A DNA stretch of 64,000 bases from Pantoea coffeiphila. Lineage in GTDB: Bacteria > Pseudomonadota > Gammaproteobacteria > Enterobacterales > Enterobacteriaceae. The notes under the pieces were generated by a model. That model saw nothing but the letters and a program-made list of their open reading frames with translations. It was not told where the DNA came from and searched no databases. Where the stretch lies: the NCBI RefSeq assembly GCF_016909495.1, contig NZ_JAFBFW010000005.1, positions 248,001 to 312,000 on the forward strand, in the 5' to 3' direction. The stretch's first letter is position 1, and every line of letters starts with the position of its first letter. A program made the position numbers and the translations under genes. This document shows, in pieces, positions 1-64,000 of the stretch.

Positions 1-43
1 TCGGGGTGCAGCAACAGGCGATAATGGCCAACGGACCAGCCGG

Positions 44-2641
44 TCAGTCAAAGGTGCCGCTAATTGACAGCACAAAATTACGCGGATCGCCGTACCAGTA
101 GCCGCCGAAAGTGCCGCCGACGGTAGAGTAGTAGGTTTTATCAAACAGGTTATTGCCCAGCAGGGCAACGCTCCAGTTGCGGTTAATGGCGTAGCCGATT
201 CTGGCGGAATACACCGCATAGAACGCGGTGTTGGCGTTGTAGTTGCGGATCGTATCGGTTTTCTCGTCGTACAAGGTGCCGAGCTGTTTGGTTTTACTCT
301 GCGCCTGCACGCCAACGCCAAAGCTGAACTTGCTTAAGGTCTCCCCGGCATCGTTAAACTGGAAGTCGTTCCACCATTTGATGGTGTGCTTTGGGGTAAA
401 CGTCGTAATGCTGTCGTTAAGGCCGTCCGGCGATGAAGACGATTTATTAAAGTTGTAAGTATAGCCCAGTGAGGTCTGCCACCACGGCTGCACGCTGCCG
501 GTGATCTCCAGATCCACGCCCTTGCTGATATCCGCTTCCGGCGCGTTGCGGTAATAGCCCTGGCGGCCGCCGCCCAGATCGACGGAGTTTCCGCCAATCA
601 GCTGCCCCTGATTCACCAGGCGGATTTGATACAGCGACAGCGACGCGTTCAGCATACCGCCCGGCTGGGCGTACTTGAGTCCGGTTTCCAGATTGCTGCC
701 GGTTTCCGGATCGATCTGCTGACCGGAGGGCGAGATCATATTGCTCTGCGGAATAAAGATTTTGGTATAGCTGCCGTACCAGCTCAGATCGTCGTTGATA
801 TCGTAGCTGACCGAGTAGTAGGGGCTTTCCCACTTGCGGGTAAATTCGCTGGTGTCGCTCTGGTCGTTGGCGGTACTGGTGTGGGTATTGCTTTTATAGG
901 CGTTCAGGCGTAGTCCTAAGCCAAAGTGCAGCGGCTTCCACGGCGTGAGCACCAGCTGCGAATACATCCCCCAGTTGATCGAGGAACCGCTACTCAGATA
1001 GGCGTAATAACCTGACGGGATGGACGGTGCCGGTACCGAAGTATCCCAGTTCCAGGGGTCCATTGAGGGACCGGTGTTGCCGAACCAGCCGCCGGTATTG
1101 CTTTCAGCATCCGGCGAGGTCATCCAGTAACTCTGTTTGGAATAATTAGCGCCCAGGGTCAGCTTCTGCGGCAGGCCGAAGACATCAAATTCACCGGCCA
1201 GCGTGGAGTCAAAAGAGAACTGTTTGTTGTTGCTGTTACCGCCGTCAGCGGTAATCGGATCGGCTGAGAACAGACCGGTATCCGGCATGATGCTCCCGGC
1301 GACGTTAGAATAAATCGTGCTGTTGCGCTGATACAGCCCGCTGTAGTTCAAATTGAAGTTCCAGCGGTCGCCAATTTTTTGATCCAGCTTGGCGAAAACT
1401 TCACGCGTGTCGGAGTCGGCTTTTTCCCACGGAAACACCCACGCCGTTTTACGGCTGAAGTGCGGGTCGTTGCCGTCCGAGTAAAGTGCCAGACCGTTAG
1501 ACAGCGGCACGCCGCGAATGCGCTGGTAGCTGCCGCCGAAGGTTAGCAGGGTTGAGTCGGTGAGATCGGCCTCCAGCATGCCGTAGGCCACGGTTTTTTC
1601 ATCTTTTGCGGTACGGTAAAAATGGTGGCTGTCCTTGCGGGTCAGCACGGCGCGCGCGCGCAGCGTACCGGCATCATTCAGCGGTGAGCTGAGGTCCAGC
1701 GAGTTCTGGTAGTTATCCCAGCTGCCCGCCGAGCCGTCGTACTTTAGCTGAAAGTGATCGAGCGGGCGCTTGCGCACCAGGTTGACGGTGCCGCCCGGTC
1801 CGGTGGTGCTGAAGCCGTTAAACAGATCGTCGGCACCGCGCAGGATCTCCACGTGATCGTACATCGACATATCAAAAGAGGGTGAAAAGCGTTTATTGAA
1901 GTTGGTGCCGCCGCTGATATCGATCGGCGATCCGCCGTCGATGCTGGCGCGGGTGATCTGAAAGCCGCGTGAGTAAAACGCCTGCTCGCGGGAGTTGTTG
2001 CCCTGCTGAACGGTGATGCCGGTGGCCTTTTGCATCGCATCGTTCAGGGTGCGAATACCCTGCTGCTGCATGGTTTCACTGGTGATCACGCTGACCGACT
2101 GCGGCGTGTCCTTGACGCTGGTGGCCCCCTTCGATCCGACGGTGAGCATGCTGCCGTTCAGGCTGCCGGAGCCCTCGGTGGCGGTGATATCGGTACTGCC
2201 GTTGACGCCGCCGATCGCGGTGGCCTGGTCCAGCGCGCCGTCCACCTGCACCGCGCCCAAAACCTCGGTGCCGTCGGTAGAGGCCACCGTGTTGCTGTAG
2301 ATCTGGATGGTATTGGTGCTGACGTATTTAAAGCCCAGCGAGGTGCCCGACAGCAGCGTGCGCAGCGCGTCATCCGCCGGGTAGCTGCCGCTGACCCCGG
2401 CGCTGGAAAGCCCGCTGGTCAGTTCGCTGGGTGCAATCAGCTGCAGCCCGCTTTGCTGACCAAAGGCCAGCAGTGCCCCGGCCAGCGAGCCGCCGCCGGG
2501 GATGCTGAAGTTATGCCGCAGTGCCTGGGTAGCGCTGTCTCCGGCGGGGGCTGCCTGCTGTGCCAGCGCGGAGGTGCCGCCCGCCAGGTTCCCGCCCAGC
2601 ACCGCCAGCATCAGCCAGGAGTGGTAGTGTTTCGATGCCAT
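44..2641 (-). CDS. TonB-dependent receptor with N-terminal STN signalling domain
   Basis: Predicted outer-membrane receptor of the TonB-dependent siderophore family, 865 aa. Visible parts: a signal peptide (about residues 1-27, ending SALA), a STN secretin/TonB short N-terminal domain (about 43-117), a plug starting near 170 (DTPQSVSVITSE, then SRGF), and a 22-strand-type barrel ending in an aromatic C-terminal strand (FVLSISGTFD). STN domains normally pass the ligand-bound signal to a FecR-type protein, and one lies at 9143-10120. It is 91 bp downstream of the M16 peptidase gene on the same strand and probably cotranscribed with it. The ligand cannot be read from sequence; a peptide siderophore, small protein or peptide is inferred from the neighbours. 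The 43 bases beyond its stop are at the window edge and could begin another gene. Confidence 0.9.
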   Translation of the reverse strand: MASKHYHSWLMLAVLGGNLAGGTSALAQQAAPAGDSATQALRHNFSIPGGGSLAGALLAFGQQSGLQLIAPSELTSGLSSAGVSGSYPADDALRTLLSGTSLGFKYVSTNTIQIYSNTVASTDGTEVLGAVQVDGALDQATAIGGVNGSTDITATEGSGSLNGSMLTVGSKGATSVKDTPQSVSVITSETMQQQGIRTLNDAMQKATGITVQQGNNSREQAFYSRGFQITRASIDGGSPIDISGGTNFNKRFSPSFDMSMYDHVEILRGADDLFNGFSTTGPGGTVNLVRKRPLDHFQLKYDGSAGSWDNYQNSLDLSSPLNDAGTLRARAVLTRKDSHHFYRTAKDEKTVAYGMLEADLTDSTLLTFGGSYQRIRGVPLSNGLALYSDGNDPHFSRKTAWVFPWEKADSDTREVFAKLDQKIGDRWNFNLNYSGLYQRNSTIYSNVAGSIMPDTGLFSADPITADGGNSNNKQFSFDSTLAGEFDVFGLPQKLTLGANYSKQSYWMTSPDAESNTGGWFGNTGPSMDPWNWDTSVPAPSIPSGYYAYLSSGSSINWGMYSQLVLTPWKPLHFGLGLRLNAYKSNTHTSTANDQSDTSEFTRKWESPYYSVSYDINDDLSWYGSYTKIFIPQSNMISPSGQQIDPETGSNLETGLKYAQPGGMLNASLSLYQIRLVNQGQLIGGNSVDLGGGRQGYYRNAPEADISKGVDLEITGSVQPWWQTSLGYTYNFNKSSSSPDGLNDSITTFTPKHTIKWWNDFQFNDAGETLSKFSFGVGVQAQSKTKQLGTLYDEKTDTIRNYNANTAFYAVYSARIGYAINRNWSVALLGNNLFDKTYYSTVGGTFGGYWYGDPRNFVLSISGTFD

Positions 2642-2732
2642 AAAGTGTGATTCCAGTCATGAGTTAGTGTTATCTCTGAGTGAACGAATCAGCGGCGAAA
2701 ACATCGCAACGAAAAACCGGCGGTAAAAAAAT

Positions 2733-5408
2733 TTATTTATACAGATCCTCCGGCTGAGGCGGGAAATGCCCGGCGGGCAGCGACAGAATGGCCGACAGTT
2801 CGTCGGCAATCGCGCTCACGGAGCCTTCAATCAGCCATTTTCCATACCCTGGTGCGATCGTCTGGCGTAACAGGGGATCGATCCGGTCCACGCTCATGTC
2901 GGCCAGTGCGCCCAGCAGCCGCTGGCGGTAATCCTCCGGCAGCCCTTCGCGCAGCAGCGACTCCTGCTGGCACAGCGCCTCGAAGTCATTGCCCACCGGA
3001 CGGCCCAGCCGCAGCTGCTCGATCTGGATCAGCCCGGCCAGTTCCTGCGCGGTCAGCGGGCGGTCGCCCAGCAGGGCATCGCATTCGCGGCGAATGGCGC
3101 GCACCGCCGCCAGAGTGCTCCCGGCGGCCACGCTCAGTTCAAAACCCAGCAGGCGGCTGCCCGGCAGCGACTGCATCAGCGGCGTGACGTTATAGGTCAG
3201 GCGATCCACCTCGCGCAGGGCGAAGTTAATGCGCGAGGCAAAGCTGGCGGCCAGCAGCGGATGGATCAGCTGCACGGCGGCATCGTGCGACGATCCGCTG
3301 CCCGGCAGCACAAACCACGCCTTCAGCGTGCTCACCGCCGATGCGGGGTTATCGATCAGCAGCAGTGCGCCCGCGCTATCGGCCGGGGGGATTGCCGGTT
3401 TCTCCGGGGCCGACACCGCGCCGGGCTGCCACTGCGCCAGGCTGTTTTCCAGCAGCGCGATGAGCTGTTCAACGGGGAGCGAACTGCGCAGCAGCAGGGT
3501 GGCATTGTGCGGCTGATAGTGCCGCTGATAAAACGCACTCGCCGCCTCGGGCGTCAGCTGCGCCAGTCCGTCAGGGGTGCCCTGAATAAACGCCGGGCGC
3601 TTCAGCGGGTGCTGCGGCGGGAAGCTAATCGCCGGTAAGGCCCATGCCGTGTTGTCGAGATCGTTGAGTACCTGGCGGTAATGCTCGCGGTGCGCCTCCA
3701 CGCTTTCCGTCGAGGTCGGGTCACGGTGCAGCACCGCGCTCAGGTGATGGAAAACCTGTGCGGCATTCGGCTCCGGCATCTGCATTCTCAGCGCGATGCT
3801 GGTTGCGCCAACGTCCAGCGCGATGCCCGCGTCCTGCGACCACAGCCACTGTTCCAGGGTAATACCGTCGTTTTCACCACCTGCGACCAGCCCGGCAACC
3901 AGTTGCGCCAGGCCGTCGTGCTGCGGGGGATCGAACTGCGATCCGGCGTTGACGATCAGGCTGGCGCTGAGCAATCCCGGCTGCATTGCCGGAACCACAA
4001 CGATCTTCAGGCCGTTTGACAAGATCCGCCGTTCGGCAACCGGCGCTGGGGCCAGCGGCGCGACGGTAATCGGCGGTGGGGTCAGAGCGGGGGCGGGATC
4101 GCGGCGGGCGGCCACGGTAGTAATCGGATCGACGGTGACCACCAGCCTCCCCTGATGCAGCCAGCGCTGCGCCGCCGCAACCACGGTTTCAGCGGGCATG
4201 TTCAGCGCCTGAACCACCCGCTGGCGCAGACCTTCGGCGCGCTGCGGCGAGAGTTCGTGGCGGCCCAGCGCGGCGGCCAGCGTCAGGGGATCGGCCCACT
4301 CGGATCGCGCATTTTCCAGCAGCTGCTGCTGGCTGTGCTGAAGCAGGTCGGGGTTCAGCGGGCTGGTGCGCATCTCGTCCAGCGCCGCCAGGGTGTGGCG
4401 CTCCACCTCGTCCGCGCTGACGCCCGGCTGCAGTTCGATGCGCAGATTGAAATAGCTTGCCAGCATGCCGGATTCCACGAAGGCCGAAATCTCGGTGGCA
4501 AACTGATTATCCACCATCAGCCGCACCACCAGCGGCGACCAGGCGGTATCGGCCAGCACCCCGGCAAACAGCTCCAGCGCGGTGGCATCCTCCTCCCCGA
4601 ACGCTGGGATTGTCCAGCAGATGCGCAGCAGCCGGTTGTCGATGTGGTCCTGTAGCCGCAGGCGTTTTTCGTGCGCCAGCGCAGGCAGCCAGCGCTGCAC
4701 GGTTTCCCGTGCTGTGCCCGGTACGATGTTGCCAAACCAGTGCTGCACTTTTACCCGCGCGGCGTCAGTGGTGACCGCCCCCGCGAGGGTAATCACCGCA
4801 TTGTCAGGCCGGTAAAAATGCTGACTCCACGCCTGCACATCGGCATAGCTGACCTGCTGTAAATCGGCACGTTCACCGGCCACTTTATGGGCATACGGAT
4901 GCTCCGCCGGAAACAGATGGCGCAGGATCGCTCCCTGCACCGCGCCCAGCGGCTGCAGCTCGTTCTCTTCCATTTCACGAGTGACCACATCGCGCTGCAC
5001 TTCCAGCGCTTGCGGCGACAGTCCACCTGCCAGCCAGCCCATCCGGTCCGCTTCAGCAAACAGCGTATAGTCCAGCGATCCCGGTGGTACCGACTGGAAA
5101 AACTGGGTGATATCGGCGCTGGTTACGCCGTTCAGCCCTTCGGCTCCGGCGCGCTCCAGGTGGCTGATATAGCTGCCCGGCAGGGCGGCGCTGCCGGAAA
5201 ACATCAGGTGCTCCATCAGATGCGCCAGGCCAAAGCGACCGACGGGCTCATCCTTCGCGCCAACGCCGTAGGCCACGTGGACCGCCACTGTGGGTGAATC
5301 TGCGTTTTCAAGCACCAGCAGGGTCAGGCCGTTATCAAGGATAACGCGCTGGAAAGGGATCTCGGGCAGCGCGGCCGCGAGATTTGGGGTGGTGGTGACG
5401 TCGTTCAT
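2733..5408 (-). CDS. M16 family zinc metallopeptidase (PqqL/FusC-like)
   Basis: Two-lobed M16 (pitrilysin/insulinase) peptidase, 891 aa. The N-terminal half has the inverted zinc motif HLMEH (His63, Glu66, His67) and the downstream glutamate in VVTREMEENE (about Glu145), so this half should be catalytic. The C-terminal half has lost the motif, as is usual for the family. It precedes a TonB receptor gene and is divergent from two YddA-type ABC transporters, the grouping known for PqqL-YddB-YddA in E. coli and FusC-FusA-FusD in Pectobacterium. Odd: no signal peptide is visible and the frame has no upstream start, whereas FusC and PqqL are exported to the periplasm. Either the enzyme is cytoplasmic here or the export signal is unrecognised. 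Its substrate is presumably whatever the neighbouring receptor imports (inference). Confidence 0.85.
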   Translation of the reverse strand: MNDVTTTPNLAAALPEIPFQRVILDNGLTLLVLENADSPTVAVHVAYGVGAKDEPVGRFGLAHLMEHLMFSGSAALPGSYISHLERAGAEGLNGVTSADITQFFQSVPPGSLDYTLFAEADRMGWLAGGLSPQALEVQRDVVTREMEENELQPLGAVQGAILRHLFPAEHPYAHKVAGERADLQQVSYADVQAWSQHFYRPDNAVITLAGAVTTDAARVKVQHWFGNIVPGTARETVQRWLPALAHEKRLRLQDHIDNRLLRICWTIPAFGEEDATALELFAGVLADTAWSPLVVRLMVDNQFATEISAFVESGMLASYFNLRIELQPGVSADEVERHTLAALDEMRTSPLNPDLLQHSQQQLLENARSEWADPLTLAAALGRHELSPQRAEGLRQRVVQALNMPAETVVAAAQRWLHQGRLVVTVDPITTVAARRDPAPALTPPPITVAPLAPAPVAERRILSNGLKIVVVPAMQPGLLSASLIVNAGSQFDPPQHDGLAQLVAGLVAGGENDGITLEQWLWSQDAGIALDVGATSIALRMQMPEPNAAQVFHHLSAVLHRDPTSTESVEAHREHYRQVLNDLDNTAWALPAISFPPQHPLKRPAFIQGTPDGLAQLTPEAASAFYQRHYQPHNATLLLRSSLPVEQLIALLENSLAQWQPGAVSAPEKPAIPPADSAGALLLIDNPASAVSTLKAWFVLPGSGSSHDAAVQLIHPLLAASFASRINFALREVDRLTYNVTPLMQSLPGSRLLGFELSVAAGSTLAAVRAIRRECDALLGDRPLTAQELAGLIQIEQLRLGRPVGNDFEALCQQESLLREGLPEDYRQRLLGALADMSVDRIDPLLRQTIAPGYGKWLIEGSVSAIADELSAILSLPAGHFPPQPEDLYK

Positions 5409-5557
5409 GCAGGCTCCAGAAACAGGGGATATATCGGGAAAGTTCGATGCAGACAGAACGAGTCAGGCCGCATTTTTCCACAATTTTCCCGTACGTTTGT
5501 GGATTAACGGCGGCTTGATCGTTCTCTGGATATCTGGAAACCCTGTGGATATTTGCC

Positions 5558-7330
5558 ATGTCAGTTGATGAACAACCTGCTGCCACCCGCAGCTATAAAC
5601 TGAACGCGCTGTTTTTTCGTCGGCTCTGGACGCTGAGCGCTCCCTACTGGTGCCGTCGCGAGGCCTGGAAGGCGTGGTCGATTATGGCGATGCTGCTCTC
5701 CTCCGCCGCCGCCTTCAGCCTGGTCGGCGGCTATATCTCGAATCTGGTGGCGGACTCCACCAATGCGCTGGTGGCCAAACAGAGCATCTACTGGCGGATT
5801 ATGATCTGGATGACCTTCGTGGGCCTGATGCAGACCCTGGCGCTGCAGGTCACCAGCTGGTTCAGTGCCTGGCTGCTGCTGGACTGGCGTAAATGGATGA
5901 CGAACCATCTGCTCAACGCCTATATGCACAACCGCACCTACTATGAAATTGAGAAAGACGGCTTTATCGATAACCCGGACCAGCGGTTACAGGAGGAAGT
6001 GCCGTCGGTGTGCCAGACGGTGATCGGTGTCCCGCAGTTTATTCTCAGCTCGCTGATGACCATTGCGGTGCAGGCCAGCATTATTGTGCAGGTTTCGCCG
6101 GGCATGTTCTGGGCGGTGGTGATCTATGCCGGAGTGAACACGCTGGTCTCCATGTGGCTCTATAACCCGACGATCCGGCAGAGCTGGGATTTGACCGTGG
6201 CCCAGGCGCGTATGCGTACCGGGCTGATGCACCTGCGTGATAACGCGGAAACCATCGCCTTCTATCGTGGTGAAAACAGCGAAAGAAAGGGGCTGCACCA
6301 GCGGCTGCGCGATGTGGCAAGAGTCAAAATGACGATGATTTTTTACGGCATCCGCATGAGCGTGGTGAATCAGGTGATGGGCCTGATCTTCAGCCTGCTG
6401 CCGATCTTTTTTGTCGTGCCGCTCTACTTCAGCGGCAAGGTGGCCTACGGCTCGATCGATCAGGTCGGGGCGGCGGCGGCGATGGTGCTCTCCGGCCTGT
6501 CGGTGATCTCTAACTTTATTCCCACCATGACCAGCACCATGCCGAGCGTGGTGAGACTGTCCGAGATTCAGGAAAAATTCAATCAGCTCAACGATCCCCG
6601 ACGGGTGCAGGAGGCGGCACGCATCCGCCATCGCGAAGGGGAGATCGTGGTGCTGGAACAGGTGGATGTCGCCACGCCCGGTGGCGAACAGCAGCTGGTG
6701 CGCAACCTTTCCCTGCGCGTGGAAGAAGGCCAGCACACGCTGATCGCCGGCCAGACCGGTGTGGGTAAAAGCTCGCTGCTGCGGGCGATTGCCGGGCTGT
6801 GGCGGCGCGGTGAAGGCGAGATACAGCTGCCGCCGTATCAGCAGCTGATGTTTATTCCGCAGAAGCCCTACATGATCCTCACCGATTTACGCTCCCAGCT
6901 GCTGTACCCGGAACCGGCGGAAAGCGCGGAGGATGTGCGGATACAGCAGGCGTTTGTTCGCCTCGGCAGGCCGGATTTCCTGGCAAAGCAGGGCGGGCTG
7001 GACTGCATTAAGGACTGGCGCAAGGTGCTGTCATTGGGCGAGCAGCAGCTGGTGGCGTTTGCCCGCATTTTGCTGCGCCAGCCGCGCTATGTGTTTCTGG
7101 ATGAGGCCACCAGCGCGATGGATGTGGAAACCGAACGCCAGGCCTATCGCGCACTCGGCGAGGCGAATATCACCTGCATCAGCGTCGGGCATCGCGAAAC
7201 GCTGCTGCAGTTTCATCCGCAGAAGCTGCACCTGCTGGCTCACGGCGAGTGGCGGCTGACGCAGCATCGCGAAGAGGCCTCGCCGGATGCCGATTCCGAT
7301 TCATTTCATCTTCAGGCCCGGGCGGTCTGA
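5558..7330 (+). CDS. SbmA/YddA-type ABC transporter, permease fused to ATPase (first copy)
   Basis: Inner-membrane half-transporter of 590 aa. The N-terminal membrane domain of the SbmA/BacA/ABC_membrane_2 type carries the family hallmark DNPDQRL (about residue 145). The C-terminal nucleotide-binding domain has Walker A GQTGVGKSS (near 397), signature LSLGEQQ, Walker B YVFLDEATSAMD (near 512) and an H-loop in SVGHRET. Members of this group move peptides or peptide-like molecules, and YddA lies with a TonB receptor and M16 peptidase in E. coli. The start ATG follows GGAT spaced 6 bases away. A homologous second gene begins 30 bp after its stop, so the two probably form a heterodimer. Transport direction is unknown. 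Confidence 0.88.
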   Translation: MSVDEQPAATRSYKLNALFFRRLWTLSAPYWCRREAWKAWSIMAMLLSSAAAFSLVGGYISNLVADSTNALVAKQSIYWRIMIWMTFVGLMQTLALQVTSWFSAWLLLDWRKWMTNHLLNAYMHNRTYYEIEKDGFIDNPDQRLQEEVPSVCQTVIGVPQFILSSLMTIAVQASIIVQVSPGMFWAVVIYAGVNTLVSMWLYNPTIRQSWDLTVAQARMRTGLMHLRDNAETIAFYRGENSERKGLHQRLRDVARVKMTMIFYGIRMSVVNQVMGLIFSLLPIFFVVPLYFSGKVAYGSIDQVGAAAAMVLSGLSVISNFIPTMTSTMPSVVRLSEIQEKFNQLNDPRRVQEAARIRHREGEIVVLEQVDVATPGGEQQLVRNLSLRVEEGQHTLIAGQTGVGKSSLLRAIAGLWRRGEGEIQLPPYQQLMFIPQKPYMILTDLRSQLLYPEPAESAEDVRIQQAFVRLGRPDFLAKQGGLDCIKDWRKVLSLGEQQLVAFARILLRQPRYVFLDEATSAMDVETERQAYRALGEANITCISVGHRETLLQFHPQKLHLLAHGEWRLTQHREEASPDADSDSFHLQARAV

Positions 7331-7359
7331 TTTTCTTAATTTTTCGCAGGGTATGACTG

Positions 7360-9111
7360 ATGGCCGTGATGTTATCGGAACTGAAAAACGATCAAAACCG
7401 GCACCGGTTAAATCGCCTGTTCTTTCGCCGCGTGTGGCAGCTGGCCGCACCTTACTGGACCCGTAAAGGGGCATGGAAATCCTGGCTGACGGTGGGCATT
7501 CTCTGCCTGATGATGGGCGGCTTCAGCCTGGCGGGGGCGAAATTCACCCAGCTGACCGCCGATGTCACCAACGCGCTGGTGGATAAGCGCACCGATCTCT
7601 ACTGGGAGCTGTTTACCTGGCTGACGGTGCTCGGCGTGCTGCGCTTCGGTGCAGATCTGGTGCAGCAGCTGATCGATTCGATGCTGGCGATGCACTGGTG
7701 GCGCTGGCTGACCGAATACATTATGGATAACTACCTCTACCGCCACGCCTACTACCATATTTTGCAGGATGAGAAGATCGACAACCCCGATCAGCGCATT
7801 CAGCAGGAGGTAGAACCATTCTGCGGTACGGTGGGCGCGTTCCCTCGCCAGTTCCTCGGCTCGCTGATGGATATGGGCGTACAGACCACCATTATGATGA
7901 GCATCTCTACCCCGATGTTCTTCGGGGTGATCGGTTTTGCGCTGTTCCAGGCGGTGGCGATGTATTACATCAACCGGCCCACCATTAAACAAAACTTCGA
8001 CGTCACCGTGGCCGAAGCGGATTTGCGCTACGGGCTGACCCACGTGCGCAACAATGCGGAGAATATTGCGTTTTACCGCGGCGAGTCGGTAGAAGTCGGC
8101 CATATCGGCACCCGGCTGCTCAACGCCACCCGCAAACAGATGCGGGCAAACGTCTACGGTATTTATATGCAGTTGATGAACGAGGGTGTGGGCCAGGTGT
8201 GGAACTATCTGCCGCTGATTATCCTCGTGCCGGTCTATTTCCGTGGCGATATCAGTTACGGCAGCATCGCACAGGCCACCGCTTCGGCTACCATGTTGTT
8301 GAATAGCCTGTCGGTGTTGACCACCTATATCCCAATGCTCAGCCAGACCGTACCGAACGTGGTGCGACTGGCGGAGATCCACGAAACCTTCCTTAAGCTG
8401 CAGGAAAATCAGGTCGATGAAAAAAATCATCTGGTGATGAAGCCCGGTAAAACCATTGCGCTGAGCAACGTCAGCCTGAAAACGCCCGGCGGCGAGCAGT
8501 CGCTGGTGCAAAACCTTAATCTTGAGCTGCCGGAAGACAGCCGCCTGATCATCGTTGGCCGCACCGGGGTGGGGAAAAGCTCGCTGCTGCGCGCCATCGG
8601 CGGGCTGTGGCAGACCGGGCAGGGCAGTGTGACGCTGCCGCAGGAGGAAGGGGGCTGCCTGTTCCTGCCCCAGCGCCCCTATACCTTTGAAGGCGATCTG
8701 CGTAGCCAGATCTGTTATCCCGCGGCGCAGTCGCCGGTCAGCGATGAGACGCTGGCGGCGCTGCTGGATAAAGTGTGCCTCGGCGATCTGCTGGCGCGCC
8801 ACGGTCCGCTGGACCGGGTGGCCGACTGGCCGCGCGTTTTGTCGCTGGGCGAGCAGCAGCGCATTGCCTTCGCCCGTATGCTGCTGATTAAGCCGCGCTA
8901 TCTGTTCCTGGATGAAGCCACCAGCGCCGTCGATTTGCAGACCGAAGCGGCGCTGTATCAACTGCTGGAAGACGTGGGAACGGCGTGGATCAGCGTCGGG
9001 CACCGGCCAAGCGTGATGCGCTTTCATCGGCAGGCGCTGCGGCTGCATGAGGGAGGAAGCTGGGAGCTGCTGACCATGGCACAGCTGAACGAACTGGCGG
9101 ACGGCGACTGA
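7360..9111 (+). CDS. SbmA/YddA-type ABC transporter, permease fused to ATPase (second copy)
   Basis: Second half-transporter, 583 aa, clearly paralogous to the gene just upstream: same layout, same IDNPDQRIQQEV motif, Walker A GRTGVGKSS (near 400), signature LSLGEQQR, Walker B YLFLDEATSAVD (near 515) and H-loop SVGHRPS. Both ATPase sites look intact, which fits a heterodimer with two working sites or two homodimers. AGGG about 9 bases before the ATG serves as ribosome binding site. It is followed by a strong hairpin and then by the convergent FecR-like gene. The tandem pair is unusual next to an M16 peptidase: the E. coli YddA locus has one copy. Confidence 0.88.
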   Translation: MAVMLSELKNDQNRHRLNRLFFRRVWQLAAPYWTRKGAWKSWLTVGILCLMMGGFSLAGAKFTQLTADVTNALVDKRTDLYWELFTWLTVLGVLRFGADLVQQLIDSMLAMHWWRWLTEYIMDNYLYRHAYYHILQDEKIDNPDQRIQQEVEPFCGTVGAFPRQFLGSLMDMGVQTTIMMSISTPMFFGVIGFALFQAVAMYYINRPTIKQNFDVTVAEADLRYGLTHVRNNAENIAFYRGESVEVGHIGTRLLNATRKQMRANVYGIYMQLMNEGVGQVWNYLPLIILVPVYFRGDISYGSIAQATASATMLLNSLSVLTTYIPMLSQTVPNVVRLAEIHETFLKLQENQVDEKNHLVMKPGKTIALSNVSLKTPGGEQSLVQNLNLELPEDSRLIIVGRTGVGKSSLLRAIGGLWQTGQGSVTLPQEEGGCLFLPQRPYTFEGDLRSQICYPAAQSPVSDETLAALLDKVCLGDLLARHGPLDRVADWPRVLSLGEQQRIAFARMLLIKPRYLFLDEATSAVDLQTEAALYQLLEDVGTAWISVGHRPSVMRFHRQALRLHEGGSWELLTMAQLNELADGD

Positions 9112-9118
9112 CTGTGGG

Positions 9119-9142
9119 GCGCTAAGGCGGTGGCCTTAGCGC
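9119..9142. terminator. Hairpin between convergent genes
   Basis: A perfect 10-bp inverted repeat (GCGCTAAGGC and GCCTTAGCGC, 4-base loop) sits between the ABC gene stop and the convergent fecR-like stop. The T-run is short (CTTATTT), so it is a plausible but weak bidirectional terminator. Confidence 0.6.
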
Positions 9143-10120
9143 TTATTTGCGCTCGCGCAGCCAGACTACCGGACCGACCCGGCTGATGTTCACCGGCAGC
9201 GACTGCTGCAGGCCGTCGTACCAGTCGTCGAGATGGTTGATGTCGATAATGGCGTTGAGCTTAACCGCCGCCAGACGCTCGCTGTTAAACACGATCACCC
9301 GCTTATCGTAGCGCTTCAGGGTGGCGAGAATGGTCCCCAGCGGTTGCTCCTCGAAGACCAGCTGCCCCTGATGCCAGGAGAGCACCTGGCCGGCATTGAC
9401 CGAAGTGATTTTCGCGCTGTCCTGCCCGCCGTGCAGCTCCGCCTGCTGGTTCGCGTTCAGCTGCATATCGGGATGATCCCTGCGGCTCAGTTCGACCCTG
9501 CCGCGCTCCACGGTGACCACCATACCGTCGCCATCACGCTGCACGCCAAAGGCGGTGCCCAGCACTTTGACTTCGCCAACGCCCGCATCAACGATAAACG
9601 GCTGTACCGGGTTATGCACCACGTCGAAGAAGGCTTCACCGCGCGCCAGCCGCACGAAGCGCTGCCCGGAATTCACCCGCACATCCGCCGCGCTGTCGGC
9701 ATCCAGCCACATGCGGCTGCCGTCATCCAGCGCCAGCATGCGCTGCTCCCCGCTGGAGGTATAGTGATCGTACTGCCAGCGCGACAGCCAGTTTTGGGTC
9801 ATGATTGCCGAGAACAGCAGCAGCCCCGCGGTGGGCAGCATAATCTGCCAGCGCCACAAGCGGCGGCGCGCCTGCTCGTGCGGAGAGATACCGCTCAGGG
9901 CATCCGGCTGATAGTAGTTTTCCAGCGACATCCCCATGCTGACCCACAGACCACGCGCATCCGCCAGCGCGGCTTCATGGCGGCTGTCGGCGCTGCGCCA
10001 GCGCTCAAAAGCCGCCAGCTCATCGCTGGTGATATCACCCGAGGTCAATCGCACCAGCCAGGTTACGGCCTGCGTATTGATTTCCGTCGTGTGCTCTGTG
10101 TTGTCCCCGGTCACTGGCAT
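9143..10120 (-). CDS. FecR-like transmembrane anti-sigma/sigma regulator
   Basis: 325 aa with the FecR layout: a cytoplasmic N-terminal domain (about 15-85, with WLVRLTSGDI and FERWRSADSRHEAAL), one membrane helix (about 91-110), a periplasmic FecR domain (about 118-215, with GSRMWLDADSAADV, RGEAFFDV and VLGTAFGV) and a C-terminal STN-like domain that normally contacts the receptor's signalling domain. FecR proteins relay ligand binding at an STN receptor to an ECF sigma factor. The STN receptor at 44-2641 is the obvious partner, although the two ABC genes and the peptidase lie between. No FecI-type sigma gene exists upstream: only about 370 bp separate it from divergent fhuD. The sigma factor must be elsewhere or lost. 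Confidence 0.87.
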   Translation of the reverse strand: MPVTGDNTEHTTEINTQAVTWLVRLTSGDITSDELAAFERWRSADSRHEAALADARGLWVSMGMSLENYYQPDALSGISPHEQARRRLWRWQIMLPTAGLLLFSAIMTQNWLSRWQYDHYTSSGEQRMLALDDGSRMWLDADSAADVRVNSGQRFVRLARGEAFFDVVHNPVQPFIVDAGVGEVKVLGTAFGVQRDGDGMVVTVERGRVELSRRDHPDMQLNANQQAELHGGQDSAKITSVNAGQVLSWHQGQLVFEEQPLGTILATLKRYDKRVIVFNSERLAAVKLNAIIDINHLDDWYDGLQQSLPVNISRVGPVVWLRERK

Positions 10121-10491
10121 CGATCAGCGCCGGTCCGCATCAGGTTGGGTGGACATCCGGTAACTCCCTTTGGCAGACAGGTAAAATGTATGATTACAGT
10201 ATGTTATGCGAAATCCGGCATCCTTCCGGTAAACCCTTATCGTAGCATAATTCAGCCCGTATCCGCGCAGGCGTGCCGGGGACGATAGCAGCCCCGGTTC
10301 TCCGCGAACGGCATAATTCAATGAAGAAACGAACGACGGAGGGATTTTCATCAATCAATATGAAAAATTTTTCATCAAAGGCGCGATGACCGGCATCGGC
10401 GATCGTTTATCGGATCAACGCCCGGCTTTTTTGGCGCTGACCGACGGCTCAGGCATAATGCGACTCATTCGTAAATTGATGCCTTAACGTT
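10121..10491. promoter_or_regulatory. Divergent intergenic region fecR-like/fhuD with Fur-box candidate
   Basis: This 371-bp gap holds the promoters of the two divergent genes. At 10454-10472, CATAATGCGACTCATTCGT matches the Fur consensus GATAATGATAATCATTATC at 12 of 19 positions and lies about 20 bp upstream of the fhuD start, where a repressor would block transcription. A ten-codon reading frame (MSTQPDADRR) ends just before the fecR-like start and might be a leader or chance. No sigma-factor coding sequence was found in either strand. Confidence 0.5.
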
Positions 10492-11385
10492 ATGACCTTA
10501 ACCTCTGAACAGCATACCCGCCGTCGCCTGTTGATGCTGCTGGCGTGTTCGCCGCTTTTTGTCACGCCGGGACTCCTGGCTGCGCCTGCCGATCCCCACC
10601 GGGTTATTGCCCTGGAATGGCGGCCGGTGGAGCTGCTGCTGGCGCTGGGGATTATGCCGCTGGCGGTTGCCGATCTGCCTAACTATCGCCGCTGGGTGGT
10701 GGAGCCGGTTCTCGCCCCTGATGTCATTGACGTTGGGCTGCGCAACGAGCCCAATCTTGAGCTGCTGCAGCGCCTCAAGCCGTCGCTGATGCTGCTATCG
10801 CGCGGTTTTGGCCCAAACGCCAAACGCATCAGCACGCTTTCCCCGCAGTGGACCAGCCAGTTCAGCACCGCAGAGCGCGGGCCGCTGGCCAGCACCGTGG
10901 CCGATATTCATACGCTCGGCAGCCTGCTGGGCAGAGACGCCGAGGCCGATCGCTATCTGGCCGCCATGGATCGGCGGCTGAATACCAGCGCAGAGCGGCT
11001 ACAGGGCTACCGGCAGGAAAAGCTGCTGATGTTCAGCTTCCTCGACAGCCGCCGGGTGATGGTATTCGGCAAGGGCAGCCTGTTCGGCGATATTCTGAGC
11101 CGTCTGGGGCTGAACAGCGCCTGGCAGGGGGAAACCAACCAGTGGGGCAGTACCATCGTCGGGATTGAACGCCTGGCGAAGATGGAGGGCGTGCGGGCGC
11201 TCTGCTTCCTGCACGGCGATGATGATCCGATGCGCGAGATCGCCCATGCCCGGTTGTGGCGCAGTATTCCGTTTGTGCGTGAAGAGAAACTGCATCTGCT
11301 GCCAGCGGTGTGGTTCTTCGGCGCTAACTTTTCCGCGCTGCGTTTCTGTCAGCTGCTGGAACAGACGCTGGAGGCCAGGGTATGA
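10492..11385 (+). CDS. fhuD: Ferric-hydroxamate ABC transporter, periplasmic binding protein FhuD
   Basis: Periplasmic binding protein for iron(III)-hydroxamate siderophores, 297 aa (E. coli FhuD 296). Strong similarity is seen through ALEWRPVELLLALGI, DVGLRNEPNLELL, AWQGETNQWGST and PAVWFFGA. The N-terminus TRRRLLMLLACSPLF is a twin-arginine-like signal, as in E. coli FhuD, which uses Tat export. The gene overlaps fhuB by 4 bp and is led by a Fur-box candidate. The usual fhuC ATPase that precedes fhuD in E. coli is missing. Confidence 0.93.
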   Translation: MTLTSEQHTRRRLLMLLACSPLFVTPGLLAAPADPHRVIALEWRPVELLLALGIMPLAVADLPNYRRWVVEPVLAPDVIDVGLRNEPNLELLQRLKPSLMLLSRGFGPNAKRISTLSPQWTSQFSTAERGPLASTVADIHTLGSLLGRDAEADRYLAAMDRRLNTSAERLQGYRQEKLLMFSFLDSRRVMVFGKGSLFGDILSRLGLNSAWQGETNQWGSTIVGIERLAKMEGVRALCFLHGDDDPMREIAHARLWRSIPFVREEKLHLLPAVWFFGANFSALRFCQLLEQTLEARV

Positions 11386-13322
11386 GCCGCGGGTTATGGC
11401 TGGTTTTACCGGTATTAGCGCTGGCGCTGATGGCAGGAAATTTTATGCATCAGCTGGATTTTCAGCTGTGGTGGCAGGCGATTACTGCACCCGATGAAAG
11501 CGACGTCAGCCAGATGCTGTTTCACTTCAGCCTGCTGCCCCGCACGGTACTGGCACTGTTGGTCGGTGCCGGGCTGGGCGTGGCGGGTATCCTGTTTCAG
11601 CAGATCCTGCGTAACCCGCTGGCCGAACCGTCAACGCTTGGCGTCGCCGCCGGTGCTCAGCTCGGCCTGACGCTGGCGATCCTGTTTGCGCCTGCATGGG
11701 GAGAGACGGGCCAGCAGCTGGCGGCGCTGGCCGGAGGCTTATCCGCCGGGGCGGTGGTGCTGGCTATCGCCTGGGGGCGGCAGCTCTCGCCGGTCACGCT
11801 GATCCTTGCCGGGCTGGTGTTCGGTCTTTACAGCGGGGCGATAAAAAGCCTGCTGGCGTTGTTTAACCACGAACGGCTACAAAACCTGTTTATCTGGAGC
11901 AGCGGCATGCTGAACCAGTATGACTGGAGCGCGGTGCAGTTTCTCTGGCCGCGTATGCTGGCGGCCATGGTATTGATTGTGCTGATGATCCGCCCGCTGA
12001 CGCTGCTGGGGCTGGACGACAGCGTGGTGCGCAACCTGGGCATGCGGCTGGCGCTGGTGCGCATCAGCGGACTGCTGCTGGCCGTGGCGCTGAGCGCGCT
12101 GACCGTTGCCAGCGTGGGGGTGATTGGCTTTATCGGCCTGTTCGCGCCGGTGCTGACCCGGCTGCTGGGCGTGCGGCGGCTCGGCCCCCGGCTGTTCTGC
12201 TCCGCAGCGCTGGGGGCGGGCCTGCTGCTGATTAGCGATCAGGCGGTGATGCTGCTGGCCCACCACTGGCGCGAGCTGCCAACGGGCGCGGTGACCGCGC
12301 TGATCGGTGCGCCGCTGATGCTGTGGATGCTGCCGCGCCTGCGTCATACCAAGGTGGCGAACTCCGCTGCCCCGGTCACCGAACGTGCACGCGGAGCCTC
12401 GCGTTATCTCCCGCTGCTGGTGGCGGGCGGACTGCTGCTGCTGATCGCCGCCGCGCTGTTCAGCGGTGACGGTGGGCAGTGGCTCATTTCCGACCTCTCA
12501 TTGCTCCAGTGGCGCTGGCCGCGCGTACTGGCTGCGGCGGCGGCGGGGGCGATGCTGGCGGCGTCCGGCATGCTGATACAGCGGATGACCGGTAACCCGA
12601 TGGCCAGCCCGGAAGTGCTGGGGGTCAGCTCCGGCGCGGCCTGTGCCATTGTGCTGCTGATGTTCCTCGTCTCCGGTGATGTGGATAGCTGGCTGCTGCC
12701 TGCCGGAACGGCGGGGGCGATGCTGACGCTGGGGGTCATGGTGATGCTCTCCCGCCGGGAAGGGTTTTCCGCCACCCGGCTGCTGCTGGTGGGGATTGCA
12801 CTGAGTACCATTTACGGCACGCTGCTGACCCTGTTCCTCGCCAGCGGCGATCCGCGCAGCGGCGTGGTGCTGAGCTGGCTGGCAGGTTCAACTTATCGGG
12901 TAACCGGTGAGCAGGCGCTGGGCGTATCGCTGCTGGCCGTGCTGCTGCTGGCGCTGATCCCGCTGCTGCGCCGCTGGCTGACGGTGCTGCCGCTGGGCGG
13001 CGTGACGGCATCCAGCGTTGGCGTGCCGATGCTCAAGTCCCGGCTGTTGATCCTGCTGCTGTCGGCCGGACTGATCGCCGCCGCCACGCTGATGATTGGC
13101 CCGCTGAGTTTTGTTGGTTTAATGGCTCCACATCTGGCGCGCCTGCTGGGCTGGCACCGGCCGCTACCGCAACTGGCCGCGGCGGCTACCATCGGCAGCA
13201 GTATGATGCTGCTGGCGGATCTGCTGGGCAGGGTGGTGATTTTTCCCTATCAAATTCCGGCGGGTTTGCTGGCAACCTTTATCGGTGCCCCCTGCTTTAT
13301 CTGGTTGTTGCGCCGGCGATAA
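11382..13322 (+). CDS. fhuB: Ferric-hydroxamate ABC transporter, double-length permease FhuB
   Basis: Inner-membrane permease of 646 aa, made of two homologous FecCD-type halves in one chain (about 1-320 and 335-646), as in FhuB of E. coli (660 aa). Each half has the RNPLAEPSTLGVAAGA / GNPMASPEVLGVSSGA signature and a late GFIGLFAPVLTR / SFVGLMAPHLAR coupling segment that would contact the ATPase. ATGA overlap with fhuD indicates translational coupling. With no ATPase gene here, it must borrow one, probably a FhuC encoded elsewhere. Confidence 0.93.
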   Translation: MSRGLWLVLPVLALALMAGNFMHQLDFQLWWQAITAPDESDVSQMLFHFSLLPRTVLALLVGAGLGVAGILFQQILRNPLAEPSTLGVAAGAQLGLTLAILFAPAWGETGQQLAALAGGLSAGAVVLAIAWGRQLSPVTLILAGLVFGLYSGAIKSLLALFNHERLQNLFIWSSGMLNQYDWSAVQFLWPRMLAAMVLIVLMIRPLTLLGLDDSVVRNLGMRLALVRISGLLLAVALSALTVASVGVIGFIGLFAPVLTRLLGVRRLGPRLFCSAALGAGLLLISDQAVMLLAHHWRELPTGAVTALIGAPLMLWMLPRLRHTKVANSAAPVTERARGASRYLPLLVAGGLLLLIAAALFSGDGGQWLISDLSLLQWRWPRVLAAAAAGAMLAASGMLIQRMTGNPMASPEVLGVSSGAACAIVLLMFLVSGDVDSWLLPAGTAGAMLTLGVMVMLSRREGFSATRLLLVGIALSTIYGTLLTLFLASGDPRSGVVLSWLAGSTYRVTGEQALGVSLLAVLLLALIPLLRRWLTVLPLGGVTASSVGVPMLKSRLLILLLSAGLIAAATLMIGPLSFVGLMAPHLARLLGWHRPLPQLAAAATIGSSMMLLADLLGRVVIFPYQIPAGLLATFIGAPCFIWLLRRR

Positions 13323-13339
13323 TTCCTTCCTGCTGCAAT

Positions 13340-13361
13340 CCCTCTCCTTAACCGGAGAGGG
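13340..13361 (+). terminator. Hairpin after fhuB
   Basis: Perfect 8-bp stem (CCCTCTCC and GGAGAGGG, 6-base loop) 17 bp after the fhuB stop. No T-run follows, so termination would be weak or Rho-assisted. Confidence 0.4.
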
Positions 13362-13428
13362 CAATCCTGTTTCGCAGCGCGAATTTTTAGCTTGATCTGG
13401 AAAGAATGAGTCGGATAATCGCAAGCTC

Positions 13429-13447
13429 AATAATAAGTATTATCATT
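13429..13447 (+). promoter_or_regulatory. Fur box candidate upstream of siderophore receptor
   Basis: AATAATAAGTATTATCATT matches the 19-bp Fur consensus at 12 positions and is a near-palindrome of NATWAT units. It ends 22 bp before the receptor start, placing it over the likely promoter, so iron-repressed expression is expected. Confidence 0.65.
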
Positions 13448-13469
13448 CCATACACAGACAGGATAAGAG

Positions 13470-15686
13470 ATGTCCGCTTCATATTCCCCCTCTGGCCGAT
13501 TCCGCCTGAAACTGCTGGCGCTGGCCGTCGGCGCTGCAACGTTGCCAGCCATGGCAGCAACCGAAACCCGTCAAACCGCAACCTCCCCAGCCAGCAACGA
13601 GCAGACACTGACGGTCACCGCGACTGCTGATTCTCAGTTCACTCCAGGCGGCGATAAGCTGGTTCCTGCCTATCTTGACGGGCAGGTAGCGAACGGCGGC
13701 CGCATGGGGATGCTGGGCCAGCAGGACGCGCGTAATGTGCCGTTTAACATCGTCAGCTACACCTCCAAACTGATTCAGGATCAGCAGGCCAAAACCATCA
13801 AAGATGTGGTCGCTAACGATGCGTCGATCCAGAACGTGCAGGGCTACGGTAACTTTGCGGAGACCTACCGCATTCGCGGCTTCGATCTCAACGGCGATGA
13901 CATGACCTTCGGCGGCCTGTCCGGTGTGATGCCGCGCCAGGTGGTATCGACCCAGATGGTGGAGCGTGTTGAGGTGTTCAAAGGTGCCAATGCGCTGATG
14001 AACGGCAGCGCGTCGAGCGGCGTGGGCGGGATGATTAACCTCGAACCTAAACACGCGGATGATGTGCCGTTGACCCGCGTAGGCGTTGACTACACCGGCA
14101 AAAACCAGCTGGGTGCCAGCATTGATGCCGGTCGCCGCTTTGGCGACAACAATCAGTGGGGCGCGCGCGTTAACCTGCTGGACCGAGAAGGCGAAACCGC
14201 GGTGGATAATGAGAAACGCCGCACCACGCTGGCCTCCATCGGCCTGGACTATCGCGGCGATCGGCTGCGCACCTCCCTCGATATGGGTTATCAGAAGCAG
14301 GCCTTCCACGGCGGTCGGCTGGGCGTGAACGTCAGCGGCGTGGATTTCATTCCTGAAGTACCGAAAGCCACCAGTAACTACAGCCAGGACTGGGTATACA
14401 GTAACCTGGAAAGCGAATTCGGCATGGCGCGCGCGGAGTATTACGTTGCCCCGGACTGGACGCTGTACGGTGCGCTCGGCGGGCAGCACTCTCACGAATA
14501 CGGTGCCTACGGCACGCCGAAACTTACGGATGCCAGCGGCAATGCGGTGATTGGCCGTATGGATACCAATAAATTTGTCGATGCCTTCAGCGGTCAGGCC
14601 GGTATTCGCGGCCAGTTTGCCACCGGCGTGGTGAACCACAGCGTTAACCTCGGCTATTCGGCGATGAACCGTCGTGAGAAAACCTCCTACGGCATGGCGA
14701 AAGCGGCCGAAGCCGTTGGCACCAATATTTATGAGCCTTCCGCCGTTAACCCGCCGGAGATGACCTCATTCGGTGGCGATCTCAACTCTCCGCGCCCAAC
14801 CAGTCGCGTGCGCAGCCAGGGATTCCTGCTGTCGGATACGCTGGGAATGTTTGACGACAAGCTGCTGCTGACCCTGGGTGCTCGCCATCAGAAAGTGGTG
14901 GTGCGCAACTACTATTACGGTACGGCAATTGAGAAGGACAAAGAGCGCTTCACCAAAAATCGCTGGACGCCTGCCTACGGTATCGTGTTCAAACCGTGGG
15001 AGTCGATTTCTCTCTACGCTAACCACATCGAGTCGCTGTCTCCGGGCGAGACGGCACCGTCAACGGCTACGGCTAATCCGGGTACCGTTTCTGGTATCTC
15101 GCTGGCGAAGCAGAATGAAGTGGGCGTGAAGTTTGATTCAGGCCGGGTCGGCGGCTCGCTGGCGCTGTTTGAAATCAAAAAGCCGAAAGGGCTGACCAAC
15201 CCTGAAACCAAATACTTCTCGCTGGACGGCGAGCAGCGTAACCGTGGCGTGGAGCTGAACGTCTTCGGCGAGCCGGTATTTGGCCTGCGCCTGAACGGCA
15301 GCGCGACCTGGCTCGATCCGAAAATGACCAAAACTCAGAACGGCACCAACGACGGTAAGAACGCGGTGGGCGTAGCCGAGTTTTACACCGTGCTGGGCGC
15401 GGAGTATGACATCAAGCCAATCGACGGTCTGACCGCCACCGCGCGCCTGACCCACTCCGGTTCGCAATATGCCAACGCGGCGAACACCAAAAAGCTGGAT
15501 GCGTATACCACGCTGGATCTCGGTGCGCGCTACCGCATGAAGGTGCAGGACAACGACCTGGTCTGGCGCGTGGGCGTGGATAACGTCACCAATAAACGCT
15601 ACTGGTCTGGCGTGGAGAGCGGCGGCACCTATATTTACCAGGGCACGCCGCGACAGTTGAAAGTGTCGATGTCTTACGACTTCTGA
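13470..15686 (+). CDS. TonB-dependent siderophore receptor (FcuA/ferrichrome-type)
   Basis: Outer-membrane siderophore receptor, 738 aa. A signal peptide (about 1-29, ending AMA) is followed by a plug with NVPFNIVSYTSKLI, YRIRGFDLNGDD and VERVEVFKGANALMNG, and a barrel ending in LKVSMSYDF. There is no STN domain, unlike the receptor at 44-2641. The family resemblance is to the Yersinia FcuA group of hydroxamate receptors, and the neighbouring fhuD-fhuB genes support a ferrichrome or ferrioxamine ligand; the exact ligand is uncertain. AGGA 6 bases before the ATG fixes the start. It has its own Fur-box promoter and terminator and is probably transcribed separately from fhuDB. Confidence 0.9.
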   Translation: MSASYSPSGRFRLKLLALAVGAATLPAMAATETRQTATSPASNEQTLTVTATADSQFTPGGDKLVPAYLDGQVANGGRMGMLGQQDARNVPFNIVSYTSKLIQDQQAKTIKDVVANDASIQNVQGYGNFAETYRIRGFDLNGDDMTFGGLSGVMPRQVVSTQMVERVEVFKGANALMNGSASSGVGGMINLEPKHADDVPLTRVGVDYTGKNQLGASIDAGRRFGDNNQWGARVNLLDREGETAVDNEKRRTTLASIGLDYRGDRLRTSLDMGYQKQAFHGGRLGVNVSGVDFIPEVPKATSNYSQDWVYSNLESEFGMARAEYYVAPDWTLYGALGGQHSHEYGAYGTPKLTDASGNAVIGRMDTNKFVDAFSGQAGIRGQFATGVVNHSVNLGYSAMNRREKTSYGMAKAAEAVGTNIYEPSAVNPPEMTSFGGDLNSPRPTSRVRSQGFLLSDTLGMFDDKLLLTLGARHQKVVVRNYYYGTAIEKDKERFTKNRWTPAYGIVFKPWESISLYANHIESLSPGETAPSTATANPGTVSGISLAKQNEVGVKFDSGRVGGSLALFEIKKPKGLTNPETKYFSLDGEQRNRGVELNVFGEPVFGLRLNGSATWLDPKMTKTQNGTNDGKNAVGVAEFYTVLGAEYDIKPIDGLTATARLTHSGSQYANAANTKKLDAYTTLDLGARYRMKVQDNDLVWRVGVDNVTNKRYWSGVESGGTYIYQGTPRQLKVSMSYDF

Positions 15687-15720
15687 TGACGTAAGTATTT
15701 AAAGTACTGCACGACTGCGG

Positions 15721-15755
15721 AAATGCCCGGCCTTAACAGGCTGGGCATTTTTTTT
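15721..15755 (+). terminator. Rho-independent terminator after siderophore receptor
   Basis: A 12-bp stem with one wobble pair (AAATGCCCGGCC and GGCTGGGCATTT, 6-base loop) is followed by eight Ts, 35 bp after the receptor stop. Confidence 0.9.
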
Positions 15756-15785
15756 AACTTAATGAAGAAGAGGGAGAGGTCAGCG

Positions 15786-16634
15786 TTAGAAACGCCACGT
15801 TACCCCAATAGCCGGGCCGCGCAGCAGGGTGTCATAGACGTGGCCGTTATGGTCGTAATCCACTTTCAGCGCCTTATAGCCTACCGATGCCGAGATATTA
15901 TCCGTAAAGGTGTAGTTGATGCTGGCCAGCACCGACCAGGTGAGGTCGGCCCCCATACCAAACCCGCCCACATCGGCCTCTGTCTGGAACGAAAAATCGT
16001 TCGTCAGCGGCAGGAACACGCGTGCACCGACCAGCGGATCGACCCAGCTGAAACTCTCACCGTACGAGGCGGTTCGGCTGCCAATCAGCGAATGGCTGGC
16101 CGACACGGTGATATCGTTAGACACGTGCCATACGCGCATGCCGCCGAGCAGATCGAGAGTAAAATCAGGCGTTTCCATTACGCGATAACCGCCCAGCAAA
16201 GTGGCCATAAACTGTCGGCTATCCACTTTTGCGTCAACGTTAGATCCGGGCGGGATAGTCACGCCGAATCCCGGGATCTGGAATGCGGAGAGCGGGCCGC
16301 TGGCGTGGCTGTCTGTGGTATCGACATACATCAGATTTCCGGAGAAGACGAAACGATCGTAGCGCGCCCAGATATCAAGGAATCCCCCAAAGTTCAGATC
16401 GTCCATCACCTCTGAAAAAGGCTTATCCACATCCACCGTCGAACCGCGCTGAAACGGCGAGATACTGCCGCTCATGCTTGCCGCCCACAGAAACGGCGTG
16501 ACCTGAAAGGCCCAGTCCGGTTTTTCTGATGTGTTGATGAGTGGTCGGTCGGGAGTCGTGAGGGCTGAGGGGGCCGCACCGGCTGCCTGAAATCCGTAGA
16601 GAGGCAGTATGGCTAAGACGGCAAGTCGTTTCAA
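15786..16634 (-). CDS. Outer-membrane beta-barrel protein of unknown function
   Basis: 282 aa with a signal peptide (about 1-20, ending AAGA) and many alternating amphipathic strands (WAFQVTPFLWAASMSGSI, FVFSGNLMYVDT, LLGGYRV, SASVGYKAL), ending in the aromatic outer-membrane terminus GVTWRF. This is the pattern of an 8-10 strand barrel of the OmpW/opacity-like kind, but no named family was recognised. It is divergent from the Ntn-hydrolase gene at 16753 with about 120 bp between, so the two could share regulation. Function unknown. Confidence 0.7.
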   Translation of the reverse strand: MKRLAVLAILPLYGFQAAGAAPSALTTPDRPLINTSEKPDWAFQVTPFLWAASMSGSISPFQRGSTVDVDKPFSEVMDDLNFGGFLDIWARYDRFVFSGNLMYVDTTDSHASGPLSAFQIPGFGVTIPPGSNVDAKVDSRQFMATLLGGYRVMETPDFTLDLLGGMRVWHVSNDITVSASHSLIGSRTASYGESFSWVDPLVGARVFLPLTNDFSFQTEADVGGFGMGADLTWSVLASINYTFTDNISASVGYKALKVDYDHNGHVYDTLLRGPAIGVTWRF

Positions 16635-16752
16635 AGCATCGTCCCTTTTATAAAATTTATTAACGGTATTGGGTAAAATAATGCCAGTTACTGTTACATT
16701 AACATACCGTTTTTGGGAACTTCACACAGAAAAAACACAGGGAAACAGAGCG

Positions 16753-17823
16753 ATGATTTTGAAAAAGAACTCATTTTTTGCGAAGTGTAGCGCAGCGCTT
16801 CTGACGATGGGCATGCTGATGCCGACGGTGGAAGCATGCACGCGGCTTGTCTATCTGGGCGCAAACGACCAGGTGATCACCGCGCGTTCGATGGACTGGA
16901 AGGTGGATGTCGGCACCAATCTGTGGATTTTCCCGCGCGGCATGCAGCGCACCGGTGAAGCCGGGCCAAATTCCGTTAAGTGGACCTCGAAATACGGCAG
17001 CGTGATCGCCTCCGGCTACGATATCTCTACCACCGACGGTATGAACGAAGCCGGGCTGGTGGCGAATGTGCTGTGGCTGGTGGAGTCTTCTTATCCAAAA
17101 TACGACAGCAAAAAACCGGGCCTGACGATCGCCGCCTGGGCGCAGTACGCGCTGGATAATTTCGCCACCGTTCAGGAAGCGGTTGATGTGCTGAGTAAAG
17201 AACCGTTCAGCATCGTCACCGACAAAGTGCCGGGGGAAGATCGGTTGGCCACGCTGCACCTCTCGCTGTCTGACGCTACCGGTGACAGTGCGATTATCGA
17301 ATATATCGATGGTAAACAGGTTATTCACCACAGCCGTAGCTATCAGGTGATGACCAACTCACCGATTTTTGAGAAACAGCTGGCAATGGAAGAGTACTGG
17401 AAGCAGATTGGCGGCACGGTGATGCTGCCGGGTACTAACAGCGCGCCGGACCGCTTTGCCCGCGCCAGTTTCTACGTTAACGCGATCCCTAAATCTGAAA
17501 ACGCGGTTGAAGCCATCGCCAGTACCTTTAGCGTGATCCGCAATGTGTCCGTGCCTTACGGTATCTCAACGCCCGGCCAGCCGAATATCTCCTCCACGCG
17601 CTGGCGGACCGTCTCCGATCAGAAGCGCGGGCTTTACTTCTTCGAGTCTGCGCTGACGCCGAACGTGTTCTGGACCGACCTGAAAAAGATCGATTTCTCG
17701 GAAAAAACCGGCAGGGTGATGAAGCTCGACCTGGGGCCAAACCAGACCAACATCTATTCAGGCATGGCCAACGACCATTATAAAGAGGCGAAGCCGTTTA
17801 CCTTCCTCGGGTTGAAAATGTAG
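16753..17823 (+). CDS. Penicillin V acylase/choloylglycine hydrolase family, periplasmic
   Basis: N-terminal-nucleophile hydrolase of the linear-amide C-N hydrolase (CGH/PVA) family, 356 aa from the chosen ATG; an upstream in-frame ATG at 16669 would put 28 extra residues before the signal peptide. The signal peptide (1-28, ending TVEA) is followed directly by the catalytic CTRLVY; counted from that Cys1, Arg17 and Asp20 (TARSMDW) are in the conserved places. Signal cleavage would therefore expose the nucleophile. Gram-negative members of this cluster hydrolyse penicillin V and, in Pectobacterium and Agrobacterium, long-chain acyl-homoserine lactones, while bile salts are poor substrates (established knowledge). 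A quorum-quenching role here is inference. Confidence 0.88.
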   Translation: MILKKNSFFAKCSAALLTMGMLMPTVEACTRLVYLGANDQVITARSMDWKVDVGTNLWIFPRGMQRTGEAGPNSVKWTSKYGSVIASGYDISTTDGMNEAGLVANVLWLVESSYPKYDSKKPGLTIAAWAQYALDNFATVQEAVDVLSKEPFSIVTDKVPGEDRLATLHLSLSDATGDSAIIEYIDGKQVIHHSRSYQVMTNSPIFEKQLAMEEYWKQIGGTVMLPGTNSAPDRFARASFYVNAIPKSENAVEAIASTFSVIRNVSVPYGISTPGQPNISSTRWRTVSDQKRGLYFFESALTPNVFWTDLKKIDFSEKTGRVMKLDLGPNQTNIYSGMANDHYKEAKPFTFLGLKM

Positions 17824-17988
17824 TTCAGTTAACAGCTGGTTTTATTGTTGTTGGCGGAAGCATTCATGGTGATGCGGGGGAAATGTTTTCTGGAATAGTG
17901 TGCTCGCGCTGGCTGGTTGATGGCCCGCTCGGGGCATCAGTCAGCCTGCTTTGTGACTTTTGCGTTGCCTGCTGCACTTTAGACAAAA

Positions 17989-18004
17989 CAAGCGATTATG
18001 AGTC
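17989..18004 (+). repeat. Direct repeat of tRNA-Ile2 segment, candidate att remnant
   Basis: CAAGCGATTATGAGTC is identical to 20978-20993, which is the anticodon arm of the tRNA-Ile2(CAU) gene, in the same orientation. The flanks do not continue as tRNA. This is what an old tRNA-targeted integration leaves. The wider gap 17824-18116 has no gene. Confidence 0.5.
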
Positions 18005-18116
18005 CCAACTTAATTCATTTAGAAACAATGAATTACTGTGATTTCAACGGCCTGAGTCGTTGAATGCTGTTTAATACCATTGCATAGTTCTGTGCTCTGC
18101 TGCCGTTTTGCTGCCA

Positions 18117-18722
18117 TTACCGATTCGGCAGCGGCTCGTCGGCAAGCCAGCTGAGCCACTGATCTTTTGACAGTACCAGGGCACAGGGACGGACTGACGT
18201 TCTGATATACGCCAGAATTTCAGCATCGGTCATTGTTGATGCAGTGGAAGGGTAGCCAATGCCGTCATCGAACAGATAGAAGTAAAGCCAGTTTAGATGC
18301 TGACAGATTTTACTCACCAATTTCGGGTTGGCTTCTACCCAGTAATCAACGAAAAAACGCAGGTGGCCTTCAGCGTCCTGCACGGTCTCACAGCGAATCA
18401 GATGCTCAAGCTGAATTCTCAACCACACCAGCGTGCTGAGCTTCGTCCCCGGATAGACCAGACCCGCTTCGATCATATACCGACCGAGGTAGTCGCGGAT
18501 TTCATCCTCATTCGGCGTGGCATCCAGGCCTAACGAAGCGAGGATCAGCAGCGGTTCGGAATGATTGCCGGCAATCACGGCTTCCTCGGCCCACTCCACG
18601 ATAGCTCTCGCATAATTTTCATTGGCGAGATGACGGGCGGTTTTCCTTAATTCCATCAGGCACAGCAGGTCGTTTAACCTGTCGATGGCGTGAATCGGTG
18701 GCATATCAGGCTCGCAGCTCAA
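18117..18722 (-). CDS. Hypothetical protein, islet gene
   Basis: 201 aa, soluble, acidic and mostly helical in appearance (NDLLCLMELRKTAR, AEEAVIAGNHSEPLLILASLGLD, EDEIRDYLGRYMIEAGL), with no signal peptide or known motif recognised. It starts 10 bp after the stop of the membrane protein gene at 18732, so the two form an operon. Such pairings of a small soluble and a small membrane protein near a tRNA are common in accessory islets; an immunity-type role is possible but is speculation. Confidence 0.6.
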   Translation of the reverse strand: MSCEPDMPPIHAIDRLNDLLCLMELRKTARHLANENYARAIVEWAEEAVIAGNHSEPLLILASLGLDATPNEDEIRDYLGRYMIEAGLVYPGTKLSTLVWLRIQLEHLIRCETVQDAEGHLRFFVDYWVEANPKLVSKICQHLNWLYFYLFDDGIGYPSTASTMTDAEILAYIRTSVRPCALVLSKDQWLSWLADEPLPNR

Positions 18723-18731
18723 TAGCGTTGG

Positions 18732-19241
18732 TCAGGGGGCCGTCATCGCAAAGAGAATAACGGTGCCCAGCGCATTGGTTTTTTTGGAAATGAAAATGTC
18801 TTTATCAAACTGAAAATTCCCTTCGGGATAACATATTTTGATATTCCGCCCCAGATCGGGATCGTCAACTCTTGCCCCGGCGCAGGATTTATGGCCGCGC
18901 GGGGAATAGGTGTAGCTGGCGGCATAGGCGGAGGTTTCACCGGGAAGATAGTAAGCAACCGTCATTAATGGAATAATGGCTATTACCATTAAAACAATAA
19001 ACGATCCAAGGAAAAATTTAAGATAATCAATGCGTTTTCCGCTCTTAATTAGCCCGCGATGAAACGCAAAAAGAGAGAGGCAGAGTGATAACCCCAGCGT
19101 CATCAGGATAAAGTTTTTTCTGGTGGCATCATTAAGAAAGGTTTCGGCATAAATCCCGCTGCGCCAGACGATAAAACCGAATATCACCAGCAGAACCGCG
19201 ATGCTGATCGTGAACAGGTAAAGATAGGAATAGTTTTTCAT
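18732..19241 (-). CDS. Hypothetical small membrane protein, islet gene
   Basis: 169 aa from the ATG at 19241, preferred over 19250 because GGGG lies 6 bases upstream of it. Three membrane helices are visible (about 5-25, 40-58 and 72-95), followed by a C-terminal part containing two cysteines (KSCAGARV, IKICYPEG). The DNA is visibly more AT-rich than its neighbours, a sign of foreign origin. It precedes the 201-aa gene in an operon. No family recognised. Confidence 0.55.
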   Translation of the reverse strand: MKNYSYLYLFTISIAVLLVIFGFIVWRSGIYAETFLNDATRKNFILMTLGLSLCLSLFAFHRGLIKSGKRIDYLKFFLGSFIVLMVIAIIPLMTVAYYLPGETSAYAASYTYSPRGHKSCAGARVDDPDLGRNIKICYPEGNFQFDKDIFISKKTNALGTVILFAMTAP

Positions 19242-19315
19242 TGTCCCCATTACGGCTTTTTCAGATCCCTCGTTAGCCGAATCATAGCATCACGCCGCTG
19301 AGCTGCACTCGCCTT

Positions 19316-20620
19316 TTATCCCAGGCGGGCGATACGCGAGCTGGCCTCGTTAAGATGGCGGCGTAATACGTCAAGACATGGGGTGAAATTGGCGGAAAAG
19401 CGGTTGCAGCTGCTGGCTATAGCATAAAAGTTCTCAGCCAGTTCCAGCGCTTCCTGCCAGGTGTCTCGACTAATGATTTCCGGTAATGACGCCGCCCGAA
19501 GCTCGTTCACGATTGCGCCGCCGGCTCTGGGGGCAAACCCCATAGGCAGGATGTCGTAGGCCGGGGCGAGATGATAGGGGCGGCCACGGTCGCTGATGAA
19601 CGACAGATTGCCGTGGTGCATGTCGGTATTGCCAATCAACATGCCGAATGCCCAAAGCCGTGCGGTGCTGGCTGCCGATTCAGAGTCGACATGTCCTTGC
19701 GTAACAAGGTTATTAACCAGAACAGGCCAGGAGGCAGGGGCATTGCCGACAAATTCTGCATCAAGCGCGCGCAGCGAGAAGACGCCAATACGGCCCAGCT
19801 GTCCAACGCGGTCGAATCGGGGGATCTCAAGGAAGCGCTGACCGCCAAAATCGAAAACTTCTGTTTCCACACCCAGCACCCCCAGCGCCAGGTGTTCGGC
19901 CAGCAGAAGGTCGCGCCAGCGTTCGCTGACCGGATTATTGTCCGGGGCCGAGAATTTCACCAGTACGTGCCCGCGTTCTGTATAGGTACAGAATTTTGGC
20001 TGTTCTCCTCCTGCTGATGATCCAGGAGCCTCACCGGCACCCGCTGCCAATGCCAGCGCGGGATACGCCGTGGCGCGCTCAACCGGGGTGGGGTCCGGCA
20101 TTTCCAGGAAGCGGTTTCGCGCCTGTTCCCCTATCAGCAGGTTGCCGATAGCATCATGGCCCTGTGCGAGCAAAGCTCTGACCACATCGGAATCGATCCA
20201 CTGCTCTGGATTCATCGGCAGGCCGAGATCGGCCGCATGTGCTGATGCCCAGGCGCGCCCAAGATACCCCTGTGGCCGCATGTCAAACAGCCACCACGGC
20301 AGTCCGTCGCTATGGAGACTGACGTTGTCAGTCTGCACCATAACAAATCCCTCAGGCCGAACCGGAATGAGTTCGCCAAGCGGCATGACGCGGCCTTCAG
20401 CAGTGATACGGTAAATGGGCGCAGATCTGAATCCGCGCCAGGCGTCGCGCAGGGCATATTGAATAGATGGGCCCGCTCCAATCCGCACAATATCATCCCC
20501 CATATCCCTTAATGCACGGGACATCGTTGGTTGGCTGATTTCCAATATTTCAATAAGTTGCCGAGCTTTCATCGGCCCCTGGTTGAGTAACTGGCGTAAT
20601 GTGTCAGTGCGAACAGGCAT
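19316..20620 (-). CDS. yjjJ: HipA-like protein YjjJ
   Basis: 434 aa. An N-terminal winged-helix segment (about 1-60, LRQLLNQGPMKARQLIEILE and QPTMSRALRDMG) is joined to a HipA-type kinase-like domain with GGEQPKF (substrate/ATP loop), HVLVKFS (lysine), GMLIGNTDMHHGNLSF (catalytic Asp/Asn) and YHLAPAYDILPM (metal-binding Asp). This layout and the length match E. coli YjjJ, a HipA-family protein reported to be toxic when overproduced. In E. coli yjjJ lies directly after deoD; here it is about 24 kb away, inside the tRNA-Ile2 islet. No HipB partner precedes it; the fused DNA-binding domain may serve that role. Repeats upstream of the start may be its operator. Confidence 0.82.
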   Translation of the reverse strand: MPVRTDTLRQLLNQGPMKARQLIEILEISQPTMSRALRDMGDDIVRIGAGPSIQYALRDAWRGFRSAPIYRITAEGRVMPLGELIPVRPEGFVMVQTDNVSLHSDGLPWWLFDMRPQGYLGRAWASAHAADLGLPMNPEQWIDSDVVRALLAQGHDAIGNLLIGEQARNRFLEMPDPTPVERATAYPALALAAGAGEAPGSSAGGEQPKFCTYTERGHVLVKFSAPDNNPVSERWRDLLLAEHLALGVLGVETEVFDFGGQRFLEIPRFDRVGQLGRIGVFSLRALDAEFVGNAPASWPVLVNNLVTQGHVDSESAASTARLWAFGMLIGNTDMHHGNLSFISDRGRPYHLAPAYDILPMGFAPRAGGAIVNELRAASLPEIISRDTWQEALELAENFYAIASSCNRFSANFTPCLDVLRRHLNEASSRIARLG

Positions 20621-20637
20621 AATATTGAATCGCTTTA

Positions 20638-20668
20638 TGAATAGATAAGTGAATAGATAAATGAATGA
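20638..20668 (-). repeat. 12-bp tandem repeats upstream of yjjJ
   Basis: TGAATAGATAAG and TGAATAGATAAA lie head to tail, followed by a partial TGAATGA, 17 bp or more upstream of the yjjJ start. The position suits an operator bound by the HTH domain of YjjJ, but this is inference. The rest of 20621-20892 shows no gene. Confidence 0.45.
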
Positions 20669-20894
20669 CTATCTTATCAGTTAAATTTTAACCGATCACC
20701 TCTCTGGAAGGGGCGTGTGGGTGTTTTTTGATCGGAAAAAGATTGTGTGTGGGGATGGCATCAGGTTGCTGGCGAAGGCATGGGGTAAAAGCGGTAAGGC
20801 GGCAAGCAAAGTGGGACCGGTAATGGATTATAACGTTGAAGCAGCAAAGCAATTTCTCTGCCGCCACTTTGCTGCCACTCAAGTCTCAGGCAAC

Positions 20895-20920
20895 AAAAAA
20901 GCCACTCAATAGAGTGGCTT
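20895..20920 (-). terminator. Terminator downstream of tRNA-Ile2
   Basis: Read on the minus strand, a 7-8 bp perfect stem (AGCCACTC/GAGTGGCT) is followed by a run of six Ts. It starts about 27 bp after the 3' end of the tRNA gene. Confidence 0.75.
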
Positions 20921-20946
20921 AATTATATGATTCTAAAGCTAAAATT

Positions 20947-21022
20947 TGGTGGCCCCTGCTGGGTTTGAACCAGCGACCAAGCGATTATGAGTCGCCTGCT
21001 CTAACCACTGAGCTAAGGGGCC
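20947..21022 (-). tRNA. ileX: tRNA-Ile2 (CAU anticodon)
   Basis: 76 nt including encoded CCA. Acceptor GGCCCCT/AGGGGCC, anticodon loop CTCATAA with CAU, and T-arm GGTTCAA closely match E. coli ileX, whose wobble C becomes lysidine to read AUA. CAU alone could mean Met, but the acceptor and D-arm sequences are those of the Ile2 gene. Confidence 0.93.
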
Positions 21023-21681
21023 TGAGGCGCAGGATTATAATGGAACTGCGCGCAGCGATCCAGCGTTTACCATTTGTATGTCTATTTTCCAGGCAAACTA
21101 CGATAGCCCGGAACTGGTTGAATTACAGACAGTTTGAGCACGACGATAGAACGATCCCCCATAGCTAACCTGCGCAATGTGCTTCCATAAATCTTTCCGA
21201 CCTTCATTTTTCTGTAATATTTTCCCGTTAAAAATCGGGCTGCGCGATTCGGCCGGGTGGAAAACGTTGTGCCTCTGCCGGGCTTTGGTGCGATAGAAAA
21301 AGTTGAATTTTTAACCTGTTTTATCCCCTTGATTTTGTTTGTAATTCCATTGGTTTTTCGTGATGAATATCAAGATTAATTAATGAGTTAGTCCTGCTGC
21401 CTTGATTTATCTACACGCGTAGATAGAATGCGTGTTGAGTGAAAATTCACGGCGTGGGAAATCCGGCGGCCACGTGAAGGTCAATTTTGTTTCGCGTTAC
21501 TTATATGACTGGTCGCTTTTGAACCGGCGAGCGCGGAACGAAAAACATGTTCCAACACCAGGGAACCCGTTACCGATCTTTGCTACAGGGCTTTATGTTT
21601 CTCTCCCCCGACCGTGTTTTTTCCTCATGCAGGAAGCTCACGGCAGGGGCCTTAAATGGATTTTCAAATCAGGATTTGTCT
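21023..21681. other. Gene-free upstream region of the MFS-LacI-nucleosidase operon
   Basis: About 660 bp with no convincing reading frame. It turns AT-rich from about 21290 to 21410, as expected for a promoter, and contains the LacI-type palindrome at 21408-21425. The first possible start at 21547 would add 45 residues of unlike composition to the transporter, so it is rejected in favour of 21682. Confidence 0.5.
21408..21425. promoter_or_regulatory. LacI-family operator candidate
   Basis: TATCTACACGCGTAGATA is an 18-bp palindrome with one mismatched pair and a central CG, the typical shape of LacI/GalR operators. It lies upstream of an operon encoding a LacI-family regulator, which is the probable ligand-sensing repressor. 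Confidence 0.5.
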
Positions 21682-23073
21682 ATGTCTCAACCTAATAGCG
21701 TTGCCAAACCCGATACGGTGCCACCTACCGCAGCGGCCGATGAACGTTTAACCACCGAAGAAGGGCGTAAGGATTTTTGGCGTGCGACCCTGTCATGCTG
21801 GCTGGGTACAGCCATGGAGTACGCTGACTTTGCGCTGTACGGGTTGGCCGCCGGTATTATCTTTGGCGATGTCTTTTTCCCCGAAGCCAGCCCCTCAATG
21901 GCGCTGCTCTCCAGCTTCGCGACCTGGTCGGTGGGCTTTATCGCCCGCCCCATCGGTGCGCTGTTCTTCGGCTGGCTGGGCGATCGCCGTGGCCGAAAAA
22001 TCGTCATGGTCTCCACCATTATTCTGATGGGCGTTTCAACGACCCTGATTGGCCTGATCCCCTCTTATGCTTCCATCGGACTGTGGGCTCCCGCCTGTCT
22101 GGTGATCCTGCGCTTTACTCAGGGTTTCGGAGCCGGGGCGGAGCTTTCCGGCGGTACGGTGATGCTCGGTGAATATGCCCCGGCGCAGCGGCGTGGGCTG
22201 GTATCCTCAATTATTGCGCTCGGTTCCAACAGCGGCACGCTGGTTGCGTCGCTGGTGTGGCTGGCGGTGGTGCAGATGGATCAGCAGTCGCTACAGGAGT
22301 GGGGCTGGCGTATTCCTTTCCTGTGCAGTTCGCTGATTGCCCTGGTGGCGCTGTGGATACGCCGCCATTTACGCGAAACGCCGGTGTTCGAACGTCAGAA
22401 ACAGGCGCTACAGCAGCAGCGCTCGCAGGCGCAAAACGCACCGGCAACCACCGATAACCGTGGATTCTGGCAGCGCAGCCGTGCTTTTCTGGTGATGGTC
22501 GGCCTGCGAATTGGTGAAAACGGTCCCTCGTATCTGGCTCAGGGGTTTATCATCGGCTACGTGGTAAAAGTGCTGGCCGTAGATAAATCCGTGGCGACGA
22601 CCGCCGTGTTTATTGCCTCTCTGCTTGGCTTCCTGATTATTCCACTGGCGGGCTGGCTGTCGGACCGCTTTGGCCGCCGGATTACCTATCGCTGCTTCTG
22701 CCTGCTGCTAATCCTCTATGCCTTCCCGGCCTTTATGCTGCTCGATTCCCGCGAGCCTGCCGTGGTGATTGCCACTATCGTCACCGGAATGGGGCTGGCA
22801 TCGCTGGGGATTTTTGGCGTACAGGCGGCGTGGGGAGTAGAGTTGTTCGGCGTGACGCATCGCTACACGAAAATGGCCACGGCGAAAGAGCTGGGATCGA
22901 TTCTCTCCGGCGGTACGGCACCGCTGGTGGCTGCGGCGCTGCTCTCCTGGACCGGGCACTGGTGGCCGATTGCTACCTACTTCGCGGCGATGGCGGCGAT
23001 TGGACTGATGACAACGTTTGTTGCACCGGAAACGCGCGGGCGCGATCTCAACGATCCCGACGACGCAATTTAA
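21682..23073 (+). CDS. MFS transporter, metabolite:H+ symporter type
   Basis: 463 aa with 12 membrane helices in the sugar-porter-like/MHS arrangement. Signatures are GWLGDRRGRKIVM in the loop between helices 2 and 3 and GWLSDRFGRRITY in the matching second-half loop, plus GAGAELSGGTVMLGEYAP. The start is the ATG preceded by AGGA 9 bases upstream. It is followed by a LacI regulator and a nucleoside hydrolase, so uptake of a nucleoside or ribosylated compound is the likely job (inference). Confidence 0.85.
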   Translation: MSQPNSVAKPDTVPPTAAADERLTTEEGRKDFWRATLSCWLGTAMEYADFALYGLAAGIIFGDVFFPEASPSMALLSSFATWSVGFIARPIGALFFGWLGDRRGRKIVMVSTIILMGVSTTLIGLIPSYASIGLWAPACLVILRFTQGFGAGAELSGGTVMLGEYAPAQRRGLVSSIIALGSNSGTLVASLVWLAVVQMDQQSLQEWGWRIPFLCSSLIALVALWIRRHLRETPVFERQKQALQQQRSQAQNAPATTDNRGFWQRSRAFLVMVGLRIGENGPSYLAQGFIIGYVVKVLAVDKSVATTAVFIASLLGFLIIPLAGWLSDRFGRRITYRCFCLLLILYAFPAFMLLDSREPAVVIATIVTGMGLASLGIFGVQAAWGVELFGVTHRYTKMATAKELGSILSGGTAPLVAAALLSWTGHWWPIATYFAAMAAIGLMTTFVAPETRGRDLNDPDDAI

Positions 23074-23097
23074 CGACAAAATAAGGATAGCGGCTGA

Positions 23098-24162
23098 ATG
23101 GCAGTAAATAATCTGACGAAGTCGGCGGCCGCAAAGCAAAACCCTCATCGAGCCACGCGTGCCGATGTTGCCCGAGAAGCCGGAACGTCGGTGGCCGTGG
23201 TCAGCTATGTGATCAATAACGGCCCGCGTCCGGTGGCGGCGACCACGCGCGAACGTGTTTTGGCGGCGATTAAGAAAACCGGCTATCGCCCCAATAATGT
23301 GGCGCGGGCGCTGGCCTCCGGCACCACCAAAACCTGGGGCCTGATTGTGCCGAATATCGATAACGCCTTTATCGCTTCGCTGGCCCATGCGCTTCAGCAG
23401 GAGGCGCTGGCCAACGATATGGTGATGCTGTTAGGCGATTCGGGTGACAGCCGCAGGCGCGAGCTGCAGCTGATTAATAATATGCTCAGCCAGCAGGTCA
23501 GCGGGCTGTTTTATATCAGCGTGGATCGCCACCCTTATACCGATTTACTGCAGGCCAGCGGCACGCCGTTTGTGATGCTGGACAGTGTCGATCCGGCACT
23601 GCAGGTCAGCGTACTGCGGGTGGATGAGCGGGAGGCTTCCCGTCAGGTGACCGCTCACCTGTTAAGTCATGGCTACGGCGAGGCGGGGATTATCTGCGGT
23701 CCGCTGGAGATGCTGAATACGCAGGAGCGCCTGCTCGGCTGGCGGGAAGCGCTGGCAGAGCACGGCGTGCAGGAAAATCCGCAGTGGATTTTTAGCACGC
23801 CCTACACCCGCGAAGGTGGCTATCTGGCGGCAAAAAAAATGTTACAGGGGGCGACGGTGCCGCGTGCGCTGTTTGCTACCAACGAAGCGCAGGCAATTGG
23901 CTGTATCCGCGCGCTGAGCGAGCAGGGGCTGAAGGTGCCGGAGGATGTGGCGCTGGTCTGTTTCAACGGCACGCAGCAGTCGGCGTATCACGTGCCTTCG
24001 CTGACCACCGTTCGGCAGCCGGTGGCCGAGATAGCCAAAGCGGCGATCGTCATGCTCGCAGAATGGAACGGTAAAGCCATGCTGCGCGAGTTTTCCCACC
24101 GGCTGGAGATTGGTGAATCCTGTGGCTGTCAGGCAGCCCCTTATTCCGATAGCGAGTTATGA
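23098..24162 (+). CDS. LacI-family transcriptional regulator
   Basis: 354 aa. The N-terminal helix-turn-helix (about 20-70) reads ATRADVAREAGTSVAVVSYVIN followed by the hinge helix NNVARALASG, and a periplasmic-binding-protein-like sensor domain fills the rest (WGLIVPNIDNAFIASL, ALFATNEAQAIGCIRAL, LTTVRQPVAEIAKAA). About 20 residues precede the usual start of the HTH. Its last 4 bp overlap the nucleoside hydrolase start. Probable local repressor induced by a nucleoside or ribose-type ligand; see the palindrome at 21408. Confidence 0.9.
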   Translation: MAVNNLTKSAAAKQNPHRATRADVAREAGTSVAVVSYVINNGPRPVAATTRERVLAAIKKTGYRPNNVARALASGTTKTWGLIVPNIDNAFIASLAHALQQEALANDMVMLLGDSGDSRRRELQLINNMLSQQVSGLFYISVDRHPYTDLLQASGTPFVMLDSVDPALQVSVLRVDEREASRQVTAHLLSHGYGEAGIICGPLEMLNTQERLLGWREALAEHGVQENPQWIFSTPYTREGGYLAAKKMLQGATVPRALFATNEAQAIGCIRALSEQGLKVPEDVALVCFNGTQQSAYHVPSLTTVRQPVAEIAKAAIVMLAEWNGKAMLREFSHRLEIGESCGCQAAPYSDSEL

Positions 24163-25154
24163 AGAGATTAATTATTGACTGCGATCCCGGCAACGGGATT
24201 GCCGGAGCCAATGTAGACGACGGGCTGGCGATAGCACTGGCGCTGGCGGCTCCGTCGCTTTCACTGGAGCTGATCACAACGGTGGCGGGAAATACCCCCA
24301 GCGAGGTGGGATACAGCGTGGCGAAAGATTTGATGCAGCGTACCGGCAGGTCGGTGCCGGTGGTGAAAGGGGCCGACAGGGCGTTGTATGAACCTGCCGG
24401 GCCGTGGCGCGAAGTGCTGGATCGCCGGGTAAACGATAATCAACTGGGATATCTGTGGCAGGGGGTACGTCAGCCCGCCAGTTTTGAACCCACGCAGCAG
24501 GAGGCGGCGGATGCGATCGGCCAGCTGATTTGCGACAATCCGGGTGAAATTACCCTGGTGGCGATCGGTCCGCTGACCAACGTTGCGCTTGCGCTTCAGC
24601 GCTATCCACAGATGGCGCAGGCGGTGCAGGAGATTGCCATTATGGGCGGCGTGTTCGCGCTGGATGATTTTATTAAGGACACCAACTTCGGTATCGATCC
24701 AGAGGCGGCGCATCAGGTGCTGACCAGCGGCGCGAATATCACGCTGGTGCCGATGGACGTCACCAGCAAAACGATGATGACCCACGGCGATCTGGATCGT
24801 ATTGCCCAGCTACCCGGGCCACTGGCCGAATTTGTCAGTGAAACGCTGCGGCCGTGGATTGATTACTCGATGCAGACCCGTCGCCTGCCGGGCTGCTGGA
24901 TACACGATGCGCTGGTGGTGGCGTGGCTGATTAATCAGGACGTTGCCCGTGCGGCGGATTACTACGTCGATGTTGAACTCCGACCAGGCATGACGCGCGG
25001 TAAATCCTGGCGCTACCGCCCGCCGCTGCGGCTGGATGTGGGGATTGACCAGCCCGAGGGGGGACTGATCCACGTGTTGCAGTCCGTGGATAACGATCTG
25101 CTGTTATCGATGCTGGAGACGTATCTGGCGATGGCCCAACCTGCCATTCCCTGA
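24159..25154 (+). CDS. Nucleoside hydrolase (inosine-uridine family) with modified N-terminal loop
   Basis: 331 aa of the IunH fold, which splits ribonucleosides to base and ribose using a calcium held by aspartates. MKRLIIDCDPG opens as normal, but the usual DPGxDDA is stretched to DPGNGIAGANVDDGLAI, inserting about seven residues between the calcium-binding aspartates. Other family features are present: ITTVAGN, VAIGPLTNVALAL, IMGGVF, NFGIDPEAAHQVL and WIHDALVVAWL. ATGA overlap with the LacI gene shows translational coupling. Substrate unknown; purine and pyrimidine nucleosides are both possible. Confidence 0.88.
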   Translation: MKRLIIDCDPGNGIAGANVDDGLAIALALAAPSLSLELITTVAGNTPSEVGYSVAKDLMQRTGRSVPVVKGADRALYEPAGPWREVLDRRVNDNQLGYLWQGVRQPASFEPTQQEAADAIGQLICDNPGEITLVAIGPLTNVALALQRYPQMAQAVQEIAIMGGVFALDDFIKDTNFGIDPEAAHQVLTSGANITLVPMDVTSKTMMTHGDLDRIAQLPGPLAEFVSETLRPWIDYSMQTRRLPGCWIHDALVVAWLINQDVARAADYYVDVELRPGMTRGKSWRYRPPLRLDVGIDQPEGGLIHVLQSVDNDLLLSMLETYLAMAQPAIP

Positions 25155-25270
25155 ATCGATGAAAGCGTGAGGCTGATGCAGCATGGTCTTTCGATTGCAC
25201 AAGATCGAGGCCGATGCATCAGTATCCTCTGACTTTTATCGTGCAGGCCGGTAAGCGCTATTTCCCTCCT

Positions 25271-25288
25271 TTGCCAGGCGCCTGGTAA
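25271..25288. promoter_or_regulatory. Palindrome upstream of second MFS gene
   Basis: TTGCCAGGCGCCTGGTAA contains a perfect 12-bp palindrome CCAGGCGCCTGG with a central CG and mostly symmetric flanks. It lies in the 357-bp gap 25155-25511, about 225 bp before the MFS start. It could be a regulator site or a REP-like remnant; no other gene is visible in the gap. Confidence 0.35.
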
Positions 25289-25511
25289 ATATGCACCGGT
25301 TTCCTCGTTCGTTCAAAAGCGGCCTGGCACTACCTGATCTCGGCGCGGTTTTGACACTGACTCGATGATTACCTGCCTAATAATTACTCGAGAAACAAAC
25401 TGAAACTTCCGCTTACACCCTGATGATAAGCCTGACAAAAGGGTTCCCTTGGGCTTGTTGTTCACATGCTATAAACAAATAAATAACAAATATCCCCTAC
25501 AGGACATCCCC

Positions 25512-26747
25512 ATGCTTAACTGGACTTCTACCCAGCGCAATGTGGCGTTCGCCAGCTTTGCCAGCTGGACGCTGGATGCGTTCGACTTCTTTATTCTGGT
25601 CTTTGTGCTGAGCGATATTGCCGCCAATTTCCACACCGAAATTTCCGATGTCTCGCTGGCGATCATGCTGACGCTGGCGGTCAGGCCGATTGGTGCACTG
25701 CTGTTTGGCCGCCTGGCGGAAAAATACGGGCGACGCCCGATCCTGATGACCAACATCATTATCTTTTCACTGTTTGAGCTGCTTTCCGCCTGGTCGCCGA
25801 CGCTGGAGTGGTTCCTGATCTTCCGCGTGATCTACGGCGTGGCGATGGGCGGCGTGTGGGGCGTAGCCTCCTCGCTGGCGATGGAAACCATTCCCGATCG
25901 CTCGCGCGGACTGATGTCCGGCGTGTTTCAGGCGGGTTATCCCTGCGGCTATCTGCTGGCGTCAATCATCTTCGGCCTGTGCTACAGCATGGTGGGATGG
26001 CGCGGGATGTTCCTGATTGGCGCGTTGCCGATCCTGCTGCTGCCGTTTATCTATTTTAAAGTGCCGGAGTCGCCGGTGTGGCTGGCCGCCCGCGAACGTA
26101 AGGAGAGCGCGGCGCTGATGCCGGTGCTGCGCAGCCACTGGAAGCTGTGCATCTATCTGGTGCTGCTGATGGCCTGTTTTAATTTCTTCAGCCACGGGAC
26201 TCAGGATCTCTATCCTACCTTCCTGAAAGTGCAGCACGGCTTCGATCCGCATACGGTCAGCATTATTGCCATCTGCTACAACATTGCGGCAATGCTGGGC
26301 GGCATATTCTTCGGTTCACTGTCGGAGAAAATCGGCCGTAAGAAGGCGATGATGATCGCGGCTTTCCTTGCGCTACCGGTGCTGCCGCTGTGGGCGTTTT
26401 CCAGCGGCTCGTGGATGATTGGCTGCGGCGCGTTCCTGATGCAGTTTATGGTGCAGGGCGCGTGGGGCGTGGTGCCGACTTATCTGACTGAACTGGTACC
26501 GGCCAATGCCCGTGCGGTGCTGCCGGGATTTGTCTATCAGCTGGGGAATCTGATTGCGTCGGTGAATGCCACACTGCAGTCGAAAATTGCCGAAGCGCAC
26601 GGCAATAACTACGGGCTGGCGATGGCGATCGTTGCGGGAACGGTGGCCGTGCTGATCTGCCTGATTGTCGCCTTTGGGCGTGAAACCCAGGGCGTTAAAA
26701 TTTCAGGTAGTGAGGACCGGGGGCAGGGCGCAGCGGAAAACCGGTGA
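25512..26747 (+). CDS. MFS transporter of the sialate/lactate:H+ symporter type
   Basis: 411 aa, 12 membrane helices. Family features: WTLDAFDFFILVFVLSDI in helix 1, FGRLAEKYGRRPILM in loop 2-3, PESPVWLAARERK and SLSEKIGRKKAMM in the second half. These resemble the NanT/Jen1 (SHS) branch of carboxylate carriers. The ATG at 25512 is preferred over 25449 because AGGA lies 8 bases upstream and helix 1 then starts naturally. It stands alone with its own promoter region, so the substrate (a monocarboxylate or acidic sugar) is a family-level guess. Confidence 0.82.
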   Translation: MLNWTSTQRNVAFASFASWTLDAFDFFILVFVLSDIAANFHTEISDVSLAIMLTLAVRPIGALLFGRLAEKYGRRPILMTNIIIFSLFELLSAWSPTLEWFLIFRVIYGVAMGGVWGVASSLAMETIPDRSRGLMSGVFQAGYPCGYLLASIIFGLCYSMVGWRGMFLIGALPILLLPFIYFKVPESPVWLAARERKESAALMPVLRSHWKLCIYLVLLMACFNFFSHGTQDLYPTFLKVQHGFDPHTVSIIAICYNIAAMLGGIFFGSLSEKIGRKKAMMIAAFLALPVLPLWAFSSGSWMIGCGAFLMQFMVQGAWGVVPTYLTELVPANARAVLPGFVYQLGNLIASVNATLQSKIAEAHGNNYGLAMAIVAGTVAVLICLIVAFGRETQGVKISGSEDRGQGAAENR

Positions 26748-26779
26748 GGGGACGACAGCCTGGGGCCGTCGTCGGTAAG

Positions 26780-27247
26780 TCATTCAGGCGGCTGGCAGAC
26801 GTCGACCCATTCGGCGTTGGTCAGGGTGGCCATATACTCCGGCGCGATGCGCACCGCGCTGTGGATAGCGCCCGCTGCGGGTAACACTTCCGGATAGTCG
26901 CGGAGTGAAATGTCACAATAGACGGTGAGCGGATTTTCCAGACCAAACGGGCAGACGCCGCCAACAGGATGACCGGTCCAGCTCACCACTTCTTCGCCGT
27001 TTAGCATGCGGGCTTTCGCACCCAGAGCCTGCTTAAGCTTGCGGTTATCCAGCCGCGCATCGCCACGTGTCACGACCAGCACCACGCGATCTTTCACTTT
27101 CAGCGACAGTGTCTTGGCAATCTGCCCCGGTTCAACCTGATGGGCCCGGGCGGCCAGATCGACGGTGGCGGTACTCTCTTCCAGTTCGATAATGGCAATT
27201 TCGGGTGCGCGCTCGGCAAAAAACTGCCGTACGGATTCCAGACTCAT
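26780..27247 (-). CDS. YbaK/EbsC-type aminoacyl-tRNA deacylase domain protein
   Basis: 155 aa, a single YbaK/ProX editing domain: AKTLSLKVKDRVVLVVTRGDARLD with the conserved Lys, then GHPVGGVCPFG, the glycine-rich loop of the active site. Family members hydrolyse mischarged tRNAs such as Ala- or Cys-tRNA(Pro). Its start lies 12 bp after the diguanylate cyclase stop, so they are probably cotranscribed, although a functional link is not obvious. Confidence 0.85.
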   Translation of the reverse strand: MSLESVRQFFAERAPEIAIIELEESTATVDLAARAHQVEPGQIAKTLSLKVKDRVVLVVTRGDARLDNRKLKQALGAKARMLNGEEVVSWTGHPVGGVCPFGLENPLTVYCDISLRDYPEVLPAAGAIHSAVRIAPEYMATLTNAEWVDVCQPPE

Positions 27248-27259
27248 GTTAATTCTCCT

Positions 27260-28378
27260 TTATTTTCCGCCGGTCAATACATTCTGAGGCTCGGCGGCCT
27301 GTGGCTGGGTGCTGTTCATCAGATCCTGCCAGGACAGCAGCATATTGCGCCCCTGATTTTTGGCCAGATACAGCGCCCGGTCGGCATTGGTCAGCGCGGT
27401 GTTAAAATCATCACCTTCCAGCGGGGCAATACCGGCGCTGAGGGTGACGTGGGTCGATACCTTATCGTTAAAGCGGTGGGATATCTCCAGATTAACTACG
27501 TACTGACGAATGCGCTCCGCCAGCTGCATGGCGATGGTTTCATTGACGTTGGTCAGCAGCACCAGAAACTCTTCGCCGCCAAAGCGGGTAACGACATCCC
27601 GCGATCGTACCGCATCGCGGATGGCGGCAGAAACGCGTATTAACGCCTGATCGCCCATGGTATGGCCGTAGTTGTCGTTGTAGGCCTTGAAATTGTCGAT
27701 ATCCAGCAGCAGGACAAAGTGACTGCCCGAGTGTTTTTCAAGAATGCTTTGCAGGCGGTTATGCAGGCCCCGGCGGTTATATAAGCCGGTGAGCGGGTCC
27801 AGCATGCTGAGATCGTTGTAGGACTCTTTTTCTGCGTAAAGCTGGCTGAGCAGACGACGGGTGAAATTATCCAGCCGCCGCAGCATCAGGTGATGAAGGG
27901 TAAAACCGACCAGCGGCAGCGTGATGGTAAACAGCATTAACAGTAAATTGCGACCACCATCAAGGATCAGCACGGTCGCGGCGGTCGGCAGGGCGTGCAG
28001 GCAAAACGCCAGCAGATGATCCCCTAACGCAATGGCACTAATAAAGAAGACGCTGACCAGGGCAACCAGCAGGTAATTATCGGCGATATAGAACTGATAA
28101 TGATAGCGGGAGAATATATGCCACGCCCAGAGTAGGCCGGTAAATAAAGCCACGCTATTCAGGCGCTGTATTTGTGCTGCAGGATTAATTAGCAATCTTG
28201 CTAGCAATGCCACACTGAATATCGCAATAAGTAATGTGGGGGCACAGGCCGTGAGCGGCGTGTGGCTGGTGGCGCGAAGCGACAAAAATAAAGCAGTAAC
28301 AATATTTAAAAAAAGAAATAACATTAACGACAGGCGACGCTTGCTGTTAAGCAATTCATCATAGATTTTAGTTTGCAT
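27260..28378 (-). CDS. Membrane-bound diguanylate cyclase (GGEEF)
   Basis: 372 aa. The first 165 residues hold about six membrane helices without a recognised named sensor domain, followed by a GGDEF domain (about 190-350). The active site is RFGGEEF (267-271), the metal/substrate region LDIDNFKAYNDNYGH is intact, and RSRD five residues before GGEEF is an inhibitory I-site, so the enzyme should make cyclic di-GMP and be product-inhibited. No EAL domain. Its promoter region lies between it and the Fur-boxed gene at 28614. Confidence 0.92.
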   Translation of the reverse strand: MQTKIYDELLNSKRRLSLMLFLFLNIVTALFLSLRATSHTPLTACAPTLLIAIFSVALLARLLINPAAQIQRLNSVALFTGLLWAWHIFSRYHYQFYIADNYLLVALVSVFFISAIALGDHLLAFCLHALPTAATVLILDGGRNLLLMLFTITLPLVGFTLHHLMLRRLDNFTRRLLSQLYAEKESYNDLSMLDPLTGLYNRRGLHNRLQSILEKHSGSHFVLLLDIDNFKAYNDNYGHTMGDQALIRVSAAIRDAVRSRDVVTRFGGEEFLVLLTNVNETIAMQLAERIRQYVVNLEISHRFNDKVSTHVTLSAGIAPLEGDDFNTALTNADRALYLAKNQGRNMLLSWQDLMNSTQPQAAEPQNVLTGGK

Positions 28379-28582
28379 TTTATATACTCGTGACTGCCCT
28401 GGAATATCAAAGCATGGCTTGCTGCAGGTGGCAGATGCTTATCAACTGGAATAGTTTAGAGCTGTTATTATTTGATTTTTCTGAATTGTGATCGGAGTCA
28501 ATCTAACATTTATCGACCAGGCTGTCATCCGCCGGAATAAAGTTTCAACAATGTTGCTGCAAAGTGATAAAAAATATCATAT

Positions 28583-28601
28583 GATATTGGTAATCATTAT
28601 C
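28583..28601. promoter_or_regulatory. Strong Fur box
   Basis: GATATTGGTAATCATTATC agrees with the Fur consensus at 17 of 19 positions, the best match seen in the window. It ends 12 bp before the GTG start of the small membrane protein gene and also lies about 205 bp upstream of the divergent diguanylate cyclase. Confidence 0.85.
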
Positions 28602-28613
28602 ATTTAAAATTGT

Positions 28614-28910
28614 GTGGACACAGCTATGGTAGCCGCAATGATCACTGCGTGTGGACTATGGGGGATAAGCTGGATGATGGGTAAAAGACTTGATAGCGGC
28701 TGGGGCGTGCTGCTGCCCTGCACGGTTATGCCACTGATGGCGATGATGGAACTGTCATTTACCGAATGGCGGATGCTGATGGTGGTCGCGTTTCTGGCAA
28801 CCGTGGTGATGCTGTTTCACAAGCGTTTGCGTCACTATATGCTGTTGCCGTCGTGTATTGCGCTGGTGGGCGGGCTGGCCGCGATTACCGTTAACTTCAG
28901 TACGCAATAA
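28614..28910 (+). CDS. Small membrane protein, DUF1435/YjjZ-like
   Basis: 98 aa from GTG, or 94 aa from the ATG at 28626; no good ribosome binding site decides. Three hydrophobic segments (about 5-22, 31-43 and 53-66 plus a last one near 76-94) separated by short basic loops. Composition and position upstream of the leu tRNA cluster match E. coli yjjZ (DUF1435), though I am unsure of this from memory of the sequence. The near-perfect Fur box indicates iron repression. Function unknown. Confidence 0.65.
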   Translation: MDTAMVAAMITACGLWGISWMMGKRLDSGWGVLLPCTVMPLMAMMELSFTEWRMLMVVAFLATVVMLFHKRLRHYMLLPSCIALVGGLAAITVNFSTQ

Positions 28911-29053
28911 GCCGATAATAAGCACCATCAGGGATGATGGATATATCAATACAGACGTTCAGGACGAGTGAGAATAAAACGAATAATACCGGGAGTGAAT
29001 GACATACTGCTGGGGAAAAGTGCTGGGTGTCTTTCAGAAGGAAGTCATCAACA

Positions 29054-29140
29054 TGGTGCGAAGAGAGGGACTTGAACCCTCACGTCCGTAAGAACACTAA
29101 CACCTGAAGCTAGCGCGTCTACCAATTCCGCCACCTTCGC
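29054..29140 (-). tRNA. tRNA-Leu (CAG)
   Basis: 87 nt with encoded CCA, long variable arm, anticodon CAG in GCTTCAGGTG. Last of three tandem copies, equivalent to the leuQPV cluster of E. coli. Confidence 0.95.
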
Positions 29141-29175
29141 GTCCTGTTGATTTTTCTTATTCACATCACCGCATT

Positions 29176-29262
29176 TGGTGCGAAGAGAGGGACTTGAACC
29201 CTCACGTCCGTAAGAACACTAACACCTGAAGCTAGCGCGTCTACCAATTCCGCCACCTTCGC
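29176..29262 (-). tRNA. tRNA-Leu (CAG)
   Basis: 87 nt, identical to the copy at 29054-29140 over its visible length. Spacers between copies are 33-35 bp, consistent with one precursor transcript. Confidence 0.95.
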
Positions 29263-29295
29263 GCAGATGCTGCGTAATATGAATAACATGGTTTT

Positions 29296-29382
29296 TGGTG
29301 CGAAGAGAGGGACTTGAACCCTCACGTCCGTTAAGACACTAACACCTGAAGCTAGCGCGTCTACCAATTCCGCCACCTTCGC
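29296..29382 (-). tRNA. tRNA-Leu (CAG), first copy with variant variable arm
   Basis: 87 nt, promoter-proximal copy. It differs from the other two in the variable arm (TGTCTTAACGGACG instead of TGTTCTTACGGACG). The arm can still pair. Confidence 0.95.
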
Positions 29383-29425
29383 ATACCCGCAACACAACAA
29401 CGTTGTATCGCAACCACGGAGGCGC

Positions 29426-29453
29426 ATTCTAGAGATTTTACCAGGTACGTCAA
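29426..29453 (-). promoter_or_regulatory. Promoter of the leu tRNA cluster
   Basis: On the minus strand TTGACG (-35) and TAGAAT (-10) are spaced by 16 bp, followed by a GC-rich discriminator GCGCC, the mark of stringently controlled stable-RNA promoters. It lies about 40 bp before the first tRNA. Confidence 0.8.
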
Positions 29454-29558
29454 CAGTTATTTTTTATTGCTGGATCAATCGCATGAAAAAACAGCGAATG
29501 AGAGGTTTTTGGCGGTTTTAAGGTGCTTTCAGGGGACCCTGCGGCCCCCTGGTGACTA

Positions 29559-30593
29559 TTAACGTGATGCTTTCGGCGTGCGGCCTTTAACGGCGCGATA
29601 CACCTTGAAGCGGCCGTTCTGCAACAGCACTTCATGGCTGCCGAAGGTTTCATCCAGCACCTGCGGATACGGCAGGAAGGCGTTAGCCACAATGCGCAGC
29701 TCGCCGCCGGTGTTCAGATGGGTGACCGCACCGCGGATCAACGTCTGTGCCGCATCCAGGCTGGTCTGCATACCATCGTGGAACGGTGGATTGGAAATAA
29801 TCAGATCGAAGCGCCCGCTAATGCCGGAATAAACGTTACCGGCGACCACGGTACCTTCCAGGCCGTTGGCGGCCAGCGTGGCTTCACTGGCGGCGACGGC
29901 GCTGGCGCTGGCATCGGTCAGCGTCAGTCGCACTTTAGGAGAGTGGCTGGCCAGCATGGCGGACAGCACGCCTGCGCCGCAGCCTACGTCCAGCACTTTG
30001 CCTTTGGTGTGTGGCGTCAGCGTGGAGAGTAGCAGCTGGCTGCCGACATCCAGTCCATCGCGGCTGAATACGCCCGGCAGGGTTTTGATGGTCAGATCGC
30101 CCAGTGCGTAATCTTCCCAGTAGCCGTCGGCATCAAACGTTGGCTGCTGCTCCAGACGGCCGTGGTATAAACCACAGCGGCGAGCGCTGTCGATTTTTTC
30201 CAGTTTGGTCCAGTTTTCCAGCATCTGTTCCGCGCTGCGCACGCCGCTGCGGTTTTCACCAATCACAAAGATGTCGGTGCCAACCGGCAGCAGGGCCAGC
30301 AGGTTTTGCAGCTGGAACTGGGCTTCCGGCTTGTTTTTCGGCCAGTAGTACACCAGGGTGTCGCAGCCCTCGGCGATCTCTGCCGTAGCCACCAGACCGA
30401 AAAGAACGTTTTCACCCATCGCACGGTTCAGGATCTGCCAGTGATGATATTGCTGGGTATGCGCCCGGCTCTGTGCGGTTTCCAGCTGTGCGGGCAGGTC
30501 ATCCTGCAGATCGCCAGCAAACAGCACGCGGCGTTGGGAAAATTCATCACTGTGGCGCAGTATCACTTCACTGGCCGGGGTAAATGCGGACAT
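29559..30593 (-). CDS. rsmC: 16S rRNA m2G1207 methyltransferase RsmC
   Basis: 344 aa; N2-methylates G1207 of 16S rRNA in the 30S subunit. Two tandem methyltransferase-like domains: a degenerate N-terminal one (about 1-155) and a catalytic C-terminal one with the SAM loop [15 protein letters not shown] and the NPPFHDG motif (about 262). Located next to the leu tRNAs and divergent from holD, exactly as in E. coli. Confidence 0.95.
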
Positions 30594-30700
30594 CGGTCAC
30601 TCCTTAAAAATCAGAGCGGCGATTATAGTTGTTTGTTGGCGCAGTTTCGAAGGCTTTGTTACCCTATGCCGGTTACACGGGCAGCCAGACAGGAAAAATG

Positions 30701-31120
30701 ATGTCTTCCAGACGCGACTGGTTATTACAGCAAATGGGTATTACGCAGTATACGCTGCGGCGTCCGCGCGCCCTGCAGGGAGAGATCGCGGTGACCTTAC
30801 CCGCAGAAACCCGGCTGGTGATTATTGCCGAGGTGCTACCCGCTATGCAGGACCCGCTGGTCGCGGATGTGCTGCGTGCGCTGGAACTGCGCGAACCGCA
30901 GGTGCAGATGCTTACGCCTGAACAACTGGCGATGCTGCCGGATGACACCCGCTGTCACAGCTGGTGCTTAGGATTAGATGCTCCGGGCACGCTTGCCGGA
31001 ACCCACCTTGTTTCGCCGGTGCTGGCGGAGCTTTATCACAATGCCGGTGCCAAACGGGCGCTATGGCAGCAGATTTGCCAACATGAATCAGATTTCTTTA
31101 CTCACCACGCACGATCTTGA
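30701..31120 (+). CDS. holD: DNA polymerase III psi subunit HolD
   Basis: 139 aa; psi links the clamp loader (with chi) to single-strand-binding protein at the replication fork. SSRRDWLLQQMGITQYTLRRP at the N-terminus and ALWQQICQHESDFF at the C-terminus match E. coli HolD. Of the adjacent ATGs at 30698 and 30701 the second has the better spacing (6 bases) from AGGA. The 3' end overlaps rimI by 38 bp, as in relatives. Confidence 0.93.
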   Translation: MSSRRDWLLQQMGITQYTLRRPRALQGEIAVTLPAETRLVIIAEVLPAMQDPLVADVLRALELREPQVQMLTPEQLAMLPDDTRCHSWCLGLDAPGTLAGTHLVSPVLAELYHNAGAKRALWQQICQHESDFFTHHARS

Positions 31121-31523
31121 TGTCGCGTTTGCTATTGAGCAGCGCAGTCACGCTTTCCCCTGGTCGGAAAAAACCTTTGCCAGCAATCAGGGCGAACGCT
31201 ATCTGAACTTCCGTCTGGAAGTGGATGGCGTGCTGGCCGCGTTCGCTATCACGCAGGTGGTGCTGGACGAAGCCACGCTGTTTAACCTGGCCGTCGATCC
31301 TGCATTCCAGCGCCGTGGCCTGGGCCGTGAGCTGTTGCAGCACCTGATCGCCGAGCTGGAGCAGCGCGGGGTTCTGACCCTCTGGCTGGAGGTTCGCGCC
31401 TCTAACCGGCCGGCTATCGCGCTATACGAGCAGCTGGATTTCAATGAGGTGTCGATCCGCCGCAACTACTACCCGACCGCAGACGGCAAAGAAGACGCCG
31501 TGATTATGGCCTTAACGATTTAA
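31083..31523 (+). CDS. rimI: Ribosomal protein S18 N-alanine acetyltransferase RimI
   Basis: 146 aa GNAT-family enzyme that acetylates the N-terminal alanine of ribosomal protein S18. Acetyl-CoA loop RRGLGRELL (about 80) and the strongly conserved HAFPWSEKTFASNQGERYLNF are present. The start at 31083, inside the 3' end of holD, is chosen by alignment to E. coli RimI (MNTISSL...); the longer frame from 30978 adds unrelated residues. Confidence 0.95.
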   Translation: MNQISLLTTHDLDVAFAIEQRSHAFPWSEKTFASNQGERYLNFRLEVDGVLAAFAITQVVLDEATLFNLAVDPAFQRRGLGRELLQHLIAELEQRGVLTLWLEVRASNRPAIALYEQLDFNEVSIRRNYYPTADGKEDAVIMALTI

Positions 31524-31536
31524 CCGGGAATGACCG

Positions 31537-32217
31537 ATGCTTACCCAATGGGACTGGATTTTATTTGACGCTGACGACACGCTGTTTCACTTCGATGCTT
31601 TTGCCGGATTACAGCGGCTTTTTGAGCGATACGACGTGCAGTTCAGCCATGCTGATTTCGATGATTATCAGGCGATTAACAAGCCGCTGTGGGTGGACTA
31701 TCAGAATGGCGCAATCAGCGCCCTGCAGTTGCAGCATCAGCGTTTCCAGGGCTGGGCGGATCGTTTGCAGGTGACGCCGCACGATCTGAATAGCGGTTTT
31801 CTGACCGCCATGGCTGAGATTTGCCTGCCGCTGGAGGGGGCAACGGATCTGCTTAATGCGCTGAAGGGCCGGGTGAAAATGGGCATTATCACCAACGGTT
31901 TTACCGCGCTTCAGCAGGCGCGGCTGGAGCGCACCGGCTTCCTCGGCTATTTCGATCTGCTGGTGATTTCCGAGCAGGTGGGCCACGCTAAGCCGCACCC
32001 GGCGATTTTTGATTATGCGCTGTCGCAGATGGGCAATCCGCCGCGCGATCGGGTGATGATGGTGGGGGATAATCCGGATTCGGATATTCTCGGCGGGATC
32101 AATGCCGGGATGGCGACCTGCTGGCTGAATGCAGACGGGCGCGCTCAGCCGGAGGGGATCAATCCGATGTGGCAGGTGGCGTCGCTGGGTGAGTTGCAGG
32201 ATAAGTTATTGAGTTAA
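31537..32217 (+). CDS. yjjG: Pyrimidine 5'-nucleotidase YjjG (HAD family)
   Basis: 226 aa HAD phosphatase. Motif [12 protein letters not shown], motif [11 protein letters not shown], motif III lysine in HAKPHPAIF and motif [15 protein letters not shown] are all intact. In E. coli YjjG dephosphorylates pyrimidine (deoxy)nucleotides, including non-canonical ones, and so guards the nucleotide pool. Thirteen bp after rimI, probably cotranscribed with holD-rimI. Confidence 0.93.
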
Positions 32218-32289
32218 GGTTGGATTAAGGCGCTTCAATTTCACCGCCTGGCGAATCGCGGGTAGATTAACGCGCTGTATGTTCTGTGC

Positions 32290-32407
32290 CTGGCTTATCG
32301 GGGCTGGCCGGAACGCGGACCCGCTGTTACGTTCCAGTGCTTGGGGAGTTGCTTCAGATTCTGCGTCTGGCGTATCGGGGCTGGCCGGAACGCAGACCCG
32401 CTGTCAC
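32290..32407 (+). repeat. Two-copy direct repeat, 41 bp units
   Basis: Units 32290-32330 and 32367-32407 share 38 of 41 bases (core ATCGGGGCTGGCCGGAACGC), with a 77-bp period. A shorter inverted copy of the core (GTCCAGCCCCGAT) follows near 32461-32473. Looks like a dispersed intergenic repeat family rather than coding DNA. Confidence 0.7.
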
Positions 32408-32548
32408 ATCCCTGTTCGCTCGGCCTCGCACATCCATGTGCTCGGACGGTCCGCTTATCCGTCCAGCCCCGATTGCCTGAGTGCTTCAGTGTTGCTGCCT
32501 GAAGAACTGATTGCATCTGGCAGCAACGCAATGATTTGAAAGGGGAAT

Positions 32549-32645
32549 CGTTACGGAACAGGTTAGCCGGGTGTCTGCCGCAGGGATGCGGCAGCCAAGC
32601 CCCCAGGGAGCGGGTTTACGGCGACCCGGCGATCTGCCCGTAACG
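32549..32645. repeat. Small inverted-repeat element
   Basis: CGTTACGG at 32549-32556 and CCGTAACG at 32638-32645 flank about 80 bp containing a perfect hairpin CTGCCGCA-GGGA-TGCGGCAG. Resembles a short mobile-type or REP-like element; no transposase. Confidence 0.45.
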
Positions 32646-32698
32646 GTCGCCCCATTCACTGAACTCACCGCGATCTGCGAACAACGATCGCCCGAACC

Positions 32699-33550
32699 TT
32701 ACAGCCCCAATTTCGCAAAATCCGACGCGTCGTGGCGCTCGGCCAGCTGCTGATCCTCCGGACCCCAGGTACGGTTCACGATCCGGCCGCGCTTCACCGC
32801 CGGACGCTGCGCAATCTCATCCGCCCAGCGCACCACGTTCTTGTACGACGCCGCATCCAGGAACTCCGCCGCCTCATACATCAGACCCTGCACCAGCGTG
32901 CCGTACCACGGCCAGATCGCGATATCAGCAATGCTGTACTCATTACCCGCGATGTAACGATGCTCACCCAACTGCTTATCCAGCAGATCAAGCTGGCGCT
33001 TGGCTTCCATCGTAAAGCGATCGATGGCGTATTCGATCTTCACCGGAGCATAATGATAAAAGTGGCCGAAACCGCCGCCGACGTAAGGCGCGGCGCCCTG
33101 CAGCCAGAACAGCCAGTTCAGCGTTTCGGTGCGTCCGGCAGGATCTTTTGGCAGGAAGTGGCCAAACTTTTCCGCCAGATAAACCAGAATGGCACCGGAC
33201 TCGAACACTCGGGTTGCCGGCGTGGTGGTCGTGTCCAGCAGTGCCGGGATCTTGGAATTTGGATTTACCGCAACAAAACCGGATGAGAACTGATCGCCCT
33301 CACCGATGCGGATCAGGTGCGCGTCATACTCAGCACCGTGCTCATTCAGTGCCAGCAGTTCCTCCAGCAGAATCGTGACTTTCTGGCCGTTAGGCGTGCC
33401 CAGCGAGTACAATTGCAGAGGATGTTTACCGACGGGCAGAGTGGCCTCGTGGCGTGCACCCGCCGTCGGGCGGTTGATGCTGCCCCATGTGCCGCCCAGC
33501 GCCTTATTTTCGCTCCAGACTTTTGCTGGCTGATAATCGTTGGTGCTCAT
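32699..33550 (-). CDS. yghU: Glutathione-dependent disulfide-bond oxidoreductase YghU
   Basis: 283 aa glutathione-transferase-fold protein of the Nu class (YghU/YfcG), which reduces disulfides with glutathione. N-terminal thioredoxin-like domain with LYSLGTPNGQKVTILLEEL and NPNSKIPAL, C-terminal helical domain with YIAGNEYSIADIAIWPWYG. The long N-terminal extension (about 45 residues before the fold) and total length match E. coli YghU (288). It stands alone, between repeat-rich DNA and the divergent tag gene; yghU is not at this position in E. coli. Confidence 0.93.
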   Translation of the reverse strand: MSTNDYQPAKVWSENKALGGTWGSINRPTAGARHEATLPVGKHPLQLYSLGTPNGQKVTILLEELLALNEHGAEYDAHLIRIGEGDQFSSGFVAVNPNSKIPALLDTTTTPATRVFESGAILVYLAEKFGHFLPKDPAGRTETLNWLFWLQGAAPYVGGGFGHFYHYAPVKIEYAIDRFTMEAKRQLDLLDKQLGEHRYIAGNEYSIADIAIWPWYGTLVQGLMYEAAEFLDAASYKNVVRWADEIAQRPAVKRGRIVNRTWGPEDQQLAERHDASDFAKLGL

Positions 33551-33719
33551 AACGCGATACCCTTGTTAAGAAGTGAGTCGGCTCTGATGCCGCAGGTGAA
33601 GTAAAAATAGCGGACGGCCACGCTAAAAGCCAAATGCCGCATTTTTCTCTGCTTAGATATAGCATTGCTAACCGAACTGCGTTTATCCGCAACGAGCACC
33701 GTAATGGATTGAGGTGAAG

Positions 33720-34367
33720 ATGAAACACGAGAAGAACGATGCGCAACATGAGACGGGATTGATCGTTGATGCAGAAGGCCGTACCTGCTGCTACTGGCAG
33801 CCGCAGATGCCCGATTACCACGACGGCGAATGGGGCAGGCCGGTCACTGACGATCGGCTGATTTTTGAAAAGGTCTGCCTGGAAGGCTTTCATTCCGGCA
33901 TGTCGTGGCAGATGATCTACAACAAGCGTGAAAATTTCCGCCAGGCCTTTGCCGGGTTTGATTTCGAAATCGTGGCGGGCTTTAACGAGGGCGATATCGC
34001 CAGGCTGATGGCGGATAAAAGTATTGTTCGCAACCGGGCGAAGATCCTTGCGACCATTAATAATGCGCAGCGCGCGATTGAAATGGTGGCGGAAGCGGGT
34101 TCGCTGGCCGCCTGGTTCTGGCAGTTTGAACCAAAGCCGGAAGCTCGCCCGCAGACGGTCGATATTCACTACTGGCAGGGCAATAACACCTCGCCGGAAG
34201 CAGAAGCGATGTCGAAAGCGTTAAAAAAACGCGGCTGGCGCTGGGTTGGACCGGTAACCACTTACGCGCTGATGCAGGCGCTGGGGCTGGTGAATGACCA
34301 CCTTCAGGGCTGCTGCGTGCGCGATATCTGCGAAGCGGAAAGAGGGCGGCTGAAACGACCTGGTTGA
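33720..34367 (+). CDS. tag: DNA-3-methyladenine glycosylase I (Tag family)
   Basis: 215 aa; base-excision enzyme removing 3-methyladenine. Family core: CYW, YHDGEWGRPV, GFHSGMSWQMIYNKRENFR, RNRAKILATINNA, LKKRGWRWVGPVTTYALMQALGLVNDH and CC near the end. The cysteines and histidines of the Tag zinc site are largely present. ATG at 33720 is favoured over GTG at 33714 because GAGG lies 5 bases upstream. Slightly longer than E. coli Tag (187 aa), with extra residues at the N-terminus. Confidence 0.85.
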   Translation: MKHEKNDAQHETGLIVDAEGRTCCYWQPQMPDYHDGEWGRPVTDDRLIFEKVCLEGFHSGMSWQMIYNKRENFRQAFAGFDFEIVAGFNEGDIARLMADKSIVRNRAKILATINNAQRAIEMVAEAGSLAAWFWQFEPKPEARPQTVDIHYWQGNNTSPEAEAMSKALKKRGWRWVGPVTTYALMQALGLVNDHLQGCCVRDICEAERGRLKRPG

Positions 34368-34473
34368 GCAGCGGCGAGTCTTTCGGGCGATTAAGCGGCG
34401 TTCTGCATTGTTTCTGACGGCAGAATCGGCGAAAATGCCGGCCATTAACGATTAATTGGCTCAGAAGAACTTC

Positions 34474-36063
34474 ATGTCTAATGCACCCTTTATGCAAGAG
34501 GTGGCCCGTCGCCGCACTTTTGCCATCATTTCCCACCCGGATGCCGGTAAAACCACCATCACTGAAAAAGTGTTGCTGTTCGGACAGGCGATCCAGACTG
34601 CCGGTACGGTAAAAGGCCGCGGTTCCAACCAGCACGCGAAATCGGACTGGATGGAGATGGAAAAACAGCGTGGTATTTCGATCACCACCTCCGTGATGCA
34701 GTTCCCGTATCGCGAATGCCTGGTTAACCTGCTGGACACCCCGGGGCATGAAGACTTCTCGGAAGATACTTATCGTACCCTGACGGCGGTGGACTGCTGT
34801 CTGATGGTTATCGACGCCGCGAAAGGCGTTGAGGATCGTACCCGCAAGCTGATGGAAGTCACCCGTCTGCGCGATACGCCGATCCTGACCTTTATGAACA
34901 AGCTGGACCGTGATATCCGCGACCCGATGGAAGTCATGGACGAGGTGGAAAACGAGCTGAAAATCGCCTGCGCGCCTATCACCTGGCCTATTGGCTGCGG
35001 CAAGCTGTTTAAGGGCGTTTACCACCTGTATAAAGATGAAACCTATCTGTATCAGACCGGTAAAGGCCATACTATTCAGGAAGTTCGCATCGTCAAAGGT
35101 TTGGACAACCCGGATCTGGATGCGGCCATCGGTGAAGACCTGGCCGCGCAGCTGCGCGATGAGCTGGAGCTGGTGCAGGGCGCATCCCACGAGTTCGATC
35201 GTGAGGCCTTCCTTGAAGGGCAGCTGACGCCGGTGTTCTTCGGTACCGCGTTAGGCAACTTCGGCGTTGACCATATGCTGGACGGTCTGGTTGAGTGGGC
35301 GCCATCACCGATGCCGCGTGAAACCGATCAGCGCACCGTCACCGCCGCCGATGAGAAATTCAGCGGTTTCGTGTTTAAGATTCAGGCCAACATGGACCCG
35401 AAACACCGTGACCGCGTGGCGTTTATGCGTGTAGTGTCCGGCAAGTATGAAAAAGGCATGAAGCTGCGCCAGGTTCGCATTGGTAAAGATGTGGTGATTG
35501 CCGACGCGCTGACCTTTATGGCCGGTGACCGCTCTCACGTGGAAGAAGCCTATCCGGGCGATATTATCGGCCTGCACAACCACGGCACCATTCAGATTGG
35601 TGACACCTTTACCCAGGGTGAGAACATGAAGTTCACCGGTATTCCGAACTTCGCGCCTGAACTGTTCCGCCGCATTCGCCTGCGCGATCCGCTGAAGCAG
35701 AAACAGCTGCTGAAAGGGCTGGTTCAGCTGTCGGAAGAGGGTGCCGTGCAGGTCTTCCGCCCGGTACACAACAACGACCTGATCGTGGGTGCGGTGGGTG
35801 TGCTGCAGTTTGACGTGGTGGTTGCGCGCCTGAAAAGCGAATACAACGTCGAGGCGATTTACGAATCGGTGAACGTCTCTACCGCCCGCTGGGTAGAGTG
35901 CAGTGACGTGAAGAAATTCGATGAGTTCCAGCGTAAGAACGAGGTTAACCTCGCGCTCGACGGCGGTGATAATCTGACTTATATCGCGCCGACGATGGTC
36001 AACCTGAATATCACCCAGGAGCGCTATCCTGACGTGGTATTCCGTAAAACCCGCGAGCACTAA
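34474..36063 (+). CDS. prfC: Peptide chain release factor 3
   Basis: 529 aa, the same length as E. coli RF3. Translation GTPase that recycles RF1/RF2 from the ribosome after peptide release. G motifs: G1 [10 protein letters not shown]2 RGISITTS, G3 [14 protein letters not shown]4 MNKLDRD. The ATG at 34474 is chosen by alignment; a TTG six codons upstream is possible. Closely similar to E. coli throughout. Followed by a strong terminator. Confidence 0.97.
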
Positions 36064-36108
36064 TCCCGGGATTTGCGCACCTGCTCGTTAGCAGGAAACC
36101 ATCATAAT

Positions 36109-36144
36109 GGGGGGCGATCTGCACAGCAGGTCGCCCCCCTTTTT
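36109..36144 (+). terminator. Rho-independent terminator of prfC
   Basis: A 13-bp GC-rich stem (GGGGGGCGATCTG and CAGGTCGCCCCCC with one G-T pair) and 5-base loop are followed by TTTTT, 46 bp after the prfC stop. Confidence 0.93.
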
Positions 36145-36230
36145 CGTTACAGACTACTCCTAAAACCCCTTTATTTTGCTGCTTTAGCCATCAATTCCTC
36201 CGTCTTATCCGGTGAAATCCTGATTCCTGA

Positions 36231-36237
36231 CTATATT
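36231..36237 (+). promoter_or_regulatory. Possible sigma-S -10 element of osmY
   Basis: CTATATT, preceded by TGA, resembles the sigma-S-type extended -10 (CTATACT) and lies about 145 bp upstream of the osmY start. E. coli osmY is a classic RpoS-dependent gene. No clear -35 is visible, which is also typical of sigma-S promoters. Otherwise 36145-36380 holds no gene. Confidence 0.4.
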
Positions 36238-36380
36238 CATTTCTACAGGACGCAAAAAGGACGGCAGCGACTGCTGCGATATTAACGGTGATGGACAACC
36301 GAAACTGAGAACTGTAGCTACGCCGTTTGTAGCTGAAAAGCTCACCGTTGTGAGTGATGAAGACGAAAAGGAACGAATCG

Positions 36381-36992
36381 ATGATGAAGACTAAGATTGC
36401 TAAAACTCTGATGACTGTACTGGTAGGTTCTGCGCTGGTGGGCGGTTCTGCAATGGCGGAAGAGTCCATGATGAATAAAGCGCAAAGCTCAGCCGACAGT
36501 GCGGGTTCAAAAATCGATAGCTCTATGAAAAAAGTCGGTAACTACATGGATGACAGTGGCGTGACGGCGAAAGTTAAAGCGGCGCTGGTAGATGACGAAG
36601 CGATTAAAAGTACGGATATCTCCGTTAAAACCCATGAAGGCGTGGTGACGCTAAGCGGCTTTGTATCCTCTCAGGATCAGGCCGAAAAGGCTGTCGCGTT
36701 GGCTAAGGGAATTGAGGGCGTCAAATCCGTCAGCGATAAACTGCACGTAAAAGACAGCACCAAACAGAGCGTGAGCGGTTATGCCGGTGATGCGGCAACG
36801 ACCAGCGAAATTAAAGCTAAACTTTTAGCTGATGACATCGTGCCGTCACGCAACGTGAAGGTTGAAACCACCAACGGCGTGGTCCAGCTTTCCGGTACGG
36901 TGAAAACACAGGCGCAGTCTGAGCGCGCTGAAGGAATTGCCAAAGCCATTGATGGCGTAAAAAGTGTGAAGAACGATCTGAGCGTTAAATAG
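36381..36992 (+). CDS. osmY: Periplasmic hyperosmolarity-inducible protein OsmY
   Basis: 203 aa with a signal peptide (about 1-26, ending AMA) and two BON domains (about 60-125 and 140-203) with the repeated core [16 protein letters not shown] / [17 protein letters not shown]. OsmY is a periplasmic chaperone-like protein induced by high osmolarity and stationary phase. ATG-ATG at 36381 follows AGGA 8 bases upstream; the frame extends back to 36354 but lacks a site there. Confidence 0.95.
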
Positions 36993-37128
36993 CAAAGAGG
37001 ACATTCAGTCAGCCTGCTGTTGCTGAGCTGAAAAACATCCCGGACTGATTCCGGCGGAGGTTAACCAATGCCGGATTATGAAGAGATGCAAGCCGTTCGA
37101 TTTCAACTTTGGTGGTAAGGAGAAGCTT

Positions 37129-37290
37129 ATGTTTCGTTGGGGCATTATCTTTCTGGTTATCGCGCTGATTGCAGCCGCGTTAGGTTTTGGTGGTCTGGCT
37201 GGTACTGCGGCGTGGGCGGCAAAACTCGTCTTCGTCGTGGGTATTATTATCTTCCTGGTAAGTCTGTTTACCGGACGTAAGAAGCTCTAG
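37129..37290 (+). CDS. ytjA: Small membrane protein YtjA (DUF1328)
   Basis: 53 aa, two membrane helices (about 4-22 and 28-47), nearly identical to E. coli YtjA (53 aa) in [20 protein letters not shown] and the VSLF.GRK end. AAGGAG 7 bases before the ATG is an excellent ribosome site and excludes the longer frame from 37078. Follows osmY, as in E. coli; function unknown. Confidence 0.95.
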
Positions 37291-37355
37291 CAGCCGAAAC
37301 AATTAAATCGAATTGCAACAAAAAGCAAAAAGCGCCTTACGGGCGTGACTGAGAC

Positions 37356-37394
37356 CAGGTATCCTCTGAGGTTCTTGTGTTAAGAGGATACCTG
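37356..37394 (+). promoter_or_regulatory. 12-bp hairpin covering the yjjU ribosome binding site
   Basis: CAGGTATCCTCT (37356-37367) and AGAGGATACCTG (37383-37394) pair perfectly across a 15-base loop. The AGAGG that would serve as ribosome binding site is in the right arm, and the TTG start of yjjU is 2 bases further on. Folding would hide the site from the ribosome, so translation control is possible. No T-run follows, so it is not a terminator. Confidence 0.6.
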
Positions 37395-37396
37395 AC

Positions 37397-38443
37397 TTGG
37401 GCAAACGCATCCCGATAACCCTCGGCAATATCGCGCCGCTGGGTCTCAAACCTTTCCGACCGGGCACGATGGCCCTGGTGTGTGAAGGCGGTGGGCAGCG
37501 CGGTATCTTCACCGCTGGCGTACTGGATGAATTCCAGCGTGCTCACTTCAATCCTTTCGACCTCCTGCTAGGCACCTCCGCCGGTGCGCAGAATCTTTCT
37601 GCCTACGTTTGCGGTCAGCCCGGCTATGCCCGACGGGTGATCACCCGTTACACCACCAGCAGCCAGTTCTTTAATCCACTGCGCTTTGTGCGCGGCGGCA
37701 ATCTGATCGATCTCGACTGGCTGGTGGATATCACCCGCAAGGAGTTCCCACTGGCGCTGGATGCCGGAGAAAAACTGTTCCGTTCCGGCCGTGAGTTTTA
37801 TATGTGTGCCTGTCGCAGCGACGACTACGCGGCGAACTACTTCTCGCCCGATGCCGACAGCTGGCATGACATTATTAAGGCGTCAAGTGCGATCCCGGGC
37901 CTGTATCGCAATGGGGTGGACCTGTCCGGCGTAAGCTACCTGGACGGTGGCATCACTGATGCAATCCCAGTGCGCGAAGCTGCGCGCCTGGGGGCGGACA
38001 CCATTGTGGTGATCCGTACCGTGCCGTCGCAGATGACCTATACGCCGCAGTGGGTGAAGCGCATTGAGCGCTGGCTGAGCGACAGTGCGCTCCAGCCGCT
38101 GGTGAACATCCTGCAGCTGCACGAGGATAGCTATCATCAGATCCAGAGCTTTATTGATTCCCCACCCGGCGGGCTGCGCGTTATTGAAATCTATCCGCCG
38201 CGTGCGCTGGCCAGTAACGCGCTGGGCAGCCGGGTGGTTTCACTGAATCAGGATTATCATCTGGGCCGCCGCTGTGGGCGTTATTTCCTCGCCACGCTCG
38301 GCCAGTGGCTGGGCGGCAGTCAGCTGCATCCGAAAGCCGTGGTGCCGCCTGCCCCGGTGGCAAACGAACCCGATCGCCAGGGGATCGTTGTCGATCCGGC
38401 GGCGGGCTTTGACAGTGAACTGGATAAAGGATCTCTGGCATGA
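37397..38443 (+). CDS. yjjU: Patatin-like phospholipase family protein YjjU
   Basis: 348 aa. Patatin fold with the oxyanion loop CEGGGQRG, nucleophile elbow GTSAG (Ser about 62) and catalytic Asp in DGGITDAIPV. Homologous to E. coli YjjU from the first residues (MGKRIPITLGNIAPL), so the rare TTG start at 37397 is supported. Its substrate is not established. Overlaps yjjV by 4 bp. Confidence 0.93.
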   Translation: MGKRIPITLGNIAPLGLKPFRPGTMALVCEGGGQRGIFTAGVLDEFQRAHFNPFDLLLGTSAGAQNLSAYVCGQPGYARRVITRYTTSSQFFNPLRFVRGGNLIDLDWLVDITRKEFPLALDAGEKLFRSGREFYMCACRSDDYAANYFSPDADSWHDIIKASSAIPGLYRNGVDLSGVSYLDGGITDAIPVREAARLGADTIVVIRTVPSQMTYTPQWVKRIERWLSDSALQPLVNILQLHEDSYHQIQSFIDSPPGGLRVIEIYPPRALASNALGSRVVSLNQDYHLGRRCGRYFLATLGQWLGGSQLHPKAVVPPAPVANEPDRQGIVVDPAAGFDSELDKGSLA

Positions 38444-39216
38444 GTCTGCAATTTGTTGATACCCACTGCCATTTTGACTTTCCTCCGTTTGTTGGAAATG
38501 AGCAGGAAAGTCTGCGGCTGGCGGCGGAGGCGGGCGTAGAGAAAATTATCGCCGTCAGCGTGTCGGCCGAGCGCTTCGATCGCGTTATGGCGCTGGCCGC
38601 TGAGCATCACTCCGTTTATGCCGCGCTCGGGCTGCACCCGATGGCGATTGACGAGCACGACGATAGTGCTCTGGCCGCGCTGGAGGCGATCCTGCGCCAG
38701 CGGTCTGGCAAGCTGGTCGCGATGGGTGAAATGGGGCTGGATCTGTATATTGAGAATCCGCAGTTCGAACGCCAGCAGGCGGTGCTGGATGCTCAGCTTC
38801 GTCTGGCGCGTGATTACGATCTGCCGGTGATCCTGCATTCACGCCGAACGCACGACCGGCTGGCGCAGCATCTGCGCCGCATTGAAGTGCCGCGCCGTGG
38901 CGTGGTTCATGGTTTTGCCGGTAGCGAGCAGCAGGCGCTGGCGTTTATCCGTGCGGGCTACGCCATCGGCGTGGGCGGCACCATCACCTATCCCCGCGCC
39001 AGTAAAACGCGCAATGCTATCGCTCGCCTGCCGCTGAGTTCGCTGCTGCTGGAAACGGATTCGCCCGATATGCCGCTGCAGGGCTTTCAGGGACAGCCTA
39101 ACCGGCCTGAACGTGTGAAAAACGTCTGGCAGAGCCTGTGCGAACTGCGTTCTGAACCCCCCGAACTGATCGCTGAAACCATCAGAGAAACGACCCGCGC
39201 GCTGTTTGCCCTGTAA
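38440..39216 (+). CDS. yjjV: TatD-family metal-dependent hydrolase YjjV
   Basis: 258 aa. TatD-type TIM-barrel metallohydrolase: FVDTHCHFDF (first metal site), GLHPMAI, GEMGLDLY (bridging Glu), VILHSRR, VVHGFAG and LLETDSPD (last metal Asp). Family members are deoxyribonucleases or D-aminoacyl-tRNA-deacylase-like enzymes. ATGA overlap with yjjU. In E. coli yjjW-yjjI follow before deoC; here they are absent. Confidence 0.94.
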   Translation: MSLQFVDTHCHFDFPPFVGNEQESLRLAAEAGVEKIIAVSVSAERFDRVMALAAEHHSVYAALGLHPMAIDEHDDSALAALEAILRQRSGKLVAMGEMGLDLYIENPQFERQQAVLDAQLRLARDYDLPVILHSRRTHDRLAQHLRRIEVPRRGVVHGFAGSEQQALAFIRAGYAIGVGGTITYPRASKTRNAIARLPLSSLLLETDSPDMPLQGFQGQPNRPERVKNVWQSLCELRSEPPELIAETIRETTRALFAL

Positions 39217-39270
39217 ACGGACTATCCTGAAAGCAGGCGCAGCGCAATTCACTTCCCTCGTCACACCAAA

Positions 39271-39286
39271 TGTTATTATTGTAACA
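39271..39286. promoter_or_regulatory. DeoR operator, upstream copy
   Basis: TGTTATTATTGTAACA, a 16-bp near-palindrome of the DeoR-type TGTTAGAATTCTAACA. It lies 158 bp upstream of a second copy, which allows DNA looping between the two as known for the E. coli deo operators. Confidence 0.8.
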
Positions 39287-39342
39287 TTGCAGTGATATGC
39301 TGCCTGTAACAGACCGATGACAAGGATCGCACACGGATAATG

Positions 39343-39358
39343 TGTGATTTATCTAACA
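39343..39358. promoter_or_regulatory. CRP site candidate, distal, deo promoter
   Basis: TGTGATTTATCTAACA matches TGTGA-N6-TCACA at nine of ten positions. It is centred 52 bp upstream of a second, weaker CRP-like site, close to the spacing at E. coli deoP2, where CytR binds between the two. Confidence 0.65.
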
Positions 39359-39394
39359 TTAAATGCAATAATCCTGAAAGATAAAGCGCCTTAT

Positions 39395-39410
39395 TGTGAC
39401 CTGTGCTGCA
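39395..39410. promoter_or_regulatory. CRP site candidate, proximal, deo promoter
   Basis: TGTGA at 39395 with a poor second half (CTGCA) at the right distance. It lies about 41 bp upstream of the expected start within the DeoR operator at 39429. Support comes mainly from its spacing to the distal site. Confidence 0.4.
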
Positions 39411-39428
39411 AAAATTACTCTATCGTAG

Positions 39429-39444
39429 TGTTACTATTCTAACA
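39429..39444. promoter_or_regulatory. DeoR operator over the deo promoter
   Basis: TGTTACTATTCTAACA, nearly perfect DeoR palindrome. It contains TACTAT, a likely -10, so bound DeoR would block initiation. Both operators are followed by the same ATTGCAG bases. Confidence 0.85.
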
Positions 39445-39501
39445 TTGCAGGGTGGCTGCCGCGTCAGGCCTGACCCTTAATTCCCTTTTCTGGAGAGAAC
39501 C

Positions 39502-40281
39502 ATGTCCGATGTGAAAACCCAGGCGCTGCGCGCGCTGAAACTGATGGATTTAACCACGCTGAATGATGACGACACCGATGCGAAGGTCATTGCCCTTTGC
39601 CATCAGGCGAAATCCCCGGCGGGTAACACGGCGGCAATCTGCATTTACCCACGTTTTATTCCTGTCGCCCGTAAGGCGCTGCGTGAGCAGGGCACCCCTG
39701 AGATCCGTATCGCGACGGTGACCAACTTCCCGCACGGCAATGATGATATTGAGATTGCCCTGGCGGAGACCCGCGCTGCGATTGCCTACGGTGCAGATGA
39801 AGTCGACGTGGTTTTCCCGTATCGCGCGCTGATTGCCGGTAACGAAACGGTCGGTTTTGAGCTGGTCAAAGCCTGTAAAGAGGCCTGTGCGGCGGCTGGC
39901 GTGCTGTTGAAAGTGATTATCGAAACCGGAGAACTGAAAGACCCGGCGCTGATCCGCAAGGCATCGTCTATTGCGATCGATGCCGGTGCTGATTTTATTA
40001 AAACTTCAACCGGTAAAGTGCCGGTGAACGCCACGCCGGAAGTGGCGGAAATTATGATGCGGGTGATTGCCGAGAAGGGCGTGCAGCAGCAGGTTGGCTT
40101 TAAGCCAGCGGGCGGCGTGCGCACTGCCGATGACGCGGCGCTGTATCTGAAGCTGGCCGATGACATTCTGGGCAGCGGCTGGGCCGACGCGCGTCATTTC
40201 CGCTTTGGTGCATCGAGCCTGCTGGCCAGCCTGCTGAATGCGGCGGGTTTTGCCGGGGTGAGCAGCGATAGCAAATATTAA
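39502..40281 (+). CDS. deoC: Deoxyribose-phosphate aldolase
   Basis: 259 aa, same length as E. coli DeoC. Splits 2-deoxyribose-5-phosphate to glyceraldehyde-3-phosphate and acetaldehyde. The Schiff-base lysine is in DFIKTSTGK (about 167), with partner residues in EVDVVFPY and [11 protein letters not shown]. First gene of the deo set; GGAGAG 9 bases before the ATG. The next gene, deoA, is 700 bp away. Confidence 0.97.
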
Positions 40282-40374
40282 TAGTGTATTCGCTTTGATG
40301 GTGCGGGTTTTGCTGGCGTAGCGGATACGGCTGGTCGTGGCTGGAGCGTTAAGGCTTTTGGGTCGAAAGGTCGC

Positions 40375-40419
40375 TTTAGTCGGTTTAGTCGGTTTAGTCG
40401 GTTTAGTCGGTTTAGTCGC
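40375..40419 (+). repeat. 9-bp tandem repeat, five copies
   Basis: TTTAGTCGG repeated four times plus TTTAGTCGC, with degenerate flanking units. Its length can be expected to vary between strains by slippage. Confidence 0.9.
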
Positions 40420-40440
40420 TTTGGTTGTCGTGGGTGTTTC

Positions 40441-40640
40441 GGGTCTCTGCGGTGGCTTGATGGCAGTCCTCGCGCCGCGCTTTGCGCGGTGCCTTCGGCT
40501 CCGGCATCCGGCCTTACGGATCGGCAATGAGCGGGCGTCCTGCCCGCGCATTGCCTGACGTCAGCGTCCCTGCTGCCGTCTCCGGGCCAGTTGCCTTCGC
40601 CTCAGCGCTGCGGATTGCCATCAAGCCACCGCAGAGGCCC
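40441..40640. repeat. MITE- or BIME-like element with ~25-bp terminal inverted repeats
   Basis: 40441-40466 (starting GGGTCTCTGCGGTGGCTTGA) reappears inverted at 40615-40640 with about two mismatches. Inside are a REP-like segment (CATCCGGCCTTACGGAT) and a 12-bp hairpin at 40524-40554. No coding sequence, so it would be non-autonomous. Confidence 0.7.
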
Positions 40641-40835
40641 TTTACTCTCAGGCATTCCAATTGCTGTTTTTCAACGGCTAAACCCGCGGCACAAAGCGGA
40701 CTGGCGGTGTCAGTGGTCGAGTTAATCCGATGTGCATAGCAATTGAACGCAACAGATGCCGGATGCAGCAGACATAGTATTCAAACAAGCAGCAGGTCTG
40801 GTGTTTCACAAAGACGACACTAACGAAACCAAGCG

Positions 40836-40887
40836 GGCTGGCGGTGTCTGTGGCGAGGACCCGCCCTGGACACAGACACCGCCAGCC
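40836..40887. repeat. 17-bp perfect inverted repeat
   Basis: GGCTGGCGGTGTCTGTG and CACAGACACCGCCAGCC pair over 17 bp with an 18-base loop, about 95 bp before deoA. A diverged direct copy of the left arm (GGACTGGCGGTGTCAGTGG) is near 40697. There is no T-run, so it is not a standard terminator. Confidence 0.75.
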
Positions 40888-40981
40888 AGCGTAGATCGCT
40901 ATTCCGGCAGGCGACGCAATGTCATGTAAATAACAAGCACCGAGCCGCCCGGCGGCCACACTAAACTTATTGGGGGTTACC

Positions 40982-42304
40982 GTGTTTCTGCCACAGGAAA
41001 TTATTCGAAAAAAACGTGACGGACAGGCGCTGAGCGAAGAAGAAATCCGCTTCTTCATCAACGGCGTGCGCGACAATACGGTCTCTGAAGGACAAATTGC
41101 CGCGCTGGCAATGACCATCTATTTCCACGACATGTCGCTGCCGGAACGCGTGGCGCTGACCATGGCCATGCGCGACTCCGGATCGGTACTGAACTGGCAG
41201 TCGCTGAACCTCAACGGCCCGATCGTCGACAAACACTCCACCGGCGGCGTCGGCGACGTGACCTCACTGATGCTCGGACCGATGGTCGCCGCGTGCGGCG
41301 GCTATGTGCCGATGATCTCCGGTCGCGGCCTCGGCCACACCGGCGGCACGCTGGACAAGCTGGAAGCGATCCCCGGATTTGATATCTTCCCGCAGGACGA
41401 TCGTTTCCGGCAGATCATTAAAGAGGTTGGCGTGGCGATCATCGGTCAGACCAACTCGCTGGCTCCGGCGGATAAGCGCTTCTACGCTACCCGTGATATC
41501 ACCGCGACGGTGGATTCGATCCCGCTGATCACCGCTTCGATCCTGGCGAAAAAACTGGCCGAAGGGCTGGATGCACTGGTGATGGATGTGAAAGTGGGAT
41601 CGGGGGCGTTTATGCCAACCTTCGAACAGTCCGAACTGCTGGCGCAGTCGATCGTCGGCGTGGCAAACGGCGCGGGCTGTAAAACCACCGCGCTGCTGAC
41701 CGATATGAATCAGGTACTGGCGTCTACCGCCGGTAACGCGCTGGAAGTCCGTGAAGCGGTGCAGTTCCTCACCGGAGAATACCGCAACCCACGCCTGCTG
41801 GAAGTCACCATGGCGCTGTGCGCCGAGATGCTGATTTCCGGTGGCCTGGCGGGCTCGGATGAAGAGGCACAAACCAAACTGCAGACCGTACTGGATAACG
41901 GCCGCGCCGCAGAAATCTTTGCCCGTATGGTTGCCGCACAGAAAGGCCCGACCGATTTTATCGAGCGTATGGACAGCTATTTGCCTGCGCCGATGCTGAG
42001 CAAAGCGGTTTACGCCGATCGAACCGGTATCGTCAGCGCCATGGATACCCGTGCGCTGGGCATGGCGGTCGTATCGATGGGCGGTGGTCGCCGCCGTGCC
42101 AGCGACAGTATTGACTACAGCGTTGGGCTGAGTGACGTCGCGGCCCTTGGCACGGTGGTGGACGGCCAGCAGCCGCTGGCGGTGATCCATGCCTCCAGCG
42201 AAGAGAGCTGGCAGGAAGCCGCTGCCGCCGTCAAAGTGGCGGTCACGCTGTCTGAGACGCAGCCCGAGAAAACACCGGTTATCTATCGCAGAATCTCGCA
42301 ATAA
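40982..42304 (+). CDS. deoA: Thymidine phosphorylase
   Basis: 440 aa, equal to E. coli DeoA. Phosphorolysis of thymidine/deoxyuridine to base and deoxyribose-1-phosphate. Family signature [16 protein letters not shown] and the phosphate-site KHSTGGVGD are intact. The GTG at 40982 ([14 protein letters not shown]) is chosen by alignment and by GGGGG 6 bases upstream; an in-frame TTG at 40970 would remove that site. Confidence 0.97.
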
Positions 42305-42367
42305 GCGGTATTCTGTTCTGATCGCATTTTTTTAACGCTCATCGCGACAATCGCGCAGGAGATCAGG

Positions 42368-43594
42368 ATGAAACGTGCATTTATTATGGTGCTTGATTCC
42401 TTTGGAATTGGCTCCAGTAAAGACGCCGATAAATTCGGTGATAAAGGCTCGGATACCCTCGGACACATTGCCGAGGCGTGCTTCAAGGGTGAAGCAGATA
42501 AAGGGCGTAAAGGCCCGCTCAACCTGCCTAATCTGACCAAACTGGGTCTGGGCAAAGCCGCAGAGGCCTCCACGGGTAAATTCCCGCTGGGATTGGATAA
42601 AGACGCGGAAATCATCGGCGCTTACGGCTATGCCAGCGAACTTTCCTCCGGGAAAGATACGCCGTCCGGCCACTGGGAAATCGCCGGCGTGCCGGTGCTG
42701 TTTGACTGGGGCTACTTCAGCGATCTGGAAAACAGCTTCCCGCAGGATCTGCTGGATCTGCTGGTGGAAAAAGCCAACCTGCCGGGCTATCTCGGTAACT
42801 GCCACTCGTCCGGTACGGTGATCCTCGACAAGCTGGGCGAAGAGCATATGAAAACCGGTAAGCCGATTTTCTACACCTCTGCCGACTCGGTGTTCCAGAT
42901 TGCCTGCCACGAAGAGACATTTGGCCTCGATCGTCTTTACGAGCTGTGTGAAATCGCCCGCGAAGTGCTGACCGAAGGCGGCTACAACATTGGCCGCGTG
43001 ATCGCGCGTCCGTTTGTAGGCGATAAGGCCGGGCACTTTGAGCGTACCGGCAACCGTCACGATCTGGCGGTAGAGCCACCGGCACCAACCATCCTGAAAA
43101 AACTGGTGGATGAGCAGGGCGGTGAGGTGATCTCGGTGGGTAAAATTGCCGATATCTATGCTCACGTTGGTATCACTAAAAAAGTGAAAGCCACCGGCCT
43201 GGACGCGCTGTTTGACGCCACCGTGACGGAAATGACCACTGCGCCGGATAACAGCATCGTGTTCACCAACTTCGTTGACTTTGACTCTACCTGGGGCCAC
43301 CGTCGCGACGTTCCGGGCTATGCGGGCGGGCTGGAGCTGTTTGACCGCCGTCTGCCGGAGCTGATGGCGCTGGTGAAAGAGGGCGATATTCTGATCCTCA
43401 CCGCCGACCACGGCTGCGACCCGACCTGGGCCGGTACCGAACACACCCGCGAACATATTCCGGTGCTGATCTATGGTCCTGGCGTGAAGCCAGGCTATCT
43501 GGGCTATAGCGATACTTTTGCCGACATTGGTCAGACGGTTGCCAGCTATTTTGGCCTGTCGCCGATGGACTACGGCAAAAACCTGTTGAAGTAA
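42368..43594 (+). CDS. deoB: Phosphopentomutase
   Basis: 408 aa. Converts (deoxy)ribose-1-phosphate to the 5-phosphate, linking DeoA/DeoD to DeoC. Alkaline-phosphatase-like metal sites: [14 protein letters not shown] at the start and ADHGCDPTW and THTREH-like EHTREHIPV near the end, plus [16 protein letters not shown] before the ATG. 63 bp after deoA. Confidence 0.97.
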
Positions 43595-43639
43595 TGCTGT
43601 CGCTCCAACGGGCGGCAACACGTAATACTACTCATAACC

Positions 43640-43659
43640 GGCCAGGCATCAGCCTGGCC
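43640..43659 (+). other. Intercistronic hairpin between deoB and deoD
   Basis: Perfect 8-bp stem GGCCAGGC / GCCTGGCC with 4-base loop, 20 bp before the deoD start and without a T-run. It may protect mRNA ends or tune deoD expression. Confidence 0.6.
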
Positions 43660-43679
43660 TGATAAATAAGGATTAAAAC

Positions 43680-44399
43680 ATGGCTACGCCTCATATTAAC
43701 GCTGAGATGGGTGATTTCGCTGACGTGGTTCTGATGCCGGGCGACCCGCTTCGCGCGAAGCATATCGCGGAAACCTTCCTGCAGGACGCGGTAGAAGTGA
43801 ACAACGTGCGCGGCATGCTGGGCTATACCGGCACCTATAAGGGCCGCAAAATCTCTGTAATGGGCCACGGCATGGGTATCCCGTCCTGCTCAATCTATGC
43901 GAAAGAGCTGATCACGGAATTCGGCGTGAAGAAAATCATTCGCGTAGGTTCATGCGGTGCGGTACGCGCCGACGTTAAACTGCGCGATGTGGTGATTGGT
44001 ATGGGCGCTTCCACCGATTCCAAAGTGAACCGTATGCGCTTCAAAGACCATGATTTTTCAGCCATTGCTGACTTCGATATGGTGCGCAACGCGGTTGATG
44101 CAGCGAAGGCGCTGGGTGTGGATGCTCGCGTCGGTAACATCTTCTCCGCCGACCTGTTCTATACCCCGGACCCACAGATGTTCGACGTAATGGAGAAATA
44201 CGGCATCCTGGGCGTGGAAATGGAAGCGGCCGGTATCTACGGCGTTGCCGCCGAGTTCGGCGCAAAAGCGCTGGCGATTTGTACCGTGTCCGATCATATC
44301 CGCACTCACGAGCAGACTACTGCTGCCGAGCGCCAGACAACCTTCAGCGATATGGTTGTGATCGCGCTGGAGTCGGTTCTGCTGGGCGATAAAGAGTAA
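43680..44399 (+). CDS. deoD: Purine-nucleoside phosphorylase DeoD
   Basis: 239 aa, same as E. coli. Hexameric phosphorylase of purine (deoxy)nucleosides. Signature [17 protein letters not shown], substrate region [13 protein letters not shown] and catalytic Asp in TVSDHI. AAGGA 7 bases before ATG. Last gene of the deo set; yjjJ, which follows in E. coli, is here in the tRNA islet. Confidence 0.97.
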
Positions 44400-44408
44400 T
44401 TTCCCGCT

Positions 44409-44430
44409 GAGGCTGGCATTCGCCAGCCTC
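44409..44430 (+). terminator. Hairpin terminator after deoD
   Basis: Perfect 9-bp stem GAGGCTGGC / GCCAGCCTC with ATTC loop, 9 bp after the stop. Only three Ts follow a few bases later. It lies between convergent genes. Confidence 0.65.
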
Positions 44431-44456
44431 GCTGTTTCCCACTTTCTTGCGCGTTT

Positions 44457-44849
44457 TTAGCCGCAGTTATGTGCAATCTTCAACTGGTTGACGTCGAAAA
44501 CACTGTCATCAGCCGCGGAGAATACCGCCAGACCGGTCACTTTTTTCTGCGGTTTAAGCTTCCCTTTGGTCAGCGCCTCCTGAACCCGGGCAACCGGAAA
44601 TTCTTTGCCCTCGCGGGAATAACCGCGCAGGCAAATAGTATTCAGATCGACCGAATTTGACGTCAGGTTTTCCAACGTGACCTCGAAGGTTTTTCCGTAG
44701 TTGTTAAGATCGCCCTCAGACCTTGAAGTCTGCTCTTTCTCGGTCGCGTAGACGGTGAGGCCTTTTGGAACGCTGTCAGCAAAGGCCGCGCTGGAAAAAT
44801 ACAAGCCTGCTGTGGCGATCAGAACGGCAATCAGAGAGTTCCGTTGCAT
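44457..44849 (-). CDS. Periplasmic protein of the DUF4354 type
   Basis: 130 aa from the ATG with AAGGAG 7 bases upstream; the longer frame to 44945 adds unlike sequence. Signal peptide about 1-23 (ending AFA), then a small beta-rich domain: LTVYATEKEQTSRSEGDLNNYGKTFEVTLENLTSNSVDLNTICLRGY, shown here only in part as family resemblance, with two cysteines (CLRG and the C-terminal HNCG) that could form a disulfide. Resembles the DUF4354 group of enterobacterial exported proteins; function unknown. It occupies the place where E. coli has lplA. Confidence 0.7.
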   Translation of the reverse strand: MQRNSLIAVLIATAGLYFSSAAFADSVPKGLTVYATEKEQTSRSEGDLNNYGKTFEVTLENLTSNSVDLNTICLRGYSREGKEFPVARVQEALTKGKLKPQKKVTGLAVFSAADDSVFDVNQLKIAHNCG

Positions 44850-44970
44850 ATGTTTCTCCTTAAGTTTACTGGGTGCACAAAGGCGGCGCTTATGCGCCTT
44901 ACCGGTAAACAACATGCTGTGGAACGGGGAATCTGTACAGGACACGAAGAGCTATTCCAGAGGAATAGCT

Positions 44971-45681
44971 CTATTTGTTGGTGGGGGCTTTTGGTGAGTC
45001 TTTTACGTCATCGGCGGCGGGAGAATCGCTCTCGGTTTCGCTTTCAGTATCGCCGTCGCTGTCTTCACGGAGGGGATTATTCGCGGTTAGCAGGAACGGC
45101 GATTGCTGCCAGCGGGTGCGGCGATCGCGCAGCAGGGTGCGGCTGAGAATAATACCGATAGCCAGCGCCAGCAGCATCATCAGCCGCAGGATGTTGGTCG
45201 TGTTATCCACCTGCTTGGCTTCGGTGACCAGTACGTGGGTATCCAGGGTAACGCGCAGAAAGCCGCGTGGGCCATCTTTACTGGTCAGCGGCTGGACAAT
45301 CTGGTGATTGAAGTAGCTACCGGCACGCTGGCCGTCCAGCGCCAGGCGGTCGCGCACGTTGATGGTTTCGCCGCTGCGGGCGAGCAGGCTGCCGTCATCA
45401 TCGTAGACCGCCGCGTCGAGAATACGGCTTTCATGGGTCAGCTGGTCAAGCGTGTCGACGATTTTCTGGTGATTATCGTCGCTGTTTTCCATCAGCGGCG
45501 TCAGGGTCCACGCTACCTGGCGGGTCAGCGTCTGGGCCAGTTCTTCAACCTGCCCCGAGCGGGCCATCTGGCGGCCAAGACTGAACCAGGACGCGCCCTG
45601 CATCAGCACCACCAGCAGCGCCAGGCAGATCAGCACAATCACCGTTCGATGCAGGCGGAATTTAAGTTTGGCTTTTGCCAT
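44971..45681 (-). CDS. ytjB: YtjB/Smp family membrane protein
   Basis: 236 aa. Two membrane helices (about 12-32 and 165-182) enclose a periplasmic domain (VYDDDGSLLARSGE, GFLRVTLDTHVL), followed by an acidic, Ser/Asp/Glu-rich cytoplasmic tail that is low in complexity. Divergent from serB with about 125 bp between, as E. coli ytjB/serB. Named Smp for serB membrane protein; role not established. Confidence 0.92.
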   Translation of the reverse strand: MAKAKLKFRLHRTVIVLICLALLVVLMQGASWFSLGRQMARSGQVEELAQTLTRQVAWTLTPLMENSDDNHQKIVDTLDQLTHESRILDAAVYDDDGSLLARSGETINVRDRLALDGQRAGSYFNHQIVQPLTSKDGPRGFLRVTLDTHVLVTEAKQVDNTTNILRLMMLLALAIGIILSRTLLRDRRTRWQQSPFLLTANNPLREDSDGDTESETESDSPAADDVKDSPKAPTNK

Positions 45682-45806
45682 CGTGACCCTTCAAAAAATA
45701 GACAGACAGACCTGCTTTATGTTGCCAGAAGGCGGGCTAACAGGGTAGCCTCTTGCCAGCTTTATCGTCGTTCTGTCGTAGTTATTAAGTCCCTACAGGA
45801 GCTGTA

Positions 45807-46784
45807 ATGCCAAATAGTCTGACCTGGTGCGACCTGCCTTCCGATGTCTCTCTCTGGCCGGGGTTACCTCTTTCTCTCAGCGGTGATGAAGTGATGCCGC
45901 TGGACTACCGCGCGGGCCAAACCGGCTGGCTGCTGTATGGGCGTCAGCTCGACAAAGCCCGCCTGACGGACTATCAGCACCGTCTGGGTGCGGCGATGGT
46001 GATCGTCAGTGCCTGGGGCGTGGAAGATTATCAGGTGCTGCGCCTGGCGGGTTCCCTGACCCCGCGCGCCACCAAGCTTGCCCATGAACTGGGTCTGGAC
46101 GTTGCGCCGCTGGGCCGCATTCCCCATCTGAAAACGCCGGGTCTGCTGGTGATGGATATGGATTCGACGGCGATTGAAATCGAGTGCATCGATGAGATTG
46201 CCAAGCTGGCTGGCAGCGGCGAGCTGGTGGCCGAAGTCACCGAACGCGCGATGCGCGGCGAGCTGGACTTTGCCGCCAGCCTGCGCCAGCGCGTGGCCAC
46301 GCTGAAAGATGCCGATGCTAATATCCTCAAGCAGGTGCGCGATGTGCTGCCGCTGATGCCGGGTCTGACTTCGCTGGTGCAGAAGCTACAGGCGCTGGGC
46401 TGGGAGGTGGCGATCGCTTCCGGCGGCTTTACCTATTATGCCGAGCACCTGCGCGACACCCTGCACCTGTCGGCCGTTGCCGCTAACGTGCTGGAAATCC
46501 GCGACGGTAAACTGACCGGTGAAGTGCTGGGCGATATCGTTGATGCGCAGTATAAAGCCGACACGCTGAAGCGTCTGGCCGAGCGGTTTAACATTGCGCC
46601 GGAGCAAACGGTGGCGGTGGGCGACGGCGCGAACGATCTGCCGATGATTAAGGCCTCCGCGCTGGGTATTGCCTACCACGCGAAGCCAAAAGTTAATGAA
46701 CAGGCCGCGGTGACCATTCGTCATGCGGATCTGATGGGCGTGTTCTGTATTCTCAGCGGCAGCCTGGTTCACGAAGAGCGTTAA
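45807..46784 (+). CDS. serB: Phosphoserine phosphatase
   Basis: 325 aa (E. coli 322). Last step of serine synthesis. HAD nucleophile motif VMDMDSTAIEIECIDEIA (about 113), motif II ASGGFT, motif III lysine near AKPKVNEQ, motif IV VGDGANDLPM. N-terminal ACT-like domain (about 1-105). AGGAG lies before the ATG. Nine bp before radA, probably an operon. Confidence 0.97.
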   Translation: MPNSLTWCDLPSDVSLWPGLPLSLSGDEVMPLDYRAGQTGWLLYGRQLDKARLTDYQHRLGAAMVIVSAWGVEDYQVLRLAGSLTPRATKLAHELGLDVAPLGRIPHLKTPGLLVMDMDSTAIEIECIDEIAKLAGSGELVAEVTERAMRGELDFAASLRQRVATLKDADANILKQVRDVLPLMPGLTSLVQKLQALGWEVAIASGGFTYYAEHLRDTLHLSAVAANVLEIRDGKLTGEVLGDIVDAQYKADTLKRLAERFNIAPEQTVAVGDGANDLPMIKASALGIAYHAKPKVNEQAAVTIRHADLMGVFCILSGSLVHEER

Positions 46785-46793
46785 GGGGAAGTT

Positions 46794-48176
46794 TTGGCTA
46801 AAGCGGTAAAACGCGCCTTTGTCTGTAATGAATGTGGCGCAGACTATCCGCGCTGGCAGGGGCAATGCAGCGCCTGCCATGCCTGGAACACCATCACCGA
46901 GGTGCGGCTGGCCGCGTCTCCTGCTGCTGCGCGCAACGAGCGCCTGTCAGGCTACGCCGGCAGTGCCGGGACCAGCCGCGTGCAGAAGCTGTCGGAAATC
47001 AGCCTTGAGGCGCTGCCGCGCTTTACCACCGGGTTTAAAGAGTTTGACCGCGTGCTGGGCGGCGGCGTGGTGCCGGGCAGTGCGATTCTGATCGGCGGTA
47101 ATCCGGGGGCGGGCAAGAGTACGCTGCTGCTGCAAACCCTCTGTAAGCTGTCGGAGGGAATGAAAACCCTCTACGTTACCGGGGAAGAGTCATTGCAGCA
47201 GGTGGCGATGCGTGCGCATCGCCTGGGGCTGCCGACCGAAAATCTGAATATGCTGTCGGAAACCAGCATCGAGCAGATCTGCCTGATCGCCGAGCAGGAA
47301 CAGCCGAAGCTGATGGTGATCGACTCCATTCAGGTGATGCATATGGCGGACATCCAGTCGTCGCCGGGCAGCGTAGCGCAGGTGCGCGAAACCGCCGCCT
47401 ATCTGACGCGCTTCGCCAAAACCCGCGGCGTGGCCATCGTTATGGTCGGCCACGTCACCAAAGATGGATCGCTGGCCGGTCCCAAGGTGCTGGAGCACTG
47501 CATCGACTGTTCGGTGCTGCTGGACGGCGATGCCGACTCACGCTTCCGTACGCTGCGCAGCCATAAAAACCGCTTCGGTGCGGTGAATGAGCTGGGCGTG
47601 TTTGCCATGACCGAGCAGGGCCTGCGTGAAGTCAGCAACCCGTCGGCGATTTTCCTCAGTCGCGGTGATGAAGTCACTTCGGGCAGCTCGGTAATGGTGC
47701 TGTGGGAAGGAACGCGGCCGCTGCTGGTAGAGATTCAGGCGCTGGTCGATCACTCGATGATGGGCAATCCGCGCCGCGTGGCGGTGGGTCTGGAGCAGAA
47801 CCGCCTGGCGATCCTGCTGGCGGTGCTGCATCGCCACGGTGGTCTGCAAATGGCCGACCAGGATGTCTTCGTTAACGTGGTGGGCGGCGTGAAGGTCACT
47901 GAAACCAGCGCCGACCTGGCGCTGATGCTGTCGATGGTCTCCAGCCTGCGCGATCGTCCACTGCCGCAGGATCTGGTGGTGTTCGGTGAAGTTGGCCTGG
48001 CCGGGGAGATCCGTCCGGTGCCGAGCGGCCAGGAGCGAATTTCTGAAGCGGCAAAGCATGGTTTCCGCCGAGCTATCGTTCCCGCTGCCAACGTACCGAA
48101 GAAAATGCCGGAAAATATGAAGGTTTACGGAGTGAAGAAGCTGGCGGATGCGCTGGCGATTCTTGACGACCTATAA
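46794..48176 (+). CDS. radA: DNA repair protein RadA (Sms)
   Basis: 460 aa, same length as E. coli RadA, starting at TTG. Zinc finger CNECGADYPRWQGQCSAC (about 11-28), Walker A GGNPGAGKST, the RadA-specific KNRFG motif and a C-terminal Lon-like domain with VNVVGGVKVTETSADL. Processes branched recombination intermediates. The TTG start is conserved by alignment (MAKAVKRAFVCNECG). Confidence 0.97.
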   Translation: MAKAVKRAFVCNECGADYPRWQGQCSACHAWNTITEVRLAASPAAARNERLSGYAGSAGTSRVQKLSEISLEALPRFTTGFKEFDRVLGGGVVPGSAILIGGNPGAGKSTLLLQTLCKLSEGMKTLYVTGEESLQQVAMRAHRLGLPTENLNMLSETSIEQICLIAEQEQPKLMVIDSIQVMHMADIQSSPGSVAQVRETAAYLTRFAKTRGVAIVMVGHVTKDGSLAGPKVLEHCIDCSVLLDGDADSRFRTLRSHKNRFGAVNELGVFAMTEQGLREVSNPSAIFLSRGDEVTSGSSVMVLWEGTRPLLVEIQALVDHSMMGNPRRVAVGLEQNRLAILLAVLHRHGGLQMADQDVFVNVVGGVKVTETSADLALMLSMVSSLRDRPLPQDLVVFGEVGLAGEIRPVPSGQERISEAAKHGFRRAIVPAANVPKKMPENMKVYGVKKLADALAILDDL

Positions 48177-48225
48177 TGAGACAGGACGGGCCGAACTGGC
48201 CCGCCGATCGCGCAGGAGGCATGTT

Positions 48226-49455
48226 GTGTCGTCGTTTGATTATCTGAAAACCGCCATTCGCCAGCAGGGCTGCACGCTGCAGCAGGTTGCTGACGCCAGC
48301 GGCATGACCAAGGGCTACCTGAGCCAGCTGCTGAATGCCAAAATTAAAAGCCCCAGCGCGCAAAAGCTGGAGGCGCTGCACCGCTTCCTTGGCCTGGAGT
48401 TTCCGCGCCGTGAAAAAACCATCGGCGTGGTGTTCGGCAAGTTTTATCCCCTGCATACCGGCCATATTTATCTGATCCAGCGCGCCTGTAGCCAGGTGGA
48501 CGAGCTGCATATCATCATGGGCTACGACGAACCGCGCGACAAAAAGCTGTTTGAAGACAGTGCGATGTCGCAGCAGCCTACCGTCAGCGACCGCCTGCGC
48601 TGGCTGTTGCAGACCTTTAAGTACCAGAAAAACATCCGTATCCATTCGTTTAACGAAGAGGGAATGGAGCCTTATCCCCACGGCTGGGACGTGTGGAGTG
48701 AAGGCGTCCGTGCGTTTATGGACGATCGTGGTATCGTGCCCGACCGCATCTATACCAGCGAAGAGGGCGATGCGCCGCAGTTTAAAACGCATCTGGGCGT
48801 AGATACGGTGGTTATCGATCCGCAGCGATCGTTTATGAGCATCAGTGGCGGGCAGATCCGCCAGGACCCGTTCCGCTACTGGGAATACATTCCCACCGAA
48901 GTGAAGCCGTTCTTCGTGCGCACCGTGGCGATCCTCGGCGGCGAGTCCAGCGGGAAATCGACGCTGGTTAACAAGCTGGCGAACATCTTCAACACGACCA
49001 GCGCATGGGAGTTTGGCCGCGATTATGTCTTCTCGCACCTTGGCGGCGATGAGATGGCGCTACAGTATTCCGACTACGATAAAATTGCGCTGGGGCAGGC
49101 TCAGTACATTGATTTCGCGGTGAAATACGCCAATAAAGTGGCCTTTATCGACACCGATTTTGTCACTACTCAGGCCTTCTGCAAAAAGTATGAAGGGCGT
49201 GAACATCCCTTTGTGCAGGCGCTGATCGATGAGTACCGCTTCGATCTGGTGATCCTGGTCGAGAACAACGTGCCGTGGGTGGCCGACGGCCTGCGCAGCC
49301 TGGGCAGTTCGGTCGATCGCAAAGAGTTCCAGGAACTACTGGTATCGATGCTGAATGAGAACGGCATCAGCTTTGTTCACGTCGAGCAGGATAATTATGA
49401 CGAACGCTTCCTGCGCTGTGTGGATCTGGTGAAGGAGATGCTGGGCGCGCAGTAA
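48226..49455 (+). CDS. nadR: Trifunctional NAD biosynthesis regulator/NMN adenylyltransferase/ribosylnicotinamide kinase
   Basis: 409 aa (E. coli 410). Three domains in order: helix-turn-helix repressor (about 1-60, QQVADASGMTKGYLSQLLN), NMN adenylyltransferase (GKFYPLHTGH, ISGGQIRQDPFRYW) and nicotinamide riboside kinase (Walker A GGESSGKST, about 245). Represses NAD genes when NAD is high. GTG at 48226 has a perfect AGGAGG 6 bases upstream, so the longer frame to 48148, overlapping radA, is rejected. Confidence 0.96.
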   Translation: MSSFDYLKTAIRQQGCTLQQVADASGMTKGYLSQLLNAKIKSPSAQKLEALHRFLGLEFPRREKTIGVVFGKFYPLHTGHIYLIQRACSQVDELHIIMGYDEPRDKKLFEDSAMSQQPTVSDRLRWLLQTFKYQKNIRIHSFNEEGMEPYPHGWDVWSEGVRAFMDDRGIVPDRIYTSEEGDAPQFKTHLGVDTVVIDPQRSFMSISGGQIRQDPFRYWEYIPTEVKPFFVRTVAILGGESSGKSTLVNKLANIFNTTSAWEFGRDYVFSHLGGDEMALQYSDYDKIALGQAQYIDFAVKYANKVAFIDTDFVTTQAFCKKYEGREHPFVQALIDEYRFDLVILVENNVPWVADGLRSLGSSVDRKEFQELLVSMLNENGISFVHVEQDNYDERFLRCVDLVKEMLGAQ

Positions 49456-49532
49456 AGGTGGTGATACCCGCGTGCGGTAAACGCTTGCCTGTTGCAACCT
49501 GAGGTGGTGGAAGCGTGTTACTGCTGACGTTA

Positions 49533-49566
49533 TCTCTCTCCACCGCATTATAACGGTGGAGAGAGA
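49533..49566. repeat. 13-bp perfect inverted repeat after nadR
   Basis: TCTCTCTCCACCG and CGGTGGAGAGAGA pair perfectly with an 8-base loop, between the convergent nadR and dehydrogenase genes. No T-run on either side, so termination would need another factor. Confidence 0.6.
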
Positions 49567-49677
49567 GACACGGATTCAGCATCACGCAGTACGCATCACG
49601 TTGCCCGTTTCAACGGCTCTGCCGTCATCCTGACGAGCGGCAATCGGCATGAGCCCAAATGCTGAACCTGCTTCGAC

Positions 49678-50679
49678 TCAATACACAATCACCACTTTGC
49701 CACGCATATGGCCTTCCAGCACCAGCTGATGCGCTTCGGTCAGGGTTTCCACACTCAGACCATGCAGCGTTTTGCTGAGCGAGGTGGCAATTTCACCCTC
49801 ATCCAGCAGTTTAGCCGTCGCGTCCAGAATCTCGCCCTGACGGGCAATATCGTCGGTAGTGAACATGCTGCGGGTGTACATAAACTCAAAATGCAGCGCC
49901 GCGCTTTTCAGCTTCAGCTGATCCATGCTCAGCGGTTTCTCATTTTCCACGATGGTACAAATCTGCCCCTGCGGCGCGACGATCTGGCTCATCGCTGCCC
50001 AGTGTCCGTCCGTATCGTTCAGGCAGAAGATATAATCGACATATTTGAGGCCGTGCTTCTCCAGCTCCGCCGCCATATCTTTGTAATCAATCACCAGATC
50101 GGCACCGCGATCTTTACACCACTGTGCGGAATCCGGGCGTGAAGCGGTGGCGATCACTTTGACTTTGCTGTGCAGTTTGGCAAATGGGATCGCCAGCGAT
50201 CCTACACCACCTGCGCCACCGACGATCAGCAGCGTTTTACCTTCTGCTGCTTTGTCGATCTGCAGACGATCGAACAGGCCTTCCCACGCGGTCAGCGCGG
50301 TGAGCGGGATCGCCGCCGACTGCGCCCAGTCGAGGTTACGCGGCTTGTGGCCGGTAATACGTGCGTCAATCAGCTGTTGCGTGGCGTTGCTGCCGGGGCG
50401 AGTGATATCACCCGCGTAATAAACTTCATCACCGATGCTAAAACCGCTGACCTTGCTGCCAACGGCCAGTACCACGCCGCTGGCATCCCAGCCGAGAATG
50501 CGCGGCTGCTGCAGGCCGTTCTTCTGCGCGCCTTTGTGTACTTTGGTATCGACCGGGTTAACCGAGACGGCCTTCACTTCCACCAGCAGATCGTACTCGC
50601 CTGGCGTCGGCTGCGGCTGCTGAATTTCAATAAACTGCTGCGGGTTTTCCGGGTTAATGGCAATCGCTTTAATGGTCAT
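49678..50679 (-). CDS. Zinc-independent MDR-family NAD(P)H:quinone oxidoreductase-like protein
   Basis: 333 aa medium-chain dehydrogenase/reductase. N-terminal GroES-like fold (VKAVSVNPVDTKVHKG, GWDASGVVLAVG) and Rossmann domain with VGGAGGVGSLAIPFAK. The usual structural and catalytic zinc cysteines are missing, so this belongs to the quinone-reductase branch. Divergent from a LysR regulator with about 100 bp between, which probably controls it. Substrate unknown; small quinones or enones are typical. Confidence 0.87.
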   Translation of the reverse strand: MTIKAIAINPENPQQFIEIQQPQPTPGEYDLLVEVKAVSVNPVDTKVHKGAQKNGLQQPRILGWDASGVVLAVGSKVSGFSIGDEVYYAGDITRPGSNATQQLIDARITGHKPRNLDWAQSAAIPLTALTAWEGLFDRLQIDKAAEGKTLLIVGGAGGVGSLAIPFAKLHSKVKVIATASRPDSAQWCKDRGADLVIDYKDMAAELEKHGLKYVDYIFCLNDTDGHWAAMSQIVAPQGQICTIVENEKPLSMDQLKLKSAALHFEFMYTRSMFTTDDIARQGEILDATAKLLDEGEIATSLSKTLHGLSVETLTEAHQLVLEGHMRGKVVIVY

Positions 50680-50777
50680 ACTGTTCTCCTTAGTGAGTTA
50701 ACACCAGTGTAGAAGCTCAGCGCGATGATGATAAGATGGACAATAACGCACTCAGTGTTCTTCTCAGGTGAACAATC

Positions 50778-51671
50778 ATGTTCAGACAGCTTCAGGATAT
50801 GGCGCTCTTTGCGCTGGTGGCCGAATGCGGCAGCTTTACCGCCGCGGCGAAACGCGCCGGTCTGCCGAAATCCAGCGTCAGCCAGCGCATCAGCCAGTTA
50901 GAGCAGGCGCTGGGCCTGCGCTTACTTAATCGCACCACCCGTCAGCTGAATCTGACCTTTGCCGGGGAGCGCTATCTGGTGCACTGTCAGGAGATGTTGC
51001 AGGCCAGTGAACGTGCCGGGCAGGCGATTGAGCGCCTGCGGGAAAACCCCAGCGGTCGGCTGCGCATCACGTCCCCCGCCGGTATCGGTGCGACGCTGCT
51101 GGCGCGGTTTAACGCCGCATTTCAGCTGGCTTACCCTGACGTTACGCTGGAGGTGCTGGTCTCCGATCAAATCCGCGATTTGGTTCAGGAAGGATTTGAT
51201 ATTGCGCTGAGAACCGGACAACCGCAGGATTCATCGCTGATTGGTCGCCGGATTGGCTACTGTGAGCGGCTGCTGGTGGCTTCGCCCGAGTATCTTGCGC
51301 ATCATGTGCCACTGCGCGATCCCGGACAGCTTTCAGAACACCGCTGCATTGCCCATCATGCCTGGAGCGAATGGGGGCTGAAGCGCGGGAATGACTATTA
51401 TCGCTGGCTGCTGCCGCCCACCCATATGACCGATAATCTGGTTTACGCCCGTGAGTGCGCGCTGAATCATGCCGGGATCACCCTGCTGCCGCGCTTTCTG
51501 ACCGAGGAAGCCATCGCTGCAGGCACGTTGCAGCCGGTGCTGCCGGAATGGGAAGTGGAGGGCAATGAACTGTGGCTGGTTTATCCGGGGCGCAAGCTGA
51601 ATACGCCTGCGCTGGCGAGCTTTATTGAGTTTGCAATGAAGTCACCGGTGTTTGGGGATTTTTATCGCTAA
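50778..51671 (+). CDS. LysR-family transcriptional regulator
   Basis: 297 aa. Winged helix-turn-helix at 1-60 (FALVAECGSFTAAAKRAGLPKSSVSQRISQLE in part) followed by a periplasmic-binding-like effector domain (about 90-295). The HTH and PSGRLRIT linker are typical of the AaeR/DmlR-like branch. Divergent from the MDR oxidoreductase, which is its likely target (inference from arrangement). Confidence 0.9.
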   Translation: MFRQLQDMALFALVAECGSFTAAAKRAGLPKSSVSQRISQLEQALGLRLLNRTTRQLNLTFAGERYLVHCQEMLQASERAGQAIERLRENPSGRLRITSPAGIGATLLARFNAAFQLAYPDVTLEVLVSDQIRDLVQEGFDIALRTGQPQDSSLIGRRIGYCERLLVASPEYLAHHVPLRDPGQLSEHRCIAHHAWSEWGLKRGNDYYRWLLPPTHMTDNLVYARECALNHAGITLLPRFLTEEAIAAGTLQPVLPEWEVEGNELWLVYPGRKLNTPALASFIEFAMKSPVFGDFYR

Positions 51672-51678
51672 CGCAGTG

Positions 51679-51807
51679 ATGAATAATGCGAATGTTGGCG
51701 ACAATATCATTATCGGTTTTGACAGCCATAAAGTGTTGAACTGCGTTTTGATTAGAAAAGATGGGGAAGGGTATCAGGGACCCGTTTCCGGCTGGCAGAA
51801 GCTTTAA
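51679..51807 (+). CDS. Possible 42-aa small protein or gene remnant
   Basis: ATG to TAA reading MNNANVGDNIIIGFDSHK and so on, ending in GPVSGWQKL. It begins 7 bp after the LysR stop and ends 4 bp before a strong terminator, but has no clear ribosome binding site. The composition is protein-like (balanced, not GC-driven). It could be the tail of a decayed gene. No family recognised. Confidence 0.3.
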   Translation: MNNANVGDNIIIGFDSHKVLNCVLIRKDGEGYQGPVSGWQKL

Positions 51808-51810
51808 GAA

Positions 51811-51835
51811 AACGGCGGGATTACCCGCCGTTTTT
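51811..51835. terminator. Bidirectional terminator
   Basis: Perfect 9-bp stem AACGGCGGG / CCCGCCGTT with ATTA loop; T-runs on both strands. Serves LysR (plus) and ettA (minus). Confidence 0.92.
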
Positions 51836-51840
51836 AATGA

Positions 51841-53508
51841 TTACTTAATCATACGCTTGTACTTGATACGCTTCGGCTCCAGCGCGTCGGCGCCCAGCGT
51901 GCGTTTCTTGTACTCTTCGTATTCGGTGAAGTTACCTTCGAAGAACTCGATCTTGCCTTCATCCTGGTAATCCAGAATGTGGGTGGCGATACGGTCCAGG
52001 AACCAGCGGTCGTGCGAGATAACCATCGCACAGCCCGGGAACTCCAGCAGGGCGTTTTCCAGCGCGCGCAGGGTTTCGATATCCAGGTCGTTGGTCGGTT
52101 CATCGAGCAGCAGCATGTTGCCGCCAACCTGCAGCAGCTTCGCCAGGTGCAGACGACCGCGCTCACCGCCGGACAGTTCGCCCACGCGTTTGCCCTGGTC
52201 GACGCCTTTAAAGTTAAAGCGACCCACGTAGGCACGGCTTGGCATCTCGGTGTTGCCGATACGCATAATATCCTGCCCGCCGGACACTTCTTCCCACACG
52301 GTCTTGGAGTTGTCCATGCTGTCGCGGAACTGATCGACCGAGGCCAGCTTAACGGTTTCACCCAGCACGATTTCGCCGGAATCAGGCTGTTCCTGACCGG
52401 ACATCATGCGGAACAGCGTGGATTTACCCGCGCCGTTCGGGCCGATAATCCCGACAATCGCACCCTTCGGTACGGAGAAGCTCAGATCGTCAATCAGCAG
52501 GCGGTCGCCGTAGGATTTACGCAGGTTGCTGACTTCCAGCACTTTGTCACCCAGACGGGCTCCAGGTGGAATAAACAGCTCGTTGGTTTCGTTACGCTTC
52601 TGGTATTCGGTGTTGTTCAGCTCTTCGAAGCGAGCCAGACGTGCCTTACCTTTCGACTGCTGGCCTTTGGCGCCTTTGCGCACCCACTCCAGCTCTTTCT
52701 CAATCGATTTACGGCGTGCGGCTTCGCTTGAGGCTTCCTGCGCCAGACGCGCGTCTTTCTGCTCCAGCCATGAGGAGTAGTTGCCTTCCCATGGGATACC
52801 CTCGCCACGGTCCAGCTCCAGAATCCAGCCCGCCACGTTATCCAGGAAGTAACGGTCGTGGGTAATCGCCACAACGGTGCCTTCGAAGTCGTGCAGGAAG
52901 CGTTCCAGCCAGGCCACGGACTCGGCGTCCAGGTGGTTCGTAGGTTCGTCCAGCAGCAGCATGTCTGGTTTTTCCAGCAGCAGGCGGCACAGCGCGACGC
53001 GGCGGCGTTCACCACCGGACAGGTTGGCGATTTTGGCATCCCAGTCCGGCAGGCGCAGCGCATCGGCAGCACGTTCCAGCTGGGTGTTGAGGTTGTGGCC
53101 GTCGTGCGCCTGGATAATCTCTTCAAACTTGCCCTGCTGTGCGGCCAGTTTGTCGAAGTCTGCATCCGGCTCTGCGTACTTCGCGTATACCTCGTCCAGA
53201 CCTTTCAGCGCGCTAACCACTTCGGCAACCGCTTCTTCCACCGATTCGCGCACGGTGTGTTCCAGATTCAGCTGTGGTTCCTGCGGCAGGTAGCCGATCT
53301 TAATCCCCGGCTGTGGACGCGCTTCGCCTTCGATGTCTTTATCGATACCGGCCATAATGCGCAGCAGGGTAGATTTACCCGCACCGTTCAGGCCGAGCAC
53401 GCCGATTTTGGCACCCGGGAAGAAGCTGAGTGAGATGTTCTTTAGAATATGACGCTTCGGCGGCACGACTTTGCCGACGCGATGCATGCTATAGACGAAT
53501 TGAGCCAC
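51841..53508 (-). CDS. ettA: Energy-dependent translational throttle protein EttA
   Basis: 555 aa, same as E. coli EttA. ABC-F protein that binds the ribosomal E site and gates entry into elongation according to ATP/ADP. Two ATPase domains: Walker A GLNGAGKST and GPNGAGKST, signatures LSGGERRR and LSGGERGR, and the arm and linker between them. The GTG at 53508 is chosen by alignment (AQFVYSMHRVGKVVPPKR); the frame extends upstream to 53592 without similarity. Confidence 0.96.
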   Translation of the reverse strand: MAQFVYSMHRVGKVVPPKRHILKNISLSFFPGAKIGVLGLNGAGKSTLLRIMAGIDKDIEGEARPQPGIKIGYLPQEPQLNLEHTVRESVEEAVAEVVSALKGLDEVYAKYAEPDADFDKLAAQQGKFEEIIQAHDGHNLNTQLERAADALRLPDWDAKIANLSGGERRRVALCRLLLEKPDMLLLDEPTNHLDAESVAWLERFLHDFEGTVVAITHDRYFLDNVAGWILELDRGEGIPWEGNYSSWLEQKDARLAQEASSEAARRKSIEKELEWVRKGAKGQQSKGKARLARFEELNNTEYQKRNETNELFIPPGARLGDKVLEVSNLRKSYGDRLLIDDLSFSVPKGAIVGIIGPNGAGKSTLFRMMSGQEQPDSGEIVLGETVKLASVDQFRDSMDNSKTVWEEVSGGQDIMRIGNTEMPSRAYVGRFNFKGVDQGKRVGELSGGERGRLHLAKLLQVGGNMLLLDEPTNDLDIETLRALENALLEFPGCAMVISHDRWFLDRIATHILDYQDEGKIEFFEGNFTEYEEYKKRTLGADALEPKRIKYKRMIK

Positions 53509-53713
53509 GTAGATTGAGCCTCTTATGGTCTGAGTTATTAGCAGGGCGCACTGTTGCCCCTTCAAACCACGGAGTTTAGCTGTTTTCCCCACTTAATCAC
53601 AGCCACCTTGCAGCGGATTATCCCGATATCACCCCAACAATCGGATATCTGTTTGATTTCTCACCATGTAACGCTATGCTAATTTTTTTGCCTTATAAAT
53701 TATGGAGATATCG

Positions 53714-54661
53714 ATGAGAGTCCTGATCGCGGCGCAAGAAAATGCCTGGGGCGGTATGATCCAGCAGCTACGAGAGACGCTGCCCGACGTTGAATTTGTC
53801 GCTTCCGCAGAGCAGGCCGGGAAGAGCCTGGCCGGGTTTGATGCGCTGATCCCGACCATGACCCAGGTCAGCGAGCCGCTGCTGCAAACGGCCGATCGGC
53901 TGAAGCTGATCCAGCAGTCGGGTGCCGGGCTGGAGCGGGTGGATATCGCCGCCGCCCGCGCTCGCGGCATCGCGGTCGCCAACGTACCGACCGATATCTC
54001 CGGCAATGCGGATTCTGTTGCCGAGCTGGCAATCTGGATGATGCTGGGCCTGGCGCGTAAAGCCAGCGAAGTGCCGCAGATGCTGGCGGATCGTCGGCTC
54101 GGGCAGCCCATAGGCCTGGGGCTGAAGGGAAAAACCGTGGGCCTGGTGGGCCTCGGCGGCATCGGCAAGGCGCTGGCGCAGAGGCTAGCGGCGTTTGAGA
54201 TGCGGACGATCGGCGTAAAGCGCAGCGTAGACGCAGAATTTGCCCGCCGCCATCGGCTGGACTGGCTGGGCACTATGGAACAGCTCCCGCAGCTGCTGGC
54301 TGAGTCTGATTTTGTGGTGCTGAGCCTGCCGGATAACCCGGAAACCCACCATATTATCGATGAACCTGCGCTGGCGAAGATGAAGCCCGGTAGCTTCCTG
54401 ATTAACGTGGGTCGCGGTGGATTGATTGAGAAGGGGGCACTGCTGGCGGCGCTGGATAGCGGGCAGCTGGCCGGTGCAGGGCTTGACGTATTCTGGCAGG
54501 AGCCGCCCGATCCGCAGGATGTGCTGTTCCGCCACAACGTGATCGCTACGCCGCATATCGGTGGCGTGACCGATATTTCCATCAGCGGGATCGTGGCCGG
54601 GGTGTGCGAGAATTTGCGCCGTCTGCGAGACGGCGAGGCGATCCTTAACGATCAATCTTAA
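53714..54661 (+). CDS. D-isomer-specific 2-hydroxyacid dehydrogenase family protein
   Basis: 315 aa. NAD(P)-binding Rossmann motif GLVGLGGIGKALA (about 145) and the catalytic triad: Arg in NVGRGGLIEKG, Glu in DVFWQEPPDP, His in ATPHIGG. Reduces 2-oxoacids or oxidises D-2-hydroxyacids; exact substrate unknown. The ATG at 53714 has GGAG 6 bases upstream, better than 53702. Stands alone, divergent from ettA. Confidence 0.9.
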   Translation: MRVLIAAQENAWGGMIQQLRETLPDVEFVASAEQAGKSLAGFDALIPTMTQVSEPLLQTADRLKLIQQSGAGLERVDIAAARARGIAVANVPTDISGNADSVAELAIWMMLGLARKASEVPQMLADRRLGQPIGLGLKGKTVGLVGLGGIGKALAQRLAAFEMRTIGVKRSVDAEFARRHRLDWLGTMEQLPQLLAESDFVVLSLPDNPETHHIIDEPALAKMKPGSFLINVGRGGLIEKGALLAALDSGQLAGAGLDVFWQEPPDPQDVLFRHNVIATPHIGGVTDISISGIVAGVCENLRRLRDGEAILNDQS

Positions 54662-54786
54662 CGCCTGAGGGGCTGGCGGTCGCCGTGCCGTAAAGCCGGA
54701 GCGACCTTCAGTTGCGGATAAGCCTGCTTGAAAATCAGGCTTTTTAGCGTGCAGGGAGTAAATGGCTGCGGGGAGGAACGTCAGCT

Positions 54787-55530
54787 TTACGGGCAGATCA
54801 CCGGAATTCCCAGGTCCTGCGGCGGAGCGGCATCGCTAATCAGACCGTCGAAGGCGCTGAGATCGGCGATGCGCGCCGGAAGCACCTTGCCGAATTTGCT
54901 GCTGTCAGCCACCAGCAGTCGCTGGCGTGCACGCTGAAGCGCCAGCAGCTTTACCGGCAGCTCGTTCAGGTTATAGCAGCTGGCACCCTGTTTGATATCT
55001 ACGCCCGCTGCGGAAATAAACGCCTTATCCGGGCAGAGGTTATCCATCACCGACAGCTGACCCAGTGGGGTAAACATGGCGTTGTCCGGGTGGAATTCAC
55101 CACCGCAGAGGATCACCCGGCAGGCCGGTTTTTCCTTCAGGGCGAGGAAAGTATTCACCGCACAACAGACGGCGGTAAACGGCATATCGTCGTCAATCGC
55201 GTCAATAATCCACGGAATAGTGGTGCCGCAGTCAAAGTAAATCGTCTCATTGGGATTAATCAGCGCCGCCGCGCGCAGACCCAGTAGCCGTTTTTGTTCA
55301 ACGTGCTGGCTCATCTGGTCGGAGACAAAATAGTGGCTCTGATTACGAATGGGATCGGCAACGATATAGCCGCCGAGCAGCACCACCGCACCGGGACCTT
55401 CATTCAGATCGCGGCGGATGGTCATCTCAGAGACGCCCAACAGCCGGGCGGCTTCTTTCAGATGGATTTTATCGGTGCGCTTCAGCGCCTGGGCCAGCTT
55501 GTTTATGCGCTCGTCGCGCCGGGTTTCCAT
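54787..55530 (-). CDS. deoR: Deoxyribose operon repressor DeoR
   Basis: 247 aa. The N-terminal DeoR-type HTH (METRRDERINKLAQALKRTD, then LKEAARLLGVSEMTIRRDL) and the sugar-phosphate-sensing domain (FDCGTTIPWIIDAID, NTFLALKEKPACR, LCGGEFH, AAGVDIKQGASCYNLNELPVK, SKFGK) follow E. coli DeoR residue by residue, which sets it apart from other DeoR-family members. It should bind the operators at 39271 and 39429 and be released by deoxyribose-5-phosphate. The start at 55530 is chosen by alignment. In E. coli deoR is far from the deo operon; here it is about 15 kb away. Confidence 0.93.
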   Translation of the reverse strand: METRRDERINKLAQALKRTDKIHLKEAARLLGVSEMTIRRDLNEGPGAVVLLGGYIVADPIRNQSHYFVSDQMSQHVEQKRLLGLRAAALINPNETIYFDCGTTIPWIIDAIDDDMPFTAVCCAVNTFLALKEKPACRVILCGGEFHPDNAMFTPLGQLSVMDNLCPDKAFISAAGVDIKQGASCYNLNELPVKLLALQRARQRLLVADSSKFGKVLPARIADLSAFDGLISDAAPPQDLGIPVICP

Positions 55531-55689
55531 GATGGTTCTTCCAATGTGGCGAATGACGGTAAAGGTCAACATTAACCTGGCCATTTCAGACAATTTGGAG
55601 TGTACCTTCAATAGGATAGCGCCGCAAATTCCACGCAAACCTGCCGGAAAGCCAATCCTGGCCGCACACAGGCGCGGGCAGGGCGGGCA

Positions 55690-56388
55690 TCAGATCGCTA
55701 CCAGCCCGCGTACGCCGTCCGCTTCCATATCCTCGCCGCGACCGCGCTGAACAATCTCCCCGCGCGACATCACCAGATAGCTGTCGGCCAGTTCAGCGGC
55801 GAAGTCGTAGAACTGCTCCACCAGCAGGATCGCCATATCACCGCGTTTCGCCAGCCCGGCGATCACCGCGCCGATCTCTTTGATCACCGAAGGCTGGATC
55901 CCTTCGGTGGGTTCATCAAGGATCAGCAGCTGGGGTTTACAGGCCAGCGCCCGCCCGATTGCCAGCTGCTGCTGCTGGCCGCCGGAAAGATCGCCGCCGC
56001 GCCGCTGCCGCATTTCCAGCAGCACCGGGAACAGCTGCCAGATCTCCTCCGGCACTTTAGCGGCCTGAGCGCCGGAAAAGCGCGCCAGACCCATCAGCAG
56101 GTTCTCTTCCACGGTCAGGCGGGGGAAGATCTCTCGGCCTTGCGGCACGTAGGCAATCCCGGCCTGCACCCGCTGGTGTGGCTTACGATTGTTAATCGAC
56201 TTATCCTGCCAGCTGATGGTGCCGGATTTGGCGGGGATCAGTCCCATCAGGCATTTCAGCAGGGTGGTTTTCCCCACACCGTTGCGGCCCAGCAGGCAGG
56301 TGACCTCGCCGGGGCGGGCTTCAAACGACAGTCCGCGCAGAATATGGCTGCCGCCGTAGTACTGATTCAGTTCCGATACTTTTAACAT
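55690..56388 (-). CDS. urtE: Urea ABC transporter ATPase UrtE
   Basis: 232 aa LivF-type ATPase. Walker A GRNGVGKTT, signature LSGGQQQQLA, Walker B LLILDEPTEGIQPSVI. The PTEGIQPS stretch is typical of UrtE. Its ATG is one base past the UrtD stop. Last gene of the urt operon. Confidence 0.93.
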   Translation of the reverse strand: MLKVSELNQYYGGSHILRGLSFEARPGEVTCLLGRNGVGKTTLLKCLMGLIPAKSGTISWQDKSINNRKPHQRVQAGIAYVPQGREIFPRLTVEENLLMGLARFSGAQAAKVPEEIWQLFPVLLEMRQRRGGDLSGGQQQQLAIGRALACKPQLLILDEPTEGIQPSVIKEIGAVIAGLAKRGDMAILLVEQFYDFAAELADSYLVMSRGEIVQRGRGEDMEADGVRGLVAI

Positions 56389-56389
56389 G

Positions 56390-57181
56390 TCAGCGCCCCA
56401 GATAGACTTCAATAACCTGCTCGTTGGCCTGCACCTGACGCAGCGATCCTTCCGCCAGTACCTGCCCCTGATGCAGCACCGTCACGTGGTCGGCAATGGT
56501 TTCTACAAAGCCCATGTCGTGTTCCACCACCATCAGCGAATGTTTTCCGGCGAGGCTGCGGAACAGCTCGGCGGTGTACTCCGTTTCCGCATCGGTCATT
56601 CCCGCCGCGGGTTCATCCAGCAGCAGCAGATGTGGCTCCTGCACCAGCAGCATGCCGATCTCAAGGAACTGTTTCTGACCGTGGGACAGCAGCCCGGCGG
56701 GGCGCTGCCGACTGCCGCCGAGGCGCAGCAGCTTAAGGACGTCATCGATCCGATCCTGCTGCTCGCCGTTCAGCTTTGCCCGCAGGCAGGCCCAGACGGA
56801 TTTATCGGTTTTCAGCGCGATTTCCAGATTTTCAAACACCGTCAGCGCCTCAAACACCGTTGGCTTCTGAAACTTGCGGCCAATGCCAACGCGGGCGATT
56901 TCCGGCGGCGACAGCGCTGTAAGATCGGTATCCTGGTCATAAACTACCCGGCCATTATCCGGGCGGGTTTTCCCGGTGATCACGTCCATCAGCGTGGTTT
57001 TACCCGCGCCGTTGGGGCCGATAATGCAGCGCAGCTCGCCCACGCCAATCTGCAACGAGAGATCGGTCAGCGCCCGGAAGCCGTCAAAGGAGACGTTGAT
57101 CTTCTCCAGCTGGAGGACCGGATCGGTTTGCGCGCGGTGGCGGTCGGACGGGTGGGGCTGGGTAAACAGTTGTTCAGTCAT
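56390..57181 (-). CDS. urtD: Urea ABC transporter ATPase UrtD
   Basis: 263 aa LivG-type ATPase. Walker A GPNGAGKTT, signature LSHGQKQFLEIGML (the SHGQKQ form marks UrtD), Walker B LLLLDEPAAGMTDAETE. AGGAGG 4 bases before ATG 57181 selects this start. Overlaps urtC by 8 bp. Confidence 0.94.
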   Translation of the reverse strand: MTEQLFTQPHPSDRHRAQTDPVLQLEKINVSFDGFRALTDLSLQIGVGELRCIIGPNGAGKTTLMDVITGKTRPDNGRVVYDQDTDLTALSPPEIARVGIGRKFQKPTVFEALTVFENLEIALKTDKSVWACLRAKLNGEQQDRIDDVLKLLRLGGSRQRPAGLLSHGQKQFLEIGMLLVQEPHLLLLDEPAAGMTDAETEYTAELFRSLAGKHSLMVVEHDMGFVETIADHVTVLHQGQVLAEGSLRQVQANEQVIEVYLGR

Positions 57182-58250
57182 GTTTCCTCCTGCGCAGCAG
57201 GCCAATCACGCCACGCGGCAGGAACAGCGTAACGAGGATAAACATCAGGCCGAGGAAAAACAGCCAGAATTCCGGGAAGGCGACGGTAAACCAGCTTTTC
57301 GCACCGTTGACGATCGCCGCACCCAGCATCGGGCCAATCAGCGTTCCGCGACCGCCCAGGGCGACCCAGATGGCGGCCTCAATCGAGTTGGTCGGCGACA
57401 TTTCACCGGGGTTGATAATGCCAACCTGCGGCACGTATAGCGCACCGGCCAGCCCGCACAGCACCGCCGACAGCGTCCAGACGAACAGCTTAAAGCCGCG
57501 CGGATCGTAACCGCAGAACATCAGGCGGTTTTCCGCATCGCGCACCGCGGTCAGCACGCGGCCAAACTTGCTGCGGGCCAGCGCAAAGCCGATGCCGAGG
57601 CTGATGACCAGCAGCAGCACCGTGGCGACAAACAGCCCGATGCGCGTGCCGGTGGTGGTAATCGGGAAGCCGAGCAGCGTGGTGAAACCGGTGAAGCCAT
57701 TATTACCACCGAAGCCGGTTTCATTGCGGAAGAACAGCAGCATGCCAGCATAGGTCAGCGCCTGGGTCATAATTGAAAAGTAGACCCCTTTGATCTTCGA
57801 ACGGAAGGCAAACCAGCCGAACACCAGCGCCAGCACGCCCGGCACCAGCACAATCAGGCACAGCGCCCAGGCGAAGTGCTGCGTTCCGGCCCAGAACCAC
57901 GGCAGCTCGCTCCACGACAGGAACGACATAAAAGCGGGCAGGCCATCACCGGCGGCCTGGCGCATCAGGTACATGCCCATCGCGTAGCCTCCCAGCGCGA
58001 AGAACAGGCCGTGACCGAGCGAGAGCAGCCCGGCGTAGCCCCACACCAGATCCAGCGCCACGGCGACAATGGCGTAGCAGAGGATTTTGCCGACCAGCGT
58101 CAGCGTGTAGGTTGACAGCGCCAGCGGGTTATCCTGCGGCAGCAGCGCAAGGAACGGCAGCACCAGCAGGGCCAGCAGCAGCACCGCCCCCAGCCCGAGG
58201 GTCAGACGCGGCGCTTTCTGCGCCACGGTTAGCGTCATGGGTTGCGTCAT
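57174..58250 (-). CDS. urtC: Urea ABC transporter permease UrtC
   Basis: 358 aa, LivM-type permease with about ten membrane helices. Signature DLVWGYAGLLSLGHGLFFALGGY and WVALGGRGTLIGPMLGA. Forms the inner-membrane channel with UrtB. Start overlaps the urtB stop by one base (ATG/TGA). Confidence 0.94.
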   Translation of the reverse strand: MTQPMTLTVAQKAPRLTLGLGAVLLLALLVLPFLALLPQDNPLALSTYTLTLVGKILCYAIVAVALDLVWGYAGLLSLGHGLFFALGGYAMGMYLMRQAAGDGLPAFMSFLSWSELPWFWAGTQHFAWALCLIVLVPGVLALVFGWFAFRSKIKGVYFSIMTQALTYAGMLLFFRNETGFGGNNGFTGFTTLLGFPITTTGTRIGLFVATVLLLVISLGIGFALARSKFGRVLTAVRDAENRLMFCGYDPRGFKLFVWTLSAVLCGLAGALYVPQVGIINPGEMSPTNSIEAAIWVALGGRGTLIGPMLGAAIVNGAKSWFTVAFPEFWLFFLGLMFILVTLFLPRGVIGLLRRRKHD

Positions 58251-59809
58251 CAGTCAATCACCCTTCCTTTAAAGGCGAACAGCCCCTGTGGCCGCTTCTG
58301 GATAAACAGCACGATCAGCACGAGGATCAGGATTTTGCCAAGCACGGCCCCGATCTGCGGTTCCAGCACCTTATTGAGAATACCGAGGCCGAGCGCGGCC
58401 ACCACGGTACCGGCCAGCTGGCCAACGCCGCCGGTCACCACCACCAGGAAGGAGTCGATAATATAGCCCTGACCCAGCTCCGGCCCGACGTTGCCCAGCT
58501 GTGAAAGCGCCACGCCCCCCAGCCCGGCAATGCCGGAACCCAGGCCGAAGGCCAGCATATCCACGCGCCCGGTGGGCACGCCGCAGCAGTCGGCCATGGC
58601 GCGGTTCTGCGTTACCGCCCGCACGTTCATGCCCAGACGCGTTTTATTGAGCAGCAGCCAGGTCAGTATCAGCACGCCAGCCACAAACACCATTACCGCC
58701 AGGCGGTTGTACGGCAGAACGAGGTTCGGCAGCACCTGCATTCCACCCGACAGCCAGGCAGGGTTAGCGACTTCCAGGTTCTGGGTGCCAAAGACGACGC
58801 GGACCAGCTGGATCAGCATCAGGCTGATGCCCCAGGTAGCCAGCAGCGTTTCCAGCGGGCGGCCATAAAGATGGCGAATGATGGTACGTTCGAGCACCAT
58901 GCCGATGGCGGCGGTAATAAAGAAGGCTACCGGCAGCGCCAGCAGCGGATAAAATGCCAGCCACTCCGGGGCAAAACGCTGAAACAGGTTTTGCACCATC
59001 CAGGTGGCGTAAGCACCCAGCATCAGCATTTCACCGTGGGCCATGTTAATCACCCCCAGCAGACCATAGGTGATAGCCAGACCGAGTGCCGCCAGCAGCA
59101 GCACGGAGCCCAGCGACAGGCCGGTAAAGGCCTGGCCGAGCACATCACCCAGCATCAGGCGATGGCGGATCTGTTTGAGGCTATCGGCGGCGGCGGCGCG
59201 TACGGTGGCATCCGTTTCATTTTGCGGTGACAGCAGGCGTTCCAGGCTGGCCTGGGTTTGCGGATCGCTGGTTTCGCCCAGCAGTTTGACCGCCTGCAGA
59301 CGCACCTGCGGGTCGCCGTCGGCCAGCTGTAACCCGGCAACGGCCTGGGCTAATACCGCATGGACGCTGCTGTCCTGCTCTGCCGCCAGCCTCTGGCGCA
59401 GCAGCGGCAGCTGATCGGGCTGGGCATCATTTTGCAGCGCACGCGCCGCTTTCAGCCGCGTCGCGGCCTGCGGGCTGACCAGCTGATGGGCGGCGAGCGT
59501 GGTGGCAATCATCGTGCGCAGCCGGTTATTCATAAACAGCTTTTTGGTGGCACCCACCGGCGCAGCGCTGCCTTCCAGCGGCGTCAGCTGGTCTTTAAGC
59601 TGGTTGAAGGGCTGTTTGTTCTCGTCGAGAACCACGGTTTCACCGTGCAGGGCCTGCAACAGCGGCAGGCGGGCAGGGTCCGGCGCTGCGGCCCACTGCT
59701 GGAGGATCTTCAGCTGATCGCTGCGGCTGGCGGCGGAAAAGTCCGCTGCCGGTCCGGCCACGGCAAGGCATGGCAGGCTGAACAGCAGTATTAGCAGCAA
59801 TCGCATCAT
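58250..59809 (-). CDS. urtB: Urea ABC transporter permease UrtB
   Basis: 519 aa. Signal-like N-terminus (1-18) and a long non-membrane N-terminal part (to about 220, with HEAT-like alpha repeats such as DGDPQVRLQAVKLLGETSDP), then a LivH-type permease with eight helices (INMAHGEMLMLGAYATW). This long extension is characteristic of UrtB of the urea branch and absent from LivH. Confidence 0.94.
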   Translation of the reverse strand: MMRLLLILLFSLPCLAVAGPAADFSAASRSDQLKILQQWAAAPDPARLPLLQALHGETVVLDENKQPFNQLKDQLTPLEGSAAPVGATKKLFMNNRLRTMIATTLAAHQLVSPQAATRLKAARALQNDAQPDQLPLLRQRLAAEQDSSVHAVLAQAVAGLQLADGDPQVRLQAVKLLGETSDPQTQASLERLLSPQNETDATVRAAAADSLKQIRHRLMLGDVLGQAFTGLSLGSVLLLAALGLAITYGLLGVINMAHGEMLMLGAYATWMVQNLFQRFAPEWLAFYPLLALPVAFFITAAIGMVLERTIIRHLYGRPLETLLATWGISLMLIQLVRVVFGTQNLEVANPAWLSGGMQVLPNLVLPYNRLAVMVFVAGVLILTWLLLNKTRLGMNVRAVTQNRAMADCCGVPTGRVDMLAFGLGSGIAGLGGVALSQLGNVGPELGQGYIIDSFLVVVTGGVGQLAGTVVAALGLGILNKVLEPQIGAVLGKILILVLIVLFIQKRPQGLFAFKGRVID

Positions 59810-59850
59810 AGTGTGCTCTCTCGCTTTTCTCGGGTGCGATGAATTTCAGC

Positions 59851-59871
59851 GGGCCAGGCAGCGCCTGGCCC
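59851..59871 (-). other. Intercistronic hairpin between urtA and urtB
   Basis: Perfect 9-bp stem GGGCCAGGC / GCCTGGCCC with a 3-base loop and no T-run, just after the urtA stop. Such hairpins after binding-protein genes commonly stabilise the upstream mRNA and lower downstream expression. Confidence 0.7.
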
Positions 59872-59886
59872 TTCGGAACGGGACTA

Positions 59887-61155
59887 TCAGTTGGTGGTTT
59901 TAACCGGGTGGTCAGGCTTTTTGTCGTTACCGGCGATGTACGGGCTCCACGGCTGGGCGCGAACCGGCTTATCGGTCTGCCACACCACGTTGAACTGGCC
60001 GTTATCTTCGATTTCGCCAATCATCACCGGTTTGTGCAGGTGGTGGTTGGTTTTATCCATGGTCAGAGTGAAGCCGTCCGGTGCGGCAAAGGTCTGTCCG
60101 GCCATGGCGGCGCGGACTTTATCCACGTCGGTGGTGCCTGCTTTCTCTACCGCCTGCGCCCACATATGGATGCCGACATAGGTGGCTTCCATCGGGTCGT
60201 TGGTCACCACGGTATCGGCGTTCGGCAGTTTGTGCGCTTTGGCATAGGCTTTATACGCCGCGACGAACTTGGCGTTAGCCGGATTATCCACCGACTCGAA
60301 GTAGTTCCACGCGGCCAGGTTGCCGACCAGCGGCTTGGTATCAATCCCGCGCAGCTCTTCTTCGCCTACCGAGAAGGCGACGACCGGTACATCGGTCGCT
60401 TTGATGCCCTGGTTAGCCAGCTCTTTGTAGAACGGCACGTTAGAGTCACCGTTGATGGTAGAAACCACCGCCGTTTTGCCACCGGCAGAGAACTTTTTGA
60501 TGTTGGATACGATAGTCTGGTAATCGCTGTAGCCAAACGGCGTGTAGACCTCTTCGATATCGCTGTCCTTCACGCCTTTAGAGTGCAGGAAAGCGCGCAG
60601 GATCTTGTTGGTGGTGCGCGGATAAACGTAGTCTGTACCCAGCAGGAAGAAGCGTTTTGCCGAACCGCCATCTTCACTCATCAGATACTCAACCGCCGGA
60701 ATCGCCTGCTGGTTTGGCGCGGCACCGGTGTAGAACACGTTTGGCGACATCTCTTCGCCTTCATACTGCACCGGATAGAACAGCAGGCCATTCAGCTCTT
60801 CAAACACCGGCAGAACGGACTTACGGGACACCGACGTCCAGCAGCCAAACACCACGGCGGCTTTATCCTGGGTCAGCAGCTGGCGGGCTTTTTCCGCAAA
60901 CAGCGGCCAGTTAGAGGCGGGATCGACCACCACCGGCTCCAGCTTTTTGCCCAGCACACCACCTTTGGCGTTAATTTCATCAATGGTCATCAGCGCCACG
61001 TCCTTCAGCGGCGTTTCGGAAATCGCCATGGTGCCGGAGAGCGAGTGCATAATGCCGACTTTAATGGTGTCGGCCGCCTGAGCGTTCCAGGATAATCCCA
61101 TGCCAATAACGGTGGCAGAAAGTGCAAAGGCCTTGAGCAATGAACGTCTTTTCAT
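59887..61155 (-). CDS. urtA: Urea ABC transporter substrate-binding protein UrtA
   Basis: 422 aa. Signal peptide MKRRSLLKAFALSATVIGMG (1-26, ending AQA; KRR but not a clear Tat motif), then a Leu/Ile/Val-type periplasmic binding fold. Urea-type features: GIMHSLSGTMAISETPLKD, VFGCWTSVSRKSVLPVFEELNGLLFYPVQYEGEE in part, and VTNDPMEATYVGIHMWAQAV. AGGGG 7 bases before ATG 61155. Delivers urea to UrtBC. Confidence 0.95.
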   Translation of the reverse strand: MKRRSLLKAFALSATVIGMGLSWNAQAADTIKVGIMHSLSGTMAISETPLKDVALMTIDEINAKGGVLGKKLEPVVVDPASNWPLFAEKARQLLTQDKAAVVFGCWTSVSRKSVLPVFEELNGLLFYPVQYEGEEMSPNVFYTGAAPNQQAIPAVEYLMSEDGGSAKRFFLLGTDYVYPRTTNKILRAFLHSKGVKDSDIEEVYTPFGYSDYQTIVSNIKKFSAGGKTAVVSTINGDSNVPFYKELANQGIKATDVPVVAFSVGEEELRGIDTKPLVGNLAAWNYFESVDNPANAKFVAAYKAYAKAHKLPNADTVVTNDPMEATYVGIHMWAQAVEKAGTTDVDKVRAAMAGQTFAAPDGFTLTMDKTNHHLHKPVMIGEIEDNGQFNVVWQTDKPVRAQPWSPYIAGNDKKPDHPVKTTN

Positions 61156-61183
61156 CAGTAATCCCCTGAAATTTTTTAAAAGA

Positions 61184-61894
61184 TTATGTGGGTGAAACCG
61201 TGTGTAGCCTCGCCTGCTGGAGCATATGCAATGTGATTTTTCTGACCTCTGCCCGACTGACGGCAATGTGGTCGGTCAGAATTTGTTGGGCCTCCTCGCT
61301 TTGCTGGTGAAGTACTGCGTTTAAGATCCGGGCGTGTTCGTTATAGGTGGCATCAACGCGATCCTCACGGGTGAAGTCGAGGCGGCGGATGATGCGGATT
61401 TTTTCAGTTAACTCGCTGTGAATACGGGCCATTTCCTCGTTGCCTGCGGCGGAAACCAGCGCCATATGAAACGCTTCGTCATGCAGGGAAACGGCGATAA
61501 AGTCCGCCAGGCGCGGTTCGTCAATCCAGAAGCGCGTCAGCCGGTCGAGCAGCTCGCTGCACTGCCGGGCGGGCAGGCGGCAGAGCCGTTTCACCGCCTC
61601 GCACTCCAGCACCGTGCGCAGATCGTACAGCTCTTCGAAGTACGCAAAATCAAACTGGCGAACCTGCCAGCCGAGGCGGTTCCACACTTCGACATAGCCT
61701 TCACGCTCCAGGCGAAACAGCGCCTGGCGCACCGGGGTGCGGCTGACCGCCATGCGCGTGGCGATTTCGCTTTCGCTGAAGCGGTCGCCCGGCATCAGAC
61801 GAAAGTCGAAAATGTCATTTTTCAGCGCGTGGTAGACGCGATCGGCCAGCACCTCCGGCCGATCTTTGCTGTTTTTCTGCGACGATCCCTGCAT
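61184..61894 (-). CDS. GntR-family (FCD domain) regulator of the urea locus
   Basis: 236 aa. Winged HTH (about 12-75: LADRVYHALKNDIFDFRLMPG, SESEIATRMAVSRTPVRQAL) and a C-terminal FCD ligand domain (about 95-220) with the metal-binding residues DEAFHMAL and a later His (EHARILNAV). Between urea carboxylase and urtA in one transcription unit (gaps of 10 and 28 bp), so probably controls urea/allophanate genes and itself. AAGGA 9 bases before the ATG selects 61894. Confidence 0.85.
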   Translation of the reverse strand: MQGSSQKNSKDRPEVLADRVYHALKNDIFDFRLMPGDRFSESEIATRMAVSRTPVRQALFRLEREGYVEVWNRLGWQVRQFDFAYFEELYDLRTVLECEAVKRLCRLPARQCSELLDRLTRFWIDEPRLADFIAVSLHDEAFHMALVSAAGNEEMARIHSELTEKIRIIRRLDFTREDRVDATYNEHARILNAVLHQQSEEAQQILTDHIAVSRAEVRKITLHMLQQARLHTVSPT

Positions 61895-61904
61895 GCTCAC
61901 ATCC

Positions 61905-64000
61905 TTATTCCAGCCACAGCAGCGCATCGCCCGGGCTGACCGGACGGCCTGACTGACAGCCAATGCGTTTTACCCGACCGGCCTGCGGTGCGTTGATGGC
62001 CAGCTCCATTTTCATCGCCTCTACCACGATCAGCGGCTGCCCGGCCTCCACGACGTCACCTTCCTGCACCAGAATTTTCCAGATGTTGCCGTTCATATCG
62101 GCACTGACCTGCAGGGCGCTGTCGTCCTCTTCCGGCGGCAGCAGATTCTCGCGGCTGCTGAGCGGCGCACCTTCCTCTTCCTGCGCCCACAGTGCGACTT
62201 CGGCATCAAAGGCGCTGGCCTGGCGGCTGCGGAAGGCAGCGATGGACCCGGCGTTATCGGCGAGGAACTGCGTGTGTTCCGCAAAGTCGAATTCGCCGTG
62301 TTCAATACGCACGCTGGCGCGGCCTTCGCGGAAATCATCACGCAGCACGTCCAGCTCGGCTTCGCTGACCGGATAGAAGCGCACCTGGTCGAAGAAGTGC
62401 AGCAGCCAGGGTTCGTTGGCGGCAAACTGCTCGTTTTTCAGGAACTTGTTCCAGATTGGCAGCGTGCGGCCCACCAGCTGATAACCGCCGGGGGAGTCCA
62501 TACCGTAGATGCACATATACATGCCGCCGATGCCGACGGTGCCTTCGGCGGTAAAGGTTCGCGCCGGGTTGTACTTCGAGCTCAGCAGGCGGTGACGCGG
62601 GTCAATCGGCACCGCGCACGGTGCGCCGAGGTAAACGTCGCCCAGGCCGAGGATCAGATAGCTGGCGTCGAAGATCGTATCTTTCACCTCATCGCGGCTG
62701 CTGAGGCCGTTAATACGCTGGATAAAATCAACGTTGTTCGGTAACCACGGCGCGCTGGCTCGGACGGTTTCCTGGTAGCGTTCCACCGCGCCTAACGTCG
62801 CGCTGTCTTCAAAGGCCATTGGCAGATGCACGATGCGCGACGGCACCTTCATCCGGCTGACGTCACCGAGATTTTTCTCAAGATCCTGTAGCAGCGTCAT
62901 CAGCTGTTTCTGGCTGAGAATGCGGCTGTCGTAGCGTATTTGTAGCGAGCGCACGCCGGGGGACAGCTCTTCAACGCCGGGCTGGCCGTACTCGCGCAGC
63001 GCGGTCATCAGCAGATGGATACGCAGGCGTAGCGCCAGGTCCAGCACGTTATCGCCGTATTCCAGCAGGATGTAATTGTCACCCGCCTGGCGCCACACCA
63101 CCGTTGGTGTGGTGGCGGTGGCTTTCAGTGAGCCGAGAATGGTGGCGGAACCATGCGCCGTTTCTGCCAGCGACGGCACCTCAAAACTCGGCAGATGCAG
63201 CGCGCTCAGGTTTTCCACGCTGCGGGCCTGAGCCTGCTCCAACGCATGGGCTTCTTCCGCACTAATCGGATGGAAGCGCAGGCGATCGCCCGGTTTTACC
63301 TGGCCGACTTTCCACAGCTCGGCTTTGGCGATGGTCACCGGGCAGACGAAGCCGCCAAGGCTCGGTCCGTCGCGGGTGAGGATCACCGGGAAGTCGCCGG
63401 TAAAGTTGATCGCGCCGATGGCGTATTCGCAGTCGTGAACATTGGAAGGGTGCAGCCCGGCTTCGCCGCCGTTATCACGCGCCCAGCCGGGTTTTGGCCC
63501 CACCAGGCGTACGCCAAGGCGGTTTGAGTTGTAGTGGACGTGCCAGTCGCTGGCAAAGAACTCATCAATCGACTGCTGGGTAAAGAAGTCGGGTGCGCCG
63601 TGCGGCCCGTAGAGTACGCCGATGCGCCACTCATCGCCGTAGACCGGCTGTGCGGCCACAGGCAGCGCCCGGGGTTCGCTGACCGGTGCCGGGGTCGTGC
63701 AGGCTTCCAGTTCGGGCTGCGAAATCGCCAGCATATCGGCAACGCGCAGGGTGCGCCCGGCGTGGCCGCCAAACTGGCCGAGGGCAAAGGTAGAACGGCT
63801 GCCGAGGTATTCCGGCACATCGAAACCGTTACGCACCGCCAGATAGGTACGGCAGCCCTGCTGCGCACGACCTAATGTCAGCGTCTGGCCTGCTTTCACC
63901 GCCAGCGGCTGCCAGTAAGCAACCTCTTCATCGTCCAGCTTGGCCGGGCAGCGCGCACCGGTCAGGGCGATCAGTGCATCGCTGTGGAAGCGCAAAGTCG
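61905..64000 (-). CDS. Urea carboxylase, C-terminal two-thirds (cut by window edge)
   Basis: Open through the window edge; about 698 codons visible of the roughly 1200 expected. Domains in order: AHS2/KipA-like carboxyltransferase half (to about 270, ILTRDGPSLGGFVCPVTI), AHS1/KipI-like half (about 300-520, GDNYILLEYGDN, GIGGMYMCIYGMDSPGGYQL) and biotin carrier domain (about 625-696) with the biotinylated lysine in EAMKMEL. The biotin carboxylase domain lies outside. The enzyme carboxylates urea to allophanate with ATP; allophanate hydrolase then releases ammonia and is presumably encoded beyond the edge. First of the genes seen in the urea unit. Confidence 0.93.
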   Translation of the reverse strand, partial: TLRFHSDALIALTGARCPAKLDDEEVAYWQPLAVKAGQTLTLGRAQQGCRTYLAVRNGFDVPEYLGSRSTFALGQFGGHAGRTLRVADMLAISQPELEACTTPAPVSEPRALPVAAQPVYGDEWRIGVLYGPHGAPDFFTQQSIDEFFASDWHVHYNSNRLGVRLVGPKPGWARDNGGEAGLHPSNVHDCEYAIGAINFTGDFPVILTRDGPSLGGFVCPVTIAKAELWKVGQVKPGDRLRFHPISAEEAHALEQAQARSVENLSALHLPSFEVPSLAETAHGSATILGSLKATATTPTVVWRQAGDNYILLEYGDNVLDLALRLRIHLLMTALREYGQPGVEELSPGVRSLQIRYDSRILSQKQLMTLLQDLEKNLGDVSRMKVPSRIVHLPMAFEDSATLGAVERYQETVRASAPWLPNNVDFIQRINGLSSRDEVKDTIFDASYLILGLGDVYLGAPCAVPIDPRHRLLSSKYNPARTFTAEGTVGIGGMYMCIYGMDSPGGYQLVGRTLPIWNKFLKNEQFAANEPWLLHFFDQVRFYPVSEAELDVLRDDFREGRASVRIEHGEFDFAEHTQFLADNAGSIAAFRSRQASAFDAEVALWAQEEEGAPLSSRENLLPPEEDDSALQVSADMNGNIWKILVQEGDVVEAGQPLIVVEAMKMELAINAPQAGRVKRIGCQSGRPVSPGDALLWLE

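Follow-up and report, generated by a model that had tools for sequence, protein, structure and literature searches.

A putative import locus and its extent

The window analysed here is a 64,000-nucleotide stretch of Pantoea coffeiphila DNA, in which a position equals that on contig C5 minus 248000. At its left end, a TonB-dependent receptor of signalling type is encoded beside an M16 peptidase and two ABC half-transporters, which raises the question of what such a locus imports and in which compartment the cargo would be processed. The reading that we favour, tentatively and at a little under an even chance, is that a ligand induces the locus to bring a peptide, whole and probably with disulfide bonds, into the cytoplasm for reduction and digestion.

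The preliminary description placed five genes in a 10-kb block, and their coordinates, domains and intact HLMEH motif are as it gave them: the STN-containing receptor (window 44..2641, reverse strand), the M16 peptidase M16-1 (window 2733..5408, reverse strand), ABC half-transporters A (window 5558..7330) and B (window 7360..9111), both on the forward strand, and a FecR-type anti-sigma factor or signal transducer (window 9143..10120, reverse strand; Pfam FecR 3.8e-21, DUF4880 1.7e-12). The block is, however, only the right part (window 1..10425) of an eleven-gene unit of 18,311 bp (C5:240115-258425), the remaining 7,886 bp of which lie left of the window. That part encodes a FecI-like ECF sigma factor (C5:240414-240920, forward strand; Sigma70_r2/r4_2), TonB (C5:241087-241944, reverse strand; TonB_C 4.4e-14), ExbD (C5:241941-242369, reverse strand; ExbD 3.8e-30), ExbB (C5:242381-243487, reverse strand; MotA_ExbB 1.3e-31), a second M16 peptidase, M16-2 (C5:243873-246575, forward strand; Peptidase_M16 9e-19), and a thioredoxin fusion (C5:246626-247879, forward strand; Thioredoxin 3.6e-24). 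The lack of a FusB-like TonB protein noted in the preliminary description is thus an artefact of the window edge: ExbB, ExbD, TonB and the sigma factor belong to the same locus, at a distance of 4.5-7.6 kb from the left edge of the window, with TonB itself at 6.1-6.9 kb.

The edges of the unit were taken from DNA alignment to two close relatives, G011 and G013, both of which have empty sites where the left and right flanks adjoin. In both genomes, the similarity of the flanking DNA ends at C5:240114 and restarts at C5:258426, with 170 and 77 bp, respectively, of unaligned DNA between the flank edges. Among close relatives, the eleven genes are either all there or all missing, as a single block; the cassette is a mobile, self-contained unit of 18.3 kb, not 10 kb. 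A Klebsiella plasmid has all eleven gene classes together with their order kept, and Marinomonas has ten of the eleven, also in order, in a fetched locus that stops inside TonB. The grouping therefore goes beyond chance, and the conservation of the gene group was borne out.

The receptor and the nature of its ligand

The receptor (P0001) has Pfam STN, plug and barrel domains and matches TIGR01783, the TonB-dependent siderophore receptor family, at 250.6 bits (cut-off 223.5). The 24 PDB sequences that it finds include siderophore receptors, with those for pyochelin, pyoverdine and alcaligin as the best matches, and contain neither the YddB structure nor FusA (4zgv). With an E-value limit of 0.001, the PDB sequences matched by YddB are limited to its own structure and that of FusA (5e-79), and P0001 gives no BLASTP match to YddB even at E 10. 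Membership of the siderophore-receptor family suggests that a small iron chelate may be as plausible a ligand as a peptide.

An STN domain, a FecR with DUF4880 and an ECF sigma factor, the FecI-FecR-STN gene set, are present in one locus, with the sigma and FecR genes at opposite ends of the cassette. From this gene content, which resembles that of FecA-FecR-FecI and FpvA-type signalling, we infer, as did the preliminary description, that the receptor is signalling-competent and that expression of the cassette is ligand-induced. The likeness to FecA-FecR-FecI does not extend to downstream transport, which here consists of a pair of ABC half-transporters and peptidases rather than FecBCDE.

It is possible, although we think it rather unlikely, that the cassette is an ordinary ligand-induced ferric-siderophore importer, in which the ABC proteins import in the manner of YbtPQ or IrtAB and a siderophore of peptidic (non-ribosomal) type is opened or trimmed by the peptidases and thioredoxin so as to free its iron. 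The family and nearest structures of the receptor favour this, as does the precedent of IrtAB, an exporter-fold siderophore importer, and of other exporter-fold ABC importers including YbtPQ, as described in PMC10246721 and PMC10967856. Against it, a scan of the 18.3-kb cassette for Fur boxes gave no clear site, the best score being 13/19 against the consensus, compared with 15/19 for the E. coli yddA control; three matches were obtained, two of which are one site on both strands, and 0.7 would be expected by base shuffling. The iron-bearing cargo of the preliminary description is to that extent unproven. In addition, no siderophore reductase or esterase domain was detected by Pfam among the eleven genes, and two M16 peptidases of about 900 residues would be an odd tool for siderophores that are cyclic or contain D-residues.

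The ABC half-transporter pair

Both half-transporters have Pfam ABC_membrane_2 and ABC_tran domains, with the ABC_membrane profile scoring below its cut-off (27.3 and 19.9 versus 28), and their ATPases have Walker A, LSLGEQQ and Walker B all intact. The two are 44% identical and match YddA at 24-25% identity (E values of 3e-38 and 2e-49). In the ABC tree, the A and B proteins fall into two clades that are supported independently, and both clades contain members from the present Erwinia-like locus, Klebsiella, Marinomonas, G173 and G417. Since the two clades cover the same range of carriers, the doubling of the transporter recognized earlier is an old duplication that yielded distinct subunits. 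The pair is probably of heterodimer type and would operate in the direction of import. In these respects, it is like YbtPQ and IrtAB, which also have two half-transporters with ATPase domains, but its transmembrane family is ABC_membrane_2 (the ABCD/YddA type).

SbmA/BacA-like transporters import antimicrobial peptides, and P0003 of the window shows a weak SbmA_BacA match below cut-off (20 versus 24 bits). Both points are compatible with the suggestion that the cassette is a detoxifier, by which an antimicrobial peptide is recognized, pulled in and destroyed. Reduction followed by proteolysis would suit a disulfide-rich defence peptide, and several carriers are linked to plants (Pantoea from tobacco leaves and Sphagnum extract, Brenneria and Kosakonia). 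We nevertheless regard this as improbable: it would be costly to spend dedicated TonB energy on bringing a toxic peptide across the outer membrane, and the Klebsiella carrier comes from wastewater.

The peptidases and the thioredoxin fusion

The HLMEH motif of M16-1 is accompanied by full conservation of H63, E66, H67 and E145 across 25 aligned rows. In a midpoint-rooted tree of 51 M16 proteins, which carries long-branch and composition warnings and has no FusC row, the 14 PqqL-type rows group together with 100/100 support, and no cassette M16 falls among them; the cassette M16s cluster with a general zinc-protease lineage. Of one set of 55 loci, five (L001, L049, L050, L051 and L055) supplied tree rows, and of 120 listed proteins 17 were used; five short M16 loci (L063-L067) were left out because they gave no usable ORF. 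Comparison with PDB 6b03, which, like 6b05 and 6brs, we take to be FusC, gives a similar picture: PqqL matches it over its full length (2e-58), M16-1 only over residues 19-282 (1.5e-12) and M16-2 over residues 21-427 (3.1e-20), the last being far more strongly matched to 4nnz (8e-46). A search of PMC6793856 for the codes 6b03, 6b05 and 6brs gave none of them.

An N-terminal hydrophobic stretch is absent from all ten cassette M16s measured, which come from seven of the eight loci with an M16 (maximum mean hydropathy 1.70), and is present in all 30 comparators (at least 1.97), although hydropathy is only a rough substitute for proper signal-peptide prediction. Among 11 further relatives whose gene context is not known, P0017 alone, at 1.99, scores above the lowest of the comparators. 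One of the two Methylobacterium M16s, a pair that stands outside both the tree and the ten, gives 0.91 when read from a chosen start. By the same measure, M16-1 has no visible signal peptide, in agreement with the preliminary description. The thioredoxin fusion, a Trx fold with WCGPC as expected of TrxA, likewise starts straight at its Trx domain in each case, with no signal peptide ahead. The missing signal peptides fit cytoplasmic processing, and a cytoplasmic location of the cassette M16s and of the thioredoxin fusion is supported by their sequences. The cleavage in the cytoplasm suggested in the preliminary description gains from this.

Fus (FusABCD, for ferredoxin import in Pectobacterium) and E. 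coli YddAB-PqqL have been termed 'protease-associated import systems' (PMC6793856, PMC7593965). The cassette shares with them a TonB-dependent receptor, an M16 peptidase and a YddA-related ABC protein and, with Fus, a TonB protein of its own (FusB in Fus, according to PMC7593965). It differs in the STN-containing siderophore-type receptor, in having two M16s of another lineage that lack signal peptides, and in the addition of dedicated ExbB and ExbD, an ECF sigma factor, FecR, a thioredoxin fusion and a heterodimer-type ABC pair; thioredoxin, FecR and sigma factor are not mentioned in the main text of PMC6793856. Membership of the Fus/YddAB-PqqL family, to which the preliminary description tied the locus, was considered and rejected, the receptor appearing to fall outside the FusA/YddB family and the M16s outside the PqqL-type clade; the M16 clustering thus went partly against that description. 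It is accordingly very improbable that the cassette is a true system of this kind, with an iron protein cleaved in the periplasm, despite the shared roles and the partial match of M16-2 to 6b03.

M16 peptidases can also process the leaders of RiPPs, PqqF being an example, and M16-1 has a weak match to PqqF, below cut-off (50.3 versus 320 bits). The cassette might on these grounds be a RiPP-like biosynthesis and export locus, in which an M16 removes the leader and the ABC pair exports the product, but this is the reading to which we attach hardly any probability. Pfam detected no RiPP modification-enzyme domain among the eleven genes, and no small ORF (at least 15 residues, in intergenic stretches) was found to be common to the three full loci: the Erwinia-like and Klebsiella loci share matches, and to Marinomonas there is none that is convincing, one match being of five residues. 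The STN receptor, FecR, sigma factor and TonB-ExbBD are, moreover, parts for uptake and sensing.

A proposed route to the cytoplasm

Import of an intact peptide would proceed in four steps. Once cargo is bound, the STN domain of the receptor would signal by way of FecR, so that the FecI-like sigma factor switches on the cassette; the genes for this step are observed, and the mechanism is modelled on FecA-FecR-FecI. Receptor-mediated entry into the periplasm would then be powered by the dedicated TonB-ExbB-ExbD, and from there the heterodimer-type A/B ABC transporter would move the cargo intact into the cytoplasm. Finally, the thioredoxin domain would reduce its disulfides, and the two M16s would cleave the opened chain. 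As cargo, we consider most likely a disulfide-bonded peptide that is encoded by a gene, is some tens of residues long and may bind metal; its source would be a host plant or another microbe nearby. A more specific version, which we hold to be doubtful, is that of a plasmid-borne, ligand-induced machine that brings a peptide or small protein, still intact and either folded or disulfide-bonded, across both membranes into the cytoplasm, where the dedicated thioredoxin unfolds it and the two M16s digest it, an all-helical domain coupling reduction to proteolysis.

Lasso-peptide loci with an isopeptidase, a TonB-dependent receptor and a regulator exist, although a search of one literature collection gave no paper on them. 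Like these, the cassette pairs a receptor with a peptidase, such that a peptide could be taken in and then opened; unlike them, it has no precursor or lasso-forming enzymes and its peptidases are of another class. In Fus, the described protein-piracy system, cleavage of the cargo is periplasmic, whereas the cassette, if our favoured reading is correct, would be a complete and transferable route for a peptide from the outside to the cytoplasm, with a bearing on how bacteria feed on, or neutralize, host peptides. The gene set is bounded by empty sites, which makes the idea directly testable.

Distribution of the cassette

Variants of the cassette are present in Pantoea and Methylobacterium, among others. 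Eleven loci fall in the same clade of the ABC tree: the receptor is present in all eleven, ExbB and ExbD in ten each, TonB and FecR in nine each, the sigma factor and M16 in eight each and the thioredoxin in seven. Because the thioredoxin is absent from four of the 11 and M16 from three, neither is universal to the cassette; a search of G173 and G417 at E 1e-15 gave no M16 of the cassette type elsewhere in the genome either. Two Pantoea carriers were isolated from tobacco leaves and from Sphagnum extract, and the Klebsiella carrier is a wastewater isolate. Further named carriers are Brenneria and Kosakonia, both plant associates.

Extent and limits of the gene unit

The five genes that the preliminary description placed at one end of the window are present, with the domains claimed: an STN TonB-dependent receptor (44–2641, minus strand), an M16 peptidase (M16-1; 2733–5408, minus), the transporter proteins ABC-A (5558–7330, plus) and ABC-B (7360–9111, plus), and FecR (9143–10120, minus). 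The observation was therefore real, but the locus was reported too small: the edge of the window (C5:248001–312000 of a 5.74 Mb genome) splits it, and the stated absence of a TonB protein is true only within the window, TonB being encoded in the 19 kb examined to the left (L068). Going away from the receptor, this stretch carries genes for a thioredoxin fusion (417 residues, thioredoxin N-terminal, WCGPC) and a second peptidase, M16-2 (C5:243873–246575, plus; start placed at a TTG common to the Klebsiella and Marinomonas copies, with a longer ATG start possible), then on the opposite strand ExbB, ExbD and TonB, followed by an ECF sigma factor.

In two genomes of the same genus, G011 and G013, the gene for the left-flank amino-acid-binding protein adjoins that for FhuD, with no cassette between. 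The flanking proteins are 99% (amino-acid-binding protein) and 95% and 94% (FhuD; G011 and G013, respectively) identical, and the flanking DNA is 91–96% identical in the main matches, two short G011 pieces being 84–85%. In both genomes, DNA similarity ends at C5:240114 and restarts at C5:258426; the intervening 170 bp of G011 and 77 bp of G013 do not align. These empty-site edges give a natural definition of an eleven-gene unit: the additional 18,311 bp comprise sigma factor, TonB, ExbD, ExbB, M16-2, thioredoxin fusion, receptor, M16-1, ABC-A, ABC-B and FecR. None of the 36 same-genus genomes, G011 and G013 among them, gave an M16 match at E 1e-20. The difference may reflect either gain in the window genome or loss in its relatives. 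The closest named relatives of the window proteins are from Erwinia sp. S43 and S38 (M16-1 94%, receptor 95%).

The stretch upstream of FecR (window ~10124–10389; L076:12904–13174 in the Klebsiella locus) is conserved: translated ORFs of the Erwinia-like genome match those of Klebsiella on either strand. It is perhaps a regulatory region. Long antisense open frames lie opposite ABC-B (7408–9048, minus) and FecR (9233–10288, plus), and were dismissed as genes, being regarded as high-GC artefacts.

Occurrence and variants of the cassette

On a wastewater Klebsiella pneumoniae plasmid, the cassette order recurs as FecR, ABC-B, ABC-A, M16, receptor, thioredoxin protein, M16, ExbB, ExbD, TonB, IS1 and sigma factor, with IS26 at one end and IS1 at the other. 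Identity to the window proteins is 92–96% for the ABC proteins and 88% for the receptor, and among 72,556 plasmid records no other contains most of the cassette DNA. Marinomonas spartinae keeps the same order from FecR to TonB, where the fetched locus stops, inside TonB, so that the sigma position is out of view; identity is 49–70% over most proteins, with 73% for the thioredoxin part and 43% for the C-terminal part of the fusion. With ABC-B as marker and at most three candidates scored per genome, matches were found in four of 392 family genomes (E 1e-100), and in one of 369 class and four of 398 phylum genomes (E 1e-90), the window genome being included each time. The phylum matches G1086 and G1118 fall outside the ABC clade and are without a cassette.

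A second, shorter and diverged version is present on another contig of the same genome (C1; L069:3944–15246), with sigma factor, FecR, one ABC protein, receptor, M16, thioredoxin, a 295-residue protein and a TlpA-like protein; ExbBD-TonB was not found in the stretch read. Its receptor is only 39% identical to that of the window, which suggests that it recognises a different ligand. Genome G237 has receptor, thioredoxin, a 290-residue protein, two ABC proteins, ExbB, ExbD, TonB, M16, sigma factor and FecR. G173 and G417 have receptor, two ABC proteins, thioredoxin fusion, TonB, ExbD and ExbB; M16, sigma factor and FecR were not found in the stretches read, nor any cassette-type M16 genome-wide at E 1e-15. 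G173 has a PqqL-type M16 elsewhere; at its locus, the thioredoxin fusion gene shares its last four bases with an ABC_membrane-type transporter gene (L093:5829–7892). Two Pantoea agglomerans plasmids carry variants without thioredoxin. On a third (P. agglomerans CFBP8785; L079:14019–17776), a receptor gene accompanies a cassette-type M16 gene that an IS630 element has split, and the stretch showed no cassette-type ABC gene. Methylobacterium bullatum has M16 as two half-size genes and a distant sigma/FecR pair; a search for TonB found none. G1020 has ABC, sigma factor, ExbB, ExbD, TonB and FecR together, and no M16 at the locus.

Over 11 ABC-clade loci, leaving out CFBP8785, the receptor is present in all 11, ExbB and ExbD in 10 each, TonB and FecR in nine each, sigma factor and M16 in eight each and thioredoxin in seven. 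For G1020, this counts a receptor that lies ~10 kb away from the ABC gene but leaves out a TrxA-like gene ~10 kb away in the opposite direction and separated by unrelated ORFs.

Relation to the Fus and PqqL systems

The block had been likened to Fus and YddAB-PqqL. The logic of import plus protease stands; family membership fails for both receptor and peptidase lineage. The window receptor scores above the TIGR01783 cut-off and matches pyochelin, pyoverdine, alcaligin, FhuE and related receptors in the PDB, and is thus of siderophore-receptor type, whereas E. coli YddB matches its own structure and FusA; YddB gave no match to the window receptor even at E 10. Seven close receptor relatives (P0172, P0175, P0183, P0186–P0189) share one MAG name, which suggests a genome with many paralogous receptors.

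The HxxEH catalytic residues and the downstream E145 are invariant over 25 aligned M16 rows. PqqL matches PDB 6b03, which we take to be FusC, over its full length (2.1e-58), whereas only the N-terminal part of M16-1 matches 6b03 (1.5e-12) and PqqL (1.3e-11), less well than it matches the zinc peptidases 3amj/4nnz; for M16-2 the values are 3.1e-20 (6b03) and 8.3e-46 (4nnz). In a midpoint-rooted tree of 51 M16 proteins, which carried long-branch and composition warnings, 14 PqqL-type proteins form a separate group (100/100), and the cassette peptidases lie in a 33-row group (97/98) alongside general zinc proteases. Both cassette ABC proteins have intact Walker A, signature and Walker B motifs and are real yet distant relatives of YddA (24–25% identity). 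Similar parts are thus drawn from different families, the likeness being one of function and not of descent as a unit.

The ABC tree has an A clade (100/99) and a B clade (98/98), each with Erwinia-like, Klebsiella, Marinomonas, G173 and G417 rows. From this distribution, the duplication is judged to be old, which points to a heterodimer of ABC-A and ABC-B. A single ABC gene was found in the C1, one Pantoea, the Methylobacterium and the G1020 variants.

Location, proposed mechanism and the question of iron

A hydrophobic N-terminal stretch is absent from all 10 M16 proteins of seven cassettes (maximum 1.70) and present in all 30 comparators (minimum 1.97), ORF starts being mechanical save where annotated or hand-picked. 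The measure is imperfect, as a single protein (P0017, 1.99) among 11 other relatives with no known context exceeds the comparator minimum. In the non-cassette group next to the cassette peptidases in the tree, 12 of 13 rows have signal-like N-termini, the exception being P0024 (context not known). In the thioredoxin fusion and in the TlpA-like protein, the domain starts directly at the N-terminus. With no signal-like N-termini, the cassette peptidases and reductase are most likely cytoplasmic. In the Fus system, cargo is described as being cleaved in the periplasm (PMC7593965), and PqqL as periplasmic, its signal peptide cleaved off (PMC6793856).

The established part of our model is the gene content, unit limits, conservation, intact motifs and lack of signal-like N-termini. 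By analogy with known families, induction would proceed in a FecA/FecR/FecI-like manner (as outlined in PMC11658791), transport across the outer membrane would be powered by TonB-ExbBD, and the ABC pair would import the cargo, importers with an exporter fold having been described (PMC10246721, PMC10967856). Disulfides would then be reduced, and the cargo cleaved by M16, in the cytoplasm; the cargo may be a gene-encoded peptide with disulfide bonds.

The receptor family speaks for an iron role. However, the cassette (18.3 kb) has no Fur site of at least 14/19, and three 13/19 matches (two being one site on both strands) against 0.7 expected from 50 base shuffles; the control yddA region has a 15/19 site. 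This makes an iron role somewhat less likely.

Neighbouring features

A strong Fur-box-like site (17/19) lies outside the cassette, at window 28583. Just beyond the cassette, genes for FhuD-like and FhuB-like proteins and a second siderophore-type receptor follow consecutively (10492–15686); a FhuC ATPase was not seen in this stretch, and the next ORF (15723–16415) is without an NCBIfam match. Three tRNA-Leu(CAG) genes stand in tandem at 29054–29382.
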